This document shows, one piece after another, positions 1-64,000 of a stretch of 64,000 nt of DNA. Position 1 is the stretch's first letter; every line of letters begins with the position of its first letter. The translations under genes and the position numbers were made by a program. A model generated the notes under the pieces. It was not told the DNA's origin. It saw nothing but the letters and a program-made list of their open reading frames with translations, and searched no databases. The stretch is from Leucobacter chromiireducens subsp. chromiireducens (GTDB taxonomy: Bacteria > Actinomycetota > Actinomycetes > Actinomycetales > Microbacteriaceae): NCBI RefSeq assembly GCF_016758255.1, contig NZ_QYAD01000003.1:62001-126000 (forward strand). The letters run 5' to 3'.

Positions 1-158
1 CGTACACCGAGGTGGACATCGAGAGCACGCCGGGCACCCCGGAACTCGTCATGGCCGCGAACGGCGGCAACCAGACCGTCCCTACCGTCGTGTACCCCGA
101 CGGCACGACGGCGACCAACCCCTCGCTCAACGATGTGAAGGCGCAGCTCGGCCTCTAG
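1..158 (+). CDS. Mycoredoxin / glutaredoxin-family protein (C-terminal part)
   Basis: Partial gene cut by the left window edge; the frame runs from base 3 and encodes 51 residues before TAG. The visible tail contains the glutaredoxin signature of a cis-proline loop (QTVPTVV), a following PDGT turn and a terminal helix ending VKAQLGL, which is the pattern of actinobacterial mycoredoxin-1. Such proteins reduce mycothiol mixed disulfides in the cytosol. The CxxC active site lies outside the window and cannot be checked. Its stop codon shares the palindrome CTAG (155-158) with the stop of the convergent pfkA gene, so the two genes end tail to tail on the same four bases. Confidence 0.75.
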   Translation, partial: YTEVDIESTPGTPELVMAANGGNQTVPTVVYPDGTTATNPSLNDVKAQLGL

Positions 159-1192
159 CCGAAGCTGAGGCGCGCCTCCTCGTAGCGCGCGGCGGGCACA
201 GTTTTCAGCGCGCCGACCGCCTCTTCGAGAGGTACGAGTTCGACACGGTCGCCGTGCAGCCCGGCCATGGTTCCCCAGGCACCGTCGTTCGCGGCGTCGG
301 CTGCGGCGATGCCCGTGCGCGTGGCGAGCACGCGGTCGAACGCGGTCGGTGAGCCGCCCCGCTGCACGTGCCCGAGAACGGTGGCGCGGGTCTCGATACC
401 CGTGCGCTCCTCAATGCGCGGGGCGAGCACCTCGGCGACGCCCCCGAGGCGTGGCCGCCCGAAGCCGTCGAGCCCTGCGCGCGTCACCACGTCGGCCTCG
501 CCCGCCGGACGGAAGCCCTCGGCAACAACGACGAGCGACGAGCGTCCGCGGTCGCGCACGCTGAGCACCCACTCACAAATCTGCTCGACCGATTCGGGGA
601 ACTCCGGCAGCAGGATCAGCTGCGCGCCGCCCGCCATCCCGGCGTGAAGCGCGATCCAGCCGGCGTCGCGACCCATCACCTCAAGCACCATGCAGCGGCG
701 GTGCGACTCCCCCGTGGTGCGCAACCGGTCGATGGCCTCGGCCGCGACCGACACGGCCGTGTCGAAGCCAAAGGTGTAGTCCGTGCCGCCAAGATCGTTG
801 TCGATTGTCTTTGGGACCCCCACGACGGGGATCCCTGCGTCGTCGAGCATCTGCGCAACCGTCTGCGTGCCGTTGCCGCCGATGAGCAGGAAGGCATCGA
901 TCCCGAGCTCTGTCATGCGCGCACGCACGGCCGCAAGTGCTTCGGGGGTGGCGACGCCGTCAGGGAACGGGGGGACCCGGCTGGTGCCGAGCATCACGCC
1001 GCCGAGCGGGGAGATGCCGCGCACAGCGAGGCGGTCGAGCGGCACGGTGTCGCCGTCGTGGAAGCCGCGCCAGCCGTCCATGAAGCCGACCATCTCGAAG
1101 CCGTGCACCTCGACCCCGCGGAGCACCGCGCCGCGAATGGCCGCGTTCATCCCTGGGCTGTCGCCGCCTGAACAGAGCACACCAATCCGCAT
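155..1192 (-). CDS. pfkA: 6-phosphofructokinase
   Basis: Phosphorylates fructose 6-phosphate to fructose 1,6-bisphosphate in glycolysis. The 345-residue protein has the nucleotide-binding GGDSPGMN at residues 9-16, GGNGT at 105-109 and the catalytic PKTIDND at 127-133, followed by GTDYTFGFDTA. The Lys in PKTIDND with Gly in the GGxG position is the combination seen in actinobacterial ATP-dependent enzymes (Lys with a GGDD motif would indicate pyrophosphate use). Asn replaces the usual Asp or Glu in GG(D/E)G, which is odd. I chose the ATG at 1192 rather than an upstream in-frame start at 1207 because AAGGGGA sits five bases ahead of it. Confidence 0.93.
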   Translation of the reverse strand: MRIGVLCSGGDSPGMNAAIRGAVLRGVEVHGFEMVGFMDGWRGFHDGDTVPLDRLAVRGISPLGGVMLGTSRVPPFPDGVATPEALAAVRARMTELGIDAFLLIGGNGTQTVAQMLDDAGIPVVGVPKTIDNDLGGTDYTFGFDTAVSVAAEAIDRLRTTGESHRRCMVLEVMGRDAGWIALHAGMAGGAQLILLPEFPESVEQICEWVLSVRDRGRSSLVVVAEGFRPAGEADVVTRAGLDGFGRPRLGGVAEVLAPRIEERTGIETRATVLGHVQRGGSPTAFDRVLATRTGIAAADAANDGAWGTMAGLHGDRVELVPLEEAVGALKTVPAARYEEARLSFG

Positions 1193-1310
1193 GAGTCCCC
1201 TTCGCATCCGGGTGCCGCGCCGGTCACTCCGGCGAGACTTGTCCCATGCTAGCGGTGGCGAGAATCACGCGAACAGTCGTGTTTCTGCCACTTGCGTGTC
1301 CAAAACGGCC

Positions 1311-1346
1311 AGCGGCCCCCGCTCCCCTTCGGGAGCGAGGGCCGCT
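1311..1346. terminator. Hairpin between SNF2 gene and pfkA
   Basis: Inverted repeat with 16-base arms, one mismatch, and a CTTC loop. It lies just after the end of the SNF2-type gene and about 120 bases before pfkA on the same strand. There is no strong T-run, as is common in actinobacteria, so termination is inferred from position and stability. Confidence 0.6.
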
Positions 1347-1359
1347 GCGAGCGGTGCGG

Positions 1360-3519
1360 TTAGGCCGCGGCGATCGCGCGCTGCAGCACGCCCATGAGCG
1401 CGAGCAGCTGCACCGAATCCTCGGTCTCGTCCTTCGCCTCGGCACCATCGAGCGCGCGCGCGGCGAGGCCCGCCTTGCCGTCGATGAGCTCCGCGATCTT
1501 GGCGTCGATCGTCTGCGCGGCGACGATGCGCCACGCGGTGACCGGCTCTGCCTGACCGATGCGGTGCACACGGTCGATCGCCTGCGTCTGCTCGGCGTCT
1601 GTCCAGCTGAGCTCGGCGAGCACCACGTTGGACGCGGCCTGCAGGTTCACGCCCACGCCCGCTGCGGTGAGCGAGCAGACGGCCACGGCGACCTCGGGGT
1701 CCTTGTTGAACGCGTCGATCTGTTCCTGGCGGAAGGTAGTGCTCTGGTCACCGCGAATCGACACGGTCTTGAGCCCTGCCTCGGCGAGCTGCGCCTCGGC
1801 CCGGTCCATCACGTCGATGTGCTTCGCGAAGAACACGACCTTGCCCACCGAGCGCGCGAGCTGCGCGGCGTAGTCTGCCGCGAGACCAGCCTTCGCCTGG
1901 CCGATCTGACGCACCATCGTGAAGACGTTCATGCCGTCGGCCGACGCGTTCGACTCCTCGAGCTCCTGCGCGCACACCATGCGGATGATCGCGTCGTCGC
2001 TGAGCTTCTCTCCGAGCTTGCCGTTCTTCACCGCGGTGAAGCGGTCGAGCAGCTTGCGGGCCAGCTGTGCCTCCGCCTCGCGGATGCCGCGACCGTACTC
2101 GTCGTCCAGCTCGACGGGCAGATCGACCACGCGCTTCGCGGGCAGGTCTGCGGCAACGTCGATCTTGCGGCGACGCACGATCCCCATGTCGACCACGCTC
2201 TGGCGTGCCTCCGGGTAGAACGCAGAGTCCGCGGGGGTCCAGCCGTTGCTCTCGAGACGTGCCATGAGCTCGGGGCCCGGCTTCTCGGCGTCGGTCCACC
2301 CCAGGAAGCGCCAGATCGCGCGGAAATCATCGATGTCGTTGATGAGTGGCGTGCCCGTCAGCGCGATCAGCAGCGGCGAGCCGCCGGGCGTGCGCTCACG
2401 CACGCTCTCGGCGATCGCGAGCACGTTGCGCGAGCGCTGCGACTGCACGTTCTTGATCATGTGCGCCTCGTCGACGACCATGCCCTTGAAGCCGAATCGC
2501 GAGATCCAGCTCAGGTGGCGGTCGAGGATTTCGTAGTTCACCACGAACACGTCGGCGAACGCGTCGATATCTTGACCGTCACCGTGAATCACGGTGACGC
2601 GGCGCTGCGGCGTCCACCGCTCCACCTCGCGCGCCCAGTTCATCTTCACGACGTTCGGCACAACAACGAGCAGCGGGTACGCGTCGGCGACCGATGCGGC
2701 AATCACCGACTGCGCGGTCTTGCCCAGGCCTGGCTCGTCGGCGAGGAGGAAGCTGCGGTGCCCCTCACGCACGCTTGCGAGGAAGCGAGCCTGGTGATCC
2801 ATGAGCTCTCGCCCGGCGGGGGCGAGGCGATCCGGCACGGGCGGCTCGGGCAGGGGCATGCATGCGGAGCCGCCGCCGCCCTGCTCGAACGACTTCAGCA
2901 GCGGCCCGAGCAGCTCCCAGTTCGCGAGGCGCACCACGGGGGTGGGCTGCTTCGGCGGCGTGAGATCGGGCGCAAGGAACGGGTTCGCGAGCATGCGCGA
3001 CTCGACGCCGGCGGGCTCGACCTGGCGCTCAGCGAGCTCCGGCGGCACATATGCCTTCACCGGCTCGGGCGCAACCTTCTCCTCCTCGGGCAGCTCGAAG
3101 CCGGCCTGCGTGAGCATCTTCCGCTTCAGCTGGCGGGTGGCCTCGGTGATGGGCGCCGTCGGCTCGAGCAGCGTGATGAGGCTCGTGTCGCGCGCGGCGG
3201 TCTTCGCGAGGATCGCCGCAACACCATCAAGGCGCTTCAGCGTCTCGGCGCGCTCTGCGTCGCTGACGCCCTCCTCGGTCTTGATGCGAGCGCGCTCCTC
3301 ACGCATGAGCAGCGCGATGACGTGAAACTTGGTGCGGTTCGCGGGGGTCGCCTTGCCGCGCTGGGCTGAAGCCTCAACTTCACGCACCGCCCGAGCGAGC
3401 AGCGGGATGATTCCCTCGTTGTGCGTGTGCTTGCGGCGCCCGTTCGAGCGCGATGACCCGTTCGAACCTCGCGAAGCGTTCTTCGCGGTGGACTGACGCG
3501 TGGCAGTGTTGGATGCCAA
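1360..3519 (-). CDS. SNF2/SWI2-family DEAD/DEAH-box helicase
   Basis: A 719-residue DNA-dependent ATPase of the SNF2 superfamily, probably a DNA translocase acting on protein-DNA complexes or in repair. Motif I DEPGLGKT is at residues 261-268, the DEAH box at 350-353, motif III-like LTGTP near 387-391, and DRVHRIGQ (motif VI) in the C-terminal helicase lobe. The first 230 residues are basic and of low complexity at the very N-terminus and carry no domain I recognise. The start is TTG at 3519, supported by AGGAGA five bases upstream. It stands alone between ribF and pfkA, followed by a hairpin. The specific cellular role cannot be told from sequence. Confidence 0.88.
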   Translation of the reverse strand: MASNTATRQSTAKNASRGSNGSSRSNGRRKHTHNEGIIPLLARAVREVEASAQRGKATPANRTKFHVIALLMREERARIKTEEGVSDAERAETLKRLDGVAAILAKTAARDTSLITLLEPTAPITEATRQLKRKMLTQAGFELPEEEKVAPEPVKAYVPPELAERQVEPAGVESRMLANPFLAPDLTPPKQPTPVVRLANWELLGPLLKSFEQGGGGSACMPLPEPPVPDRLAPAGRELMDHQARFLASVREGHRSFLLADEPGLGKTAQSVIAASVADAYPLLVVVPNVVKMNWAREVERWTPQRRVTVIHGDGQDIDAFADVFVVNYEILDRHLSWISRFGFKGMVVDEAHMIKNVQSQRSRNVLAIAESVRERTPGGSPLLIALTGTPLINDIDDFRAIWRFLGWTDAEKPGPELMARLESNGWTPADSAFYPEARQSVVDMGIVRRRKIDVAADLPAKRVVDLPVELDDEYGRGIREAEAQLARKLLDRFTAVKNGKLGEKLSDDAIIRMVCAQELEESNASADGMNVFTMVRQIGQAKAGLAADYAAQLARSVGKVVFFAKHIDVMDRAEAQLAEAGLKTVSIRGDQSTTFRQEQIDAFNKDPEVAVAVCSLTAAGVGVNLQAASNVVLAELSWTDAEQTQAIDRVHRIGQAEPVTAWRIVAAQTIDAKIAELIDGKAGLAARALDGAEAKDETEDSVQLLALMGVLQRAIAAA

Positions 3520-3674
3520 TGGATCTCCTGATCGGCGTGGGACGAACTCGGAACGCGTACCGAGCCGCGGGCCGGACGCGAGTCTCCGAGCCTGACCTCA
3601 TGCGCGGCATGGGGCTCTGGGCGCACTCGCGGAAGCGACCGTAGGTCGATCGTACCACTATGTGTGGCGGCGAC

Positions 3675-4625
3675 TCACCGAGAAGGTGTGGCCTCGAGCA
3701 GGCGTCGAGTTTCGGCAACGTCGGCGTGCATTTGCTCGAGCAAAGGCTCGAGCCCGTCGAAGCGAACCATGCCACGCAGCCGGTGCGCGAACTGCACCTC
3801 GATGCGCTGCCCGTAGAGGTCACCCTCGAAGTCGAGCACGAAGGCCTCGACCCGCGATTGTTCGTTCGGGGTGAACGTGGGGTTGTTCCCGACCGAGATG
3901 GCGGCGACCCTGCGCTCGCCTGCGAGCAGCACCCACCCCGCGTACACGCCGTCGGCGGGCACGAGGCCCTCGATCGCGCCGCCCAAGTTTGCAGTGGGAA
4001 AGCCGATCTCGCGGCCACGCGCGTCACCGTGCACCACGTCGCCGCGCACCGCCGGCGGGCGGCCGAGCATGCGTGAGGCCGCGGCAACGTCACCCGCCAC
4101 CACTGCCGCACGCGCGGCAGAGGAGGAGACCGGTTCGGCCTCGGCATCTTCGACCCACTCGACGACCTCGGCGGTGAAGCCGTGCGTCGCGCCGAGTTCG
4201 CGCAGCAGCGCGCCGTCACCCGCGCCGCGGTGACCGAAGCGGAAGTCTGCGCCCATGATCACGTGCCGCGCCTGGAGCTTCCCGACCAGCACGTCGGTCA
4301 CGAAGTCCGCCGCGGGAATCGCCGCGAACTCCGCGTCAAACTCCACCATCACGCACACGTCAATCCCCGCGGCCGCAAACGCTTCGAGCCGCTGCTCGCG
4401 GCTCATGAGCGGCTGTGGGCAGCGCTCAGGGTTCAAGTAACTGAGCGGATTGTTCGCAAACGTGAACACCACCGTCAGCTGATCGGCCGCCGCGGCCTCG
4501 CTCCGCAGACGTCGCAGAATCGACTGGTGCCCAAGGTGCAGACCGTCGAACTTGCCGATCGCTACACAGCTGCCCACCGAGAATTCCTCGGGGCGCAGCG
4601 CTGCGAGCGATTCAACAACGCGCAT
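3675..4625 (-). CDS. ribF: Bifunctional riboflavin kinase / FAD synthetase
   Basis: Converts riboflavin to FMN and then FAD. The 316-residue protein has the N-terminal adenylyltransferase motif GKFDGLHLGH (residues 24-33) and a C-terminal kinase domain with the riboflavin-binding GFPTANL element, so both halves are present and the length is typical. Its ATG at 4625 overlaps by one base the TGA of the upstream membrane-protein gene, so translation is probably coupled. The ~155 bases between this gene and the SNF2 gene downstream hold nothing that I recognise. Confidence 0.95.
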   Translation of the reverse strand: MRVVESLAALRPEEFSVGSCVAIGKFDGLHLGHQSILRRLRSEAAAADQLTVVFTFANNPLSYLNPERCPQPLMSREQRLEAFAAAGIDVCVMVEFDAEFAAIPAADFVTDVLVGKLQARHVIMGADFRFGHRGAGDGALLRELGATHGFTAEVVEWVEDAEAEPVSSSAARAAVVAGDVAAASRMLGRPPAVRGDVVHGDARGREIGFPTANLGGAIEGLVPADGVYAGWVLLAGERRVAAISVGNNPTFTPNEQSRVEAFVLDFEGDLYGQRIEVQFAHRLRGMVRFDGLEPLLEQMHADVAETRRLLEATPSR

Positions 4626-5128
4626 CAGTAGATGTCCTGGCTGACGGGCTCAGCGGTCACGGCCGGAGCCGCAGCGGCGCGGCCGGAGCGGCGCAGCCAC
4701 ACGAGGCCGAGCACGGGAAGCACGAGCGGAATGAAGACGTACCCGCTGCCGTAGAACGACCACACCGAGGGGTGGCCGAACAGTTCGGGGGTGGTGAGGC
4801 TCAGCGTGCCTACGATCAGGACGCCGCACAGCTCGAACACGAGCGCCGCCCAGGCAATGCCGCGCCAGACCCGTGCGGCCGCCGGCTTCCGCCCGCGCAC
4901 GCCCATGATGAGCGCGACGGTCGCGACGATGTACACGACCCCGGAGAGCGCCGACAGGGTGTATGCGAGCGGGGCCTCGTCAAACTTCGACAGGATCTGG
5001 TAGACGGAGCGGAACGTCGCCGCGATCGCGAGGATCATGTAGACGGCGATGAGTACGCGCCCCAGGCCACCCAGCCGTTCGCCGCGCTCGGCGGGGGCTG
5101 TGGGGCCGGATGCTTCAGGATTCGACAC
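4625..5128 (-). CDS. Four-TM membrane protein of unknown function, coupled to ribF
   Basis: A 167-residue protein with a short polar Pro/Ala-rich N-terminus, about four predicted membrane helices (starting near residues 24, 60, 90 and 128) and a polar C-terminal tail. I do not recognise a family with a known role. The start is GTG at 5128. There is no Shine-Dalgarno sequence before it; instead a TACACT hexamer lies exactly seven bases upstream, which would make the transcript begin at the start codon. The gene overlaps ribF by one base and probably forms a two-gene operon with it. Confidence 0.75.
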   Translation of the reverse strand: MSNPEASGPTAPAERGERLGGLGRVLIAVYMILAIAATFRSVYQILSKFDEAPLAYTLSALSGVVYIVATVALIMGVRGRKPAAARVWRGIAWAALVFELCGVLIVGTLSLTTPELFGHPSVWSFYGSGYVFIPLVLPVLGLVWLRRSGRAAAAPAVTAEPVSQDIY

Positions 5129-5135
5129 GGGCTTC

Positions 5136-5141
5136 AGTGTA
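5136..5141 (-). promoter_or_regulatory. Candidate -10 element giving a leaderless transcript
   Basis: TACACT on the minus strand, seven bases before the GTG start at 5128. The spacing puts the expected transcription start on the start codon. No convincing -35 element was found. Confidence 0.4.
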
Positions 5142-5173
5142 CTCGCCCGAGCTGCCAGCTCTCTGCCGAGGGG

Positions 5174-6436
5174 CTACCCGACCGTAGCGAGGAACAATTC
5201 GCCCGCGCCCGTGAGGCGGATGGGCTCGCCCGCGGAGACGTAGAGCGACTGGCCGCGGCGTGCAGTGGCCACCTCAGCGAGCTCAGTGGCGGTCCGCTCC
5301 ACGCGCACTCGGCCTGCCGTGACCACGATGACGAGCGGGTGCGGCGCCGCGACCTCGACCTCGGCGGCCGCCCCGCTGGCGTCGCCGACCGAGTCCGCCG
5401 AGTCGAGATCGCACAGCCGCGCGCGCAGCAGTTGGAAGTCAGGCACCCCGGGCTGCCAGGCGATGAGGCCCGGCTGCAGTTGGGTCGCGGGATAGCGCGG
5501 CTCAGGAATCTCCTCGGCGTCGAGGATGCGGCACAGCTCAGCAACGTCCACGTGCTTCTCAGTGAGGCCTGCGCGCAGCACATTGTCGGAGGCAGCCATC
5601 ACCTCAACCGCGATCCCCCCGAGGTATGCGTGCAGTTGACGTGCGGGGAGGAACAGCGCCTCCCCCGGAGCGAGCCGCACGATGTGCAGCAGGAGCGAGA
5701 CGAGCACGCCCGGGTCGCCGGGGTGCGTTGCGACGAGCGCGTCGAGCGCGGCGCGCCGATCGGCGGCGATGTCGTCGCCGACACCGGACATCGCGACGGG
5801 CAGGGCCGTCAGTGCGCGGGACACCTCGGGGTCTCCGGCAAACGCCCACTCGAGAAACTCGCGCCGCACGTCAGCCTCGCTCTGCGCGCCGCTCGGGGCG
5901 AGCCGCTGCGCGACCGTTTCGAGCGCGGCGTTGCCCGCTGCATCGCCAGCGGTCTGCGCCGCTGCGGCGAGCGCGCGGAGGTCGTGCCGCACGGCACTGA
6001 GCGCACGGAAGCCACTCAGCGCGGTCACCTCGCTCAGCGCGACGAGCAACTCGGGCTTGTGGTTTGCGTCGCCGTAGTTGCGCTCGCGCGCATCCCGCGC
6101 AATCCCCGCGGCTTCCTCCGCGGCGAAGCCAGCGGCGGCCTGATCCCGGTCTGGGTGAACCTGGAGCGAGAGCGGCGCACCGATCGCGAGCACCTTGAGG
6201 AGAAACGGCAGCGGCCCCCCGGAAACGCCGTAGCGTTCCGGATCGCCTTCAACGAGATCGATGAGGGTCTGCCCCACGGGGGTGGCCTTCGCGACATGCG
6301 CGGGGCTCCCGGGGTGTGTGCCCAACCAGAGTTCCGCCTGCGGCTGCCCCGTCGGCATGGTGCCGAGCAGTTCGGCGAGTGCGTCGAGCGAGCCCCACGC
6401 GTACGCACGCGGGGTGTTCTCAATAAAGATCAGCAC
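5174..6436 (-). CDS. manA: Mannose-6-phosphate isomerase, class I
   Basis: Interconverts fructose 6-phosphate and mannose 6-phosphate, feeding GDP-mannose for glycan synthesis. The 420-residue cupin enzyme begins with the typical RAYAWGS segment and contains the zinc-site segments QVHPD (with its Gln and His ligands) and the NYGDANHKPEL region (Glu ligand). A GTG start at 6436 follows GAGGAG by four bases. It is transcribed away from the O-antigen-ligase-like gene across a 136-base gap. Its location beside a surface-polysaccharide region fits supply of mannose precursors. Confidence 0.93.
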   Translation of the reverse strand: MLIFIENTPRAYAWGSLDALAELLGTMPTGQPQAELWLGTHPGSPAHVAKATPVGQTLIDLVEGDPERYGVSGGPLPFLLKVLAIGAPLSLQVHPDRDQAAAGFAAEEAAGIARDARERNYGDANHKPELLVALSEVTALSGFRALSAVRHDLRALAAAAQTAGDAAGNAALETVAQRLAPSGAQSEADVRREFLEWAFAGDPEVSRALTALPVAMSGVGDDIAADRRAALDALVATHPGDPGVLVSLLLHIVRLAPGEALFLPARQLHAYLGGIAVEVMAASDNVLRAGLTEKHVDVAELCRILDAEEIPEPRYPATQLQPGLIAWQPGVPDFQLLRARLCDLDSADSVGDASGAAAEVEVAAPHPLVIVVTAGRVRVERTATELAEVATARRGQSLYVSAGEPIRLTGAGELFLATVG

Positions 6437-6559
6437 GGCTCTCCTCGGGGTGTCATGCCGCGCGGCGACGGGTCAGCAGGCGGCGGCGTCCGCCCTCTCC
6501 CGAGCGGTCGCGCAGCCGCGCTCCCAGCCCGCCCCACCGGTGAGGATCACGCCATGCTC

Positions 6560-6565
6560 TACCAT
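6560..6565 (+). promoter_or_regulatory. Candidate -10 element, leaderless start of the ligase-like gene
   Basis: TACCAT followed by seven bases and then the ATG at 6573. No ribosome binding site lies in that gap. Confidence 0.35.
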
Positions 6566-6572
6566 ACCGACT

Positions 6573-7964
6573 ATGGCGGAGAGCAGGACCAGACTCGGCG
6601 TGAGCGCGTACGCAATCTGTGTATTCGTGCTCGCGCTCGGCAGCACGGGCGTGCGCAACCTCGTGGGCTGGTGGGGGTTCCTCGGCATCGCCGCGGTGCT
6701 CACCGCGATCGGCGTGGTCATCTTCATTCGCGAGAAGCCCGCGCGCTTCCGCTGGTATCGGCTCCCCGCGCCGCTCTACTGGTTCCTCTTGCTCGCGATC
6801 GCGTCGATCGCGTGGTCGCAATACCGGTTCGAGTCGCTGCTCGGCGTTGTCGCGCAGCTCGCCACCACACTGCTCGCCGTGGTGCTCGCATTCGTGCTCA
6901 CCTGGCACGAGGTGCTGCGCACGCTCGGCACCGCGCTGCGCTGGATCATCGGCGTCTCGTTCCTCTTCGAGCTCTGGGTGTCGATCTTCGTTCGCGAGCC
7001 CGTGTTCCAGAACTTCATTGAGCGCCCCGCGGAGGGCGAGAAGATCTCGAAGCTGCTCTACTGGAGCCGCGATCTCCTCTTCGCCGGCGGCCCGATTCAG
7101 GGAATCGTCGCTAGCTCCGTGCTCTTCGGGTTCATCGGCCTGCTCGGCCTCATCGTGTTCGGAATCCAGCTTCGGGCCGGCCTTGTCGGGCGGTTTACCG
7201 GATGGTTCTGGGTGTTCCTTGCAACCGCCACGATTCTGCTGACCCGTGGTGCGACCGTATGGGTGGCGCTCGCAGCGGTGCTCGTCGCGCTCGCGCTCGC
7301 GCTCTGGGCACGCAGGCTCGGGCCCGAGCGGCGAGTGCCGCTCTACGCGGTGGGCGTCACGCTCCTCGCTGCTGCCATTGGCCTGGTGCTCTTCGCCCGC
7401 GACTTCGTGTTCGGTCTGCTGGGCAAGAGCGGTGACATGACCGGACGGCTCGAGACCTGGCACAAGGTGATCGAGCTTGCCGAACAGCGCCCCTGGTTCG
7501 GCTGGGGCTGGGTGAGCTACTGGGCGCCGTGGGCCGAACCGTTCGCCTCGCTCGACACGAAGGCCGGAATCCCTGTCATGAGCGCGCACAACGCATGGCT
7601 CGATGTGTGGTTCCAGCTCGGCATTGTCGGCGTGCTCGCCTTCGCCCCGCTCGTGCTGCTCACAACCTGGCGCGTGTGGTTCCGCGCGGTCGACCCGCCC
7701 CGGCGCGGCTTCGGCCCAGCGCTGCCGTACGCGACGAGCGCACTCTGGCCGCTGCTGGTTGTCGTGGCGCTCGTCATTCAATCGCTCACCGAGAGCCGGC
7801 TGCTCATCGAGGGCAACTGGCTCCTCCTCGTGCTCATCGCGGTGAAGTCGCGCTACGACTTCCAGCTGCCCTCGCTCGACGCCGAGCCGACCAAGCTTCC
7901 GTGGCGCCAGATCCCAATCCCGCAGAGCCACTCCGCTCGCACAACGCCAACGAAGACGCGGTAG
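6573..7964 (+). CDS. O-antigen ligase / polysaccharide polymerase-like membrane protein
   Basis: A 463-residue polytopic protein with roughly ten to twelve hydrophobic segments and a large loop between residues ~290 and 350 with WFGWGWVSYW and SAHNAWLDVWF, the pattern of the Wzy/WaaL O-antigen ligase family. Members join or polymerise lipid-linked glycans on the outer face of the membrane. I chose ATG 6573 because the open frame before it overlaps manA and the hydrophobic N-terminus begins right here. The next gene starts five bases after its stop. Substrate unknown; proximity to glycan genes suggests a wall polymer. Confidence 0.8.
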   Translation: MAESRTRLGVSAYAICVFVLALGSTGVRNLVGWWGFLGIAAVLTAIGVVIFIREKPARFRWYRLPAPLYWFLLLAIASIAWSQYRFESLLGVVAQLATTLLAVVLAFVLTWHEVLRTLGTALRWIIGVSFLFELWVSIFVREPVFQNFIERPAEGEKISKLLYWSRDLLFAGGPIQGIVASSVLFGFIGLLGLIVFGIQLRAGLVGRFTGWFWVFLATATILLTRGATVWVALAAVLVALALALWARRLGPERRVPLYAVGVTLLAAAIGLVLFARDFVFGLLGKSGDMTGRLETWHKVIELAEQRPWFGWGWVSYWAPWAEPFASLDTKAGIPVMSAHNAWLDVWFQLGIVGVLAFAPLVLLTTWRVWFRAVDPPRRGFGPALPYATSALWPLLVVVALVIQSLTESRLLIEGNWLLLVLIAVKSRYDFQLPSLDAEPTKLPWRQIPIPQSHSARTTPTKTR

Positions 7965-7968
7965 CGCG

Positions 7969-8328
7969 ATGCAACCCATCACCCCCGAGCGCCTCGCCGA
8001 GCTGCGCGCCGACGCTCGGCTCGAGCGCGACACGATCCTGGAGCGGCGCGTACGCGGCGGTCAGGATCCCGCGATCGCCGTGGAGGAAGTACCCGAGGTC
8101 GACGACTTCGTGGTGCTCACCCTCCGGGACGAGCTGCTCGAGGCCGAAGGGCGGCTGGCTGAGTTCGGGCTCGCCCGTCTCGCGGCACGCGCCGGTGGAC
8201 CCGACGCCGAGGAGCACCGACGCAACGCCGACCGGGCGGAGTTCGAACTGCTGCGCACCATCGCAGCGGCGGCTCCCGATCTCACGGTCGCCGTGTGGCG
8301 CGCTGGCGAACACCTGAACGCCGAGTAA
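7969..8328 (+). CDS. Small acidic helical protein of unknown function
   Basis: A 119-residue protein, rich in Arg, Glu, Leu and Ala, predicted to be mainly helical with no membrane segment or signal peptide. I recognise no family. It begins five bases after the O-antigen-ligase-like gene and is followed 79 bases later by the galactofuranosyltransferase, so it may belong to the same transcript. A TACACT hexamer at 8358-8363 could serve as a -10 for the next gene. Confidence 0.6.
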   Translation: MQPITPERLAELRADARLERDTILERRVRGGQDPAIAVEEVPEVDDFVVLTLRDELLEAEGRLAEFGLARLAARAGGPDAEEHRRNADRAEFELLRTIAAAAPDLTVAVWRAGEHLNAE

Positions 8329-8407
8329 ACCCGACGGTTCTGCAGTTTCTCCGCGGGTACACTGGGGAGGCTCCGTCCGTCAGACCGAAAAGAGAGGCAC
8401 GCTTTCG

Positions 8408-10312
8408 ATGCCGACCACGCTGCAGTCGATCGTTTTCCCGCTCACTCAGGATCCCGATGTCCTACCGCTCTACGCGGACTCTGAGACCTGGTCGAAGATC
8501 GGCGGGCGCCACGTTCGGCTGAGCGAGAACGCACACATCGACAACGTGCTCTCCCGCTCGAGCGCCCGCGTGCGCTCCGGCAAGCGCGTCTCGTTTGCGA
8601 GCTATTTCAACGCCTTCCCGGCGGCGTACTGGCAGCGGTGGACCGTGGTCACCGAGGTGTTACTCACCCTGCGCACCGCGGGCAGCGGCACCATCATCGT
8701 GTACCGCTCGAACGCGGGTGGCGTGCAGCAGCGCGTCGATTCGCGCACGGTCACCGGCTCCGAGGAGAGCGTGTTCACGCTGCCCCTCACCTCCTTCAGT
8801 GATGGCGGCTGGTACTGGTTCGACCTCATCGCGAGCACTGAGGACCTCGTGCTCGAAGAGGGCAGCTGGTCGACCGCGGCGGAGCCCGTCACGAACGGCA
8901 AGCTCAGCCTCGGCATGACGACGTACAACAAGCCCGACTACTGCGTGGCTACGCTCGCGAACATCGCCGAGAACCCCGCGCTCACCGAGGGCATCGACCG
9001 GATCTTCCTCGTCGACCAGGGCACGCAGAAGGTGCGCGACGAGGCAGGCTTCGACGAGGTCGCCGCGCGACTGGGTGAGAAGCTGCGCGTCATCGAGCAG
9101 GGCAACCTTGGCGGCTCGGGCGGCTTCTCCCGCTCGATGGCCGAAACGCTGGAGCGCGAAGACACCGACTTCCTGCTACTGCTCGACGACGACGTGGAGT
9201 TCGAGACGGAGAGCGCACTCCGCGCCCTCCAGTTCGGCCGCTTCAGCCGCGAGCCGGTGATCGTGGGCGGTCACATGTTCGACCTCCTTGACAAGCCCGT
9301 GCTGCACGCGTGGGCCGAGGTCGTGCGGCCTGATCCATTCATGTGGGGGCCGTCGTTCGAGGAGCAGCACCGCCACGACTTCCGCAAGCGTAACTTGCGC
9401 CAGACCAAGTGGATGCACGCCCGCCTCGATGCCGACTACAACGGCTGGTGGATGTGCATGATCCCCAAGAAGGTCATCGCAGACATTGGGCTCTCGCTGC
9501 CCGTCTTCATCAAGTGGGATGACGCCGAGTACGGCCTGCGCGCAAAGGCCGCCGGCTATCGCACGGTGTCGCTGCCGGGCGTCGCGCTGTGGCACGTGTC
9601 CTGGCTCGACAAGGACGATTCGCAGGACTGGCAGGCCTTCTTCCACACCCGCAACCGCATCATCGCGGGCCTGTTGCACTCCGACCGCCCGAAGAGTGGC
9701 AAGCTGCTGCAGAACAGCGGTCGACAGGACATCAAGAAGCTACTCAACATGCAGTACTACGCGACCCAGCTCGCCGTCGATGGAATGCGTTCCGTCCTCC
9801 GCGGCCCGCAGGGCCTGCACGATGACATCTCGAAGGACATGCCAGCTGCGCGCGCTCGCGCGAAGGACTTCCCCGAGACCCGCGTGTACCGCCCCGGCGA
9901 CCCCGAGACCCCGGTCGCGCCCGCGGGCCGCGCCCTGCCGCTCCTCGAGGAACCCACTGACTACCCCAAGGGGATCAGCCTGGGCATCTTTACCGCACGC
10001 ATGCTGCCGCGGCACTGGCGACGTGCGAGCAGCGAGGCCGAGCAGCGCGTTCCCGAGCTCGAGTACTCGAAGCGTGACGCGCTCTGGTGGCGCATCCCGA
10101 ATCACACGAGCGTCATCGTGGGCGCCGCCGACGGCAGTGGCAAGATGTGGTACCGCCACGATCGCGCGAAGTTCCGCCGCCTGCTGCGCGAGTCGCGCGA
10201 GCTGAGCAAGCAGATCGAGAAGAACTGGGATCGCCTGTCGGCCGAGTACCGCGCGGCGCTTCCCCAGATGGTGTCGCCGGAGGAGTGGCGCAAGACTTTC
10301 GAGGGCCGCTAG
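8408..10312 (+). CDS. glfT2: GlfT2-like galactofuranosyltransferase
   Basis: Processive transfer of galactofuranose from UDP-Galf to a growing galactan on the cytosolic membrane face. The 634-residue length, N-terminal beta-sandwich region (~1-160), GT-A domain and C-terminal helical part match mycobacterial GlfT2. The metal-binding DDD is at 260-262, WDDAEYG at 370-376 (D371/D372) and the metal-ligand His at 396 in WHVSW; D372 and H396 fall at the same residue numbers as in the Mycobacterium tuberculosis enzyme. GAGAGG precedes the ATG. glf and galE, which make its donor, are in this window. The acceptor here is unknown because arabinogalactan is not expected in this family of bacteria. Confidence 0.92.
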   Translation: MPTTLQSIVFPLTQDPDVLPLYADSETWSKIGGRHVRLSENAHIDNVLSRSSARVRSGKRVSFASYFNAFPAAYWQRWTVVTEVLLTLRTAGSGTIIVYRSNAGGVQQRVDSRTVTGSEESVFTLPLTSFSDGGWYWFDLIASTEDLVLEEGSWSTAAEPVTNGKLSLGMTTYNKPDYCVATLANIAENPALTEGIDRIFLVDQGTQKVRDEAGFDEVAARLGEKLRVIEQGNLGGSGGFSRSMAETLEREDTDFLLLLDDDVEFETESALRALQFGRFSREPVIVGGHMFDLLDKPVLHAWAEVVRPDPFMWGPSFEEQHRHDFRKRNLRQTKWMHARLDADYNGWWMCMIPKKVIADIGLSLPVFIKWDDAEYGLRAKAAGYRTVSLPGVALWHVSWLDKDDSQDWQAFFHTRNRIIAGLLHSDRPKSGKLLQNSGRQDIKKLLNMQYYATQLAVDGMRSVLRGPQGLHDDISKDMPAARARAKDFPETRVYRPGDPETPVAPAGRALPLLEEPTDYPKGISLGIFTARMLPRHWRRASSEAEQRVPELEYSKRDALWWRIPNHTSVIVGAADGSGKMWYRHDRAKFRRLLRESRELSKQIEKNWDRLSAEYRAALPQMVSPEEWRKTFEGR

Positions 10313-10325
10313 TCCGCACCCGCGG

Positions 10326-12749
10326 CTAGTGCGTGAGCTTGTAGAGCGCGACCGCTGCGGCCTCACGTGTCACCGCGTCGCGCGGGGCGAAGGTGCGCTT
10401 GCCGCTCTTCACCGTGCCAGGCGCGAGCCCTGAGGCATACATCCACGTGATCTGCTTGTAGTTCGCCGCCCCCTTCTTCACGTCCGCGAACGGAGTCTTC
10501 GCTGCACCCCCGTACTTGCTCTTGCGCACCTTGTAGAGCTGCACCGCAAACGATTCCCGCGTGACCGAGGCGGTCGGCGCGAAGGATCGGCCGCCCTTCA
10601 CCGCGGTGCCGGGCGTGAGGCCCGCGCTGTATGACCATGCGATCTGGCGGTAGTACGGGTGCTGTATCGAGACATCCGTGAACGGTGACTTCTTGGGCGG
10701 CGTGTATGCCTTGGGTGCGGCGAGCTTGTAAAGCATTCCGGCCACCTCTGCTCGCGTGAGCTTGGCTGTCGGGCGAAACTCGCGCCTCCCGCCGGCCACG
10801 CTCGTACCTGAGAAGTACCCGCTCGTGTGCATCCACGAGATCTGCGTCGCGTTCGCGCGCGAGAACTGGATGTCCGTGAACGGCATGAACTCGATCTTCA
10901 CCTTCGCGCTCGTGGCCGCCGTCGACACCACCTGCACCCGCACCATACTGTTCCAGGTGCTCGCTTGCTTGCCCGAGCGTGCCGTTTGGAAGAGCCCGTT
11001 CTTTCCCAGCTGTGCGTCGCGCACCGACACAACCGTGCTGCCGTAGCGGTGCGTGCCATCGGCGTTCTGTCCTCCGCCGCCGTCGCTCTTCACGATGCGC
11101 ACGCCCGCCGCCGTGTAGTGCTCCCCCTTCGTGAGCCCGGTCTCGTACGCACGGCCGGCCTTCAACCCCATGCTCGCGTCCTGGCCGGTCATCGCGCGGT
11201 ACTCGACATAGAACGTACCGCCGCGATCGCCCTCGACACGGATCGCACGCACGCCCGAGTTCGTTCCCGCAGCCGAGAGCGTGACGGTCTGCGTCGCCCC
11301 GCCCGATGCCTTCACGACCTTCACCGTCCCCGCGGGGGCCACACCGAGCGCATCGCGCTGGGCCGCGGGCAGCGCCGGGGGTGTACGCCCGCCAGCCCAC
11401 GCCCCGATTCCCATCACATTGAACGGGTCACCGTACTCAACGTCACTGCAGGGCGACACGGGCTTTCCTCCGCTGACCGCGGCGTCCGTCGCGCTGCCCG
11501 TGCACACACGAGATTTGCCGTGCCCGAGGCCGAGGTTGTGGCCAAGCTCGTGGGCGATCGCGCCGGTCGCGGAGCTGAGCGGCAGCTTTGCCTTGTGCCG
11601 TGAGCCGAGGTCCACCCAGGTCATGCCGCCACTGTGGAGGGTGCCGTAGCTCCCCCAGCCGCTGGAGTTCTGTGCGAGCGCGCCGCACCCGTCGTCGACG
11701 AGCACCACAAGATGCCGTGCCGAGCCGATGTAGCTGCTCGTGCTGCGCCCGAACTGCTTCGCCGCGTCGCTCCACAGCTTCTGGAGGTTCTTGGGCTCGC
11801 AACGCATGCCCCGATCACGCGCGTAGCTCGTGATCCGCTTCACCGAGTTCACCGTGAGACTCTTTACCGCGCCGTTCGTCTGCCCCGCCCAGTACGCACC
11901 GGCGTCGTTGACGAGCTGCGTGAGTTCCGCGGTAGTGGGGTTCCCGCCGCCCGTGTAGAACGCTACGTCCGCCGTGTGCGCGCGTGGTGCGGTCCCGCTG
12001 CCCGACCCCGTTCCCGGAATGATCAACCCGCCGATAGTCAACTCCTTACCAAGATTCAACGCCGCCACGGTGACGGATGCGGTCGCTTCCTCGCTCAGCT
12101 CTCCTGGCGTGGGAGCATCGGGCAGCACTTCAGGCGCCAGCTCGGGCGCCAACTCTTCGGCCACCGCGCGCTGCTCCTCGGGGACCAACTCGAGATCCCC
12201 GACCAGGCGCTCCCCCGCGGCGGCGTCAGCAAGCACCTCAACTGGCACCTCGACGACCGGCCCGGCATCGGTTGCGAGCAATCGCTGCTCCGCCACCTGC
12301 TCACTCGCTGGCAGCGGGGTGCCCTCGATGCGCGGCGCGGGCCCGCCCTCTGCTGCCACCACCACCACGGTCCCCTCGACCGGAAGCGAGCTTGGGATCG
12401 CCTCCGCCAGACGCTCCACGAGGTCCGCGGGCTCCACGGTGTCTGCGGGATCCGCGGCGGAACCCGACTCAGCTTCTGGAGAGGGGTCACCCTCGACCCC
12501 AGCACCTTTTCCGTCATCGGACAGCTCACCCTCCTCCGACTGCCCAACTCCCCCATCGACTGGCGCTTCCTCCCCGACCAAGGGCCCCGGTTCCTCGGGC
12601 GGCGCCTGCGGCTGTTCAAGCTCCGTGCGTACGGTGGGCCGCGCGGGTGGAGGCGAAGAGCTCGCCTGCGCTGGCGGGATTCCGAACGCACTGAGCGCGA
12701 GAACGAGCGCCAGCACTTCCCCTGCTGTTGACCTGAAGATGACTCGCAT
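10326..12749 (-). CDS. Secreted zinc metalloprotease with three SLH-type repeats
   Basis: An 807-residue surface protein: signal peptide (cleavage after PAQA), a long Pro/Glu/Ala-rich acidic region (~30-240), a metalloprotease domain with HELGHNLGLGH at about residues 398-408 (HExxHxxGxxH, reprolysin/metzincin type), a beta-rich middle, and three C-terminal SLH-like repeats from ~625 on, each with an FxD/ITWMY-SGL and (F/R)xPxxxVTREAxA core. SLH repeats bind wall glycopolymers, so the protease is probably held at the cell surface. I prefer ATG 12749 with GGAGG seven bases ahead over the GTG two codons earlier. The substrate is unknown. Confidence 0.85.
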   Translation of the reverse strand: MRVIFRSTAGEVLALVLALSAFGIPPAQASSSPPPARPTVRTELEQPQAPPEEPGPLVGEEAPVDGGVGQSEEGELSDDGKGAGVEGDPSPEAESGSAADPADTVEPADLVERLAEAIPSSLPVEGTVVVVAAEGGPAPRIEGTPLPASEQVAEQRLLATDAGPVVEVPVEVLADAAAGERLVGDLELVPEEQRAVAEELAPELAPEVLPDAPTPGELSEEATASVTVAALNLGKELTIGGLIIPGTGSGSGTAPRAHTADVAFYTGGGNPTTAELTQLVNDAGAYWAGQTNGAVKSLTVNSVKRITSYARDRGMRCEPKNLQKLWSDAAKQFGRSTSSYIGSARHLVVLVDDGCGALAQNSSGWGSYGTLHSGGMTWVDLGSRHKAKLPLSSATGAIAHELGHNLGLGHGKSRVCTGSATDAAVSGGKPVSPCSDVEYGDPFNVMGIGAWAGGRTPPALPAAQRDALGVAPAGTVKVVKASGGATQTVTLSAAGTNSGVRAIRVEGDRGGTFYVEYRAMTGQDASMGLKAGRAYETGLTKGEHYTAAGVRIVKSDGGGGQNADGTHRYGSTVVSVRDAQLGKNGLFQTARSGKQASTWNSMVRVQVVSTAATSAKVKIEFMPFTDIQFSRANATQISWMHTSGYFSGTSVAGGRREFRPTAKLTRAEVAGMLYKLAAPKAYTPPKKSPFTDVSIQHPYYRQIAWSYSAGLTPGTAVKGGRSFAPTASVTRESFAVQLYKVRKSKYGGAAKTPFADVKKGAANYKQITWMYASGLAPGTVKSGKRTFAPRDAVTREAAAVALYKLTH

Positions 12750-12788
12750 GAACACACCTCCGAACCGACCCGGCTGGGTATGCGGCCC

Positions 12789-12817
12789 AGCATAAGTCCC
12801 GATGAGAGCGCGGTGAA
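12789..12817 (-). promoter_or_regulatory. Candidate promoter of the SLH metalloprotease gene
   Basis: On the minus strand TTCACC (12817-12812), a 17-base spacer and TATGCT (12794-12789). This predicts a leader of about 30 bases with the GGAGG site inside it. Confidence 0.35.
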
Positions 12818-12982
12818 GTCTCGATTTTTTGAATATGTGCAGGCATGCTAAGACTCAAGCTCTGCCCAGCGCCCCACCTGCACGAGGGCTGCGCCACTCA
12901 CTGAGTTCCTGCTAAAGTCGCCCGCAACCTCGATCGGACACAAATCCGACTCCGCAACGACGCGAAGGACTCAGGTACCACA

Positions 12983-14548
12983 GTGACTGACAAATTGCAG
13001 AGCATCCTCGACTCCATCGGCGGCGTAATCTGGGGGCCCTTCGTCCTCATTCCGCTGCTCTTTCTCACCGGCCTCTATCTCACCTTCCGCCTCGGCGGCA
13101 TCCAGTTCCTCCGCCTCGGCGCAGCCCTCAACCTCGGCATCATTCGCCGACGCGACCCGGGCTCGAGCGGGGATATCTCCCAGTTCCAGGCGCTCACCAC
13201 CGCACTCGCGGCCACCGTCGGCACGGGCAACATCGTTGGCGTCGCGACCGCGATCGGCATCGGCGGCCCCGGCGCGCTCTTCTGGATGTGGGTGACCGGC
13301 CTCCTCGGCATGGCATCCAAGTACACGGAGGCGTTCCTCGGGGTCCGCTTCCGCCAGGCAGACAGCAAGGGCGAGCGCAACGGCGGCCCGCAGTACTACC
13401 TCGAGAAGGGTATCCGCGGCCCGCTCGGCAAGATCCTCGGGTGGTCGTTCACCATCTTCGCCGTGTTCGCGTGCTTCGGGATCGGCAACCTCACCCAGTC
13501 GAACTCGATCTCCGCGAACGTGGAGCACAGCTTCGGCGTTCCCACCTGGGTGACGGGCGTCGTGCTCACTATCTTCGTGCTCGTCGTGCTCGTTGGCGGC
13601 ATCAAGTCCATCGGCAAGGTCACCGCCGGTTTCGTGCCGATCATGATCGTGTTCTACGTGGTTGCCGCGCTCTACATCCTGTTCGTCAACCTCGGCGACG
13701 TTCCCGCAGCGATCGGCCTCGTCTTCGCCGATGCGTTCACCGGGACGGCAGCGGCCGGCGGCTTCGCCGGCTCGGTCTTCATCATCGCGATTCAGTACGG
13801 CTTCGCTCGCGGCATCTTCTCGAACGAGTCTGGCATGGGCTCGGCCGCAATCGCCGCAGCCGCAGCACAGACCAGCCACCCCGTGCGTCAGGGCCTCGTC
13901 TCGATGACGCAGACCTTCATCGACACGATCATCGTGGTCACGATGACTGGCCTCGTGATCATCACCACGGGCACCTACACCTCGATCGACCCGGAAACCG
14001 GAGAGCAACTCTCGCCCGCGCTCATGACCGGGCAAGCGTTCTCGAACGGTTTGCCCGGTGAATGGGGGCACTGGATCGTCACCATAGGCCTCGTCATGTT
14101 CGCCGCGTCGACGATTCTCGGCTGGGCGTACTACGGCGAGCGCAACATCGTGCGCATCTTCGGTCGCGGCGTCGTGATGCCCTTCCGCGTGGTGTTCTCC
14201 CTCATCGTGTTTGTGGGGGCGACGACCCAGCTCGCGATCGCCTGGTCGTTCTCCGACATGATGAACGGGCTCATGGCGATCCCGAACCTCATCGGGCTCA
14301 TCATCCTCTCGGGCCTCGTCGCACGCGAGACGCGCGCCTACCTCAAGTTCGATCCCAAGCTGCGGGCCTCGTCCGCGGAGATCGAACGCGCACTCGCGGA
14401 CGAACCTGGCTACCAGGCCTGGCGGAAGCGTGAGGCCGAGCTCGACCGTGAGGGTGGTCTCACCCCGCAGCGACCGGACACGCACCAAATTGAGGCGGTC
14501 GGCCTCGAATTCGACGAAGCCGACGAACCGCAGGGCCCGCGCGGGTAG
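12983..14548 (+). CDS. Sodium:alanine/glycine symporter, AGCS family
   Basis: A 521-residue membrane transporter that imports alanine or glycine with sodium. Family hallmarks seen are the N-terminal GxQFLRLGAALN-type segment, the AATVGTGNIVGVATAI motif at ~75-90, the QYGFARGIFSNESGMGS segment and about ten to eleven membrane helices. A polar C-terminal tail of ~60 residues follows the last helix. The start is GTG at 12983, with AAGGA about 14 bases upstream, a rather long spacing. It is monocistronic and ends in a clear hairpin. Confidence 0.92.
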   Translation: MTDKLQSILDSIGGVIWGPFVLIPLLFLTGLYLTFRLGGIQFLRLGAALNLGIIRRRDPGSSGDISQFQALTTALAATVGTGNIVGVATAIGIGGPGALFWMWVTGLLGMASKYTEAFLGVRFRQADSKGERNGGPQYYLEKGIRGPLGKILGWSFTIFAVFACFGIGNLTQSNSISANVEHSFGVPTWVTGVVLTIFVLVVLVGGIKSIGKVTAGFVPIMIVFYVVAALYILFVNLGDVPAAIGLVFADAFTGTAAAGGFAGSVFIIAIQYGFARGIFSNESGMGSAAIAAAAAQTSHPVRQGLVSMTQTFIDTIIVVTMTGLVIITTGTYTSIDPETGEQLSPALMTGQAFSNGLPGEWGHWIVTIGLVMFAASTILGWAYYGERNIVRIFGRGVVMPFRVVFSLIVFVGATTQLAIAWSFSDMMNGLMAIPNLIGLIILSGLVARETRAYLKFDPKLRASSAEIERALADEPGYQAWRKREAELDREGGLTPQRPDTHQIEAVGLEFDEADEPQGPRG

Positions 14549-14565
14549 CCGCGCGCTCGCCACAG

Positions 14566-14604
14566 AGTGTGCCCCCGATCGCCTCCGGCGGCCGGGGGCA
14601 CACT
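14566..14604 (+). terminator. Terminator hairpin after the symporter gene
   Basis: Perfect 12-base arms (14566-14577 and 14593-14604) with a 15-base loop, 17 bases after the stop codon. Confidence 0.7.
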
Positions 14605-14702
14605 GCGTCCTCCGCGAGGTCAGCGCACAGGCTCGGTAGACTCGAGGCGCTTGGCGTTTCTCGCCGAGGCGCACGAGAGGACGATCGCTGAGCAGCACAT
14701 CC

Positions 14703-16931
14703 GTGGCGAGCAGCGCGCTGCAGCGCGATCCTCAGCCTGCACGCACCAAGCGGCCGAAGCGCCCCATTCGCACCGATATCCAAGCGCTTCGCGCAATCGC
14801 GGTGGGCCTCGTGATCCTCAACCACCTGTGGCCGGAGCGCCTTCCCGGCGGCTACGTCGGCGTCGACGTGTTCTTTGTTATTTCGGGCTTCCTGATCTCC
14901 TCACACCTCATCTCGCAGCTCATGCGCACGGGCAGGATCGCGTTCGCCGACTTCTATGCGCGCCGCGCACGCAGGCTGCTCCCCGCCGCGCTGCTCGTCA
15001 GCCTCGCCGCGCTCGCGGGTGCGCTGCTGTGGCTCCCGGCGGAGCGATGGCCGCGCATTGCGAGCGAGACGTTCGCTGCGACCGCGTACGTGGAGAACTG
15101 GTTCCTTGCGGCGAGCGCGGTCGACTACTCAGCCCAGAGCAACGCCGCCACGACGGTGCAGCACTACTGGTCACTGTCCGTCGAAGAGCAGTTCTACCTG
15201 CTCTGGCCGCTCCTGCTACTCGGACTCGTGTACCTGCTGCTGCGACGACGGAGTCAGCTCACTGCTCCCCCGGCCGCGCCAGCGTTTCCTCGCTGGGGGC
15301 TCCTCGCCGCAGTGTCCCTCATCGGCGCGGTCTCCTTCGCGTTCGCCGTATGGCTGACGGAGGCCGAGCGCAGCCTCGCCTACTTCCACACGGGCACTCG
15401 GGTGTGGGAATTCATGGCGGGCGCAGCGGTAGCGCTCGCAGCACCCGCGCTTTCCCGGTGGCTGAGCAGCGGGGGCACCGGAGTGACCCTCTTCCGCGGT
15501 GCCGCGCACTGGCTCGGCATCGGCATGATCGGGATCTCGGCGCTCGCGTTCACCGCGACCACCCCGTTCCCGGGCCCGTGGGCGGCTCTGCCGGTCACGG
15601 GCACCTTGCTCATCATCGCCACCGGGGATGCGGCACCACGGTGGTCGCCGCTCTTCCTGTTGCGATGGCGACCGGTGCAGTGGACGGGCGATCTCTCATA
15701 CTCGCTGTACCTCTGGCACTGGCCGCTCATTGTGCTCGCCCCCGCTGTACTCTCCCGGGACCTCCGTCTGCGCGACCGCCTCATCATCCTCGCGCTCACG
15801 GTTGTGCTCGCTGCGCTCACCAAGTACTTCGTTGAGGATCCGGGCCGCACACGGCTGTTCCGCGGCGCACGCCCCCGGCGCACGCTCTGGGCCACCGCGG
15901 CGAGCATCGTTGCCATCGCGCTCCTGGCCGGCGGAGTGCACGTGGCGGCCCAGCAGATTGCTGCTCAGACCGCGCGTGAGGCAGCGCAGTTTGAGAGCGG
16001 CGGGTGCTTCGGCGCTGCTGCCCTCACACCTGGCGCAGACTGCGGCGACCCGTTTGGTGTCGCGCAGGTGCCGCCACGGGGCGACGACAACACTCCGTGG
16101 TTCTCACCCGCCGAGTGCGTCCTCGCGGAACAGCAGATCCTGGCGGACGGGAAGCCGTCGCTCGTGGAGTGCGACTTTGCCGCACCCGGCGCGAGCGCTG
16201 ACGCTCCGCTCGTGTGGCTCGTGGGTGACTCGCACGCGGAACACTGGAAGGCCGCCGTGTACGACGTGGCGCGCGGCAATGGGTGGCGGGTCAACGCCTC
16301 GATGCAGGGTGGCTGCCCCATCGTCGATGTGCCACGCGTCGCGTTCAAGGGAACGCCCGACTCGAACGGCGCGAAGGCCGAGGCATGCCGCAGCTGGAGC
16401 GCAGAACTCACCGAACGGATCCGCGCGAGCGATCCCGATCTGATTCTGGTCTCCACATTCACCGCCCAGGAGACCATCGATGACGGGAGCGGCCGCCCGC
16501 AGGACGCGCAGTATGCTGCTGCAGCCGAGCGCTTGTTCTCGGAGTGGCGTGCCGCCGGCGCATCAGTCGTGGCGATCCGGGATGTCCCGTACGCGGAGAC
16601 GCGCCTCGGCCCCGACTGCGTGGAGCGCGCGCTCGACACCCCCGCGGCGTGCACTGCCCCGAGCGCCGAAGTGTTGCCGCCCGACGCGTTCGCGGCAGCC
16701 GCGGCCGCGAGCCCGGACGCCGGAGTGACGGCGATCGACCTCACCGACCGGTTCTGCCGCGAGGGCACGTGCCACGGGGTCATCGGAGGCGTTCCCGTGT
16801 TCTACGACAGCGACCACATCTCCCGCAGCTACGCGCGCAGCCTCGCCCCGGCGCTCGCTGCCGCGCTCGAGGGCCAGGTCGGCTGGGCGCTACGGCCGCC
16901 GCTCGCGGAGGCCCCAGCAACAGAACGCTAA
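14703..16931 (+). CDS. Acyltransferase-3 family protein with C-terminal SGNH domain
   Basis: A 742-residue OafA-type enzyme thought to O-acylate surface glycans. The N-terminal ~400 residues hold the membrane acyltransferase domain, with QALRAIAVGLVILNHLWP, the VDVFFVISGFLIS segment and about ten helices. The extracytoplasmic SGNH domain has VGDSHAEHW near residue 505 (catalytic Ser) and DSDHIS near 702 (Asp-His). The start is probably GTG 14703, but no good ribosome site adjoins it; GAGAGGA lies 20 bases upstream, so a nearby non-canonical start is possible. A shortened, broken paralogue lies at 21136-22564. Confidence 0.85.
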   Translation: MASSALQRDPQPARTKRPKRPIRTDIQALRAIAVGLVILNHLWPERLPGGYVGVDVFFVISGFLISSHLISQLMRTGRIAFADFYARRARRLLPAALLVSLAALAGALLWLPAERWPRIASETFAATAYVENWFLAASAVDYSAQSNAATTVQHYWSLSVEEQFYLLWPLLLLGLVYLLLRRRSQLTAPPAAPAFPRWGLLAAVSLIGAVSFAFAVWLTEAERSLAYFHTGTRVWEFMAGAAVALAAPALSRWLSSGGTGVTLFRGAAHWLGIGMIGISALAFTATTPFPGPWAALPVTGTLLIIATGDAAPRWSPLFLLRWRPVQWTGDLSYSLYLWHWPLIVLAPAVLSRDLRLRDRLIILALTVVLAALTKYFVEDPGRTRLFRGARPRRTLWATAASIVAIALLAGGVHVAAQQIAAQTAREAAQFESGGCFGAAALTPGADCGDPFGVAQVPPRGDDNTPWFSPAECVLAEQQILADGKPSLVECDFAAPGASADAPLVWLVGDSHAEHWKAAVYDVARGNGWRVNASMQGGCPIVDVPRVAFKGTPDSNGAKAEACRSWSAELTERIRASDPDLILVSTFTAQETIDDGSGRPQDAQYAAAAERLFSEWRAAGASVVAIRDVPYAETRLGPDCVERALDTPAACTAPSAEVLPPDAFAAAAAASPDAGVTAIDLTDRFCREGTCHGVIGGVPVFYDSDHISRSYARSLAPALAAALEGQVGWALRPPLAEAPATER

Positions 16932-16936
16932 ACGCA

Positions 16937-16972
16937 GAGAGGCCCGGTCCCCTTCCGGGAATCGAGCCTCTC
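16937..16972. terminator. Hairpin between convergent acyltransferase and glf genes
   Basis: Outer arms GAGAGGC/GCCTCTC plus inner CCCGG/CCGGG with an asymmetric bulge. It lies between two convergent stop codons and can serve both strands. Confidence 0.55.
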
Positions 16973-16989
16973 GCAGCGGCGCGGCTGGG

Positions 16990-18222
<1,233 letters not shown>

Positions 18223-18271
18223 CTATTCCGAGTCCAGACCCCTTTCGCTCACCCAGAATTCACCTTTGCGC

Positions 18272-20047
18272 ATGAACGCCCAAGCAACCAAAGAGTCGCT
18301 GACCCTACCGTCCCTTCCGGAGCGTGTGGCCTCCGTCGATGTCTTCTTCGACAGAGCACGGGTCTGGTCTATTCATGTCCACGCGTTGGCAGAGGAAGGC
18401 GGCCTGACAGTCCCTTGGCCCGATTCGCTGCGCCCTTACCTCGTGGGTTCCACAGAACTCAGCATCCGCGATTCCTCCTCAAAGGAAGAATTCACGAGAC
18501 TCGCCGTGACGTTTACAGGAGACCCTGGGCGCGTGCGCGTTGTAGACGCGCATGGAATCCAACTGGCGGTGAATAAGTGGGGTCGCCTTGGCAAGACGCT
18601 CGAAGCAAACAATTCTGGAGTGCAAGAACGGATTCTTACGAGCACCATCGAAGTTGTGGAGGCACTGAAAAGCCTGGATCTAGAGCCTTTCATCGTCGGC
18701 GGCACACTTCTTGGCGCCGTACGCGACGGCGCTCTCCTCCCGCATGATGACGATGCAGACGTCGCATATCTTTCGCGTCACACGAATCCAGTAGACGTCG
18801 CGATTGAAGGTTTCGCGGTCGGGCATAAGCTTCAAGCCCTGGGCTACGAGCTTGTTCGGCACAGCGCGACACACATGCAACTGTACTTCCGTGACATCAA
18901 CGGCGAGCCAGACTACTACGTTGACGTCTTCACAGCTTTCTTCACGGCGGACGGACTTATCAACCAGCCGTTCCACGTTCGCGGAGAACTCGCACGGCGG
19001 GAGATGTTGCCGCTTTCTACTGTTCACATTGGCGACCTGGAATTCCCTGCCCCTGCGAAACCGGAAGCATGGCTCGTTGTGAACTATGACGAGAACTGGC
19101 GGACCCCAATTCCGGGTTTCAGACTAAACACGCCAAGAAGCACATCGCGGCGATTCCAGTCGTGGTTTGGTTCGTTCCACTTCCGGCGCGATTTTTGGAA
19201 CGACTGGTATTCCGAGTTCGGCAGCAACGACGCCAACGATTGGCAGCTCGGACAAGACTGGGTGCTGAGTTTTGAGAACGAGTTTCGTTCCGGCACGCTC
19301 CTAGACCTCGGCGCGGGTTCAGGCCTCCTTGCTTCGCAGCTCGCAGCCACTACGCAGGAACGTCGCGTCGTCGCTACCGATTTCGCCCAACAGCCGCTTG
19401 ATCTTGCAAAAGAACGAGCCCGCCATGCTGGGTTTGAGGTCGCTCATGTCAACCTCTACAGGTCTCTGTCGCTTGCCACTCCGGCATCGCTGGGGATTAC
19501 CGGCCCTTTTGATGTAGTAGCAACGCATCTTTTTGAGCAGATCGGCCATCTGGGGCGCGCAAATGCGCTGCGCCTCATTCGCATGGCTCTCCGTTCTGGC
19601 GGAACCGCGGCCGCTACCCTGTTTGGGGAACCGGCCCCAGATGTGAGTTTCACCAAGCCCACAACTTGGCATATGACGCCTGAGGAGCTCGCACAAGAAG
19701 CTCGAAAACTTGGCCTGGCGGTTCAGGTCACTCACCTCACGGCTTCAGGTTCGCCACTGATCCGAAAGCCGTACGGAGTCAAGTTCAGGCTCGCCGATCA
19801 GCAGTTCCCACCTCAGGAGGTCTCATTGCGTCAACGTCTGAAGCGTCTGTTCCTGCGTGCTCGCCCAGCCACCACGCGCGAAGAGCTTGAAACGCTCACC
19901 AAACGAGTACGGGAGTTGGAAGTAGAACTCGACGAGTATCGTCGCGACAGTCTGCGAGTCGCGGAGCTTGTTGACCTCGCTGAGCAGCATTTTACGCCAC
20001 TCTCGCAAGCGACACCCCCGTCGAAAAACACAACAGACCATTCTTGA
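18272..20047 (+). CDS. LicD-type transferase fused to a SAM-dependent methyltransferase
   Basis: A 591-residue two-domain protein. Residues ~139-165 carry VGGTLLGAVRDG followed by HDDDAD, the LicD-family signature (transfer of phosphocholine-type groups to glycans). From about residue 343 there is a Rossmann methyltransferase with DLGAGSGLLA and a second motif VVATDF. The C-terminus (~545-585) is a predicted coiled coil. Its own family name is not known to me. It starts at ATG 18272, 142 bases from divergent glf; a TAGGCT hexamer at 18219-18224 may be its -10. From here the DNA is clearly more A/T-rich than upstream, suggesting acquisition. It is followed 19 bases later by a GT2 gene. Confidence 0.75.
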   Translation: MNAQATKESLTLPSLPERVASVDVFFDRARVWSIHVHALAEEGGLTVPWPDSLRPYLVGSTELSIRDSSSKEEFTRLAVTFTGDPGRVRVVDAHGIQLAVNKWGRLGKTLEANNSGVQERILTSTIEVVEALKSLDLEPFIVGGTLLGAVRDGALLPHDDDADVAYLSRHTNPVDVAIEGFAVGHKLQALGYELVRHSATHMQLYFRDINGEPDYYVDVFTAFFTADGLINQPFHVRGELARREMLPLSTVHIGDLEFPAPAKPEAWLVVNYDENWRTPIPGFRLNTPRSTSRRFQSWFGSFHFRRDFWNDWYSEFGSNDANDWQLGQDWVLSFENEFRSGTLLDLGAGSGLLASQLAATTQERRVVATDFAQQPLDLAKERARHAGFEVAHVNLYRSLSLATPASLGITGPFDVVATHLFEQIGHLGRANALRLIRMALRSGGTAAATLFGEPAPDVSFTKPTTWHMTPEELAQEARKLGLAVQVTHLTASGSPLIRKPYGVKFRLADQQFPPQEVSLRQRLKRLFLRARPATTREELETLTKRVRELEVELDEYRRDSLRVAELVDLAEQHFTPLSQATPPSKNTTDHS

Positions 20048-20066
20048 AAGTGGGACGACCTTCATC

Positions 20067-21017
20067 ATGAACGCACACACCCCTCCCGCAGAACTTTGGA
20101 GAGCGGAATCGCGCGTAGCCGCAGTGGTTGTCACCTACAACCGTCTTGGCAAACTTCCCCGAACCCTCGAGGCTGTGTACGCGCAAGACCATCGCCCCGA
20201 GTGGGTCGTGGTTGTGAATAACAACTCGAGCGACGGTACTCGCGAGTTTCTCGATGGGCTTTCCCCCGACGAGTACCCCGGCCTCGTTGTGATGCATCTC
20301 AATGAGAACCTCGGCGGAGCTGGGGGTTTTGAGGTCGGCATGGAGCGCGGCTACCAGTTGGGCTCAGACTACGTCTGGATCATGGACGACGACTGCTACC
20401 CGGACTCTGACGCGCTCAGCATTCTCCTCGAGCAACGTTTCGCGGCTTCAGAGAAACTTGGACGCCCTGTCCCCTTTGCATGCTCACTGGTCAGATTTAT
20501 CGACGGCTCACTCTGTGAGATGAACAACCCTATTACGACGTGGGACTGGCCACGAGCTTACCTCCTCGGCCTGGATTCGCTTCTCATCGTTGAGTGCACG
20601 TTCGTCTCGGTACTCGTTCCTCGGTTTGCTCTGGAGGAGCAGGGACTACCCCTCCGGGATTACTTCATTTGGTTCGACGACAAGGAGTATACAAAGCGTC
20701 TTACTCGGGCATTCGGTCCTGGCATCATCGCTTTGAAATCCGAGGTAGTGCACGATATGGGCGTAAATGCTGGCGTAAACTACCGTCAGGTAACGAAGGA
20801 AAACCTCTGGAAGTTTGAGAAAGGGGCGCGCAACCAAGCATCGTACCGTTTCCACTTCGAGGGGAAGTTTTCGTACATCAGCTACATACGACGCGTACTG
20901 GTCGAAATGCGACAAGGCGGGGTCGAGAAGCCGGTTAAGAGGCGGATGCGCCAGGCTTTGTGGTCGGGCCGCAAGTTCAACCCGCAGCCCAGGTTCCCGT
21001 CTCCGTCTTCTGACTAA
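20067..21017 (+). CDS. Glycosyltransferase family 2 (GlfT1/rhamnosyltransferase-like)
   Basis: A 316-residue cytosolic or membrane-associated GT-A enzyme. It has the start motif VVVTYNRLGKL, NNNSSDGTREF, the GGAGGFEVGMERG segment and a DDD metal site in WIMDDDCYP; this arrangement is shared with GlfT1 galactofuranosyltransferases and rhamnosyltransferases. Donor and acceptor are not determined. Located directly after the LicD fusion and ahead of the broken acyltransferase; A/T-rich like both. I chose ATG 20067 because upstream sequence overlaps the previous gene. Confidence 0.8.
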   Translation: MNAHTPPAELWRAESRVAAVVVTYNRLGKLPRTLEAVYAQDHRPEWVVVVNNNSSDGTREFLDGLSPDEYPGLVVMHLNENLGGAGGFEVGMERGYQLGSDYVWIMDDDCYPDSDALSILLEQRFAASEKLGRPVPFACSLVRFIDGSLCEMNNPITTWDWPRAYLLGLDSLLIVECTFVSVLVPRFALEEQGLPLRDYFIWFDDKEYTKRLTRAFGPGIIALKSEVVHDMGVNAGVNYRQVTKENLWKFEKGARNQASYRFHFEGKFSYISYIRRVLVEMRQGGVEKPVKRRMRQALWSGRKFNPQPRFPSPSSD

Positions 21018-21135
21018 TAGATCCAAGGTGAGAACCGGAAAGCTCCGTAGAAGTTCCTCGGAAGCAGTTCTATCGCTAGATCTGAAGGAATTTGAACTGA
21101 ATTCGCTTAGAAGGTCCGCCTCCACCCGAGTCTTC

Positions 21136-22564
21136 ATGACCCGCAACCTCTCGTACGGAATCGAGTATCGACGTGGCATACAGGGTCTGCGTGCCTTTGT
21201 TGCTCTGGTAGTGGTTCTCTACCACTCAAGCGTGCCGCTCTCCTCCGGCGGAATTGTCGGGGTCGACGTGTTGTTTGTCCTCTCAGGGTTCCTCATCACA
21301 GGGATCATGCTCGCAGAGATACAGGACACTGGAACCTTCAGTATCTCGCGGTTTTACGCGAAGCGAATTCTCCGTACCATCCCAGCAGCGACTGTCGTAT
21401 TGTTCGCAACTGCGATCGCGGCCGCCATCTGGATCCCGCTCACTGAGTGGCGCGAGATCGCCTCAGAAATCGCAGCATCTGCGGTGTACCTCGTCAATTG
21501 GCAGCACGCGGGGACGACTGCTTACCTCAACGCGGGAGCGCTTCCAAGCCCGCTGCAACACTTCTGGTCGTTAGCCTTAGAAGAGCAGTACTACATTGTT
21601 TGGCCAGCACTAGTTATCGCCGTGCTGTTCTTCCTCAGATTGCGCGCAAGGAAGCGCGAGGACCTCGTCTCTCCGGCGGCAGGAATCAAAGTGTTGGCTG
21701 CCGCAATGCTCGCAATTGTTGTCGCCTCATTTCTCTTCTCTGTGTTCGCCTTGTCCCACTGACGAGGCTGCGCCGCCGATATCCAAGGCCCCAGAGAGCC
21801 TCACGCCGAGTCTCGTCGAAGCGGAGAACGACAATCCACAGGTCTACGCGGACGGATGCCACCTTGAGCCGAGCGACTCCACACCAAAGCCATGTAGCTA
21901 TGGAGAACCTGCAGGCGCTCTCATCGTTCTTGCCGGAGACTCGCACGCAGCTCAGTGGTTCACACCGCTCCAGAGGATCGCAGAAGAGCGCGGCTTCCAC
22001 CTGGTCTCATTGACGAAGTCGAGCTGCCCAATCACACAGTCCGAGATTAATTTGAGCGGCACCGACCGAAGCTATAGCGAATGCGCGGAGTGGAACCGAG
22101 GCGTCCAGGATTACGTTGAGAAGAATCGTCCCGAGTTGGTGATTACGTCTGCTCTCGAAGACTACGTACCGCATACGACTCAGTCACTCAGTTCAGGCTT
22201 CGCTAGCTCATGGAAACGTTTCGAGAAGTCTGGCACTCGAGTAGCGGTGCTGGTTGATACCCCGTATATGAACAGTCGTGTCCCAGATTGTCTCGCCCAG
22301 AACCAGAGCAACCCGAGCGTGTGCTCAACCCCACGTGATGTGGCTCTCCCTACGACTCGCACGCAGCTAGCTGAGGCCGCAGCAAGCGTGCCCGGTGTAT
22401 CCCTCATTGACCTCACGGATCTCATCTGCCCCGGAGAAGCATGTGCTCCCATCATCGGGGATGTTCTTGTCTATCGGGATCAGCATCATCTTTCCGCGAG
22501 CTACTCCCGTTCCCTTGCACCGTTCCTCGGGGAACGCCGGGGCACGCTTCTTCCACAGGAGTAG
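21136..22564 (+). pseudogene. Broken acyltransferase-3/SGNH gene with internal deletion
   Basis: The first 208 codons (21136-21762) encode the N-terminal part of an acyltransferase-3 domain (GIQGLRAFVALVVVLYH, VDVLFVLSGFLIT, EEQYYIVWP) and stop at TGA. From about 21755 another frame encodes an SGNH domain to 22564, with AGDSHAAQW and DQHHLS. Compared with the intact 742-codon paralogue at 14703, roughly 200 or more codons, covering the last membrane helices, are missing, and the frames on either side no longer match. A deletion joined at ~21750-21765 explains both facts. The SGNH part could still be translated from its own start but would lack a membrane anchor. Confidence 0.8.
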
Positions 22565-22569
22565 CAATA

Positions 22570-22611
22570 CGAAACGTCGCCTTGGTCGAGAGCGACCAAG
22601 GCGACGTTTCG
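22570..22611. terminator. Strong bidirectional terminator hairpin
   Basis: Perfect 19-base inverted repeat with AGAG loop between the end of the broken acyltransferase (+) and the end of the dehydrogenase gene (-). Confidence 0.8.
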
Positions 22612-22621
22612 CACGAGTGAT

Positions 22622-23917
22622 TTAAGCGCCGGCGCCAATCACAATGCGCGGCACTCCACGCCACAGCGCAGGATCGGTTGAATTGCGGCCGTCCGCAAAG
22701 AGCTTGATCCCCGGGAAGTCGGCGGGGCCCAGGTCACGATACTCTGCGTGATCAGCCTGCAGAATCGCGACGTCTGCTTCGTCCCCAATCGTGTGCGCCG
22801 TGAAACCGAAGCCCGCGAGCTCCTCGTCTGTAAACAGCGGATCGTGCACGGTCACCTGCGCCCCGCGGGCGGTGAGCTCCTCAACGGTTGGGAACACACC
22901 GGAGACTGCAGTTTCCTTCACGCCGCCGCGGTACGCCGCCCCAAGCACGACCACGCGTGTACCGGTGAGGTCACCGATCGTCTGCTCGACCCGGTCGACG
23001 ACGTACTTCGGCATGGTCGCGTTGTAATTGCGCGCCGTACGCACGATGTCTGCGTCAGGGTCGGTGGATAGGTACAGTCGCGGGTAGACCGGAATGCAGT
23101 GTCCGCCCACGGCGATGCCGGGGCGATGGATGTGGCTGAACGGCTGCGAATTGCAGGCCTCGATCACTTTGTAGACGTCGATGCCGGTGGTATCCGCGAA
23201 GCGCGCAAACTGGTTAGCGAGCCCGATGTTCACATCACGGTAGGTCGTCTCGGCGAGCTTCGCCATCTCCGCAGCCTCTGCGGTGCCCATATCCCAGACG
23301 CCGTTCGGGCGCTTCAGGTCGGGACGCTCGTCAAACGTCAGCACCGACTCGTAGAACTCAATCGCCCTTTTTGTGCCGGCATCGTTCAGGCCGCCCACAA
23401 GCTTCGGGTACTTCTTCAGGTCTTCGAAGACGCGACCGGTGAGCACGCGCTCGGGCGAGAATACGACGTGGAAGCCCTCTCCCTCCGTGAGACCCGAGAC
23501 TTCCTCGATCAGCGGCTTCCAGCGGGTGCGCACCGTGCCGACGGGCAGCGTCGTCTCATAGGAGACGAGAGTGCCGGGAGTCAGGTGCTCGGCGAGCGAG
23601 CGAGTTGCCGCGTCCATCCAACGGAAGTCAGGCTCCCATGTCTCTTCGTCGACGAGCAGCGGCACGACGATCACGATCGCGTCGGCACCGGGGATGGCCT
23701 CTGCGTAGTTCGTGGTCGCGCGCAGCTTGCCCGCGGGAACGAGCTTGGCGAGCCGCTCAGCGAGGTGCGCTTCGCCAGGGAACGGCTCCTCGCCGCGGTT
23801 AATAGCGTCAACGAGCGCTTCGTTCACGTCTACGCCAATCACATCGTGCCCCATGTGGGCATACTGTGTGGCGAGAGGAAGGCCGATTTTGCCGGTGGCA
23901 ACAACTGCGATTTTCAC
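22622..23917 (-). CDS. Nucleotide-sugar 6-dehydrogenase (UDP-GlcNAc/ManNAc type)
   Basis: Oxidises C6 of a UDP-HexNAc to the uronic acid with two NAD+. The 431-residue protein has an N-terminal Rossmann element VVATGKIGLPLA, where Ala replaces the first Gly of GxGxxG (a variant I associate with actinobacterial members), the middle segment ETTYRDVNIGLAN and the catalytic-Cys motif GGHCIP. Similar to WecC and WbpA. Start is GTG 23917; TAGACT lies seven bases ahead and there is no ribosome site. Divergent from the WbpI-like epimerase gene, which fits a joint pathway. Confidence 0.88.
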   Translation of the reverse strand: MKIAVVATGKIGLPLATQYAHMGHDVIGVDVNEALVDAINRGEEPFPGEAHLAERLAKLVPAGKLRATTNYAEAIPGADAIVIVVPLLVDEETWEPDFRWMDAATRSLAEHLTPGTLVSYETTLPVGTVRTRWKPLIEEVSGLTEGEGFHVVFSPERVLTGRVFEDLKKYPKLVGGLNDAGTKRAIEFYESVLTFDERPDLKRPNGVWDMGTAEAAEMAKLAETTYRDVNIGLANQFARFADTTGIDVYKVIEACNSQPFSHIHRPGIAVGGHCIPVYPRLYLSTDPDADIVRTARNYNATMPKYVVDRVEQTIGDLTGTRVVVLGAAYRGGVKETAVSGVFPTVEELTARGAQVTVHDPLFTDEELAGFGFTAHTIGDEADVAILQADHAEYRDLGPADFPGIKLFADGRNSTDPALWRGVPRIVIGAGA

Positions 23918-23924
23918 GCTTCTT

Positions 23925-23930
23925 AGTCTA
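23925..23930 (-). promoter_or_regulatory. Candidate -10 of the 6-dehydrogenase gene, leaderless
   Basis: TAGACT on the minus strand, exactly seven bases before GTG 23917. Confidence 0.45.
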
Positions 23931-24008
23931 CATCCGTCTGTTGTGAGTGCGGCGGCTTTGGCATCTCGCAGATGATGCTGCTTCGACGCGCGTCTTCGCT
24001 GCATTCCG

Positions 24009-24014
24009 TAAGAT
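24009..24014 (+). promoter_or_regulatory. Candidate -10 of the 2-epimerase gene, leaderless
   Basis: TAAGAT, seven bases before ATG 24022, with no ribosome site between. It forms a divergent pair with the element at 23925. Confidence 0.45.
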
Positions 24015-24021
24015 TGGCTCC

Positions 24022-25089
24022 ATGAAGATCATGAGTGTTGTTGGGGCGCGGCCCCAGTTCGTCAAACTCGCCCCGATTGCTCACGCAATGCAGGAGCTCG
24101 GCCACGAGCACATCATCGTGCACACAGGGCAGCACTATGACCCGATGCTCTCGGATGTCTTCTTCCGCGACCTAGGCATTCCCGCTCCCGACGCACACCT
24201 CGGTGTCGGATCAGGATCTCACGGCGTCCAGACCGGCGCGATCCTGACACAAATGGACGAGATCCTCGAGCGTTTCACGCCCGACACTGTGCTTGTCTAC
24301 GGCGACACTAACTCGACCCTCGCGGCGGCGGTCAGCGCGGTCAAGCTGCACTACCCCGTGGCCCACCTCGAAGCGGGCCTGCGCTCGTTCAACCGGGCAA
24401 TGCCCGAAGAACACAACCGCGTGCTGACCGACCACGCAGCCGACCTCTGCCTGGCACCGACCGAGGTGGCCATGCAGCACCTCGCGAGCGAGGGCCTCGC
24501 CGAGCAGTCCGTGCTCGTCGGCGACGTGATGACCGATGTGCTGTTCAAGGTGCGCGACGAGGTGGCGGCCGGCGGCACCGAGAACCCGCTCGCGAAGCTC
24601 TTCACGCCGAGCGAGTACTACGTCGCGACGATTCACCGGGCTGAGAACACCGACGACCCCGAGCGCCTGCGAGAGGTGGTCGCTGCCCTCGCTGGCGCAG
24701 ACCGCCCCGTCGTGCTGCTCGCGCACCCGCGGGTCCTCGCAAAGGCCGAGGCCGCCGGGATCTCGCTCGAGGTCGGCTCGCTGCGCGTGCACGATCCGCT
24801 CGCCTACCCCGAGCTCATCGCCGCGGTGCTCGGCAGCGCCGGCGTGGTCACCGACTCCGGCGGCCTGCAGAAGGAAGCCTTCCTGCTGCGCGTGCCGTGC
24901 ACGACGGTGCGCCGCGAGACCGAGTGGGTCGAGACGGTCGCACTCGGCTGGAACGTGCTCGCGAACTCGGCCGAAGAGATCAGCGCGGCGCTCACGCGGC
25001 CCGCGCCGGCGCCCACGGACGCCGCGCCCTACGGCGACGGCACCGCTGCCGCGCAGGCCGTGCGCGCGATCGTCGAGCGGCTCGGCTAG
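24022..25089 (+). CDS. Non-hydrolysing UDP-HexNAc 2-epimerase, WbpI-like
   Basis: A 355-residue GT-B-fold epimerase that inverts C2 of a UDP-GlcNAc-type sugar. The sequence reads GARPQFVK, VYGDTNSTLA and GLRSFN-xx-MPEE, as in WbpI (UDP-GlcNAc3NAcA 2-epimerase), whereas classical WecB has TRPEAIK, HGDTTTT and GLRTGD. The later SGG motif (TDSGGLQKEAF) is intact. I therefore favour a 2,3-diacetamido uronic acid substrate over plain UDP-GlcNAc, though this is inference from motif resemblance. Start ATG 24022 follows a probable leaderless promoter, divergent from the 6-dehydrogenase. Confidence 0.85.
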   Translation: MKIMSVVGARPQFVKLAPIAHAMQELGHEHIIVHTGQHYDPMLSDVFFRDLGIPAPDAHLGVGSGSHGVQTGAILTQMDEILERFTPDTVLVYGDTNSTLAAAVSAVKLHYPVAHLEAGLRSFNRAMPEEHNRVLTDHAADLCLAPTEVAMQHLASEGLAEQSVLVGDVMTDVLFKVRDEVAAGGTENPLAKLFTPSEYYVATIHRAENTDDPERLREVVAALAGADRPVVLLAHPRVLAKAEAAGISLEVGSLRVHDPLAYPELIAAVLGSAGVVTDSGGLQKEAFLLRVPCTTVRRETEWVETVALGWNVLANSAEEISAALTRPAPAPTDAAPYGDGTAAAQAVRAIVERLG

Positions 25090-25101
25090 CGCTTCACCGC
25101 A

Positions 25102-26445
25102 CTACTGCGCGGCGGCCGCACCCCGGCCGTCGCGCAGCTCGGCGCTGAAGCGTCGATAGTTCGTCTCGCTCGACCAGCGCTCTCGCCAGGTCGCGAGGCT
25201 CGCGTCCGCGTATGCGCGGTAGTCAGCACTCGGCGCCGCAAACAGCTCCAGAATGCGCTCGGCAATCTCTTCCTGGGTCGGGTCGCTCGTGAGCAACCCG
25301 GGGAACATCCCCAGCTCGGTGGCGATGAGTTCCCGGTTCCCCCCGACATCGGTGGCGATGACGGGGAAGCCCTGGGCAAGCGCTTCCATCACTGAGACGG
25401 GCACGCCCTCGGACGATGAGGTATTGATGAAGACCGAGCCAGGTCGCGCCGCATACGTTTCCTTGACAGCCTCGTTCGAGAGGTTGCCGAGGAATTCGTA
25501 GCTGCCGGGCAGCAGCTTCTCAGCCGCCAGCCGCTCCATGTTGGCGATGACGCCCGCTTCCGCGCTTGAACCGATGTGCGCCCAGCGGATCTCTGGGTCG
25601 CGCGCCTGCGCGACCGCGAGCGCGTCGATGAGCAGGGGAATCCGCTTCACCGGGTGAAGATATGCGCAGGAATAGACGAGCTTTGCCGCCTGATCCGCGT
25701 TTCCGGGGGTCAGCGCCGCCGCAACACCGAGTCGTCGCGTCGAGACTTTCTCGGCAAAGCTTGGGAACTTCGCACGCAGGTACGCGGCGCCGTTGTCCGA
25801 GACCGGGTGCACCGCGTCCATGCCACGGAAGAGCAGTTCGCGCTGCGGCAGGTAGTTCGAGGCCCGGCGCTCGGGAAACACGTCGTAGCCGTGGGCGCGC
25901 GTGACGATCGCGGCGTCATTTGCGCCGAGGCGCCCACGCGTGTGCAGCGCGACGCGAGCTGGGGCGTACATCCAATAGCTATAGAACACTGCCTCGTCGG
26001 CGGCTGCATACGCACGCTGCAGCTCCGGGAAAATGCTGTTCGTAATCATGCGCGCGAACAGGTCGAGCTTGAAGTCCTCGATCACCTGGCCGACCCGCGG
26101 CGCAGAGCTGAGCGCGTTCTTCAGCGCGCCGAATGCGTCCCAGGGGCGGCGCAGCGCAAACGACAGCACGTCCAGGTAATTCTTCCGCGAGCCGTCGAGC
26201 CCGACGGGCACGTGCAGCGTGAAGTTATCGGGAAGCTCACGCTTCGAGCCCTGCCGGAGGTACGGGAAGGACGGCACGACGACGACCTCGTCGAAGGCGT
26301 CGGCGAGGTACGGAATCTCGGCCTCGATGAACTCTTCCCCCGGCGAGAACGGGAAGGTATTGGTGAAAAAGAAGAGCGTGCGACGCCCGTTCTGGCCGAG
26401 CTGCTGCGATTCCTGCACGAACGGTTCCGCCTTTCCCTGCGCCAC
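25102..26445 (-). CDS. Glycosyltransferase family 4
   Basis: A 447-residue GT-B enzyme. The N-terminal domain begins around residue 23 (LFFFTNTFPF) and contains THAHGYDVF-like TRAHGYDVFPE; the donor-binding domain has SCAYLHPVKRIPLL and the NTSSSEGVPVSVMEALAQG motif with its Glu residues. Such enzymes add sugars to lipid-linked or polymer acceptors. Start GTG 26445 gives a ~20-residue polar leader before the fold; internal starts are possible. It converges with the 2-epimerase gene 12 bases away, without a visible hairpin. Sugar not determined. Confidence 0.82.
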   Translation of the reverse strand: MAQGKAEPFVQESQQLGQNGRRTLFFFTNTFPFSPGEEFIEAEIPYLADAFDEVVVVPSFPYLRQGSKRELPDNFTLHVPVGLDGSRKNYLDVLSFALRRPWDAFGALKNALSSAPRVGQVIEDFKLDLFARMITNSIFPELQRAYAAADEAVFYSYWMYAPARVALHTRGRLGANDAAIVTRAHGYDVFPERRASNYLPQRELLFRGMDAVHPVSDNGAAYLRAKFPSFAEKVSTRRLGVAAALTPGNADQAAKLVYSCAYLHPVKRIPLLIDALAVAQARDPEIRWAHIGSSAEAGVIANMERLAAEKLLPGSYEFLGNLSNEAVKETYAARPGSVFINTSSSEGVPVSVMEALAQGFPVIATDVGGNRELIATELGMFPGLLTSDPTQEEIAERILELFAAPSADYRAYADASLATWRERWSSETNYRRFSAELRDGRGAAAAQ

Positions 26446-26584
26446 GGCGAGGTTTGAATCTGTATTTCCAGGGTCCGAGCGGCGCGCGCTCAGCCCGCCC
26501 CATCTTACTTCCGATGCGGGGGCGGTAGGCTAACGCGGGGCTTCTGTCGAGCGACAGAACCAGCAGCCCCGAGGAGGCACCACG

Positions 26585-28354
26585 ATGAAGAGTATCTGGC
26601 GGACACTAAACAGGCTCTTCAGCGTGCTCCCGCGCGGCGCCCGCGCATACTATCTCGGCTACTCGATCGCGACCGGCCTGCTGGCCTTCCTCGACACCGC
26701 TGCGCTTGCGCTCATCGTGATGACGATCACGCCGCTCGTATCGGGGACCGCGATCACGATTCCGATCATTGGCGAGCTCCCGCAGGAGGCGACCTCCTGG
26801 GTCATTCTGATCATCGCCGCGCTGTTCATCGTGAAGGGGGTGCTCGCGCTCGTGTTGCACTGGCGCGCGACCCGCAAGTTCGCCGGTTACGAACTTGAGC
26901 TCGGCGACCGCATCTTCGCGAACTTCATCCACTCAAGCTGGGAGAAGCGCTCCACCATCAGCACGCCCGAGCTCACGCGCATGGTCGACAGCTCTGTGGG
27001 CAACGCGAGCCGCGGCTTCCTGCTGCCGCTCTCCCAGATTCCCGGGAACGCGCTCACCTTCGTCTCAGCGCTGCTCATCCTGGTGGTTGCCGAGCCGCTC
27101 ACCGCGCTGATCGCGCTCGTGTATCTTTCGCTGATTTCTGGGGCGCTGAGCTTCGTCGTCGCACGCCGTTCCCGGACCGCAGGCACCGTGGCGAGGAACT
27201 ATTCCTTCCGCGTCGCGACGATCATGACGGAGATGATCGACGCGCTCAAGGAGGTCACGCTGCGCGGAAAGCTCAATGAGGCGGGCCGCATGATCTCCAA
27301 GAACCGCGCGGTCGCGACCCGCGCCCGAGCGAGCCTCGCCTTCATCGGCGTGGTGCCCCGCTACACGCTTGAGGCAGCACTCATCGGCGGCTTCGTGATC
27401 GTCGGCGGCGCCTCGATGCTGTTCTCGGGGCCCGAGGCCGCAGTCGTCTCAATCTCGCTCTTCGCGGCTTCCGGGTTCAAGATGATTCCCTCGATGAACG
27501 CGGTGCAGTCGAGCCTCACCGCCGCCTCATCGAACGAGGTCTACGCGCTCGACGTGATTCGCGAGCTGGAGGCACAGGACGAGTTCGTCTCGGTGCCCGA
27601 TGACACTTCGGACCTTGTTGCGACGCCCAAGGAGCTCATGCTCAACGACGTCAGTTTCACATACGCGGGCGCCGAGCGTCCCGTGCTCAACGGTCTCTCG
27701 CTTCGCGTGCCCTTTGGCTCGAGCCTCGCGATCGTTGGCCCGTCGGGCGCCGGCAAGTCGACGCTCATCGACATTCTGCTCGGCCTCAGCACGCCAACCT
27801 CGGGCAGCCTCACGATCGACGGCACCCCGCTGACCGATGTGCTGCAGCAGTGGCGAGACCGCGTCGGCTATGTGCCCCAGCGCGTCGCGCTCTTCGACGG
27901 CAGCATCGCCCAGAACGTGGCGCTGACGTGGGAGGACGAGTTCGACGCCGAACGGGTCAGCGAGGTGCTGAAGCTCGCCCATGTGCATGAGATCGCCGAG
28001 CGCGGCAACGGCATCACCGAGCGGATCGGTGAGCGCGGCGCCTCGATCTCGGGCGGCCAGCAACAGCGGCTCGGCATCGCCCGCGCGCTCTACACCGACC
28101 CGCTGGTCATGGTGATGGACGAGGCGACCAGCTCGCTCGACACCGCGACCGAGAACCGCATCGTCGAGTCGCTCGATTCGTTCGCCGGCGAGGTGACCTT
28201 CATCACGGTTGCACACCGACTCGCGACGATTCGCAACTACGACCAGGTCTGCTATCTCGACGAGGGACGCGTGCTGGGCCAGGGCACCTTCGATGAGGTC
28301 GTCGCTGCGGTGCCCGCCTTCCGCGTGCAGGCCGAGCTTGCCGGGCTCGTCTGA
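26585..28354 (+). CDS. ABC exporter, fused membrane and ATPase domains (MsbA/PglK-like)
   Basis: A 589-residue half-transporter. Residues 1-330 contain about six membrane helices; the ATPase has Walker A GPSGAGKST, signature SISGGQQQRLGIARAL, Walker B VMVMDEATSSLD and switch His in TVAHR. In a glycan locus this architecture is typical of lipid-linked oligosaccharide flippases such as PglK, but lipid or peptide export cannot be excluded. GAGGAGG lies seven bases before the ATG. A TAGGCT hexamer at 26526-26531 is a likely -10. Confidence 0.88.
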   Translation: MKSIWRTLNRLFSVLPRGARAYYLGYSIATGLLAFLDTAALALIVMTITPLVSGTAITIPIIGELPQEATSWVILIIAALFIVKGVLALVLHWRATRKFAGYELELGDRIFANFIHSSWEKRSTISTPELTRMVDSSVGNASRGFLLPLSQIPGNALTFVSALLILVVAEPLTALIALVYLSLISGALSFVVARRSRTAGTVARNYSFRVATIMTEMIDALKEVTLRGKLNEAGRMISKNRAVATRARASLAFIGVVPRYTLEAALIGGFVIVGGASMLFSGPEAAVVSISLFAASGFKMIPSMNAVQSSLTAASSNEVYALDVIRELEAQDEFVSVPDDTSDLVATPKELMLNDVSFTYAGAERPVLNGLSLRVPFGSSLAIVGPSGAGKSTLIDILLGLSTPTSGSLTIDGTPLTDVLQQWRDRVGYVPQRVALFDGSIAQNVALTWEDEFDAERVSEVLKLAHVHEIAERGNGITERIGERGASISGGQQQRLGIARALYTDPLVMVMDEATSSLDTATENRIVESLDSFAGEVTFITVAHRLATIRNYDQVCYLDEGRVLGQGTFDEVVAAVPAFRVQAELAGLV

Positions 28355-28432
28355 CCCGGCCTACTAGACTCTTTCGAGTATCCGTCAGCGTGGCGCCGCA
28401 GGCCGGCACCCACCGAACACCCCGAGGACACC

Positions 28433-29671
28433 TTGCGAATCCTACTGATCTGCCCGTTCTTCCCGCCCGAGAACAAGATCGCTTCGGTCCGCATCGCGAA
28501 GTTCGCCGAGTACTGGTCCGCCGCGGGCCACGAGGTACGCGTACTCACCCGCACCGCCGACGGCACTGATCTGGCGGTGCCCGAGCACCCGAACCTCAGC
28601 GTGCACCGCGTCGCCGACCCGTTCGCGAAGTCGGCCTCGGGCATCCAGAAACTGAAGCCCGCCAAGCCGAATCGGTTCCAGCAGCTCCTCGGCGTGGCCT
28701 ACGGCAAGGCGCTCTCGTTCGTGTGGCCCGACATCTATGCACGCTGGAGCCGCGCTGCACGAAAGGAAGCGCAGAGCTGGGTGTGGCAGCCGGATGCGGT
28801 CGTCGCGAGCGTCGGCCCATTCAGCACGCTCATGCTTGGCAGCCAGCTCGCGAAGCACTTCTCGGCGAAGCTCCTCGTCGACTACCGCGACCTGCTCACG
28901 CTCAGCACGTACTACCCGCACGGCGCGATCCGCCGTCGCATCGACGGCTCGGTCGAGCGCCGCGTCGCCGCACAGGCCGCAGCCCTCGCGACGGTGAGCG
29001 CGCCGCTCGCCGACGAACTCGCGGAGACGTACAACCGACCGTCGGTGGTCGTCACGAACGGCTACGACCCCGCCGACTTCACCGAGAACCACTACGCACC
29101 CGATTCCCCGACGCTGCGCATCACGTACTGCGGCTGGGTCATCCCGAACCGCCGCGACCCGCGGCCCTTCCTCAGCGGGGTCGCCCAGCTGCTGCGCGAG
29201 CGCGACGACGTCTCGATCGCGGTCGATTTCTATGGCCCGCCCTCGGGCGAGGTGAGTCGCATCACCGAAGAGCTCGGGCTCGACGCGGTCGTCACCCAGC
29301 ACGGCCGCGTGAACCACGCCGAGTCGCTGCGGCTGCAGTCGGCCTCAGACGTGCTGTTGCTGCTGCTGTGGAACGACCCGGGCGAGCTCGGCGTGCTCAG
29401 CGGCAAGATCTTCGAGTACATCGGCGCCGGCCGCCCGATTCTCATGACCGGCCTCGAGGATGGCGCCGCCGGCAAACTCATCTCCGAGAATGAGCTCGGC
29501 CTCGTGAGCAACGACAGCGCGGCAATCGCACGGTACCTAGGGACGCTCGCGGACGAGAAGCGTGAGACCGGTCGTGTTGCGGGGCCGGCGCTGAAGGATC
29601 CGAGCGAGTTCTCGCGCGATACGCAGAGCCAGCGCCTCCTCGACGCGATCGAAACTGCCGTCAGCGAGTAG
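28433..29671 (+). CDS. Glycosyltransferase family 4 (WbuB-like)
   Basis: A 412-residue GT-B enzyme with ICPFFPPENKIASVRIAKFA at the N-terminus (the WbuB-type opening, conserved Phe/Pro/Glu loop), VDYRDLLTLS in the middle and YIGAGRPILM in the donor domain. Start is TTG at 28433 behind GAGGA. A TAGACT hexamer at 28365-28370 may be its own -10, although it can also be read through from the exporter gene. Its last 11 bases overlap the end of the convergent GT4 gene. Confidence 0.83.
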   Translation: MRILLICPFFPPENKIASVRIAKFAEYWSAAGHEVRVLTRTADGTDLAVPEHPNLSVHRVADPFAKSASGIQKLKPAKPNRFQQLLGVAYGKALSFVWPDIYARWSRAARKEAQSWVWQPDAVVASVGPFSTLMLGSQLAKHFSAKLLVDYRDLLTLSTYYPHGAIRRRIDGSVERRVAAQAAALATVSAPLADELAETYNRPSVVVTNGYDPADFTENHYAPDSPTLRITYCGWVIPNRRDPRPFLSGVAQLLRERDDVSIAVDFYGPPSGEVSRITEELGLDAVVTQHGRVNHAESLRLQSASDVLLLLLWNDPGELGVLSGKIFEYIGAGRPILMTGLEDGAAGKLISENELGLVSNDSAAIARYLGTLADEKRETGRVAGPALKDPSEFSRDTQSQRLLDAIETAVSE

Positions 29672-30833
29672 TCGTCCCCCGGGTCGCGACCTCTTCCGAG
29701 AAGGCAACGGCCCGGGCGGCGACGCCCTGCAGCGACACGTGCTGCTGCGCCCAGGCGCCGATCGTCTCACGCATCGCGGTGGTGTCGCGCGCGAGCAGCG
29801 CGACCATGGCGGCGGCAACCTGCGGGGCGTCGTGTTCGCTGCCGATGCCAAGCAGGGGCTCTGCAGCGAGCTGCTCGCGTGCGGGCCCCGGGCCCGCGTA
29901 GAGCACAGGGGTGCCGCATGCCCACGCCGCGAAAATCTTCGTCGGGTACGCGAAGTCGTAGCCCGCGCCGGGCTTGATGCTCGCGAGGCTCATCCGAGCA
30001 CCGCGGATCCACGCCGCGGCCTCCGCTGGCGGCACTGAGTCCACAAAACGCACCGGCGCGTCGAGCTCGTCGGCGAGGGCGCGCAGCTCGGGGAGCGCTG
30101 AGCCCTGGCCGAGGAACACGACCTCGACCGCGTGCCCTTCCTGCTGCAGCTGCGCCGCGGCGCGAACGAACACCTCGGCGCCCTGCCACTCCGAGGCAGT
30201 GCCCGAGTAGATGGCGTAGTTCGACGATTCAGCAACGGGGCCGTGGGTCGTGAACACGTCGGTGTCGATGCCGTTGCCCACCGTGGCAATGTTCGCGCGC
30301 GGGGCGATCTCGCGCACGCGCGCCTCGACGCCGTCGTTCACCGCGAGCACCCCGGCGCCGCGGTTCATCACGCGCCGCTCCATCCACCGCACGAAGCGCA
30401 CCACGAAGCCCGGCGCCCCGGTGCTCTCGCTCGCGTCCGACCAGACGTCTGCGGCGTATGGAACCACCCGAATTCCACGAAGCGCCGCCGCGGCGTGCGC
30501 GAACAACCAGGTCGTTGGGGGCGGCTCAACGACCATGAGATCGTGACGCTTCCCGAACAGAATGCGGAAAAACAGCGGGATGTCGAAGGACATGTACTGG
30601 ACGTAGCCGCGCACGTAGCCATCGCCATCACGCAGCACCGGCGCGCGTCGCACGGTGTAGCCGCACGCGGCATCCTGTGCGCGGGCCTCCCCCGCAAGCG
30701 AGCTCACCGGTGTGGTCGTCAGCACCGTCACCGAATGACCGGCACGGGCAAAACCCTCGGCGAGCGCCGCGAGCCGGAACGACGCCGCCGCAGCCTCTGG
30801 CTGGAAAATTCGCGAAGCGAGGAGAACCCGCAT
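29661..30833 (-). CDS. Glycosyltransferase family 4 (WbuB-like)
   Basis: A 390-residue GT-B enzyme with RIFQPEAAAASFRLAALAEG at the N-terminus, VPYAADVWSDAS in the first domain and AWACGTPVLYAGPG in the donor site. It is the last gene of a minus-strand run LGFP protein - DegT aminotransferase - this gene, spaced by 11 and 14 bases. Its end overlaps the convergent GT4 at 28433-29671 by 11 bases. ATG 30833 has AGGA directly before it, at unusually short spacing. Confidence 0.83.
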   Translation of the reverse strand: MRVLLASRIFQPEAAAASFRLAALAEGFARAGHSVTVLTTTPVSSLAGEARAQDAACGYTVRRAPVLRDGDGYVRGYVQYMSFDIPLFFRILFGKRHDLMVVEPPPTTWLFAHAAAALRGIRVVPYAADVWSDASESTGAPGFVVRFVRWMERRVMNRGAGVLAVNDGVEARVREIAPRANIATVGNGIDTDVFTTHGPVAESSNYAIYSGTASEWQGAEVFVRAAAQLQQEGHAVEVVFLGQGSALPELRALADELDAPVRFVDSVPPAEAAAWIRGARMSLASIKPGAGYDFAYPTKIFAAWACGTPVLYAGPGPAREQLAAEPLLGIGSEHDAPQVAAAMVALLARDTTAMRETIGAWAQQHVSLQGVAARAVAFSEEVATRGTTTR

Positions 30834-30847
30834 GTCCTGCGCGCCGG

Positions 30848-31960
30848 TCAGGCGCCCGCGCGGGTGACCGCGGTGACGGCCGTGACGATCCGCTCGAGGT
30901 CTGCGTCGCTGAGCGAGGGGTGCACGGGCAGCGAAAGCACCTCGCTCGCAGCCTTCTCGGTCTGCGGAAGTTCCAGATCCGGCGCGAAATGCTTGAGGGA
31001 AGGGAGGCGGTGATTCGGGATCGGGTAGTAGACCCCGCTGCCGACCTGGTGCTCGTCCTTCAGCGCCTCGCGAATGCGGTCGCGCTCGCCCGCGTCGAGG
31101 CGAATCGTGTACTGGTGGTAGACGTGCACGGCCCCCTCGGCGACCGCCGGGGTCGTGACGCCCGCGAGGCCCGCGAGGCCCGCGTTCAGCGTCGCGGCGT
31201 TCGCCTGGCGCTGCGCGGTCCAGGCGTCGACCTTGGTGAGCTGCACGCGACCGATCGCGGCGTGTACGTCGGTCATGCGCGCGTTGAAGCCGATGACCTC
31301 GTTCGCGTACTGGGTCTCCATCCCCTGGTTGCGCAGCAGCTGGACGCCGCGGGCGAGCTCAGGGGTGGCGCAGGTGACCATGCCGCCCTCCCCGGAAGTC
31401 ATGTTCTTCGTCGGGTAGAGGCTGAACATCGCGAAGTCGCCGAGGGTGCCGACGGGGCGTCCCTGCCAGTTCGCGCCGTGCGCCTGCGCCGCGTCTTCGT
31501 AGATCGCGAGGCCGTGCTCGGCGGCGATCGCCTCGAGCTGGTCGACGAGGAAGGGGTGACCGTAGAGGTGCACCGGCATGATTCCCTTCGTACGCGGCGT
31601 GATCGCCTGGCGCACTGCCTCGGGGTCGAGAGAGAAGTAGTTGGGCTCGATGTCGACGAACACGGGGGTCGCGCCGGTCAGCGCGACCGAGTTGCCCGTC
31701 GCAGCGAAGGTGAAGGAGGGGACGATGACCTCGTCGCCGGGGCCGACGCCCGCAGCGAGCAGGCCGAGGTGCTGGCCGCTCGTGCCCGAGTTCACCGCGA
31801 CCGTGGGGCGGCCCGACACGAAGTGCACCGAAAATTCATCTTCGAATGCTTTGACCTCTGGCCCCTGGGCGATCATGCCCGAGCGCAGCACACGGTCAAC
31901 CGCCGCGCGCTCTTCGTCACCGATGATCGGCTTGGCCGGGGGAATAAAGTCAAGTTCCAT
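30848..31960 (-). CDS. DegT/DnrJ/EryC1-family nucleotide-sugar aminotransferase
   Basis: A 370-residue PLP enzyme that aminates a keto-sugar nucleotide using glutamate. The Schiff-base Lys is K185 in YPTKNMTSGEGG; NSGTSGQHLGL and EDAAQAHGA line the cofactor site. It resembles WbpE/GnnB-type 3-aminotransferases and would accept the 3-keto product of the GnnA-like dehydrogenase at 37729. Begins 11 bases after the LGFP gene. TAGGGT eight bases before the ATG (31969-31974) might give an internal leaderless transcript. Confidence 0.87.
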   Translation of the reverse strand: MELDFIPPAKPIIGDEERAAVDRVLRSGMIAQGPEVKAFEDEFSVHFVSGRPTVAVNSGTSGQHLGLLAAGVGPGDEVIVPSFTFAATGNSVALTGATPVFVDIEPNYFSLDPEAVRQAITPRTKGIMPVHLYGHPFLVDQLEAIAAEHGLAIYEDAAQAHGANWQGRPVGTLGDFAMFSLYPTKNMTSGEGGMVTCATPELARGVQLLRNQGMETQYANEVIGFNARMTDVHAAIGRVQLTKVDAWTAQRQANAATLNAGLAGLAGVTTPAVAEGAVHVYHQYTIRLDAGERDRIREALKDEHQVGSGVYYPIPNHRLPSLKHFAPDLELPQTEKAASEVLSLPVHPSLSDADLERIVTAVTAVTRAGA

Positions 31961-31971
31961 AGTCGGGTACC

Positions 31972-34500
31972 CTATCGCGTTTCGTGCCCCGAAAGATTCG
32001 AGACATCCTCCCTAGAAGTCTCCGGGGCGTGCTCCTCCAGATTACCTCCTTGCTGGCCCGAAACCGTGTCTTCGCCAGCGCGGGTGTCCTCGCCGCCTGC
32101 CGACTCATCGGGTGCGGCGTCGCCATCGGGCGCGGGAGCTTCAGCGGCGGGCAGGCTCAATGCGGCCTTCCCGGCGACGAATTTCACGCCCGTCGCGGGC
32201 GTGTAGACCGCCTGCCCGCGCTCAAAGTTCATCGTGCACGCACCCGCGGGAGTACACACTGCCTCCGCGATTGGCCACCCCCAGGACCCGTTCGGCCCCC
32301 CAGCGGCGGTATAGGTGTTCATGAATGCGCCGTTCCCGAACCGCACCGAGGCCTTCGGGCCCAGGAACAGCGAGCCCCGCTGGAACTTCATCACGGTTCC
32401 GCCCGTGAACTTGGCCTCTTCGCCCAGTGGATACCCGAGCGGTCCGCCGTGACCGCCGTGCACGAACCACAGCGCCTTCGTCGCATGCGTCACAAAACCG
32501 ACACCAGTCCCCGGGCTATATACGGCCTGGCCGTTGTCAAAGTTCATGGTGCAGGCGCCAGTCGCGTTGCAGCCCGCCTCAGCGAGGGGCCAGCCCCACG
32601 AGCCGGTCGGCCCGCCCCCCGCGGTGAAGCTGTTCATGAACGCGCCGTTACCGAACCGCACTGACGCCTTCGGGCTGATCAGTAGGGTCCCTCGCTGGAA
32701 CCGCATCGTGGCGCCACCCGAGACCGTAGTTTCCTCCCCGATCGGGTAGCCGAGACTGCCGGCGTGACCACCGTGCGCGAACCAGAGGTCTTTGAACTTC
32801 GAAGTGACGAAGCCAACGCCGGTCCCGGGCGTGTAGACCGCCTGCCCGGCGTCGAAGTTCATCGTGCACGTGCTTGCCGCGTTGCAGACCGCGTCCTGCA
32901 GCGGCCAGCCCCAGGGCGACCGGGCGGCGCCGCCCGCACGATCATAGGTATTGAGGAATTCGCCCTTGCCGAGCCGCACCGGGTCACTTCCCACCCGCAT
33001 GAACATGCGTGCGCGTTCAAAGTTCGTGTAGGAACGCTGGGCATCGAGCGCGACGGTCGGCTCAACGATGATCCCGTACTTGGCCATCCCGCCGCCGTTG
33101 AGCCAGGCGTTTGATGTCGCCACGTCAAAACTGTACCCAGCGGTGCGGTTGGCCATCGACAGCCCGCCTTGGAAACGCTGCGCCGTACCGCCAGCGGAGG
33201 TCTCGGCTTCAGCAGTGGGATACTTCAACCGCCCGGTCACGGTCGACAGCCGCTGCCACTCGGGCAGAATCGCCGTCGGGACAAGATGCGAACCCGTCGC
33301 CCCGGAGTACGCGACCACACCGGTTTGGAACGGCATCGTGCAGCCGCCAGCCGCAAGCCCGCAGGTCGCGTCGGCTGTCGGCCAGCCCCAGGGGCCCTGC
33401 ACAAAGCCTGCCGCACGGTAGTTGGTGAGAAACGGCCCTGCACCCATCGCAGTCGACTTGCCAGTGCGGTTCTCGTAAAAGATCGTGCCCCTTTGGAACT
33501 CTTGGTAGCTACCGCCGCCGTTCGCTGCAACGCTCGTTGCGTTCGCGACCGGGCGGCCCAGCGTGCCGTTCTCTCCGCCGAAGCGCTGCCACGTCGTCGC
33601 GATCGCGCCAGTGACCTGATAGCCGACAGGGTCGCCAAACCAGGTCTTATAGAAGAGGTAGAAGTTGCGGTTACCGTAAGAGGAGCAACTGTCGCCGGTG
33701 CCCCAGCCCGCGTTCAGTGCGGCCTGGTTCGGGCGGTACGGCGTGTAAATGTAGAGCGCAGCGGTTGCGTAGTTCGTAATCGTGAAGGTCGAGGTGCCGC
33801 AGCCCGCGTTCGGGTGCCACTGCACGCGGTTTGCCTGGAATGGCTTGTAGTTGTAGTTGTAGGGCTGCGCCTTGTAGACCTGCAACTGCCACGCTGCTTT
33901 GTAGACCTGGTTCTGGAAGCCGCGCATCGACGGGTCACAGTTCGGACTATTGCCCGGCCCACTATCGGGGCAGGCGTACCCCATTGCGACGTCAAACTGG
34001 CGCACGGTCGGCCAGGTGTCAGAAACGAGGTTCTGCTCTTTTTCAAGCATGATGAGCAGAACGCGTTGGCTGATTCCGCAGGCCTGGCCGACCTTCGTGA
34101 TAATCTGCGCGGCGGATTCGTTCGCAACGCCGGCATACCCCGCGCAGAACTCGTTCGCGGGCTTACTGACGGTGTTGAACGTGGCATTCCGGAGGCATTT
34201 GCTCGCAACCTGGGTTCCATAGATGGGGCTTCCAGCCTTCTTCCCGGGGTCGCCGATCTCACAGCGGGGCACTCGGGCGTTCAGGAAGCTCTGCACCTGC
34301 GCGGGTGTCATTGCCCGCCCCTCGTAGAACAGGTCGTCACTGATGATAGTTCCCGGGTTGAATCCCGACGCGATGCTTGCTTCGGCATTGCTGGCGTTCC
34401 CAGGAGCCGCGACAAACATGGTGGTGGCCACCGCGGTGAGCAGGAGCGCAGCAACCGGGCGCAGCCAGCGTCGCGCGGGCTTCCGCCTTCGAACATTCAT
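31972..34500 (-). CDS. Secreted LGFP-repeat cell-wall protein
   Basis: An 842-residue exported protein: twin basic N-terminus with an Arg-rich region (RRRK, ARRWLRP), a hydrophobic signal segment, then a domain (~45-260) with LLIMLEKEQNLVSDTWPT and GFQNQVYKAAWQLQVYK, found in several actinobacterial wall proteins, and then LGFP-type repeats to ~790, followed by an acidic Asp/Glu/Gly tail. Each repeat half contains PWGWP..C...CTMxF, so a Cys pair recurs in every unit. LGFP repeats are proposed to tether proteins to wall glycans. GAGGAAG precedes ATG 34500. First gene of a run leading into the DegT aminotransferase. Confidence 0.83.
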   Translation of the reverse strand: MNVRRRKPARRWLRPVAALLLTAVATTMFVAAPGNASNAEASIASGFNPGTIISDDLFYEGRAMTPAQVQSFLNARVPRCEIGDPGKKAGSPIYGTQVASKCLRNATFNTVSKPANEFCAGYAGVANESAAQIITKVGQACGISQRVLLIMLEKEQNLVSDTWPTVRQFDVAMGYACPDSGPGNSPNCDPSMRGFQNQVYKAAWQLQVYKAQPYNYNYKPFQANRVQWHPNAGCGTSTFTITNYATAALYIYTPYRPNQAALNAGWGTGDSCSSYGNRNFYLFYKTWFGDPVGYQVTGAIATTWQRFGGENGTLGRPVANATSVAANGGGSYQEFQRGTIFYENRTGKSTAMGAGPFLTNYRAAGFVQGPWGWPTADATCGLAAGGCTMPFQTGVVAYSGATGSHLVPTAILPEWQRLSTVTGRLKYPTAEAETSAGGTAQRFQGGLSMANRTAGYSFDVATSNAWLNGGGMAKYGIIVEPTVALDAQRSYTNFERARMFMRVGSDPVRLGKGEFLNTYDRAGGAARSPWGWPLQDAVCNAASTCTMNFDAGQAVYTPGTGVGFVTSKFKDLWFAHGGHAGSLGYPIGEETTVSGGATMRFQRGTLLISPKASVRFGNGAFMNSFTAGGGPTGSWGWPLAEAGCNATGACTMNFDNGQAVYSPGTGVGFVTHATKALWFVHGGHGGPLGYPLGEEAKFTGGTVMKFQRGSLFLGPKASVRFGNGAFMNTYTAAGGPNGSWGWPIAEAVCTPAGACTMNFERGQAVYTPATGVKFVAGKAALSLPAAEAPAPDGDAAPDESAGGEDTRAGEDTVSGQQGGNLEEHAPETSREDVSNLSGHETR
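32225..32868 (-). repeat. Tandem ~315-bp repeats encoding LGFP modules
   Basis: The DNA segments encoding the CTMNF motif recur at about 32225, 32540 and 32855, giving 105-residue units. The most similar stretch reads GNGAFMN(S/T)(F/Y)TA(G/A)GGP in the last two units. Copies have diverged at the DNA level. Confidence 0.7.
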
Positions 34501-34600
34501 CGGAACTTCCTCACCATCTCCGGCTTGTGCACGATAAATCAGCGCCGGCGTTCCCGGCCACCCTACCTTTCGTGGGGCGCGAGTCTGCAAGAATAGGTGT

Positions 34601-35305
34601 ATGTCGTCACTATCTGAAGGTGCCCGAATTGAGCCGGGCGGGGCACCCGACACGTGGGTAATCATTCCCCTCTACAATGAGGCGACGGTAATCGGAGACG
34701 TGATCAGCGGCCTCCGTGCTGAATTCGAGAATATTGTGTGCATCGATGATGGCTCTCGAGACGGGTCCGGCGCCGTCGCAGCAGCAGCCGGATCACAGAT
34801 CGTTCGCCACCCGATCAATCTCGGGCAGGGGGCCGCGCTCCAAACAGGTTTTGAGTACGCACTCGAAAGAGGCGCAGAGTTTGTTGTCACCTTCGATGCG
34901 GATGGTCAGCATCGTGTGGTCGATGCTGTAGACATGCTTTCCAGGGCTCGCGCAGAGAACCTAGCGATAGTCTTCGGCTCCCGATTCCTCGATGACCGAA
35001 CGAAGCCCGGCATCCTAAAGAAAATCGTACTGAAAACAGCGGTTTGGGTAACTAATCTTACAACGCACACCCGCCTCACGGATGCTCACAATGGCCTGCG
35101 TGTGATTCGCGCCGACGCGCTACGGCGTGTGAAACTTCGCCAGGACCGCATGGCACACGGAACTGAAATCGTAGTTCAATTGGGCAAAACGGGCCTGCCC
35201 TATGCCGAACAACCGGTCGAAGTTATTTACACTGACTATTCCAAGGCGAAGGGGCAGTCACTACTCAACTCGGTAAACATCCTTATCGATCTCTTTATCC
35301 GGTAG
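34601..35305 (+). CDS. Polyprenyl-phosphate glycosyltransferase, DPM1/GtrB-like GT2
   Basis: A 234-residue GT-A enzyme that likely moves a sugar from a nucleotide donor to polyprenyl phosphate. Motifs are WVIIPLYNEATVIGDV, CIDDGSRDGS, FDADGQH (metal-binding DxD) and HNGLRVIRADALRRVK. It ends without C-terminal membrane helices, like DPM1 and unlike full GtrB, so the following small membrane protein may anchor it. Divergent from the LGFP gene over 100 bases. First gene of a plus-strand run extending to 41480; A/T-richer than upstream DNA. Confidence 0.82.
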   Translation: MSSLSEGARIEPGGAPDTWVIIPLYNEATVIGDVISGLRAEFENIVCIDDGSRDGSGAVAAAAGSQIVRHPINLGQGAALQTGFEYALERGAEFVVTFDADGQHRVVDAVDMLSRARAENLAIVFGSRFLDDRTKPGILKKIVLKTAVWVTNLTTHTRLTDAHNGLRVIRADALRRVKLRQDRMAHGTEIVVQLGKTGLPYAEQPVEVIYTDYSKAKGQSLLNSVNILIDLFIR

Positions 35306-35312
35306 GAACCTC

Positions 35313-35681
35313 ATGCAGCTGATACAAGTTCTCCTAATTCTCGGAGTAGTCATCGTCGCGGTCCTAGCGATTCGTGCACTTCCTGGCGATCGGTCCCTAG
35401 CTCTCAAGCGGATCATTGCCCTGCTTTTTGTTGCTGCGGCTGTCTTCGCAATCATTTTCCCCAACGCACTCACCCAGGTTGCGCACTTCTTCGGTGTAGG
35501 CCGAGGAACTGACCTCCTGCTCTATTTGCTGGTCATCATGACGCTATTTTTCGCGGTCTCGACTATTAGAGCGAAGGCGCGGAGCGACGCTCGAGTAACC
35601 GATCTCGCGAGAGCTGTCGCCCTATTTGAGGCGCGAGTGGTCGAAGCCGAAGCAAAGCGAAGCGCGGACAGTTCCGAATGA
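35313..35681 (+). CDS. DUF2304-family small membrane protein
   Basis: A 122-residue protein with three predicted membrane helices (about 4-22, 34-54, 68-86) and a polar helical C-terminus. The pattern matches DUF2304 proteins, which sit beside DPM1-type glycosyltransferases and are presumed partners. It starts seven bases after the GT2 stop, and its last four bases (ATGA) overlap the next start, so the three genes are probably translationally linked. Confidence 0.8.
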   Translation: MQLIQVLLILGVVIVAVLAIRALPGDRSLALKRIIALLFVAAAVFAIIFPNALTQVAHFFGVGRGTDLLLYLLVIMTLFFAVSTIRAKARSDARVTDLARAVALFEARVVEAEAKRSADSSE

Positions 35682-37660
35682 TCGCCTGGTTGCCGCTCGT
35701 CGTACCCGCCACGGCAGCACTACTCCTAGTCGTCGCGCTTGGACTACCAATTTCTCTGGCTTTACGGCTCCGCGGTTTTTTTGCGTTTGCCGTCGCTATC
35801 CCGGCAAGCCTGGCTGTGGTCGCTATCGCGTCTCTACTTGCGCCGCTTGTCAGGGTCCATTGGTCTCCACTTCCCCCGCTCGCGCTCGGGATAGTAGTCG
35901 CTGCACTGTCCTTTGTTTGCGCCCGCCGGGTGGGGCCAGCTCACAGGAACCGTGCAGGCCTACACCGAACACTAGTGCCAATCGGCGCAGCAGCACTTGG
36001 TGGCCTCGCGATAGCTGTCTCGCTCACTTTGAGTATGAAGTCAGCAGATGCGATTTCTCAAACCTTCGACGCAAATTTTCACCTCAATGCTGTCCGTCAG
36101 ATACTGGAGACTGGCAGCGCGTCGCCACTCGACATGGATCTCGCGGCCCCAGGCTCGAAGACCTACTATCCAACGCTATGGCACGGATTTGTCGCTCTCG
36201 TGGCGCAACTCTCGGGGGCTTCAGTCCCGATCGCCACGAACGCTACAGTTTTCGTCGTGTGCGCCGTGGTGTGGCCAATCGGTGTGGTCCTTTTGGGGCG
36301 AGCTCTTGCGGGGCCAAGCACCCGTGTAACGCTGGTTTCCGGGATCGCATCAGCAGCGTTCCCCAACTTTCCGCTCGCCCTTGCAGGCTATGGAGTCCTC
36401 TATCCCAATCTGCTTGCGATCGCTCTAGCTCCGTATATCTTTACCGGAGTACTCCAGCTCTGCGCGCTCTCGAATGCTCGACGTTCAGAGGGTTCCTTCT
36501 TCGTTGCTGCGGGGCTTCTCACCTTTGGTTCGCTCGGAGCGGCGATTTTCGCGCACCCAAATGCTATTCACATCGCTCTTCTCTGGATGGTCGTGCCGGC
36601 TATCACTGTGGTGTACCGCGCGTTTCGAGGACAGCGAGTGCCTGGCTGGTCAGGCGCACTCGTCGAGCCCCTACTGCCGCGCAAGATACGGCTCACCGCC
36701 GCGCTCTCCGGCTTGCCGCTACTTGGGTTGGCGATAGTCATTGCGTGGGCTGTCGGTCGAACCACGGACAATCCTTGGAAAGGAAAACACGAGGTTTCCG
36801 GCGCGCTGCTTGATGCATTCGGCATGACCCCCAGACTGGAGGGGCATGCATGGCCGGTCACGTTGCTGTTTCTCTTAGGATTAGTTGTGATCGCACGGTC
36901 CCAACGCCGTCGCTGGATCGGCTTCGGTGCATTGATCCCATTGGCCTTCTATGTCATAGCGGACGGCTTCCCCTCTTCCGAATGGCGCACGTTCTTCCTC
37001 TCTCCGTGGTACAGCGATCCTTGGCGACTCGCTGCGCTTATTTGGGTTGGCGCGCTCCCTCTCGTTGTCATCGGCGCAAGCGCGGCTGCAGCGTGGTTCG
37101 ACGTTGGCTTGCGCTCATCCGCGCGCCTGGTGGCTCATCCTCAGGCCTCGCGCATTGTAGGAGTCACTTTTGGTGCATTGTTCTTACTCGCGGCTACTCA
37201 GGGGGCCGGGGCATTCGCTGGCGTCCAGTACGTCAGCACCAAGTACGAGACCGATGCAGCCGCTCCACTACTTGACAACGACGAACGAGCGCTGCTCGAA
37301 CGTCTCGAGAAGCACGTCCCGGAGGGACAGGTAATTGCGAACAACCCTTGGAACGGGGGCGCACTTGCATACGCTATAGCCGACAGGGAAGTCTTAGTTC
37401 CTCACACCGGTGGAAAGTATGACCCTCGTATCAACGAGATGCTTGAGGGAATTGCTGTTGGGACTCCGCAAGCATGTTCCTTGAGTCGGGAATTCAACAC
37501 GCGGTTCGTACTGGACCTCGGGACCCAATATGTCTTCCCAGAGACACCTCGGGCAGCACCATATCACCCCATCAGCGACATCGATCCGGCGAATGCGTCG
37601 GCTCTTACGGAGGTCGATCGCGAGGGCGATGCCGTTCTCTACGAAATCACCGGGTGCTAG
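35678..37660 (+). CDS. Polytopic membrane protein, DUF6541-like, possible GT-C enzyme
   Basis: A 660-residue protein with about twelve to fourteen membrane helices and a soluble C-terminal domain (~520-660). The first large external loop contains QTFDANFHLNAVRQIL, whose acidic residue and His resemble the catalytic loop of GT-C glycosyltransferases. Together with the polyprenyl-phosphate GT and DUF2304 protein it forms a trio like the Gtr glycan-modification systems, where the large protein transfers the lipid-linked sugar outside the cell. GT-C activity is an inference. ATG overlaps the upstream stop. Confidence 0.7.
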   Translation: MIAWLPLVVPATAALLLVVALGLPISLALRLRGFFAFAVAIPASLAVVAIASLLAPLVRVHWSPLPPLALGIVVAALSFVCARRVGPAHRNRAGLHRTLVPIGAAALGGLAIAVSLTLSMKSADAISQTFDANFHLNAVRQILETGSASPLDMDLAAPGSKTYYPTLWHGFVALVAQLSGASVPIATNATVFVVCAVVWPIGVVLLGRALAGPSTRVTLVSGIASAAFPNFPLALAGYGVLYPNLLAIALAPYIFTGVLQLCALSNARRSEGSFFVAAGLLTFGSLGAAIFAHPNAIHIALLWMVVPAITVVYRAFRGQRVPGWSGALVEPLLPRKIRLTAALSGLPLLGLAIVIAWAVGRTTDNPWKGKHEVSGALLDAFGMTPRLEGHAWPVTLLFLLGLVVIARSQRRRWIGFGALIPLAFYVIADGFPSSEWRTFFLSPWYSDPWRLAALIWVGALPLVVIGASAAAAWFDVGLRSSARLVAHPQASRIVGVTFGALFLLAATQGAGAFAGVQYVSTKYETDAAAPLLDNDERALLERLEKHVPEGQVIANNPWNGGALAYAIADREVLVPHTGGKYDPRINEMLEGIAVGTPQACSLSREFNTRFVLDLGTQYVFPETPRAAPYHPISDIDPANASALTEVDREGDAVLYEITGC

Positions 37661-37673
37661 GTGCATATGCACC
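37660..37673. promoter_or_regulatory. Perfect 14-bp palindrome between DUF6541 and dehydrogenase genes
   Basis: GGTGCATATGCACC starts on the last base of the DUF6541-like stop codon and lies 56 bases before the GnnA-like start. Possible operator of an internal promoter; TAAACT at 37680-37685 could be a -10. Confidence 0.3.
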
Positions 37674-37728
37674 ATCTTCTAAACTAGGTACATCGCCGTT
37701 CTTCGGCGTAGATTCGCAAGGAGTACAC

Positions 37729-38712
37729 ATGACCCTCAAGTTTGGTCTCATCGGGCTCGGCATGATGGGGCGTCACCACGCGCGCGTGTTGCGTGAGATT
37801 GAAGGCGTCGAACTCGTAGGCCTCTGCGATGCGATGGGCGACCCTCATGGAGTAGCGGGGGACACTCCCCTCTATTCCCAGGTTGAGGAGCTTATCGCTG
37901 CGGGCATAGATGCGGCAGTTGTGGCAGTTCCCACGATCTACCACGAGCCAGTTGGACTTACGCTTGCAGCTGCTGGGGTTCATACGCTTATCGAGAAACC
38001 CGTTGCCCATAACCTCAATGCCGCCACGAGTCTTGTCGAGCTCTTCGAGGATCGTGGCCTTGTAGCAGCGGTCGGACATGTCGAGCGGTTTAACCCTGCT
38101 CTCATGAGCTTGCGTAGTCGGATTGAACGTGGTGACCTTGGCGCGGTATACCAGATCCAGACACGGCGCCAAGGCCCTTTCCCTGCCCGAATCGCCGACG
38201 TAGGGGTGGTTAAGGATCTCGGAAGCCATGACATCGATCTCACTTCCTGGTTGGCGCAGTCGCCGTATCAGTCTGTTTCTGCGCAGACCACGTACCGCAG
38301 CGGTCGCGAGCACGAAGACATGCTCGCGATGACCGGAAAGCTTGAGAACGGGATAATTGTTAATCACCTCGTCAATTGGCTGAGCCCGTTCAAAGAACGG
38401 CTCACAATTGTCACAGGAGAGCGCGGCGCCTTCGTGGCAGACACTCTGACTGCTGATCTCACGTTTTATGAGAACGGAACTTTCCGGGGGGAATGGGATG
38501 CCATCACGGCGTTCCGGGGGGTCAGCGAAGGGGAAGTCACCAGGTTCGCCTTGGAGAAACGGGAACCCTTGAAGTCGGAACATGAAGCCTTCCGCGATGC
38601 GATTCTTGGTCTCCGGGCCGATACCGTTACTTTGCGAGAGGGTCTCGAGACACTTCGAGTTGCAGAAGCTGCGATTCTCTCGGGCAAGACCGGCGAGACA
38701 TTGAGTCTGTAA
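37729..38712 (+). CDS. Gfo/Idh/MocA oxidoreductase, GnnA-like UDP-GlcNAc 3-dehydrogenase
   Basis: A 327-residue NAD(P)-dependent sugar dehydrogenase. GLGMMG at residues 9-14 binds the nucleotide and EKP (89-91) contains the catalytic Lys. VGHVERFNPA and RRQGPFPARIADVGVVKDLGSHDID are the segments found in UDP-N-acetylglucosamine 3-dehydrogenases of the GnnA/archaeal type, rather than in WbpB. It would make the 3-keto sugar used by the DegT enzyme. AAGGAG lies five bases before the ATG. Its TAA overlaps by one base the ATG of the LpxA-like gene. Confidence 0.85.
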   Translation: MTLKFGLIGLGMMGRHHARVLREIEGVELVGLCDAMGDPHGVAGDTPLYSQVEELIAAGIDAAVVAVPTIYHEPVGLTLAAAGVHTLIEKPVAHNLNAATSLVELFEDRGLVAAVGHVERFNPALMSLRSRIERGDLGAVYQIQTRRQGPFPARIADVGVVKDLGSHDIDLTSWLAQSPYQSVSAQTTYRSGREHEDMLAMTGKLENGIIVNHLVNWLSPFKERLTIVTGERGAFVADTLTADLTFYENGTFRGEWDAITAFRGVSEGEVTRFALEKREPLKSEHEAFRDAILGLRADTVTLREGLETLRVAEAAILSGKTGETLSL

Positions 38713-39458
38713 TGGGTACACGTATTAGCCCCGCTGCCTTTGTCGGCGAAGGGGTCGAGCTGGGCACCGACGTTTGCGTTGGCCCAGGGGCTGTACTTCT
38801 CGGACCCCTGACTATCGGGGATCGGGCATGGATCGGAGCTGGAGCGCAGATCGGGGCTCCGCCCGAGATGAGCTCACTCGCTCAGAACCTGGCGTGGGCG
38901 GGGGAACTCGATCACGCCGGTGTGAGCATAGGTGCAGACGTCGTCATTCGTGAGTCCGCAGTGATCCATCAGGGCAGTTACCGCGCGACACATGTTGGCG
39001 CCCGCAGTTGGGTACTCAACCGTGCCTACCTTGCACACGATGTGTTGCTTGGCGAAGATGCGACCATTTCAGCTGGTGTGAGCGTTGGAGGACATTGTGT
39101 CATTGGCGATCGCGTGAACATTGGAATGAATGCCGTAGTCCATCAACGTCGCGTGATTGCGGGTGGGGCCATGATCGGCATGGGCACGCCCGTCACGCGA
39201 GATGTGCCCCCGTTCGCAAAGGTCTACGGCACGCCACCTCGAATCACAGGGGTGAACTCTGTCGGAATTGAGCGGGCAGGCCATGATTCTTCTCTCGCAG
39301 ATCATCTTCTCGGGCACTATGTAGCAGGAGAGCTGTTTACAGGGTCCGGTTGGGTACCGGAAGATTTGGGGTCCTTGACTGGTGCTTTCGCCTGGTGGCG
39401 CAGCCAGGGAGCCCTCAATCCGGTTGCCGTCTCGCGATCGCTCAGAAAAGAACAGTAG
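38712..39458 (+). CDS. LpxA-like left-handed beta-helix acyltransferase
   Basis: A 248-residue hexapeptide-repeat protein. The order of elements follows LpxA: repeats from residue 5, then YLAHDVLLG with the catalytic-type His at 109, NIGMNAVVHQ, IGMGTPVTRDVPPFAKVYGTP and a final GVNSVGIERAG. As no lipid A is expected in this Gram-positive context, I infer N-acylation (probably N-acetylation) of the 3-amino sugar made by the two preceding pathway enzymes. Translation is coupled to the dehydrogenase. The last ~50 residues replace the usual LpxA helical domain. Confidence 0.82.
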   Translation: MGTRISPAAFVGEGVELGTDVCVGPGAVLLGPLTIGDRAWIGAGAQIGAPPEMSSLAQNLAWAGELDHAGVSIGADVVIRESAVIHQGSYRATHVGARSWVLNRAYLAHDVLLGEDATISAGVSVGGHCVIGDRVNIGMNAVVHQRRVIAGGAMIGMGTPVTRDVPPFAKVYGTPPRITGVNSVGIERAGHDSSLADHLLGHYVAGELFTGSGWVPEDLGSLTGAFAWWRSQGALNPVAVSRSLRKEQ

Positions 39459-39461
39459 GCT
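39456..39461 (+). promoter_or_regulatory. Candidate -10 overlapping the LpxA-like stop codon
   Basis: TAGGCT begins with the TAG stop of the LpxA-like gene and lies eight bases before GTG 39470. It could give a separate, nearly leaderless transcript for the exporter genes. Confidence 0.3.
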
Positions 39462-39469
39462 CATCCGAC

Positions 39470-40336
39470 GTGACGTACACAGCTGCTCTCTCTGATCCGG
39501 AATTCCAGACTCCCGGCAAGAGCAAGGGGCTTTGGGGGGTATTCCAGTACCGGTATCTCCTGACGCTTCTCCTGAGGAAGGGCATCGCAACCCGCTACCA
39601 TGGCTCAGTCCTTGGCTGGGTATGGTCATATGTGAGGCCTGGCGCACAGTTCCTGATGTACTATCTCGTGGTCGGCCTGATCATGGGACAGAGCCGGGGA
39701 ATTGACTACTTCCCTGTGTACCTATTTGCAGGAATTGTTGCAGTTAATCTTTTCTCTGAGGCGCTGCGCAATACCACGAGTGCGATAACCGACAATGCTT
39801 CCCTTATCAAGAAGATCTACATACCTCGGGCGCTGTTTCCGGTTTCAGCAATTGGTGTCGCACTTGTTCATTTCCTTCCGCAGGCAGTTCTTCTGCTCGT
39901 CGTAGCGTTGGCGTGCGGCTGGACAATCGGCTGGCTTCAAGTAGTCGGTTTTGTCATTGGCGTTGCCCTTATTCTTTGTTTTGCGTTGGGACTCGGGCTT
40001 TTCTTCGGCTCAGTGAATGTCGCCTACCGGGATGCACGCAACTTTGTCGATCTCATTCTGATGTTCGCAACATGGGCGTCTCCAGTCCTCTACGCATGGA
40101 CAATGGTTCGCGATCGGGCTCCAGAGTGGCTCTACAACGTCTACATGATGAACCCGATGACCGTCGCGGTTGAGATGTTTCACGACGCTTTCTGGCTTCC
40201 GTTGGCGCCAGATTCCGCACGCCCCGAAGGACTACTTGTTTTTGCCTTGGTCGGCGCAACCATCGCTGTCGGTACGTTGATTGTGGGGCAGCTCGTCTTT
40301 CGCAAGTTGGAGGGTTCTTTTGCCCAAAATCTCTGA
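39470..40336 (+). CDS. Polysaccharide ABC exporter permease (Wzm/TagG-like)
   Basis: A 288-residue ABC-2 type permease with about six membrane helices after a cytosolic N-terminal segment holding LLLRKGIATRYHGSVLGWVWSYVRP, the typical amphipathic gate region of Wzm. Later SLIKKIYIPRALFPVSAI and MNPMTVAVEMFH are also family features. It would form the channel that exports a finished lipid-linked polymer. Start GTG 39470, 12 bases after the LpxA-like gene, without a clear ribosome site. It overlaps the ATPase gene by 17 bases. Confidence 0.9.
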   Translation: MTYTAALSDPEFQTPGKSKGLWGVFQYRYLLTLLLRKGIATRYHGSVLGWVWSYVRPGAQFLMYYLVVGLIMGQSRGIDYFPVYLFAGIVAVNLFSEALRNTTSAITDNASLIKKIYIPRALFPVSAIGVALVHFLPQAVLLLVVALACGWTIGWLQVVGFVIGVALILCFALGLGLFFGSVNVAYRDARNFVDLILMFATWASPVLYAWTMVRDRAPEWLYNVYMMNPMTVAVEMFHDAFWLPLAPDSARPEGLLVFALVGATIAVGTLIVGQLVFRKLEGSFAQNL

Positions 40337-41480
40337 ACGCGGGAAACCCGCCATCGTCTTCTCTGACGCCAAGAAGACATTCAAGATCAAACACACCAAT
40401 TCCTTCAAGGAAACATTTATTGCGGCGCTCCAACGCAAGGAGCTCACGACAGACTTTAACGCTGTCGACGGAGTGAGCTTCGATGTTCCAGAGGGTCAGT
40501 CGGTTGCGCTCATGGGAAGCAACGGCTCAGGAAAATCGACGACTCTGAAGCTCCTGTCCGGTGTACTCGCGCCAGACGGAGGCTGGGTACGGACCCGCGG
40601 ACGAATTGCCGGACTCATTGAGGTTGGCGCCGGGTTTCATCCTGACCTCACCGGGCGTCAAAATGTTTACCTCAACGCCGCCATCCTGGGGATGTCAAAA
40701 GAGGAGACTGACGCAAAATTCGACGACATTCTCGAGTTTTCTGAAATTGGGGAGTTCATAGATACAGAGGTGAAACGCTACTCCTCCGGCATGTACGCGC
40801 GCCTCGGATTCGCGGTGGCAGTACACACAGAGTTTGATGTGCTCTTGGTGGACGAAGTTCTTTCTGTCGGGGATGCTGCATTCCGTGAGAAGTGCAACGA
40901 ACGGATGCTTCAGTTGCGTGAACGCGGAAAGACTATGTTCATTGTGAGCCACAACGCTGGCCAGGTTCTTCGGCTCTGCGAACGTGGAATTGTGCTTGAG
41001 CATGGTCGTGTCATCTTTGACGGCCCCATAGAGGAAGCCGTCGATGCCCTCGAGCGCTCCCAGCGAGGACAGGGGCTTGTGAACGATTTTCCCGTCCTAC
41101 ACCCGCTCAGCTCAGTCTATGATCGAAATCCATCGGCGTACGGTGCTCCCCTCGCTCCTCAGCAGCAACTTGATTCAGGGGTGTACCAGGAGTTTGAGCG
41201 TGGGATTATCTCAGCGTTCACTGGCCCAGGTGCCACAAACGAAGCAGTGGGCTTGCCACGCGGTGTTTTCCTTTCTGCGTACGAACGTGCGGGTGGGCCG
41301 CGAGGTCCATGGGGGCTACTCGCTGGTCGACCTCGAGGCCGCTTCGAAGATTTTGAGACCCGTGCGATGCCGTTCGAAAACGGAATCGCCTGGTACTCGC
41401 TGGATTCGGGCTTCAGTTTCGCCCGAGCGGGAACAGAAGAGTTCAATTCAGTACGCGAGATTTACGAACGCGAGGACTGA
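40320..41480 (+). CDS. Wzt-type ABC exporter ATPase with C-terminal LGFP-like module
   Basis: A 386-residue ATPase of the polysaccharide exporter. Walker A GSNGSGKS at 66-73, signature YSSGMYARL at 154-162, Walker B VLLVDEVLSVGD near 174-185 and VSHN at 209-212. After a linker (~250-286), residues 287-370 align with the LGFP modules of the secreted protein at 31972-34500: YQEFERG against YQEFQRG, FLSAYERAGGPRGPWG against FLTNYRAAGFVQGPWG, and MPFENGIAWYS against MPFQTGVVAYS. The Cys pair of the secreted modules is absent. In Wzt the C-terminal domain recognises the polymer end, so this module may do so. TTG start at 40320 with GGAGGG five bases before. Confidence 0.88.
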   Translation: MPKISERGKPAIVFSDAKKTFKIKHTNSFKETFIAALQRKELTTDFNAVDGVSFDVPEGQSVALMGSNGSGKSTTLKLLSGVLAPDGGWVRTRGRIAGLIEVGAGFHPDLTGRQNVYLNAAILGMSKEETDAKFDDILEFSEIGEFIDTEVKRYSSGMYARLGFAVAVHTEFDVLLVDEVLSVGDAAFREKCNERMLQLRERGKTMFIVSHNAGQVLRLCERGIVLEHGRVIFDGPIEEAVDALERSQRGQGLVNDFPVLHPLSSVYDRNPSAYGAPLAPQQQLDSGVYQEFERGIISAFTGPGATNEAVGLPRGVFLSAYERAGGPRGPWGLLAGRPRGRFEDFETRAMPFENGIAWYSLDSGFSFARAGTEEFNSVREIYERED

Positions 41481-41509
41481 ATCCTCGCAATTCTCGATAT
41501 TGTGTGCGA

Positions 41510-42379
41510 TCAGGCAGAACGGTCGCCGGGGAGGCCGCCGCTCACCAGGCCGCGGAACAGCAGACGCTTGAGGCCCGCCGGGAGCAGCCGGTAGGCGCCC
41601 TTCATGACGACGTTGCGCAGGTATTCTCCGCGCGAAATGAAGCCCATCTTGCGCAGTTCACCTTGCAGGCGCCACTCCGTGCGCGCTTCGGTCCATCCGC
41701 CGCGGCGCGCGAACGCGCCCGCTCCCACGCGGTAGCGAAGCAGCGGCTCGGGGATGTTCTCGACCTGCGCGCCAGAATCGATGAGCCGGATCCCAAGCCA
41801 GTAGTCCTCCATCTTGCCGAACGACTGGTAGCGGCCGATCCGATCGAGAGCTGCCACCCGATACATCATGGTCGGATGATTGAAGGGGTTGTGCGTGCGC
41901 GCGTGCGCTCGAATCCGCTCCGCACCCACGGGCGGCGTGCGCACTGAAGAAATCTGCTCGGGATCGTGCTCAAACTCCGCCATCCCTGTGCCGACCAAGT
42001 CAAGCCCGGTTTCCATCAGCGCCCACTGTCGCGCAAACCGCTCGGGCATTGACACGTCGTCGGCGTCCATGCGGGCGACGACCGGGTATGAGCATGCGTC
42101 GAGGCCACGGTTCAACGCCTCGGTAAGGCCCCGGTTCTCGGGCAGCGTGACCCGCACCACGCGAACCGGGCTCGCTTTCTCGATCCGCGCGAGCTCGCCC
42201 GCAAGCGCCTGCGGGACCGGGCCGTCTTGCACGATGACAGCTTCCGCGGGCCGCAGCGTCTGGTGGTCGACCGAACTCTCAAACGCGAGGCGCAGAAACT
42301 CTGCGCTATCTCCCGCGTAGACGGGCAAGAGCAGCGAGAACTCAGCTGTCGGAGCAGCGGGCGCGGAGGGATTCGACAT
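41510..42379 (-). CDS. Glycosyltransferase family 2 (AmsE-like)
   Basis: A 289-residue GT-A enzyme with LLLPVYAGDSAEFLRLAFES, VQDGP, ENRGLTEALNRGL and ARMDADD (metal site), then GKMEDYWLGIRLI containing the catalytic acidic ED. This layout is seen in AmsE-type capsular transferases. Convergent with the ATPase gene. G/C-rich again, unlike the exporter genes. TAGGCT (42389-42394, minus strand) lies nine bases before the ATG, and GGGGGA between may serve as ribosome site. Confidence 0.83.
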   Translation of the reverse strand: MSNPSAPAAPTAEFSLLLPVYAGDSAEFLRLAFESSVDHQTLRPAEAVIVQDGPVPQALAGELARIEKASPVRVVRVTLPENRGLTEALNRGLDACSYPVVARMDADDVSMPERFARQWALMETGLDLVGTGMAEFEHDPEQISSVRTPPVGAERIRAHARTHNPFNHPTMMYRVAALDRIGRYQSFGKMEDYWLGIRLIDSGAQVENIPEPLLRYRVGAGAFARRGGWTEARTEWRLQGELRKMGFISRGEYLRNVVMKGAYRLLPAGLKRLLFRGLVSGGLPGDRSA

Positions 42380-42395
42380 GATCCCCCAAGCCTAT

Positions 42396-42438
42396 CCCGG
42401 TGCCGCGGGGCAGCCCAGGACGGTCCCGCGGCACCGGG
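42396..42438 (-). terminator. Terminator after the Ig-repeat protein gene
   Basis: Perfect 14-base arms (42396-42409 and 42425-42438) with a 15-base loop, directly after the Ig-repeat gene and before the GT2 promoter region. Confidence 0.65.
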
Positions 42439-42444
42439 GGCGAC

Positions 42445-44205
42445 CTACCGGAGCGGGGCGCGGTACCCGGCGGCACGAGCTGCGGCCACCGTAGAGAAGC
42501 ACTCCTCGGGGACGGTGCGGCTGTAATACGTGCTTCCCGCAACGTGGTAGATCCAGTCACTACGTCCGTGGTTTCCCTTGATGGGCGCCCACGCCGGGCA
42601 GGTGCCCGAGTACCCGGGGTTGTAGCGACTCGGGGTCTTCACCGCGCCGGTGGCGTTCGACACCTGCGCAGCGGTCGAGTACCCGCTCTGCGAGCCCGTG
42701 ACGCGCACCGAGATCCGCTTCCCGATATCGCCGCTGCCCACGGTGTAGCTCGACCCAGTCGCGCCACGAATCGCGGCCCCGTTGCGCAACCACTGCGTAC
42801 TGAGCTTCGTGCCCTTGGTCCAGGTGCCACGCTTGACGGTGAGCTTCGACCCCACCACAGCCGAACCCGAGATGGTGGGCTTCGGGCTGCTCAGCACCTT
42901 CGGGATGCTGCGCGTACCGGAGGTCTTCGCCACGGTGACGTAGCCCGACTTCTTTCCGGTGATGCGCACGGACACCTTCGCGCCGCCATCGGACTTCGTG
43001 AGCGTGTAGCTCGCCTTCGTCGCGCCGCTGATCGCCTTCCCGTTGCGCAGCCACTGGTACGACAGGGAGACGGGTCCCGGTTTCCACGCGCCCGATGAGG
43101 CCGTCAGCTTCGCCCCAACCTTCGAGGTGCCGGAGATCTTCGGCGTCGGTGCCGCGGTGAGCGTCCGGAGCACGGTGCCGGTGGCGGCGGAGGTCACTGT
43201 GCGGGTGCCGTACCCGGCAAGCGTGCCCGTGACGCTCAGGGTAATTTTCTTCCCCGCATCGGCGGAGGTGAGCTTGTAGCTCGACCCCGTTGCCTTCGGA
43301 ATCGCGGCACCGCCGCGCTTCCACTGGTATTTGAGCGCCACGCCGCCGGGCTTCCAACTGCCCACCGAACTCTTGAGGGTGGTGCCCACCACAGCGGCGC
43401 CCGAGATCTTTGGCGTCGCGGTGGTGAGGGTGCCAGCGGCCACGGCCTTGCCCACCCCAACGGAGGCTGAGGCCGGCGTGAAACCAACGAGCTGCGAGGT
43501 GACCGTGACCGTGATCTGCTTGCCGAGGTCTGCGGCGACAAGGGTGTAGCTCGCCGCGGTTGCCCCCGCGATCGCCGCACCCGCGCGCTTCCACTGGTAG
43601 CTCAGCGCCGCACCGCTCGGCACAGATGCCTGCGCGCTCACGCTGAGCTTCTGCCCCACGGTCGCGGTGCCCGAGAGCTTCAACGCGCCGGCGCGGAGCG
43701 TGCCGGGCTTCACCAGCACTGCCTCGGAGGCGACCGTGAGCGGATCGGATCCCGCACGAGATGCGGTGACGGTCAGCCGGACGCTCTTGCCTGCGTAGTC
43801 GCGAAGCAGAGGGAACGTGTCGCCGGTGGCCCCGGGGACGTCACTGCCGTCAACCTGCCATTGGAGGGCGAAGTCAAGATCCGGCGCCAGCCAGAGCCCC
43901 GGCGTGCCGCGGAGCGTCTGCTCGACCTGCGCGACGCCGGTGACGCTGGGCAGCTGCTCGGGAGCGGGGATGGGCCCGACCTCGCCGGGGTCGGTGACGC
44001 CAAGATCGGGATCGGTGTTCTCGCCGCCGGGCCCGGGCTCGACAGGAGTATCGGGACCGGGGACGAGCGTCTCCAGCGATTCGTCGAGCAGCGTGACAGT
44101 GGGGGTCGTGTCTGCACTGCGTTCATCGTCGACGGCGAACGCCGGTCCGGCGGGAACGCTGAGCACGAGGCCCGCGGTGAGCAGCACGCCGAGCAGCTTG
44201 CGCAT
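42445..44205 (-). CDS. Secreted protein with bacterial Ig-like repeats and C-terminal Cys motif
   Basis: A 586-residue exported protein: signal peptide ending PAFA, an acidic Pro/Gly region (~25-85), then about five repeats of ~85 residues with the pattern P-xISG-xxxVGxxLxxxxGxW and YQWxRxGxxIxGATxxSY, an Ig-like beta-sandwich fold. The end, CPAWAPIKGN...IYHVAGSTYYSRTVPEECFST, resembles small metal- or sugar-associated modules sometimes called sunset domains. Probably a surface adhesin or wall spacer; the ligand is unknown. AGGGGGA precedes the ATG; TACAAT (44243-44238, minus strand) is a possible -10. Confidence 0.75.
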   Translation of the reverse strand: MRKLLGVLLTAGLVLSVPAGPAFAVDDERSADTTPTVTLLDESLETLVPGPDTPVEPGPGGENTDPDLGVTDPGEVGPIPAPEQLPSVTGVAQVEQTLRGTPGLWLAPDLDFALQWQVDGSDVPGATGDTFPLLRDYAGKSVRLTVTASRAGSDPLTVASEAVLVKPGTLRAGALKLSGTATVGQKLSVSAQASVPSGAALSYQWKRAGAAIAGATAASYTLVAADLGKQITVTVTSQLVGFTPASASVGVGKAVAAGTLTTATPKISGAAVVGTTLKSSVGSWKPGGVALKYQWKRGGAAIPKATGSSYKLTSADAGKKITLSVTGTLAGYGTRTVTSAATGTVLRTLTAAPTPKISGTSKVGAKLTASSGAWKPGPVSLSYQWLRNGKAISGATKASYTLTKSDGGAKVSVRITGKKSGYVTVAKTSGTRSIPKVLSSPKPTISGSAVVGSKLTVKRGTWTKGTKLSTQWLRNGAAIRGATGSSYTVGSGDIGKRISVRVTGSQSGYSTAAQVSNATGAVKTPSRYNPGYSGTCPAWAPIKGNHGRSDWIYHVAGSTYYSRTVPEECFSTVAAARAAGYRAPLR

Positions 44206-44281
44206 GAAATCCCCCTAAATTTTTACAGAGACTTCACATTGTAATCGCAAAGTTCATGCGCGGGTGAGACGGGAACCCCGC

Positions 44282-45259
44282 TTAGCGCTCCTCGAGCTTC
44301 GACAGCTGGTCCACCGCAACCATCACGTCGACGGGCACGCCGGTGTCGCGCAGCACCTCACGCGTCGAGCGCGGCGCCGTGCGCCAGCCATCGCGCCACC
44401 CGCGACGCAGGCAATCGCGCAGCTGCGCGCGATCCCCCGACGCACGGAACGTGCGGAACCAGCGGCGGGCCGTCGCCGCCGAGTAGAGCAGCTTCTCCCA
44501 CCCCGCAAGCGCGCGGCTCGTGCGGAACACCCAGAGCTTGTTGCGCACCTCGAAGTAAAAACGCGCGCCCGGATCCTGATCACTCGAGCCTCGCTTCACC
44601 GTCTTGTGCGTGACCACCGAGCCCGGCACGTAGAGCCCGCGAGCGCCGCGCAGTAGCCGCGCGGAGTACTCAAAGTCGTCGTTCCACAGGAAGTAGTCGG
44701 CGATCGGCAGCCCGAGGTCGCGCACGCGGTCAGCACGAAGGAACGCGGACACGAACGAGATGGAGCGGATCTCCATGGCCCCGGCAGCGGCAGCGCGGGA
44801 TCGCTCAGTCTGGTCAGCCCGAATCTTTGCCTTCGGCGTGTTCATGGGGTGGTCTTCCCCGTCGGTCCAGACCACGCGCGACCCCATTACAGCGAGGTCG
44901 TCTTGCCCGGAGGCGAGGTACCGCTGATGCGCATCGAGCGCGCCGGCGAGCGCATCGGGACCAGGCACGGTGTCGTCGTCCATCACCCACACCCAGTCGA
45001 TGCACTCCTCGGCGACAGCGGCAGCGATGCCGGTCGCGAAACCGCCGGCCCCACCCGTGTTCTCCGTGAGGCGGATCAGGCGCCCGCGCTCGCCCCAGTG
45101 CTCAAGCATCTCGGCGGCAACGGCGGCGGAGTCGTCATCAGACGCGTTGTCCACCACGACCAGGCGGTCGACGGGTCGGCTCTGCGCGGCGAGGGCGGCA
45201 AGGGATTCCCGCAGCAGCTCGCGCCGGTTGTAGGCCACCAGAACGGCGGTCACGCGCAT
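44282..45259 (-). CDS. GlfT1-like glycosyltransferase family 2
   Basis: A 325-residue GT-A enzyme. VLVAYNRRELLRESLAAL, DNASDDDS, the NTGGAGGFATGI segment and VWVMDDDTVPG follow the pattern of GlfT1 galactofuranosyltransferases that start galactan chains. FLWNDDFEYSARL holds the catalytic acidic residues. With the GlfT2-like enzyme at 8408 it could complete galactan assembly; rhamnose transfer is an alternative. AAAGGGG lies about nine bases before the ATG and a TAGACT (45303-45298, minus strand) is a likely -10. Confidence 0.82.
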   Translation of the reverse strand: MRVTAVLVAYNRRELLRESLAALAAQSRPVDRLVVVDNASDDDSAAVAAEMLEHWGERGRLIRLTENTGGAGGFATGIAAAVAEECIDWVWVMDDDTVPGPDALAGALDAHQRYLASGQDDLAVMGSRVVWTDGEDHPMNTPKAKIRADQTERSRAAAAGAMEIRSISFVSAFLRADRVRDLGLPIADYFLWNDDFEYSARLLRGARGLYVPGSVVTHKTVKRGSSDQDPGARFYFEVRNKLWVFRTSRALAGWEKLLYSAATARRWFRTFRASGDRAQLRDCLRRGWRDGWRTAPRSTREVLRDTGVPVDVMVAVDQLSKLEER

Positions 45260-45319
45260 GCGCTCACACCCCTTTCGACTCGTGTTGGGCCTCGGACAGT
45301 CTAGACGGCACCACCGACA

Positions 45320-45353
45320 CCCCGGCCGCGCACGCTCAGCGGCGCAGCCGGGG
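45320..45353 (-). terminator. Hairpin after the LCP gene
   Basis: Arms CCCCGGC/GCCGGGG, extended by GCGC/GCGC across a one-base mismatch, 11 bases after the LCP stop codon. Confidence 0.45.
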
Positions 45354-45364
45354 CATCGCTCGCG

Positions 45365-46753
45365 CTACTCCTCGGGAGCTGGTGAGGCCTCGGCAATGCC
45401 CTGCGCCACCAGTTGCCGGATCACGTCGAAGTCCGGGTAGTCCGGATCCACCTCCGGCGGCACCAGCTCAACGTTCAGCGGCTTGTGCGCGCTCGCCTTC
45501 GTTGCGAGATCGAGGAAACGACCGAGCATCGACTCGGGCAGATCCGTCTCCACGAGCTGCGTGCCCGCGGCGGCGATCTTCTGGAAGTTGAGCAGCACAT
45601 TGCTCGGGTTCATCTGGTCGAGGATGGCGGCCTGCAGCTCGCGCTGGCGCTCCATGCGGTCGTAGTCGCCACGATCCGAGCCATAGCGGGATCGCGCGTA
45701 CCACTGCGCGGTGTAGCCGTTCATCTTCTGCAGACCGGGCTCGATGTAGCCGTCAACATTGTTGCCGTACTGGTCGCCACCGATGGGCAGTCGCTCCTCG
45801 ACGTTGATCGTCACGCCGCCGAGCGCATCGATGATGCTCTCGAACGCATCCATGTTGAGGAGCACGTAGAACTGCACCTCGAGCCCCGTTGTCGCGGTGA
45901 CCGCGTCCTTTGTCGCCTCGATGCCGGGCGACGACCCCTTCGCCTTCGCGTTCGGGTACAGCTCGGGCTGGAACAGCTCAACCTCGGCGTAGAGCCCGTT
46001 GAGGATGCATCGGCCCACCTCGCAGCCACCCCAGTCGCCGTACGCATTCGGTGCGACACCGAAGCCGTTCGGGTGGATGTCGTACATGGGCGAGTCCTCG
46101 GGGAACGGCACCCCAGACAGCTCGCGCGGGATCCCGATAATCGCCGATTGCCCGGTCTTCGCGTCGATACTCACGAGCGAGATGCTGTCGGGGCGCAATC
46201 CCTCACGATCGGCGCCCGCGTCGGTGCCGAGCAGCAGGATGTTGTAGCGACCATCGACCGGCTCCACCGCCGGGGCACCGCTGAACAGCCCGGAGAGCAG
46301 CTCGCGGCCCGCGTTGATCGTCGTCGCGGTCCACGCCGCCCCCGCGGAGGGCACCACGGTGAGCAGCACGGAGAGGATCGCGATCGGCACGCGCCACCCC
46401 CGATGCGTCTTCACGAGGCGCGTGAGGCGCAGCGTGTCGAAGCCGAGTACCAGCCAGAGCACCGCGTAGAACACCAGCAGGATCTGCAGCACGAGCAGCA
46501 CCATGCTGTTCGCAAAGAACGACAGGGTGGCCACCCGCGCGAAGAGCAGGCCGCCGAGCGCCGCAAGCACACCGACGATGAGCAGCGAGGTCGCCACCGC
46601 CCCGAAACGGCCAAGCTTCCGGTTGCCGGCGAGCAACTGGGCGCTCCCCGGGAACAGGAACCCGATCAGCACGAGCCACCGCGCCCGCTTCGTCATGAGC
46701 GGTGCGGACTCGGTATCCGGGTAGCGCAGCGGCCGCTCGAGATCGAGCGTCAT
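45365..46753 (-). CDS. LytR-CpsA-Psr (LCP) family wall glycopolymer ligase
   Basis: A 462-residue membrane protein that transfers lipid-linked glycopolymers onto peptidoglycan. About four N-terminal membrane helices (from ~25 to ~150) precede the extracytoplasmic LCP domain, which starts NILLLGTDAGADREGLRPDS, with the usual Arg/Asp pair, and has IGIPREL and the ARSRYGSDRGDYDRMERQRE segment. I set the start at ATG 46753, overlapping the galE stop by four bases (ATGA), so the two are coupled. This links UDP-galactose supply to polymer attachment. Confidence 0.92.
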   Translation of the reverse strand: MTLDLERPLRYPDTESAPLMTKRARWLVLIGFLFPGSAQLLAGNRKLGRFGAVATSLLIVGVLAALGGLLFARVATLSFFANSMVLLVLQILLVFYAVLWLVLGFDTLRLTRLVKTHRGWRVPIAILSVLLTVVPSAGAAWTATTINAGRELLSGLFSGAPAVEPVDGRYNILLLGTDAGADREGLRPDSISLVSIDAKTGQSAIIGIPRELSGVPFPEDSPMYDIHPNGFGVAPNAYGDWGGCEVGRCILNGLYAEVELFQPELYPNAKAKGSSPGIEATKDAVTATTGLEVQFYVLLNMDAFESIIDALGGVTINVEERLPIGGDQYGNNVDGYIEPGLQKMNGYTAQWYARSRYGSDRGDYDRMERQRELQAAILDQMNPSNVLLNFQKIAAAGTQLVETDLPESMLGRFLDLATKASAHKPLNVELVPPEVDPDYPDFDVIRQLVAQGIAEASPAPEE

Positions 46754-47763
46754 GCGGTGTAACCGCCCGGGTTTGCAGACTGCCACGCCCACGAGTCGCG
46801 GCACGCCTCAGCGAGCGTGCGGGTGGTGCGCCAGTCGAGCTCCTCGTTCGCTCGCGCGGGATCGGCCACGACCTCTGCCACATCGCCCGCGCGCGGCGGC
46901 GCGACCACGTAGGGAACGGGGCGGTTCGACGCCTCCTCGAAGGCGCGCACCACCTCCAGCACGCTTGAGCCGGTGCCCGAGCCCAGGTTGTAGGTGCGTA
47001 CACCGGCCGCGCCCTGCTCGAGCGCGGCGACGTGCCCCTCGGCGAGATCCATCACATGGATGTAGTCGCGCACGCCGGTGCCGTCTGGGGTGTTGTAGGT
47101 GTCACCAAAGACGCTGAGCTGCGCGCGCTTGCCGACAGCCACCTGTGCGATGAACGGCATCAGGTTGTTCGGGATCCCGGCCGGGTCCTCGCCGATCCGC
47201 CCCGAGGGGTGCGCGCCCACCGGATTGAAGTAGCGCAGCAGCACCGCGCTCAGCTCGGGCCAGGCGTGCTGCGCGTCGCGGATGATCTGCTCGTTCATGA
47301 ACTTCGACCAGCCGTACGGGTTCGTGAGCCCCACGCCGGCGCGCTGCGCCTCGTCGATCGGCGACACCTCGGGGTCCCCGTAGACGGTCGCGGACGAGCT
47401 GAACACGAGGTTCGCGACCCCGCGCTCGCGCATGAGGTCGAGGAGCGTCAGCGTCGAATCAATGTTCACCCGGTAGTAGCGCGTCGGCTCGGCAACCGAC
47501 TCACCCACGGCTTTCAGGCCCGCGAAGTGAATTACCGCGTCGAACTCCACCCCGTCGAGCGCGGCGGCGGTGGCGACGCGGTCGGCGAGGTCAGCCTCAA
47601 TGACGGGAATGGTCGCTCCGGTGAGCTGCTCCACACGCCGCACCGCCTCGGGGCTGCTGTTCGAGAAGTCATCGAGCACGATCGCGTCGTGGCCGCGCTC
47701 AGTGAGAACCAGGGCAGTGTGCGAGCCGATGTACCCGGCGCCACCTGTCAGCAATACACGCAT
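46750..47763 (-). CDS. galE: UDP-glucose 4-epimerase
   Basis: Makes UDP-galactose, the precursor of UDP-Galf. A 337-residue SDR enzyme with GGAGYIGSHT (NAD binding), SSSATVYG, the YGWSK catalytic Tyr-Lys pair and RYFNPVGAH. The ATG at 47763 begins the conserved MRVLLTGGAG; a longer open frame to 48009 is rejected because it adds a basic low-complexity stretch outside the fold. TACGCT seven bases before the ATG and no ribosome site point to a leaderless transcript shared with the LCP gene. Confidence 0.94.
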   Translation of the reverse strand: MRVLLTGGAGYIGSHTALVLTERGHDAIVLDDFSNSSPEAVRRVEQLTGATIPVIEADLADRVATAAALDGVEFDAVIHFAGLKAVGESVAEPTRYYRVNIDSTLTLLDLMRERGVANLVFSSSATVYGDPEVSPIDEAQRAGVGLTNPYGWSKFMNEQIIRDAQHAWPELSAVLLRYFNPVGAHPSGRIGEDPAGIPNNLMPFIAQVAVGKRAQLSVFGDTYNTPDGTGVRDYIHVMDLAEGHVAALEQGAAGVRTYNLGSGTGSSVLEVVRAFEEASNRPVPYVVAPPRAGDVAEVVADPARANEELDWRTTRTLAEACRDSWAWQSANPGGYTA

Positions 47764-47770
47764 GCGAACT

Positions 47771-47776
47771 AGCGTA
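47771..47776 (-). promoter_or_regulatory. Candidate -10 of galE, leaderless
   Basis: TACGCT on the minus strand, seven bases before ATG 47763. Confidence 0.4.
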
Positions 47777-47999
47777 CTTTGCCTGGCCGTGTGCTTCCCG
47801 GCAGCACGCGCCGAAGCGGGAAAACGCCCAATCCTGAACAGATTCGCACACTGACCGAATGGTCGCTTGGCGAAAGTGTTGCGATTCGGTCTCGCTCGCG
47901 CGCGGCGGGGCCTGCTCGGAGCGGTTTCACGAGGCCGCACTCCGTAGAATGTGAACATCAGATTTATGCGACCTGACTTGGGTAGAAAGGGGATCGGGC

Positions 48000-49118
48000 G
48001 TGGCAACACTGACCCTCATCGCGGATCCGTTCCCCGATTGGGAGGCCGAGGCTCAGGCCGCCGCCGCTCGCGACCTCGCCGTAGCGATCGCCGAGACCGC
48101 ACCCCGCAGCTGCAGCGCGCGCTACCTCGTCTCGCGCGGCGCAGCGAACCCGCAGTTCACCTCTCCGCTCATCCGCACGGAGCAGCTGCCCATGCGCGCG
48201 GGCATGCTCCCCTTCGCTTGGCAGAACGGTGCCACGGCGCGCCCCCTCGACGGCGAGTTCGTGCACGCGCTCACCCCGCTTGTGCCGCTCCGCTCACGCG
48301 GCGATGACGATGGCTCGCAGACCTCGGTGACTATCTCGCACGCGCTCGCGTGGGAGGCGCCCGCCCTGCTCGGCAACACGCAGGCACGCCTCTACCGCGC
48401 CTTTGCGCGACGCGCAGTGCGGCACGCTGACGTGATCCTCACGCCCACGCACGCAACCGCCCGAGTCCTACAGGAGAACTACGGCACCGATCTTCCCATC
48501 CAGGTGCTGCAGCCGGCGCCGCCGCGCGAGTACCTCGCGGGAACGGATGCTGCAGAGCGTCGCGCAGCACTTGAGCTGCCGCCCCGTTACGCGCTCACGA
48601 CCGCAGCCCCCGGCGAGTATGGCCGCCTCGAGTGGCTGCTCGACGCGATGCGCGCCGACCCCGCGCTTGGCTCGCTCGTGGTGATCGCCAGCCTCGATCC
48701 CACTCCCCCGAGCCGCGACAAGAGCGGCGCGGATCCGGTCGCGGCAGCGATCCCGAGCGAACTGCAGCATCGCGTGCACATCGTGCAGCCGCGCGAACTC
48801 GCCGACATCGGTGCGGTGATCGCTGGCACCGACGCGCTGCTCATGCCGCAGGCCTTCGCGGGCACGGGGTATCTCACCATCGCCGCGCTGAGCGCTTCGG
48901 TGCCGGTATTGCACGCGGGTCACGCGGCCACGGCGGAGCTGGTACTCGACGCCGGGGTTGCCGCCGAAACGGCGAAGGAGTTCGCCGCAGAGTGCAGTCG
49001 CCTCATTCGGGATCCCGAGGCGATCGCGAAGCTTGCCGTGCTCGCGGGCGATCGCGGCCGCGGCTTCAGCTGGAACGGCGCAGCCTGGCAGCTGTGGGAG
49101 ACGCACGCGAACCTGTAG
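48000..49118 (+). CDS. Glycosyltransferase, GT-B fold, GT4-like
   Basis: A 372-residue protein with GT4 topology: a first domain ending with ADVILTPTHATARVLQENYG, then a donor-type domain with AGTDALLMPQAFAGTGYLTIAAL, although the usual E-x7-E motif is weakened because Gly-Thr-Gly stands where Glu is expected. It may be a divergent mannosyltransferase or an inactive relative. GTG start at 48000 is supported by AAAGGGG about nine bases upstream. It begins 236 bases from divergent galE; that gap shows no clear feature besides a TAGAAT at 47945-47950. Confidence 0.7.
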   Translation: MATLTLIADPFPDWEAEAQAAAARDLAVAIAETAPRSCSARYLVSRGAANPQFTSPLIRTEQLPMRAGMLPFAWQNGATARPLDGEFVHALTPLVPLRSRGDDDGSQTSVTISHALAWEAPALLGNTQARLYRAFARRAVRHADVILTPTHATARVLQENYGTDLPIQVLQPAPPREYLAGTDAAERRAALELPPRYALTTAAPGEYGRLEWLLDAMRADPALGSLVVIASLDPTPPSRDKSGADPVAAAIPSELQHRVHIVQPRELADIGAVIAGTDALLMPQAFAGTGYLTIAALSASVPVLHAGHAATAELVLDAGVAAETAKEFAAECSRLIRDPEAIAKLAVLAGDRGRGFSWNGAAWQLWETHANL

Positions 49119-49139
49119 TTCGCGCCGCCTCCCGCGGGC

Positions 49140-49673
49140 TTAGCGGCCGCCGTCCGCCTCGGCGTCAGCGTCCACACGCGCCTGCAGCGCAGCATTCTTG
49201 AGCTCCACCATGTCGGTGAGGCTCTGTGCGTACTCGGCAAGCTGCTCCGACAGATCGGGATCGCTCGCGCCGAGGATACGCGCCGCGAGGATGCCCGCGT
49301 TCTTCGCGCCACCGATCGACACGGTGGCCACGGGGATGCCGCCCGGCATCTGCACAATGGAGAGCAGCGAGTCCATGCCGTCGAGCATGGCGAGCGGCAC
49401 CGGCACGCCGATCACGGGGAGCGTGGTCATCGAGGCGACCATGCCGGGCAGGTGGGCCGCGCCGCCCGCACCCGCGATGATCACGCGGATGCCGCGCTCT
49501 GCCGCGCCGCGCGCGTAGTCGACCATCTTGTCAGGCGTGCGGTGTGCGCTCACCACCTCGACCTCGTGCGGAATGCCGAAGTCGCGCAGCACCTGCACGG
49601 CGTCGCCCATCACGGAGAAGTCGGAATCGGAACCCATGATGACGCCGACGAGGGGCGTTGCGCTACGTGCCAT
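49140..49673 (-). CDS. purE: N5-carboxyaminoimidazole ribonucleotide mutase
   Basis: Catalyses the PurE step of purine synthesis, moving the carboxyl group from N5-CAIR to CAIR. The 177-residue protein contains [13 protein letters not shown], the [11 protein letters not shown] active-site segment and [11 protein letters not shown]. Located 38 bases downstream of purK on the same strand. TACGAT six bases before the ATG (49680-49685) may give an additional leaderless transcript. Confidence 0.96.
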
Positions 49674-49711
49674 GCCCCAATCGTACCGCGCGGGGTGTGG
49701 CGGTCGCGGGC

Positions 49712-50860
49712 CTAGTCGAACGCTGCGGCGGCGGCCTTCGCGGCGGCGCGCACCTCGGTCATGTCGTCGCCGACCACGGTGACGTGACCCACCTTGCGGC
49801 CGGGTCGCGGCTGCTTATCGTAGCTGTGGATCTTGGCGCCTGGGTGGGCAGCAAGCGCGGCCGCGTACCGCACGGGCATCGGCCCTTCAGCGGGGCCGCC
49901 GAGCACGTTCACCATCACCGCGGCGGGCGCGGTCATGCGGGTGTCGCCGAGCGGCAGGTCTGCGACCGCGCGCAGGTGCTGCTCGAACTGGCTCGTCACC
50001 GAGCCCTCGATTGAGAAGTGGCCTGAGTTGTGCGGGCGCATCGCGAGCTCGTTGACCAGCACGCGGCCGTCGCGGGTCTCAAACATTTCGACAGCGAGGA
50101 CACCGGTCACCGCAACGCCCTCGGCAACAACCGCACCGATGCGCGCGGCTTCGTCGAGCGTTGCCGGGTTTGCCACGGGAGCCGGGGCGAGCACCTCTGC
50201 GCAGACGCCATCGCGCTGAATGGTCTCGACCACGGGCCAGGTGCGAGTCTCGCCGCTGGGGCGCCGGGCGACGAGCTGCGAGAGCTCACGTGTGAAGTCG
50301 ACGAGCTCTTCGACGAGCAGGTGGCCGCCATGGCCGTCCTCGTCAAGTGCGGTGAACCAGTCGCGCACCTCGGCGGCGTCAGCGACGACGCGCACGCCCT
50401 TGCCGTCGTAGCCGCCGCGGGCGGTCTTCACCACGGCACGGCCACCGTTCGCCGCAATGAATTCCTGCAGCTCGGCCTCGTTCGACACGGCAGCCCAGGC
50501 CGGGATCGGCACGCCGAGCTCGGCGAGCTTCTCCCGCATCACGATCTTGTCCTGCGCGAACTGCAGCGATGCGGGGCGCGGGTGCACGGCCACGCCGCGG
50601 CGTTCAAGCTCCTCGAGAATCTCCTGCGGCACGTGCTCGTGATCAAAGGTGATCACGTCGACGGTGTCGGCGAACGCGTACACCGTCTCGGGGTCGCGGT
50701 AGTCGCCCACCATGTCGGCGGCGCGCTCGGCGCTCGAGCCCTCGTTCTCGGCGAGCACGCTGATGCGCAGCCCGAGGTGAATCGCCGGTGGCACCATCAT
50801 GCGGGCGAGCTGCCCGCCGCCGATGACGCCGATGCGGATGCTGCCGGTCTCAAGTCCCAT
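49712..50860 (-). CDS. purK: N5-carboxyaminoimidazole ribonucleotide synthase
   Basis: ATP-grasp enzyme making N5-CAIR from AIR and bicarbonate. The 382-residue protein has [13 protein letters not shown] at the N-terminus, [12 protein letters not shown] in the ATP-grasp loop and [13 protein letters not shown] near the active site. I chose ATG 50860, since a start at 50914 only adds a low-complexity extension. It precedes purE, the usual pair. Confidence 0.95.
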
Positions 50861-50936
50861 GCCTCTATTCTGCCGTACCCGCGCGCTGCCTGCCGCCACC
50901 CGCCCCGCCCCCACTTCTCTCCCTCCCTTCTCCCCG

Positions 50937-51005
50937 GATCGGGGTCACTTGGGCAGGGTGTTGCGACCGTCGCCTGCGCGACACCCTGCCGAAGTGACCC
51001 CGATT
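50937..51005. repeat. Palindromic intergenic repeat, copy 1
   Basis: Arms 50938-50965 and 50977-51004 (28 bases, two mismatches) around an 11-base loop. The left arm is identical over 28 bases to the left arm of the copy at 52107-52177. Lies between the DUF559-type gene and purK, where it could also act as terminator. Confidence 0.8.
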
Positions 51006-51048
51006 CTGGGGGCAACGGGAGGCTCGGCGGGTTCAGGGTTGCGAGGCG

Positions 51049-51966
51049 TCACCGGGCGGCGCGCTCGAGGGCACCCGTGAGGCGCTGAAGAAAGGCGCGG
51101 GGCGACCGCAGCGTCTCGGCGGTCACCCTGAGCACCTGCCACCCGGCACCCTGGATGCGTTCAATTCGATCCAAATCTCGCCGCATCTGCGCCGCACTTT
51201 GAAAGTGGTACGCGCCCTCGTACTCGATTGCCACCCGCCGCCGGGGATACCCAAGGTCCGAGTGGAAGACGGTCGACCCAGCCTGGATGCGGCAGTTCAC
51301 GCGTGGCTCTGGAAACCCCGCCGCCACGATGAGAAGCCGCAGTTCAGTCTCGGGTGGCGAGTCCACGGGCGCCCGCAAGAGTGGAAGCGCTGCTCGTCTG
51401 AGCGGGGCACCGGTGCTCCCACGGTGTCGCCGCATTGCCGCTGCCAGCGCTGTGGGCGTTGAGAGCGGGCGCGTTCGGCCGCCCGCCGTGCGCGATCCCG
51501 AAATGAGAAAGTCGCCCGCCGCGACCAAACCAGTCAAGGGCACGACTGCGGCGAGCTGGCACCACACGTCTTCGGCCGACGGAACCGTGAGTCCCGCGAC
51601 ACTCGCCCAGCGCAGCGCACCACTCCGCACGCGATGCCCCTGAATGTTCGGCCTTCTGGGGGCCCGCAACGGCGAGAACGAGCCAACCTCCACGCGGCCG
51701 TGCGGTAGTGCGGGCGCCGGGATGCCCCAGAGGAGCGCGGCAGACCGCCGCGAGATGAAGAACTCCTTCGAGAGCGCCTGCCCCACCGCGACTGCCTGGT
51801 CTCGCGGGCTATCGGAATCGTACGCCGCGTCTGGGTGGAGCACCACCCCGCGCCCGACCCGCCTCATGTCCGCTGACCTGAAGCGCCCGCGGGACACCCC
51901 GCCCGCGCGTAGCTCTGCCACCTGATACGCCTCATGCGGGGCAACGATAGGGGTGCGCGCGGTCAT
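51049..51966 (-). CDS. DUF559/VSR-like endonuclease-domain protein
   Basis: A 305-residue protein. Residues ~10-60 look like the N-terminal wHTH-like segment of AbiEi-type proteins (HEAYQVAELRAGGVSRGRF); the C-terminus (~215-300) has ETELRLLIVAAGFPEP, DLGYPRRRVAIEYEG (acidic D...EYEG nuclease core) and VLRVTAETL, as in DUF559/very-short-patch-repair-like nucleases. Common as a solitary gene in Microbacteriaceae; its role is unproven and defence is one possibility. A longer open frame to 52221 crosses the repeat at 52107 and is rejected. No clear ribosome site precedes ATG 51966. Confidence 0.7.
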   Translation of the reverse strand: MTARTPIVAPHEAYQVAELRAGGVSRGRFRSADMRRVGRGVVLHPDAAYDSDSPRDQAVAVGQALSKEFFISRRSAALLWGIPAPALPHGRVEVGSFSPLRAPRRPNIQGHRVRSGALRWASVAGLTVPSAEDVWCQLAAVVPLTGLVAAGDFLISGSRTAGGRTRPLSTPTALAAAMRRHRGSTGAPLRRAALPLLRAPVDSPPETELRLLIVAAGFPEPRVNCRIQAGSTVFHSDLGYPRRRVAIEYEGAYHFQSAAQMRRDLDRIERIQGAGWQVLRVTAETLRSPRAFLQRLTGALERAAR

Positions 51967-52106
51967 GCGGCCGAGCGTCTCATTACACCGCGGCACTGGG
52001 CGGACGAAGCTTCTTCGCCCCCACAAATCCGCAGGCCAGGGCGCTTCAGCCCCGCTGTGAGCGACTCCCTTCACGCCGCCTTCCCCCATCAGCCCGCCCT
52101 CCCGCT

Positions 52107-52177
52107 GAATCGGGGTCACTTGGGCAGGGTGTTGCGCACGGCACACATGCGACACCCTGCCCAAGTGACCTCGATTC
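52107..52177. repeat. Palindromic intergenic repeat, copy 2
   Basis: Arms begin GAATCGGGG at 52107 and end at 52177 with CGATTC; about 30 paired positions with few mismatches around a central loop. Its left arm matches copy 1 exactly over 28 bases while the loops differ. Together the copies flank the DUF559-type gene. It lies in the 364-base gap 51967-52330, whose other content is the MarR-type operator and promoter. Confidence 0.8.
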
Positions 52178-52206
52178 GGCCGAGCGCGGGAGGGCCGGCG
52201 GATGTA

Positions 52207-52250
52207 GTTGACGAGGGTCAACTAATCCCCTATAGTTGACCCTCGTCAAC
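52207..52250 (+). promoter_or_regulatory. Promoter inside a double MarR-type operator
   Basis: Two GTTGAC-GAGG/CCTC-GTCAAC palindromes (52207-52222 and 52235-52250) form a larger perfect 17-base inverted repeat with a 10-base spacer. TTGACG at 52208-52213 and TATAGT at 52231-52236, 17 bases apart, are a good -35/-10 pair. Repressor bound to either site would cover the promoter. The MarR gene two positions downstream is the obvious regulator. Confidence 0.8.
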
Positions 52251-52330
52251 AATTTGCGCCGTCGGCGGTCCCCTCGAGGTTCGACCGCCCCGCTGCGCCC
52301 ATCACCCGTCGCGAAGGATCCCGCACCCGA

Positions 52331-54034
52331 ATGACCTCAGCCGCTCCAACCGCTCCCGCTGCCGCGCTGCTCTCCGGCCGCGCGAAGCGCCTTGCCCTCA
52401 CCGGGCTCTTCCTCAGCATGTTCGTCTCAATGCTTGCGATGAACGTGGTCGGCACGTCGATGCCGATCATCATCGCCGACATCGGCGGCACGCAGGCCGC
52501 CTTCACCTGGGTGGTCACCGCGACCATGCTCGCGAGCGCGATCTCAACACCCATCTGGGGCAAGCTCGCCGACCTCACGAGCAAGAAGGTGCTGCTGCAG
52601 CTCGCGCTGATCGTCTTCACGCTCGGTTCGGCGCTCGCCGGCACCGCGCAGGAGCCGTCCTGGCTGATCGCGTTCCGTGTGCTGCAGGGCATCGGCGCGG
52701 GCGGCCTCGGCGTGCTCGGCCAGATTGTGCTCGCCGAGATCGTCAGCCCACTGGAGCGCGGCAAGTACATGGGCATCATGGGCGCCGTCATGGCAGTCGC
52801 CACCGTGGGCGGCCCACTGCTCGGTGGCCTGATCACCGACACGATCGGCTGGCGCTGGAACTTCTACGTCGCCGCCCCGATCGCGATCATCGCAATCGTC
52901 ATGCTGCAGCGCACCCTCCACTTGCAGACCATTAAACGCAAGATCAAGATCGACTACCTTGGGGCGATCCTCATCTCGACAGGCTTCTCGGCGTTGCTTA
53001 TTTGGGTGACGCTCGGCGGTTCGAGCTTTGACTGGTGGTCGTGGCAGACCGCAGCGATGGTGGGCGGCGGCCTCATTCTGCTCGTCCTCGCTGTGATCGT
53101 CGAGATCCGCGCGGAAGAGCCCCTCATCCCGCTCACCCTCTTCGCTAACCGCACCTTCACGCTGTCCGTCATCGCGAGCGTCGCCGTCGGTCTCGCCATG
53201 TTCGGCACCGCGGTGTTCCTTGGCCAGTACATGCAGCTCGCACGCGGCCGCTCCGTGATCGAGGCAAGTCTCCTCACGCTCCCCATGATGGGCGGCGTGC
53301 TGATTTCCTCCACGATCGTCGGCCAGATCATCACGCGGACGGGCAAGTGGAAGCGGTACATGGTGGCGGGCGGCATCGCCCTCTTCGCAGGTCTCCTCAT
53401 GATGGGCCAGCTGCGCTACGACACGTCGTACTGGTACGTGGGCGTCTCGATGTTTGTCATGGGCGCCGGCGTCGGCATGACGATGCAGAATCTCGTGCTC
53501 GTGGTGCAGAACACGGTCGCACCGACCCAGATGGGCGTCGCCAGCTCGGCGGTCACCTTCTTCCGCACGATCGGCGGCACCGCGGGCATGTCCGCGATGG
53601 GCGCGATGCTTGCGCACCAGGTGACCAGCTACATCACGGAGGGCCTGCAGAAGCTGAGCCCCGCGGACCTCGCGGGCGCCGAGTCGCTCTCGAGCGGCGT
53701 GCTCCCCAAGGTGTCCGAGCTGCCTCTGCCGGTGCGCCTCGTCGTCGAGTCCGCCTACGGACACGGGATCGGCAACATCTTCTTTGCTGCGGCACCCATC
53801 GCGCTCATCGCACTCATCGCCATCATCCTGCTGCCGAACATTCCGCTCAGCTCAAAGAGCAACGCGGAGAAGATCGCCGAGATGCGCGCCGAGGGCGACG
53901 GTGCGACGGGCGATATTGAGCAGCCGCGTGCCGCTGACGCGGTGACGGTCCCCACGGATGCGACGGGGCCGATCGCCCTGCCCACCCGCCACGGTCGGGT
54001 GTCCGGTTCGAGCCCTGACGGCACGGCGAGCTAG
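52331..54034 (+). CDS. MFS drug efflux transporter, DHA2 (14-TMS) family
   Basis: A 567-residue proton-coupled exporter of the EmrB/QacA type. About fourteen membrane helices; TSMPIIIADIGGTQAAFTWVVTA at the start, GLGVLGQIVLAEI and PLLGGLITDTIGWRWNFYV (antiporter motif region) are visible. A polar tail of ~60 residues ends the protein. The substrate is unknown but co-transcription with a MarR regulator behind a MarR-type operator suggests induction by a toxic compound. ATG 52331; the MarR gene starts 11 bases after the stop. Confidence 0.9.
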   Translation: MTSAAPTAPAAALLSGRAKRLALTGLFLSMFVSMLAMNVVGTSMPIIIADIGGTQAAFTWVVTATMLASAISTPIWGKLADLTSKKVLLQLALIVFTLGSALAGTAQEPSWLIAFRVLQGIGAGGLGVLGQIVLAEIVSPLERGKYMGIMGAVMAVATVGGPLLGGLITDTIGWRWNFYVAAPIAIIAIVMLQRTLHLQTIKRKIKIDYLGAILISTGFSALLIWVTLGGSSFDWWSWQTAAMVGGGLILLVLAVIVEIRAEEPLIPLTLFANRTFTLSVIASVAVGLAMFGTAVFLGQYMQLARGRSVIEASLLTLPMMGGVLISSTIVGQIITRTGKWKRYMVAGGIALFAGLLMMGQLRYDTSYWYVGVSMFVMGAGVGMTMQNLVLVVQNTVAPTQMGVASSAVTFFRTIGGTAGMSAMGAMLAHQVTSYITEGLQKLSPADLAGAESLSSGVLPKVSELPLPVRLVVESAYGHGIGNIFFAAAPIALIALIAIILLPNIPLSSKSNAEKIAEMRAEGDGATGDIEQPRAADAVTVPTDATGPIALPTRHGRVSGSSPDGTAS

Positions 54035-54045
54035 GGTTATTCATC

Positions 54046-54636
54046 ATGAAGGATCGCACGCTGCCGTCCGCTCACCCCACCGGGCCGGCGGGCGGCAGCG
54101 CCGACACTATCGCGGACATCATCGCCGAGTTCTCGGAGGTGATCGCCTTCGCACGGAGCCGCTGGGCCCGCTACGCGGAGGACGTTCACCCAGACCTCCG
54201 CGGGGTCGGTTTGATCGTGCTGCAGCTGGTGTTGCGCAAGGGCCCACTCACGGTGACCGGCATCAGTCAGATGCTCGATATGGACAAGGCCGTGGTGAGC
54301 CGGCAGATCTCCAAGCTGCGTGAACTGAACCTCGTTGAGGCGGAGCCCGCGCCCGAGGATCGTCGTGTCGTGCTCCTCACGGGGAGTGCACACGCGCAGG
54401 AGCTCATCGACGCGATCCGCGAGAAATGGGCAGACGCCTACCACGAGCGCTTCAGCGGGTGGACGGACGCCGACCTGGAGCAACTGCGCGCAAATCTCCA
54501 CAGGTTCAATGCCTCGGCGGACCACACCGTGGCGCGCGACACACCCTCCGGGCGCTGCTCCCGCGGTGAGACCCCTGAGGCACCCGCGGGCTCTGAGGCC
54601 GCCGCAGGAAGTGCCCCGGGAACGTCCGCGGCCTAA
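54046..54636 (+). CDS. MarR-family transcriptional repressor
   Basis: A 196-residue winged-helix regulator. The DNA-binding region is LTVTGISQMLDMDKAVVSRQ followed by ISKLRELNLVEAEPAPEDRRVVLL, with the wing Asp-Arg pair. Residues after ~160 are a low-complexity Ala/Gly/Pro tail. It is likely to repress its own operon through the palindromes at 52207-52250 and to be released by the efflux substrate. Confidence 0.9.
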   Translation: MKDRTLPSAHPTGPAGGSADTIADIIAEFSEVIAFARSRWARYAEDVHPDLRGVGLIVLQLVLRKGPLTVTGISQMLDMDKAVVSRQISKLRELNLVEAEPAPEDRRVVLLTGSAHAQELIDAIREKWADAYHERFSGWTDADLEQLRANLHRFNASADHTVARDTPSGRCSRGETPEAPAGSEAAAGSAPGTSAA

Positions 54637-54645
54637 CCGCTCACG

Positions 54646-54680
54646 CGAGCCGGGGACGCGGTGACCGCGTCCCCGGCTCG
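54646..54680. terminator. Strong bidirectional terminator hairpin
   Basis: Perfect 16-base arms (54646-54661 and 54665-54680) with a TGA loop, between the MarR gene (+) and phnE (-), both of which end here. Confidence 0.8.
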
Positions 54681-54690
54681 ATCGCACGCG

Positions 54691-55545
54691 CTACTGCAGC
54701 CGCTTTCGGATCCACGCCGAGGCGAGATCGACGAGCACGATCACCACGAGGATGATGATGAGGTAGGTCATCATCTCGTCGAACTGGAACGTCTTGATCG
54801 ACTTGTTGATCAAGAGGCCGATGCCACCGGCGCCCACGAGCCCGAGCACGAGCGACGAGCGCACATTCACGTCGAAGCGGTAGAGCAGCAGACCGGTCAG
54901 CTGCGGCAGCACGCTGGGGATCGTCGCGTTCGCGACCACCTGCCACCGGCTCGCGCCGGCGGTGCGGAGCGCCTGCTCAGGGCCCGGATCGATGTCTTCC
55001 ATCGCCTCGGACCAGAGCTTGCCCATCACGCCCGTGTTGTGCGCGATGAGCGCGAGCACACCGGCGAACGGGCCGAGCCCCACGGCAGTCACGAAGATCA
55101 GCGCGAACACGATGTCGGGCACCGCGCGGAAGAATGACAGGATGCCTCGCGCTACCTGGTAGACGAAGCCGTTGGGCGTCGTTGTGCGGGCACCGAACAC
55201 GGCGAGGAGCAGCGCGAGCGGGATCGACACCGTGGTGCCGAGAAGGCCCACCCAGAGCGTGGTGAGCGCGCCCTCGAGGCCGGCCTTCACGACATCGGGG
55301 CTGAGATCCGGCGGGATCGCCTCGGCGAGGAAGTTCGCCATGCCCTGCGCGCCGGTGACGAGCTTCTCGGGCCGGAAGTCGGTGGCCTGGAACGCGAGCA
55401 AGTGCAGCAGCACGAGCACGACGATGATGACGCTCCACGAGCCCGCGCGATACGGCACGCGGGGGTCACGGGGAACGCCGAGTGCGCGCGGCGCGCCGCC
55501 GTGAGACGGTGCGGGGGTTGGCTCGCGGGTCAGGGTGTCGGTCAT
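54691..55545 (-). CDS. phnE: Phosphonate ABC transporter permease
   Basis: A 284-residue permease with about six membrane helices and the coupling motif EDIDPGPEQALRTAGASRWQV. Forms the channel for phosphonate uptake with phnC and phnD. I chose ATG 55545, as GAGGAG lies six bases ahead; it follows phnC by 17 bases. Last gene of the phnD-phnC-phnE operon. Confidence 0.9.
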   Translation of the reverse strand: MTDTLTREPTPAPSHGGAPRALGVPRDPRVPYRAGSWSVIIVVLVLLHLLAFQATDFRPEKLVTGAQGMANFLAEAIPPDLSPDVVKAGLEGALTTLWVGLLGTTVSIPLALLLAVFGARTTTPNGFVYQVARGILSFFRAVPDIVFALIFVTAVGLGPFAGVLALIAHNTGVMGKLWSEAMEDIDPGPEQALRTAGASRWQVVANATIPSVLPQLTGLLLYRFDVNVRSSLVLGLVGAGGIGLLINKSIKTFQFDEMMTYLIIILVVIVLVDLASAWIRKRLQ

Positions 55546-55562
55546 GGATGGCTCCTCAGGGA

Positions 55563-56390
55563 TCACAGATAGAGGGACGCCAGCTCAGCGTCGTCGATGT
55601 CGGCGGTGGGGGCATCAAAGACGAGCTTGCCGCCGCGCAGGCCGATCACGCGGTCAGCGTAAGAGCGCGCAAGGTGCGGCTGGTGCAGCACAGCGGCCAC
55701 GCCCAGCCCCTCGTTCGCCGCGAGGTCGTGCAGGAGCTGCATCACGTCGTCCGCGGCTTTCGGGTCGAGCGCGGAAACCGGCTCGTCGGCGAGGATCATG
55801 CGGGGGCGCTGGCAGAGCGCACGCGCAATCGCCACGCGCTGCTGCTGCCCGCCCGAGAGGCTCCCCGCGCGGTCGTGCGCCCGATCGGCGAGGCCCACCC
55901 GGTCGAGGCAGGCCATGGCCTCCTCTTTCAGCTCGCGCCCGAAGAGGGGCGGGAGCGAACGCCATCCCGGCAGGCGGGCGAAGCCGCCCGCGCAGACGTT
56001 CTGCAGCACCGAGCGGCGCTGCACGAGGTGGATCTTCTGGAACACGGTGGCGGCGGTGCGGCGCGCCTCAGCGCGACGCTGACTACTCGCCTCGGTGAGG
56101 CGAACCCCGGCGATCGTGATGTCGCCAGAGTCCGCCTCGATCAGGCCGTTCACCGCGCGCAGGGTGGTCGACTTGCCGGAGCCGTTCGCTCCGAGGAAGG
56201 CAACCACTTCGCCCGCGTGCACGCGCATGCTCATGTCCTGCAGCACGACGCGATCTCCGAAGCTCTTGGAGATGGCCCGGACGTCGAGCAGCACCTCCCG
56301 CTCCTCGGCCGCGGCCGCTCCCCCGTGAGCGGGGAGCGCGGTGACGCGCCCCGCCTCGGCGGAATCCCTGTGTGCGGTGACGGCGCTCAT
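55563..56390 (-). CDS. phnC: Phosphonate ABC transporter ATPase
   Basis: A 275-residue ATPase with Walker A GANGSGKST, signature LSGGQQQRVAIARAL and Walker B ILADEPVSALDP, preceded by a ~35-residue leader. The N-terminal part of the ATPase contains QRRSVLQNVCAG as in PhnC. Its ATG overlaps the phnD stop by one base. Confidence 0.9.
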   Translation of the reverse strand: MSAVTAHRDSAEAGRVTALPAHGGAAAAEEREVLLDVRAISKSFGDRVVLQDMSMRVHAGEVVAFLGANGSGKSTTLRAVNGLIEADSGDITIAGVRLTEASSQRRAEARRTAATVFQKIHLVQRRSVLQNVCAGGFARLPGWRSLPPLFGRELKEEAMACLDRVGLADRAHDRAGSLSGGQQQRVAIARALCQRPRMILADEPVSALDPKAADDVMQLLHDLAANEGLGVAAVLHQPHLARSYADRVIGLRGGKLVFDAPTADIDDAELASLYL

Positions 56391-57298
56391 TAGACGTCCG
56401 CCTCGGTGAGGCCCATGGTCTTCGCGAGATCGAAGAGGGGCTGGTAGTCCTGCTTCGTGGTGGGGATCAGCGGCCCGGCGGGGTCAACGCCGAGGAAGCC
56501 GGACACCTCTGCAACATCTTCAGCGTCGAGGCTGAGGAGCGCATCGGACACCGCGTCCTTGAACTCCTGCGGCAGGTTGCCGCGCACGGTGATCGGGTCG
56601 TTGGGGATCGGATCCGACTCCCAGATCTGGCGGAACTGGCTCGCGTCGAAGGTGCCCTCGGCCGTTGCCGTTGCCAGGGTCTGCGAGTTGATCTGCGCCG
56701 CGTCGACGGTGCCGTTCACGAGTGCGAGGAGTGCCTCGGGGTGGCCGCCCGCGTAGTCGGCGGTGACCTCGTCGGCGATCCCCGCGTCGGTGATGGCCGA
56801 CATGGGCAGCGCATCACCCGAGGTGGAGCCGGGGCTCCCGAGGGCGAGGGTGTGGCCCGGCAGATCCTCGAGCTTCTGGATCTTCGAGTCCTTCGGCACC
56901 CAGATGCCGCCCGTGTAGGTGGTGGGGTTGCCCTCGGCATCGCCGAAGGACGCGAGCGGCTCAGCGGCGGCGCGCTCGTTCGCGAACACGAAGCCGAGCG
57001 GGCCAAATTGGGCGATCTCGAGCTGGTCGTTCTCCATCGCGAGCACCTCGGCGGCGTAGTCCTCGGTGATCGACACCTCGACCTCGCAATCGAGCTTCTC
57101 GGAGAGCGCCTTCGCGAGCACCTGGTAGGCGGGCTCCAGACGCTCGGGGTCCTCGTAGGGCAGGATGCCGAAACGGATCTTACCGTCGGGGCAGCTCGCC
57201 GAGGCGGCAGCGGTGTCCTCGCCGGCGGGCGCGCATGCGGCGAGGCCCAGGGTGAGGGCGGCCAGCGCGGTGGCGGCGAGGGCAGCGTTCTTCTTCAC
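56390..57298 (-). CDS. phnD: Phosphonate-binding lipoprotein
   Basis: A 302-residue solute-binding protein with a lipoprotein signal (LAAC lipobox near residue 21) and the PhnD opening RFGILPYEDPERLEPAYQVL, plus the GSPGSTSGDALP loop that contacts the phosphonate. It is anchored outside the membrane and delivers ligand to the transporter. Start GTG 57298 with AAGGAGA directly upstream. First gene of the transport operon, 74 bases after the FAD oxidoreductase. Confidence 0.92.
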   Translation of the reverse strand: MKKNAALAATALAALTLGLAACAPAGEDTAAASASCPDGKIRFGILPYEDPERLEPAYQVLAKALSEKLDCEVEVSITEDYAAEVLAMENDQLEIAQFGPLGFVFANERAAAEPLASFGDAEGNPTTYTGGIWVPKDSKIQKLEDLPGHTLALGSPGSTSGDALPMSAITDAGIADEVTADYAGGHPEALLALVNGTVDAAQINSQTLATATAEGTFDASQFRQIWESDPIPNDPITVRGNLPQEFKDAVSDALLSLDAEDVAEVSGFLGVDPAGPLIPTTKQDYQPLFDLAKTMGLTEADV

Positions 57299-57372
57299 GA
57301 TTCTCCTTGGGTGGGTACTGCGGTGAGTGGGTGTGTAGTTCGGAACAGCAGGTCGATGGAAATTGGGATCCG

Positions 57373-58512
57373 CTACCGCGACAGTGCGGCGATCGTGCGT
57401 GCGCCAAGCCCGAGGCCCACGGTCATGCCGACACCGGTGGTCAGCGTGACGATCGAGACGCCGGGCACAGGGGTCTCCTGGCAAATGTCACCGAGCTCGC
57501 TCGTGGCATACAGTCCCTGCCAGCGCTCGAGCACCTCGAGCCGCGGCGTGCCAAGGAGGGTCGCCACCTCATCGAGCAGGATCTGCGACCAGCGCTCGTC
57601 AAGGAACGGTGGCGCCGCGTCGTGGCTGGCGTGGGAGTCGCCGACGAGCAGCGTGCCGTCGGCCTGCTGCGTGAACATGACGTTCGCAGTGATCTCGGCA
57701 AACTCGGGCCGCTGCGCGAACAGCTCCGCCCGGAGCGCATCGGCAGCCGAGCCCGCGAAGCGGCCGTAGCGCAGCATTGACGTGCCGGTGAGCACGGCCG
57801 GGCCGAGCCCCATCGGGCGGGGCGGGCGCACGCGCGCCATCTGCAGCGCGCACTCGCGCACGCCGGCCGCGGTGGCGATCTCGGGGAAGAGCCGTCCGAG
57901 CAGGTGTCCGGTCGCGACGATAATGTGATCGGCCTCGACACGGCCGCGATTCGTCTCGACGACACCGGTATGGACAGCATGCACGGTCGTTGCGAAGCGC
58001 ACCTCGCCGCGCTCGTGGCCATTGACCCAGGCCGCAATCCGGGCGACCGCGGTGCGCGGATCGGCGGTCACATCGTCGGTGAGGAGCAGGCCGGCCCGCA
58101 CGGCGCCGGCCGCGGAGCTGCCCTCCTCAAGGTGCAGCGTCGCGGCGGTCTCGCCGCCCGTGAGGAGGCGCGCGCCGGCGGGGGCGCGCTCGGCGACGAG
58201 CTCCTCAAGCACGGCCTGCTCCGCCGCAGAGCGCGCAACGGCAAGCGTGCCCGAGCGGCGGGCCGTCACCCCGGCGCGCTCCGCGAGGCTCAACCAGATC
58301 GGCAGGCTCTCTGCGGCAAGCTCGCCAAGCTCCCCGTACTGCACCGAGGCGCACACGTGACCGAAGTTCCGTACGCTCGCGGTGACCGCGGCAGCGTCCT
58401 GTTCGAGCACGGTGACGCGGTAGCCGGCGTCAAGCGCGGCCACGGCGTGAGCGAGGCCGATGATGCCCGCACCGACGATGGTGATGCGGGGGGCGGGGGT
58501 CTGCGATGTCAT
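57373..58512 (-). CDS. FAD-dependent oxidoreductase, TIGR03364-like, aminophosphonate-linked
   Basis: A 379-residue DAO-type flavoenzyme with VGAGIIGLAHAVAA (FAD binding), a SVRNFGHVCAS active-site segment and a C-terminal TTGVGMTVGLGLG. These match the family found beside phosphonatase-like hydrolases, proposed to deaminate or demethylate a modified 2-aminoethylphosphonate. The hydrolase partner is at 59491. AGGA lies nine bases before the ATG. The exact substrate is not known from sequence. Confidence 0.82.
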   Translation of the reverse strand: MTSQTPAPRITIVGAGIIGLAHAVAALDAGYRVTVLEQDAAAVTASVRNFGHVCASVQYGELGELAAESLPIWLSLAERAGVTARRSGTLAVARSAAEQAVLEELVAERAPAGARLLTGGETAATLHLEEGSSAAGAVRAGLLLTDDVTADPRTAVARIAAWVNGHERGEVRFATTVHAVHTGVVETNRGRVEADHIIVATGHLLGRLFPEIATAAGVRECALQMARVRPPRPMGLGPAVLTGTSMLRYGRFAGSAADALRAELFAQRPEFAEITANVMFTQQADGTLLVGDSHASHDAAPPFLDERWSQILLDEVATLLGTPRLEVLERWQGLYATSELGDICQETPVPGVSIVTLTTGVGMTVGLGLGARTIAALSR

Positions 58513-58536
58513 GCTTCGATCCTGAACCGCAGAAAG

Positions 58537-58551
58537 TAGTCAACACAACTT
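58537..58551. promoter_or_regulatory. Candidate GntR operator 1
   Basis: TAGTCAACACAACTT, 25 bases upstream of the FAD oxidoreductase start. It matches operator 2 at 13 of 15 positions and has the symmetrical core T-x-GT-x4-AC-x-A. Confidence 0.5.
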
Positions 58552-58648
58552 TTTGCGCCGGTGTTCGCCGAGCGTTCATTGCGAGCGCGGTATCGGCCCG
58601 GAACCTTCACAATTCGTTCATGTGGCCGTCACCCGCGAACCGCTGCGC

Positions 58649-58670
58649 TAGTCATGACAACTTGTAGTCT
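58649..58670 (+). promoter_or_regulatory. Candidate GntR operator 2 and leaderless -10 of the regulator
   Basis: TAGTCATGACAACTT at 58649-58663 is followed directly by TAGTCT at 58665-58670, a likely -10 six bases before the GntR ATG. Binding here would block the regulator's own promoter. Confidence 0.5.
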
Positions 58671-58676
58671 TTCGAC

Positions 58677-59459
58677 ATGACATCCACCGCTCCCCTTCAC
58701 GTGCAGCTGTACGAGGAGATGATTCGCCGCATCCGCACCGGCGCCTGGCAGCAGGGCGACAAGGTGCCGAGCGAGAAATCTCTCATCGCCGAGTTTGGCA
58801 CCTCGCGTGGTCCGGTGCGCCAGGCTCTCGCCGCGCTGCGCGCCGAGGGCATGATCGTGGGCGGGCGGGGTACCCCGCCCCGCGTGCAGCGCACCGCCCC
58901 CGTGCAGTCCTTCGACACGTTCATGTCGTTCACCGAGTGGGCGCGCGATCTCGGGTACACCCCCGGCCAGCGCGTCATTGAGGCGAGCCGCCGCCCTGCA
59001 ACCGAGCGCATCGCCACCGAGCTGAGGATCGCACCGGATTCCCCCATCGTGGAGATCATTCGCGTGCGCTCGCTCGATGGCAAGCCCGCCATGCTCGAGC
59101 GCTCGCTGTACCCCTACGAGATCGGGCGACACCTACTCTCGGCCGACCTCGACGGCGGATCGATCTACCAGGCGCTCGCGGCGGCGGGCGTGGTGCCCGT
59201 ACGCGCGCGGCACGTTATCGACGCGATCGCCGCCCATCCGCTGGAGGTGGAGCAGTTGGGCGTCGCCCCCGGCTGCCCGCTGCTGCGCGTACGCCGTGTT
59301 GCCACGAACGAGTTCGGCGCGATCATCGAGACCGCCGACGATCGCTACCTCCCGTCAATGACCAACTTCGCCGTCGAGAACAGCGCGGAGCACCGGATCC
59401 CGCTCACTCGGCAGGCCGTTACCGCGGCACCGATCGCCGAGCCGACCGCCGCGCACTGA
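58677..59459 (+). CDS. GntR-family regulator with UTRA domain
   Basis: A 260-residue regulator. The N-terminal winged helix reads LYEEMIRRIRTGAWQQGDKV and SEKSLIAEFGTSRGPVRQAL; the C-terminal UTRA-type effector domain (~90-240) has LDGKPAMLERSLYP and LLRVRRVATNEFGAIIE. In this position it should sense an aminophosphonate or its breakdown product and control both divergent units. Divergent from the FAD oxidoreductase; the hydrolase follows 31 bases later. Confidence 0.9.
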   Translation: MTSTAPLHVQLYEEMIRRIRTGAWQQGDKVPSEKSLIAEFGTSRGPVRQALAALRAEGMIVGGRGTPPRVQRTAPVQSFDTFMSFTEWARDLGYTPGQRVIEASRRPATERIATELRIAPDSPIVEIIRVRSLDGKPAMLERSLYPYEIGRHLLSADLDGGSIYQALAAAGVVPVRARHVIDAIAAHPLEVEQLGVAPGCPLLRVRRVATNEFGAIIETADDRYLPSMTNFAVENSAEHRIPLTRQAVTAAPIAEPTAAH

Positions 59460-59490
59460 GTTTCCCCACCCACGTTTCAGGAGCACCCCA

Positions 59491-60231
59491 ATGATCACCC
59501 TTGCAGTATTCGATATGGCCGGAACGACGATTGACGACGGCGGGGAGGTGTACCGCGCACTCGAGGACGCGGTGATCGAGACCGGCGCCACCGTCGCCAC
59601 CGCAGATCTGCAGACCTGGATGGGTACAGAGAAGCGCGCAGCCATCACCGCGCTCATGGAGCTCGGCGGCGGCGATCCCACGCTTCCCGGTGTGGTCGAC
59701 CGCGCATTTGAGCGCTTCCAGACGATCCTCGCTGAGCGCTACGCGGCCGCACCGCCCACAGCGATCGCCGGTGTTCCCGAGGCGATCGCTGAGCTGCGCG
59801 CCGGTGGCGTGCGCGTGGCCCTCACCACGGGGTTCTCGCGCGACGTAGCGACCGCCATCCTCGATCGCCTCGGGTGGCAGGTGGCGCCCGAGGCGGACGC
59901 GGTCAGCGCCCCCACGGCTCCCGTTCTCCCCGCAGGAAGTGCCGACGCGGTGGTCGTCGACGCGCTCGTGTGCGGCGACGAGGTGCTCGCCGGCCGCCCG
60001 GCGCCGTACATGATCCACTGGGCCATGGAGCGCACGGGCACCCTCGACGTGCGCACCGTACTCGTCGCGGGCGATACCGCGGTGGACGTGCAGGCCGGGG
60101 CCAACTCAGGCGCCGCGCACGCGATTGGCGTACTCACCGGCAAGCTCGAGCGCGGCGACTTCCCCGCGGCTGCGACAGCGGTGCTGAGCGGGGTTGCTGA
60201 GATCCCCGCGTACCTCGCCGCGCAGCGCTAA
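59491..60231 (+). CDS. Phosphonatase-like HAD hydrolase (TIGR03351-like)
   Basis: A 246-residue HAD enzyme with FDMAGTTIDD (nucleophile Asp8 and the AGTT form typical of phosphonoacetaldehyde hydrolase relatives), TTGFSRDVA (motif II) and VLVAGDTAVDVQAGANSG (motif IV). It should cleave the C-P bond of an aldehyde phosphonate made by the oxidoreductase. CAGGAGC lies seven bases before the ATG. Classical phnX is longer in the cap region; its partner phnW is not in this window. Confidence 0.85.
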   Translation: MITLAVFDMAGTTIDDGGEVYRALEDAVIETGATVATADLQTWMGTEKRAAITALMELGGGDPTLPGVVDRAFERFQTILAERYAAAPPTAIAGVPEAIAELRAGGVRVALTTGFSRDVATAILDRLGWQVAPEADAVSAPTAPVLPAGSADAVVVDALVCGDEVLAGRPAPYMIHWAMERTGTLDVRTVLVAGDTAVDVQAGANSGAAHAIGVLTGKLERGDFPAAATAVLSGVAEIPAYLAAQR

Positions 60232-60250
60232 ACGCGGCGCAGCACCGCGT
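60232..60250. terminator. Small hairpin between convergent genes
   Basis: ACGCGG/CCGCGT with a seven-base loop, directly after the hydrolase stop and before the end of the convergent gene. Weak. Confidence 0.3.
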
Positions 60251-60258
60251 GCCGGGCG

Positions 60259-60954
60259 CTAAACGAGGCTCGGCACGCGATGCTCCGCGCGCAACTGCGC
60301 GGACACCAGGATCGGCAGGTGATCCGACAGGCCCCGGCCCAGCGTGGACACGCTCGAGATGTCGAGACCGGCGGAGGTTGCAAAGTCAAAGTGCCCGCGG
60401 AACATCTTGTAGCGGGTGTAGGTGCGCTTGTCGCTCAGGCTGAGCTCGTAGCCGTGATCGCGCATCTCGGTGTCGAGACGGCCTTTGAACACCGGATAGT
60501 TGTAGTCGCCGACCATGAGCGCCGGGAGGCCCGGGCCGAGGTCGCGCAGCTCGCCCAGCGCCGCGTGGATCTGGTGTCGACGCAGCGAGTTGAGCGCGGT
60601 CAGCGGGGCCGCGTGGAATGACGCCACCACGAGGTCTCGGCTCGTCTCACGGTCGTGCAGGCGTGCGCCCAGCAGGCGCTCGTGTGCGGGCGCGAGCAGC
60701 CGGTCGTGAAGCGACTTCTTCAGCTGGAAGGTGTGCGCCGAGCGGGTCTCGAAGCGGTCGCCGCGCACGTACATGGCGAGCCCGAGCCGGTTGCGCTCGG
60801 TGGCGTGCACGAGCCGCAGTTCGCCGAGTTCGGCGGGAAGCGCGACGGCCTCAGCTTCCTGCAGGCAGAGCACATCGATCTCGTGGTCTGCGGCGAGCGC
60901 GGCGATCTCGGTGACCGCGCGGTTCTTCCGCAGGTTGTAGCTGATGACCTTCAT
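60259..60954 (-). CDS. Endonuclease/exonuclease/phosphatase-family protein
   Basis: A 231-residue protein of the DNase I-like fold: SYNLRKNRA, LCLQEAEA (metal Glu), SFHAAPL (catalytic His), MVGDYNYP (Asp/Asn) and the final LSDHLPILV (Asp-His). All catalytic positions are present. Substrates in the family range from DNA to phosphoesters and lipids, so the role is open; there is no signal peptide, thus it acts in the cytosol. GGGGAAAGG precedes the ATG. Confidence 0.83.
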   Translation of the reverse strand: MKVISYNLRKNRAVTEIAALAADHEIDVLCLQEAEAVALPAELGELRLVHATERNRLGLAMYVRGDRFETRSAHTFQLKKSLHDRLLAPAHERLLGARLHDRETSRDLVVASFHAAPLTALNSLRRHQIHAALGELRDLGPGLPALMVGDYNYPVFKGRLDTEMRDHGYELSLSDKRTYTRYKMFRGHFDFATSAGLDISSVSTLGRGLSDHLPILVSAQLRAEHRVPSLV

Positions 60955-61063
60955 ACCGTGCCTTTCCCCGGTGGATCACCGGGCCAGTCCGACAGGCACC
61001 ACCCTACGCTCGCGAAGCTGAGTGTCTGCACCGGATTCCCCACTTCCCGGCGGGCGAGCCCAC

Positions 61064-61972
61064 TCAGTCGAACAGCACTCCCTGCGCAGCGTCGGCGAGC
61101 GCAGCGCGCACAGCCGCGAGCGCGGGGTGGTCGCTGCTTGCGGCACGCGCGGCCGTGAACACGGTGCGCTGTGGACGATCCGGCAGTTCGAGCAGGCGGA
61201 GCGTGCCGCCCGCGCCGACGAGCCCGGGGAGCAGCGCGACCGCGTTGCCCGATTCAATGAGGCGGAGGTGCGCCTGCAGATCGGCCGTCTCGTACCGCAC
61301 GTCTGGCTCGAACCCTGCGCTGCGGCACGCCTGCTCGGCCCAGTGCCGGGTGGCGGCGCCGTGCGGCTCCATTACCCAGGGGAGCTCCGCAAGGTCGGCG
61401 AGCTGGGTGGCCGCGTCGAACCTGGGGTCCCCCGCCCCGAGCGGGGGGAGGCCGAGCCGAATCGGATCCCGCGTGAGTGGCTCGCGGTCGAGTCCCTGGA
61501 AGTGCGGAGCGGAGTGCCCCGGGTACTGCTCGGCCACCACGAGGTCGAAACCGCGAGCCCAGGTCTCGTGGAGCGCCGCGCCGGGCTCCACCTGCACGAC
61601 CTCGACGCGCAGCGCCGGGTGTCGCTCGCGGAGCGCTCGGAGCGCCTCGGGCATGAACGCGAGCATCGCGGTCTGGAAGGCTGCGACCCGCACGGTGCCC
61701 GAGACCTCATCCCGCGCACGGTGGAGTGCCGACTCCGCGCGCTCGAGCCCGGCGAGCAGGGTCTCGGCTTCGGCGGCGAGCGCGGCGCCCGCGGGCGTCA
61801 GCTCGAGCGTTCTGCCGCTTTTGCGCAGCAGTTCGACGCCCGCCTCGCGCTCGAGGAGCGCGAGCTGTTGGGAGACCGCCGAGGGACTGTAGTTCAGGGC
61901 CTGTGCGACGGCCGCGATCGTGCCGCGCGCGTGCAGTTCCCAAAGCAGGCGCAACCGCTTCATATCGAGCAT
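61064..61972 (-). CDS. LysR-family transcriptional regulator
   Basis: A 302-residue regulator with the N-terminal helix-turn-helix LWELHARGTIAAVAQALNYS-type region, SAVSQQLALLEREAG, and a periplasmic-binding-like effector domain (~90-300). I chose ATG 61972 because GAAGGGGA lies eight to nine bases before it; a TTG at 61999 is in frame but lies upstream of that site. Divergent from putA across 158 bases, suggesting it controls proline breakdown. Confidence 0.88.
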   Translation of the reverse strand: MLDMKRLRLLWELHARGTIAAVAQALNYSPSAVSQQLALLEREAGVELLRKSGRTLELTPAGAALAAEAETLLAGLERAESALHRARDEVSGTVRVAAFQTAMLAFMPEALRALRERHPALRVEVVQVEPGAALHETWARGFDLVVAEQYPGHSAPHFQGLDREPLTRDPIRLGLPPLGAGDPRFDAATQLADLAELPWVMEPHGAATRHWAEQACRSAGFEPDVRYETADLQAHLRLIESGNAVALLPGLVGAGGTLRLLELPDRPQRTVFTAARAASSDHPALAAVRAALADAAQGVLFD

Positions 61973-62013
61973 CGGCGTTCGTTCCCCTTCTACTCGCAAC
62001 CGTTCAGCTTTTC

Positions 62014-62031
62014 TTCATGATATTCCATGAA
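62014..62031. promoter_or_regulatory. Candidate LysR binding palindrome before putA
   Basis: TTCATG-N6-CATGAA in the divergent gap, followed by a direct repeat TACTTCA-TACTTCA at 62043-62056. Position and symmetry fit a LysR site. Confidence 0.4.
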
Positions 62032-62130
62032 AACAATCGCTGTACTTCATACTTCAACAGCTCCACACTGACACTACGGGCGCTCATCGCTGACGCCCAT
62101 CCGCCATACCTGTTCGTTGAAAGGCCCGTC

Positions 62131-64000
62131 GTGACCGTGCACGCCACCACCCGCCCCCAGGACCTCGCACCCGAGGCCATCGCGCTCGTCGAGCGCTGGA
62201 TCCGCGAAGCCGCGGAGATTCCCGCAGACCCCTCGGCCGCGCGCCTCGCCGGCGTGCTGCGCGACCCGAACGGGCTCGATTTCACCGTGGGCTTCGTCGA
62301 CGGCGTGGTGCGCCCCGAAGACCTCCGCGCTGCGGCGAAGAAGCTGAGCGAGCTCACCCCGCTCACCCCGAAGTTCCTCGCCGCCCCGCTCCGCGGCGCG
62401 ATCGGCCTGGGTGGCGCATTCGCAAAGCCCCTCCCCGGCGTCGTCGTGCCCATCGCGCGGCGCGTGCTCCGCCAGATGGTCAGCCACCTCATCATCGACG
62501 CGAGCGATCAGAAGCTCGGCCGCGCGATCGCCAAGCTCCGCACCGACGACGTGCGACTGAACATCAACCTGCTGGGCGAAGCCATCCTCGGCGAGCACGA
62601 GGCGGAGCGCCGCCTCGCCGGCACGCATCGCCTGCTCGACCGTCCCGACGTCGACTACGTCTCGATCAAGGTTTCCTCCACAGTCGCCCCGCACAACCAC
62701 TGGGCGTTCGACGAGGCCGTCGCGCACATCGAGGAGCAGCTGATCCCGCTCTTCACGCGCGCCGCGGCGGCAAGCCCCCGCAAGTTCATCAACCTCGATA
62801 TGGAGGAGTACAAGGATCTCGACCTCACCCTCGCGGTGTTCACGAGCATCCTCGACCGACCCGAGTTCCTCGAGCTCGAGGCAGGCATCGTGCTCCAGGC
62901 ATACCTGCCGGACGCCCTCGGGGCGATGATCCGCCTGCAGCAGTGGTCGGCGGGCCGCGTCGCTCGCGGCGGAGCCCCCATCAAGGTGCGCATCGTGAAG
63001 GGCGCCAACCTGCCCATGGAGCTCGTCGACGCCGCGATTCACGGCTGGCCCGCCGCGACCTGGGGCACGAAGCAGGACTCCGACACGAGCTACAAGGCCG
63101 TCATCGACTACGCGCTCCACCCGGATCGCGTGCGCAATGTGCGCATCGGAGTTGCCGGCCACAACCTCTTCGATGTGGCACTCGCCTGGCTGCTCGCGAA
63201 GGCGCGCGGCGCAGAGAGCGGGATCGAGTTCGAGATGCTGCTCGGCATGGCCACCGGGCAGGCCGAAGCGGTGAAGCGCGAGGTCGGCTCTCTCCTGCTC
63301 TACACCCCCGTGGTGCACCCCGAGGAGTTCGATGTCGCCATCGCATACCTGATTCGTCGCCTCGAAGAGGGCGCGAGCCAGGAGAACTTCATGTCCGCGG
63401 TGTTCGAGCTGGGCGAAAGCCGCCCCCTCTTCGAACGCGAGCGCGATCGCTTCCTCGCCTCTCTTGACGCGCTCACCGCGATCACCGGGGATGGCAGCGC
63501 CGCGGGCCTCGCGGTGCCCCCGCCGAACCGACAGCAGGATCGCCGCGAATACGACACCGCGGGCACTGAGGCGCGCGTTGAGGCCCGCGTGGCCGCCGGC
63601 CGGCGGGGCGAGTTCGACAATGCGCCCGACACCGATCCCGATCTGCCCGGAAACCGGGTGTGGGGGCTCGCGATTGCTGACCGCATGACCGACTCGCAGC
63701 TCGGCACGCAGCTCGTCGCCGACGCCGTGGTGCCTGATGATGCCGCGCTCGATGCGATCATCGAGCGCGGCATCGCGGCGTCCGCCGGGTGGCAGGCGCT
63801 CGGAGCCGACGAGCGTGCCCGCATTCTCATGCGCGCGGGCGAACGACTCGAGGAACGCCGCGGCGAGCTCCTCGAGGTCATGGGCTCCGAGTGCGGCAAG
63901 ACCCTCGACCAGGGTGACCCCGAGGTATCCGAGGCGATCGACTTCGCGAACTACTACGCGATGCTCGGACAGCTGCTCGAGCAGGTCGACGGGGCGACGT
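62131..64000 (+). CDS. putA: Proline dehydrogenase / P5C dehydrogenase (bifunctional), partial
   Basis: Oxidises proline to glutamate in two steps. 623 residues are visible; the gene continues beyond the right edge. The proline-dehydrogenase barrel spans roughly residues 80-440 and shows the NINLLGEAILGE, YVSIKVSS, FINLDMEEYKDLDLT and VRIVKGAN segments plus the GVAGHNLFD strand typical of PRODH. From ~540 the aldehyde-dehydrogenase domain begins (AGERLEERRGELLEVMGSECGKT). GTG start at 62131 follows GAAAGG by seven bases. Regulation by the divergent LysR protein is likely. Confidence 0.93.
   Translation, partial: MTVHATTRPQDLAPEAIALVERWIREAAEIPADPSAARLAGVLRDPNGLDFTVGFVDGVVRPEDLRAAAKKLSELTPLTPKFLAAPLRGAIGLGGAFAKPLPGVVVPIARRVLRQMVSHLIIDASDQKLGRAIAKLRTDDVRLNINLLGEAILGEHEAERRLAGTHRLLDRPDVDYVSIKVSSTVAPHNHWAFDEAVAHIEEQLIPLFTRAAAASPRKFINLDMEEYKDLDLTLAVFTSILDRPEFLELEAGIVLQAYLPDALGAMIRLQQWSAGRVARGGAPIKVRIVKGANLPMELVDAAIHGWPAATWGTKQDSDTSYKAVIDYALHPDRVRNVRIGVAGHNLFDVALAWLLAKARGAESGIEFEMLLGMATGQAEAVKREVGSLLLYTPVVHPEEFDVAIAYLIRRLEEGASQENFMSAVFELGESRPLFERERDRFLASLDALTAITGDGSAAGLAVPPPNRQQDRREYDTAGTEARVEARVAAGRRGEFDNAPDTDPDLPGNRVWGLAIADRMTDSQLGTQLVADAVVPDDAALDAIIERGIAASAGWQALGADERARILMRAGERLEERRGELLEVMGSECGKTLDQGDPEVSEAIDFANYYAMLGQLLEQVDGAT

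Follow-up and report, generated by a model that had tools for sequence, protein, structure and literature searches.

A pair of LGFP repeats at the C-terminus of a Wzt-type exporter ATPase in Leucobacter

The stretch of DNA analysed here, referred to as the window, comprises 64,000 nucleotides from Leucobacter chromiireducens subsp. chromiireducens and contains a sugar-polymer locus whose main features are listed in Table 1. Several glycosyltransferases and GalE are also encoded in this locus. NCBIfam cut-offs were passed by the NDP-sugar dehydrogenase, GalE and the LCP domain model, and the other locus proteins scanned stayed below them. The latter include the Gfo/Idh dehydrogenase, for which UDP-GlcNAc 3-dehydrogenase was the best match. 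Judging from these neighbouring sugar genes, a 2,3-diamino sugar would be expected in the wall polymer made by this locus. The scan of neighbouring proteins recognised neither a methyltransferase nor a kinase that could add a cap; a glycosyltransferase could act as chain terminator. The DUF6541 protein recurs between the genes of the PpgS-like protein and the acyltransferase in many of the compared loci. Also within the polymer locus, 42445-44205 on the minus strand encodes Ig-like repeats and ends in the NCBIfam 'sunset' domain. The minus-strand stretch 51049-52221 shows a weak match, below cut-off, to the restriction-endonuclease-like family MTES_1575.

Table 1. Features of the polymer locus, in positions of the window.
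Feature	Position	Strand	Evidence or remark
Nucleotide-sugar dehydrogenase	22622..24004	-	NDP-sugDHase above cut-off
DegT-family sugar aminotransferase	30848..31960	-	E 5e-123
Secreted protein with LGFP tail (ORF)	31972..34665	-	LGFP E 3.9e-42, 7 stretches
First LGFP pair of the secreted protein	33283..33567	-	62.5 bits to the profile of the ATPase module, highest of 4 units
Polyprenyl-phosphate glycosyltransferase, PpgS-like	34601..35305	+	264 bits, below cut-off 370
DUF6541 protein	35678..37660	+	E 2.2e-138
Gfo/Idh/MocA sugar dehydrogenase (ORF; conserved part from ~37735)	37474..38712	+	
Hexapeptide-repeat sugar acyltransferase	38712..39458	+	
Wzm-type permease (ORF)	39350..40336	+	ABC2_membrane E 6.6e-15
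Wzt-type ATPase with C-terminal LGFP pair	40320..41480	+	386 aa from TTG at 40320
ATP-binding domain, TagH/Wzt type, residues ~12-245	40353..41054	+	Pfam, NCBIfam and PDB matches
LGFP repeat pair, residues ~264-370	41109..41429	+	Pfam, six-frame, profile and predicted-fold matches
LytR-CpsA-Psr glycopolymer transferase	45365..46804	-	TIGR00350 76.1 bits, cut-off 62.3

The open reading frame of the ATPase extends from 40281 to 41480 on the plus strand, and its 386-residue reading equals the database protein P0002 in length. Its start is overlapped by 17 bases by the 3' end of the Wzm-type permease gene, for which the coordinates given are those of the open reading frame, the start being approximate. 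The ATPase domain is of the Wzt/TagH type: Pfam ABC_tran matches residues 50-180, and the best structures for this part in the PDB are those of O-antigen (Wzt) and teichoic-acid (TagH/TarH) exporters. The NCBIfam equivalog models for TagH and the galactan-exporter Wzt match it as well, all below their cut-offs. A hydropathy scan revealed neither a membrane-spanning stretch nor a signal sequence in the protein, so that its C-terminal part should lie in the cytosol. The same scan of the 34 related C-terminal domains described below gave a maximal 19-residue mean of 1.12, as against 2.76 for the window's Wzm; no membrane-spanning stretch follows the ATPase domain in any of the 34, unlike in TagH with its extracellular C-terminal part.

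That C-terminal domain is a real pair of LGFP repeats. The original prediction had assigned residues 287-370 to LGFP; the family stands, and the extent is now a repeat pair at about residues 264-370. In the protein itself Pfam LGFP (PF08310) matches residues 275-329 with E 6.6e-4 and 20.4 bits, a little short of the cut-off of 22, and the same stretch reaches 23.2 bits, above that cut-off, when the whole genome is searched in six frames. The LGFP matches of that search (E<=0.1) are confined to two genes, those of the ATPase and of the secreted protein. Since the score of the single protein lies near the curated cut-off, its relatives were tested. Each of the 34 related C-terminal domains matches LGFP by itself (E<=0.1, best 2e-10), and none of the 34 matches Wzt_C (PF14524) in Pfam. 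The profile built from the 34 domains matches the LGFP domain of PDB 6swz (E 1.7e-9). The predicted fold is likewise LGFP-like, with the LGFP domain of mycoloyltransferase A (MytA) as its only significant match in the PDB. The VIA list holds no Wzt_C chain among the 50 matches listed, which is uninformative by itself.

The fusion occurs in 33 of 54 same-genus genomes, which yield 34 modules as G027 has two copies; some of the fusion-negative genomes are incomplete (e.g. G002 72%, G026 74%, G050 76%). The two copies of G027 belong to two Wzm-Wzt pairs close together (L030), both ATPases carrying LGFP. A Wzm match adjoins Wzt in all 24 loci examined for this lineage of fused ATPases (lineage 1), out of 33 fused genomes in all, and an acyltransferase is found near the exporter in 21 of 24 fused loci as against 4 of 8 unfused ones. 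All named homologues are from Leucobacter except two LGFP-type exporter ATPases labelled Caenorhabditis remanei (P0008) and Mycolicibacterium (P0010), labels that probably reflect Leucobacter contamination or misnaming. No fusion was found outside the genus in the sampled genomes of the family, order and class, which is a statement about these samples. With the A1 profile 55 of 398 family genomes gave a match, 10 of them same-genus and including the fusion; for the other 45, 20 loci were inspected (one per genome), and none has an ATPase domain within the stretch. In the order 65 of 396 genomes matched, our own included, and none of the 28 loci searched has an ATPase domain. The class sample of 394 genomes was compared with the ATPase of G021, five candidates being scored per genome. 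Among the matches listed only that in the window's own genome reaches far into the LGFP region (3-287 of 341), and no other row extends past residue 269 of the G021 protein. A search of genome contigs retrieved eight loci, namely six from Leucobacter, one Agromyces secreted protein and one distant Sphingomonas match.

Closely related ATPases that end without LGFP occur in G051, G037, G046 and G043. Exporters without a C-terminal domain lie beside several of the same sugar genes in G051, G037, G009 and G025, and LGFP is therefore not needed for every such polymer. On the ATPase tree the fused label needs four changes, which leaves both losses and repeated gains open. A single origin of the 34 modules is not rejected by the LGFP tree (p-AU 0.649), which has few columns for its size (112 for 109 rows).

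Two further genomes of the genus, G021 and G032, contain a different ATPase, likewise with an LGFP pair at its end (E 2.5e-12 and 2.1e-11). This ATPase is 44% identical to that of the window where aligned and 50-52% in the ATPase domain. In the ATPase tree it falls outside a 53-row clade (SH-aLRT 99) containing all 34 other fused ATPases, a placement less sure than this value may suggest, as the tree comes from a quick search without bootstrap and the program warned of long branches meeting at G021/G032. The LGFP part of one lineage does not have that of the other as its closest neighbour, but an LGFP tree joining them is not rejected (p-AU 0.065). On the ATPase tree the second fusion appears to be independent of lineage 1, whereas a single origin is not rejected when the LGFP tree is taken alone. 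All five best-scoring relatives of the G021 ATPase in the class sample carry Wzt_C at the place of LGFP, and so do, according to Pfam, six of eight other extended ATPases without LGFP, including that of the same-genus G030. The two in which Pfam found no Wzt_C are those of G050 and a paralogue in G011. In this paralogous exporter ATPase of G011 (L187) a Pro/Gln-rich tail of 143 residues takes the place of a domain. The simplest reading of these results is that LGFP replaced Wzt_C in the lineage of G021 and G032. They support the view that the LGFP pair occupies, directly after the ATPase domain, the place of the carbohydrate-binding domain used in export. The PpgS-like, Gfo/Idh and acyltransferase genes of G021 and G032 are 56-82% identical to those of the window while the permease is only 26% identical, which points to an exchange of the exporter, the new one having LGFP too.

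The secreted protein has a hydrophobic, signal-peptide-like start near 34500. Homologues are present in 51 of 54 same-genus genomes, and in 49 of these (G042 and G050 were left out) the tail was read: it consists of LGFP in 36, of SLH in 11, of another repeat in G030 and is lacking in G011, whose protein ends early. All 11 SLH tails, that of G040 among them, match SLH in Pfam, with no LGFP among the matches listed. Taken together, the window and the loci L080-L090, L091 and L093 show a secreted protein with a conserved N-terminal domain and exchangeable tails. The ATPase module is indeed free of cysteine, as had been predicted, the two cysteines of the protein (C192 and C220) lying in the ATPase domain. 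The companion claim that every module of the secreted protein contains a Cys-x6/7-Cys pair proved incorrect: pairs occur only in its four WGWP repeats, once as C-x6-C and three times as C-x5-C, and its LGRP, LKYP and LGYP repeats have none. One cysteine is found in 2 of 33 related ATPase modules. The absence of cysteines had been taken as an expected trait of a cytosolic module. This adaptation was ruled out as an explanation because LGFP modules without cysteine are frequent in secreted proteins: of 36 secreted LGFP tails, 20 have none, three of these 20 (G010, G029, G033) running off their contigs, and the disulfide cysteines of GH70 LGFP domains are absent in MytA, as noted in the available text of PMC11299179.

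The domain that follows the ATPase in O-antigen exporters serves to recognise the capped polymer end, and it is essential for capped polymers to be exported, as far as described in the available text of PMC9445017, which also reports that Wzt binding domains supplied in trans restore export; for the LGFP domains of MytA, an interaction with peptidoglycan-arabinogalactan was seen in pull-downs (PMC11299179, available text). The portions available of PMC11927696 and PMC2447325 contain nothing further on LGFP binding. Because of this role of the Wzt domain and these pull-downs, together with the position of the LGFP pair, its recurrence there and its faster divergence (the mean identity of the module is 41.5% in comparison to 77% for the ATPase), substrate recognition is the best explanation. 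We consider it rather probable that the LGFP pair is a Wzt_C-like polymer receptor on a Wzm/Wzt exporter of a lipid-linked wall glycopolymer. The ATPase would be a subunit of that ABC exporter, and its LGFP pair would bind, on the cytosolic side, a feature of the finished polymer as Wzt_C does in O-antigen exporters. This feature would probably be the growing end or an amino-sugar repeat resulting from the neighbouring dehydrogenase, aminotransferase and acyltransferase. By presenting the polymer to the Wzm channel the pair would license ATP-driven export, and the LytR-CpsA-Psr enzyme would then attach the polymer to the wall.

The original prediction went further in assuming that one module reads one glycan twice, inside the cell during export and outside during anchoring. 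The architecture behind it is real and lies at the carbohydrate-binding place of Wzt, but a glycan shared inside and outside finds no support as a general rule. It is suggested by the only two LGFP genes found in this genome lying 6 kb apart in one polymer locus. Moreover, the ATPase modules form a group together with the leading LGFP pairs of eight secreted proteins (SH-aLRT 94). In 23 of the 36 secreted LGFP proteins it is the first pair that best fits the ATPase profile (two of these proteins have one unit only), so the export module likely originated from such a protein. Among the 33 fused genomes, however, the secreted tail is LGFP in 22, missing in G011 and SLH in 10, and in these 10 no LGFP gene was found besides the ATPase. 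Conversely, a secreted LGFP tail occurs in 14 genomes that lack the lineage-1 fusion; G021 and G032, with the second fusion, are among these, and in the other 12 no fusion of either kind was found. Nor are ATPase modules especially similar to the secreted modules of their own genome. In 22 genomes the own secreted protein came first only once, with a centred mean rank of 11.1 of 22, not significantly above shuffled pairs (p=0.079). Left out of this test were the 10 SLH genomes and G011, whose tail has 20 residues, and of G027 only the first copy was used; for G001 and G033 the secreted tail is cut by the end of the contig, and for G035 it lies on a short contig. In all 22 genomes the best match of the ATPase module was the secreted protein of G004. 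The SLH tails, the genomes free of lineage 1 and the result for own pairs show that the inner and outer uses of LGFP are not obligatorily coupled, and strict pairing as a rule is ruled out. Recognition of the same glycan at both steps is thus unlikely as a general explanation; in genomes having both modules, such as this one, both may bind the same polymer.

A structural or regulatory LGFP pair that binds no glycan in the cytosol but brings about dimerisation or gating of the ATPases, or else serves as a dock for a glycosyltransferase and so couples synthesis to export, seems rather improbable to us. ATPases of the same lineage exist without the pair, and in A. aeolicus the dimer of the binding domain straddles the hinge helix of the ATPase and the polymer modulates ATP hydrolysis (PMC9445017, available text), both of which would suit such a role. 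Against it speak the much faster divergence of the module than of the ATPase, and the binding of wall material by the tested member of the LGFP family (PMC11299179, available text). A functionless chance fusion kept by descent could be argued from the close ATPases without the domain (G051, G037, G046, G043), since such relatives imply that the fusion is open to loss or arose repeatedly. However, the whole domain is kept in 34 copies from 33 genomes, none with more than 20 gaps in 106 core columns, and a second lineage acquired LGFP too, so that we regard such a chance fusion as highly improbable. In the codon test of selection synonymous sites were saturated.

To our knowledge, cargo choice by the ABC exporters of Gram-positive wall polymers is largely an open question. 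If the LGFP pair is a polymer receptor, as preferred here, it probably sets which polymer is exported, and a domain of about 110 residues on the exporter allows a direct test of cargo choice. The solved relative of the module interacts with wall material in pull-downs and the module was apparently acquired twice, which suggests that the receptor domains of Wzt are exchangeable cassettes. More broadly, though only as a tentative possibility, LGFP repeats of the wall may have been recruited at least twice as replacement receptors of exporters, the same fold reading the polymer before export and, in genomes such as this one, after anchoring; the specificity domain of the exporter would then be a swappable cassette taken from surface proteins. 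This would be a cytosolic use of a family otherwise described, in the literature available to us, from surface and wall proteins. In line with the original prediction, the fusion was not found described in the literature searched on LGFP, on wall polysaccharide export in Leucobacter and on the C-terminal domains of Gram-positive Wzt/Wzm exporters, as judged by titles and the openings of abstracts, subscription papers lying mostly outside this search. Database annotation already holds both domains, precomputed for 2/9, 10/11 and 0/3 proteins of three homologue sets. The LGFP-bearing exporter ATPase is thus already in public annotation, and we found no paper describing its architecture.

Among known systems, the ATPase part comes closest, in both models and structures, to the TagH/TarH teichoic-acid exporters. 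TagH of B. subtilis has a membrane-crossing C-terminal part, of which none is seen in this ATPase, and we know of no such C-terminal domain in the TagH/TarH-type protein of S. aureus. The LGFP domain of C. glutamicum mycoloyltransferase A (6swz, 6sx4) belongs to the same repeat family and has the fold predicted for the ATPase module. In MytA, however, five repeats form a stalk-like extension of a transferase (PMC11299179, available text), whereas here two repeats follow an exporter ATPase without a signal sequence. The CBM-dependent Wzt proteins (A. aeolicus, E. coli O8/O9a; ABC_tran and Wzt_C, PF14524) have in common with the present protein the Wzm partner, the TagH/Wzt-type ATPase and an extra domain fused directly after the ATPase domain. 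They differ in that this domain is a jelly-roll Wzt_C, in contrast to the LGFP pair with its putative ligand binding found here, where the polymer locus also encodes a LytR-CpsA-Psr enzyme.
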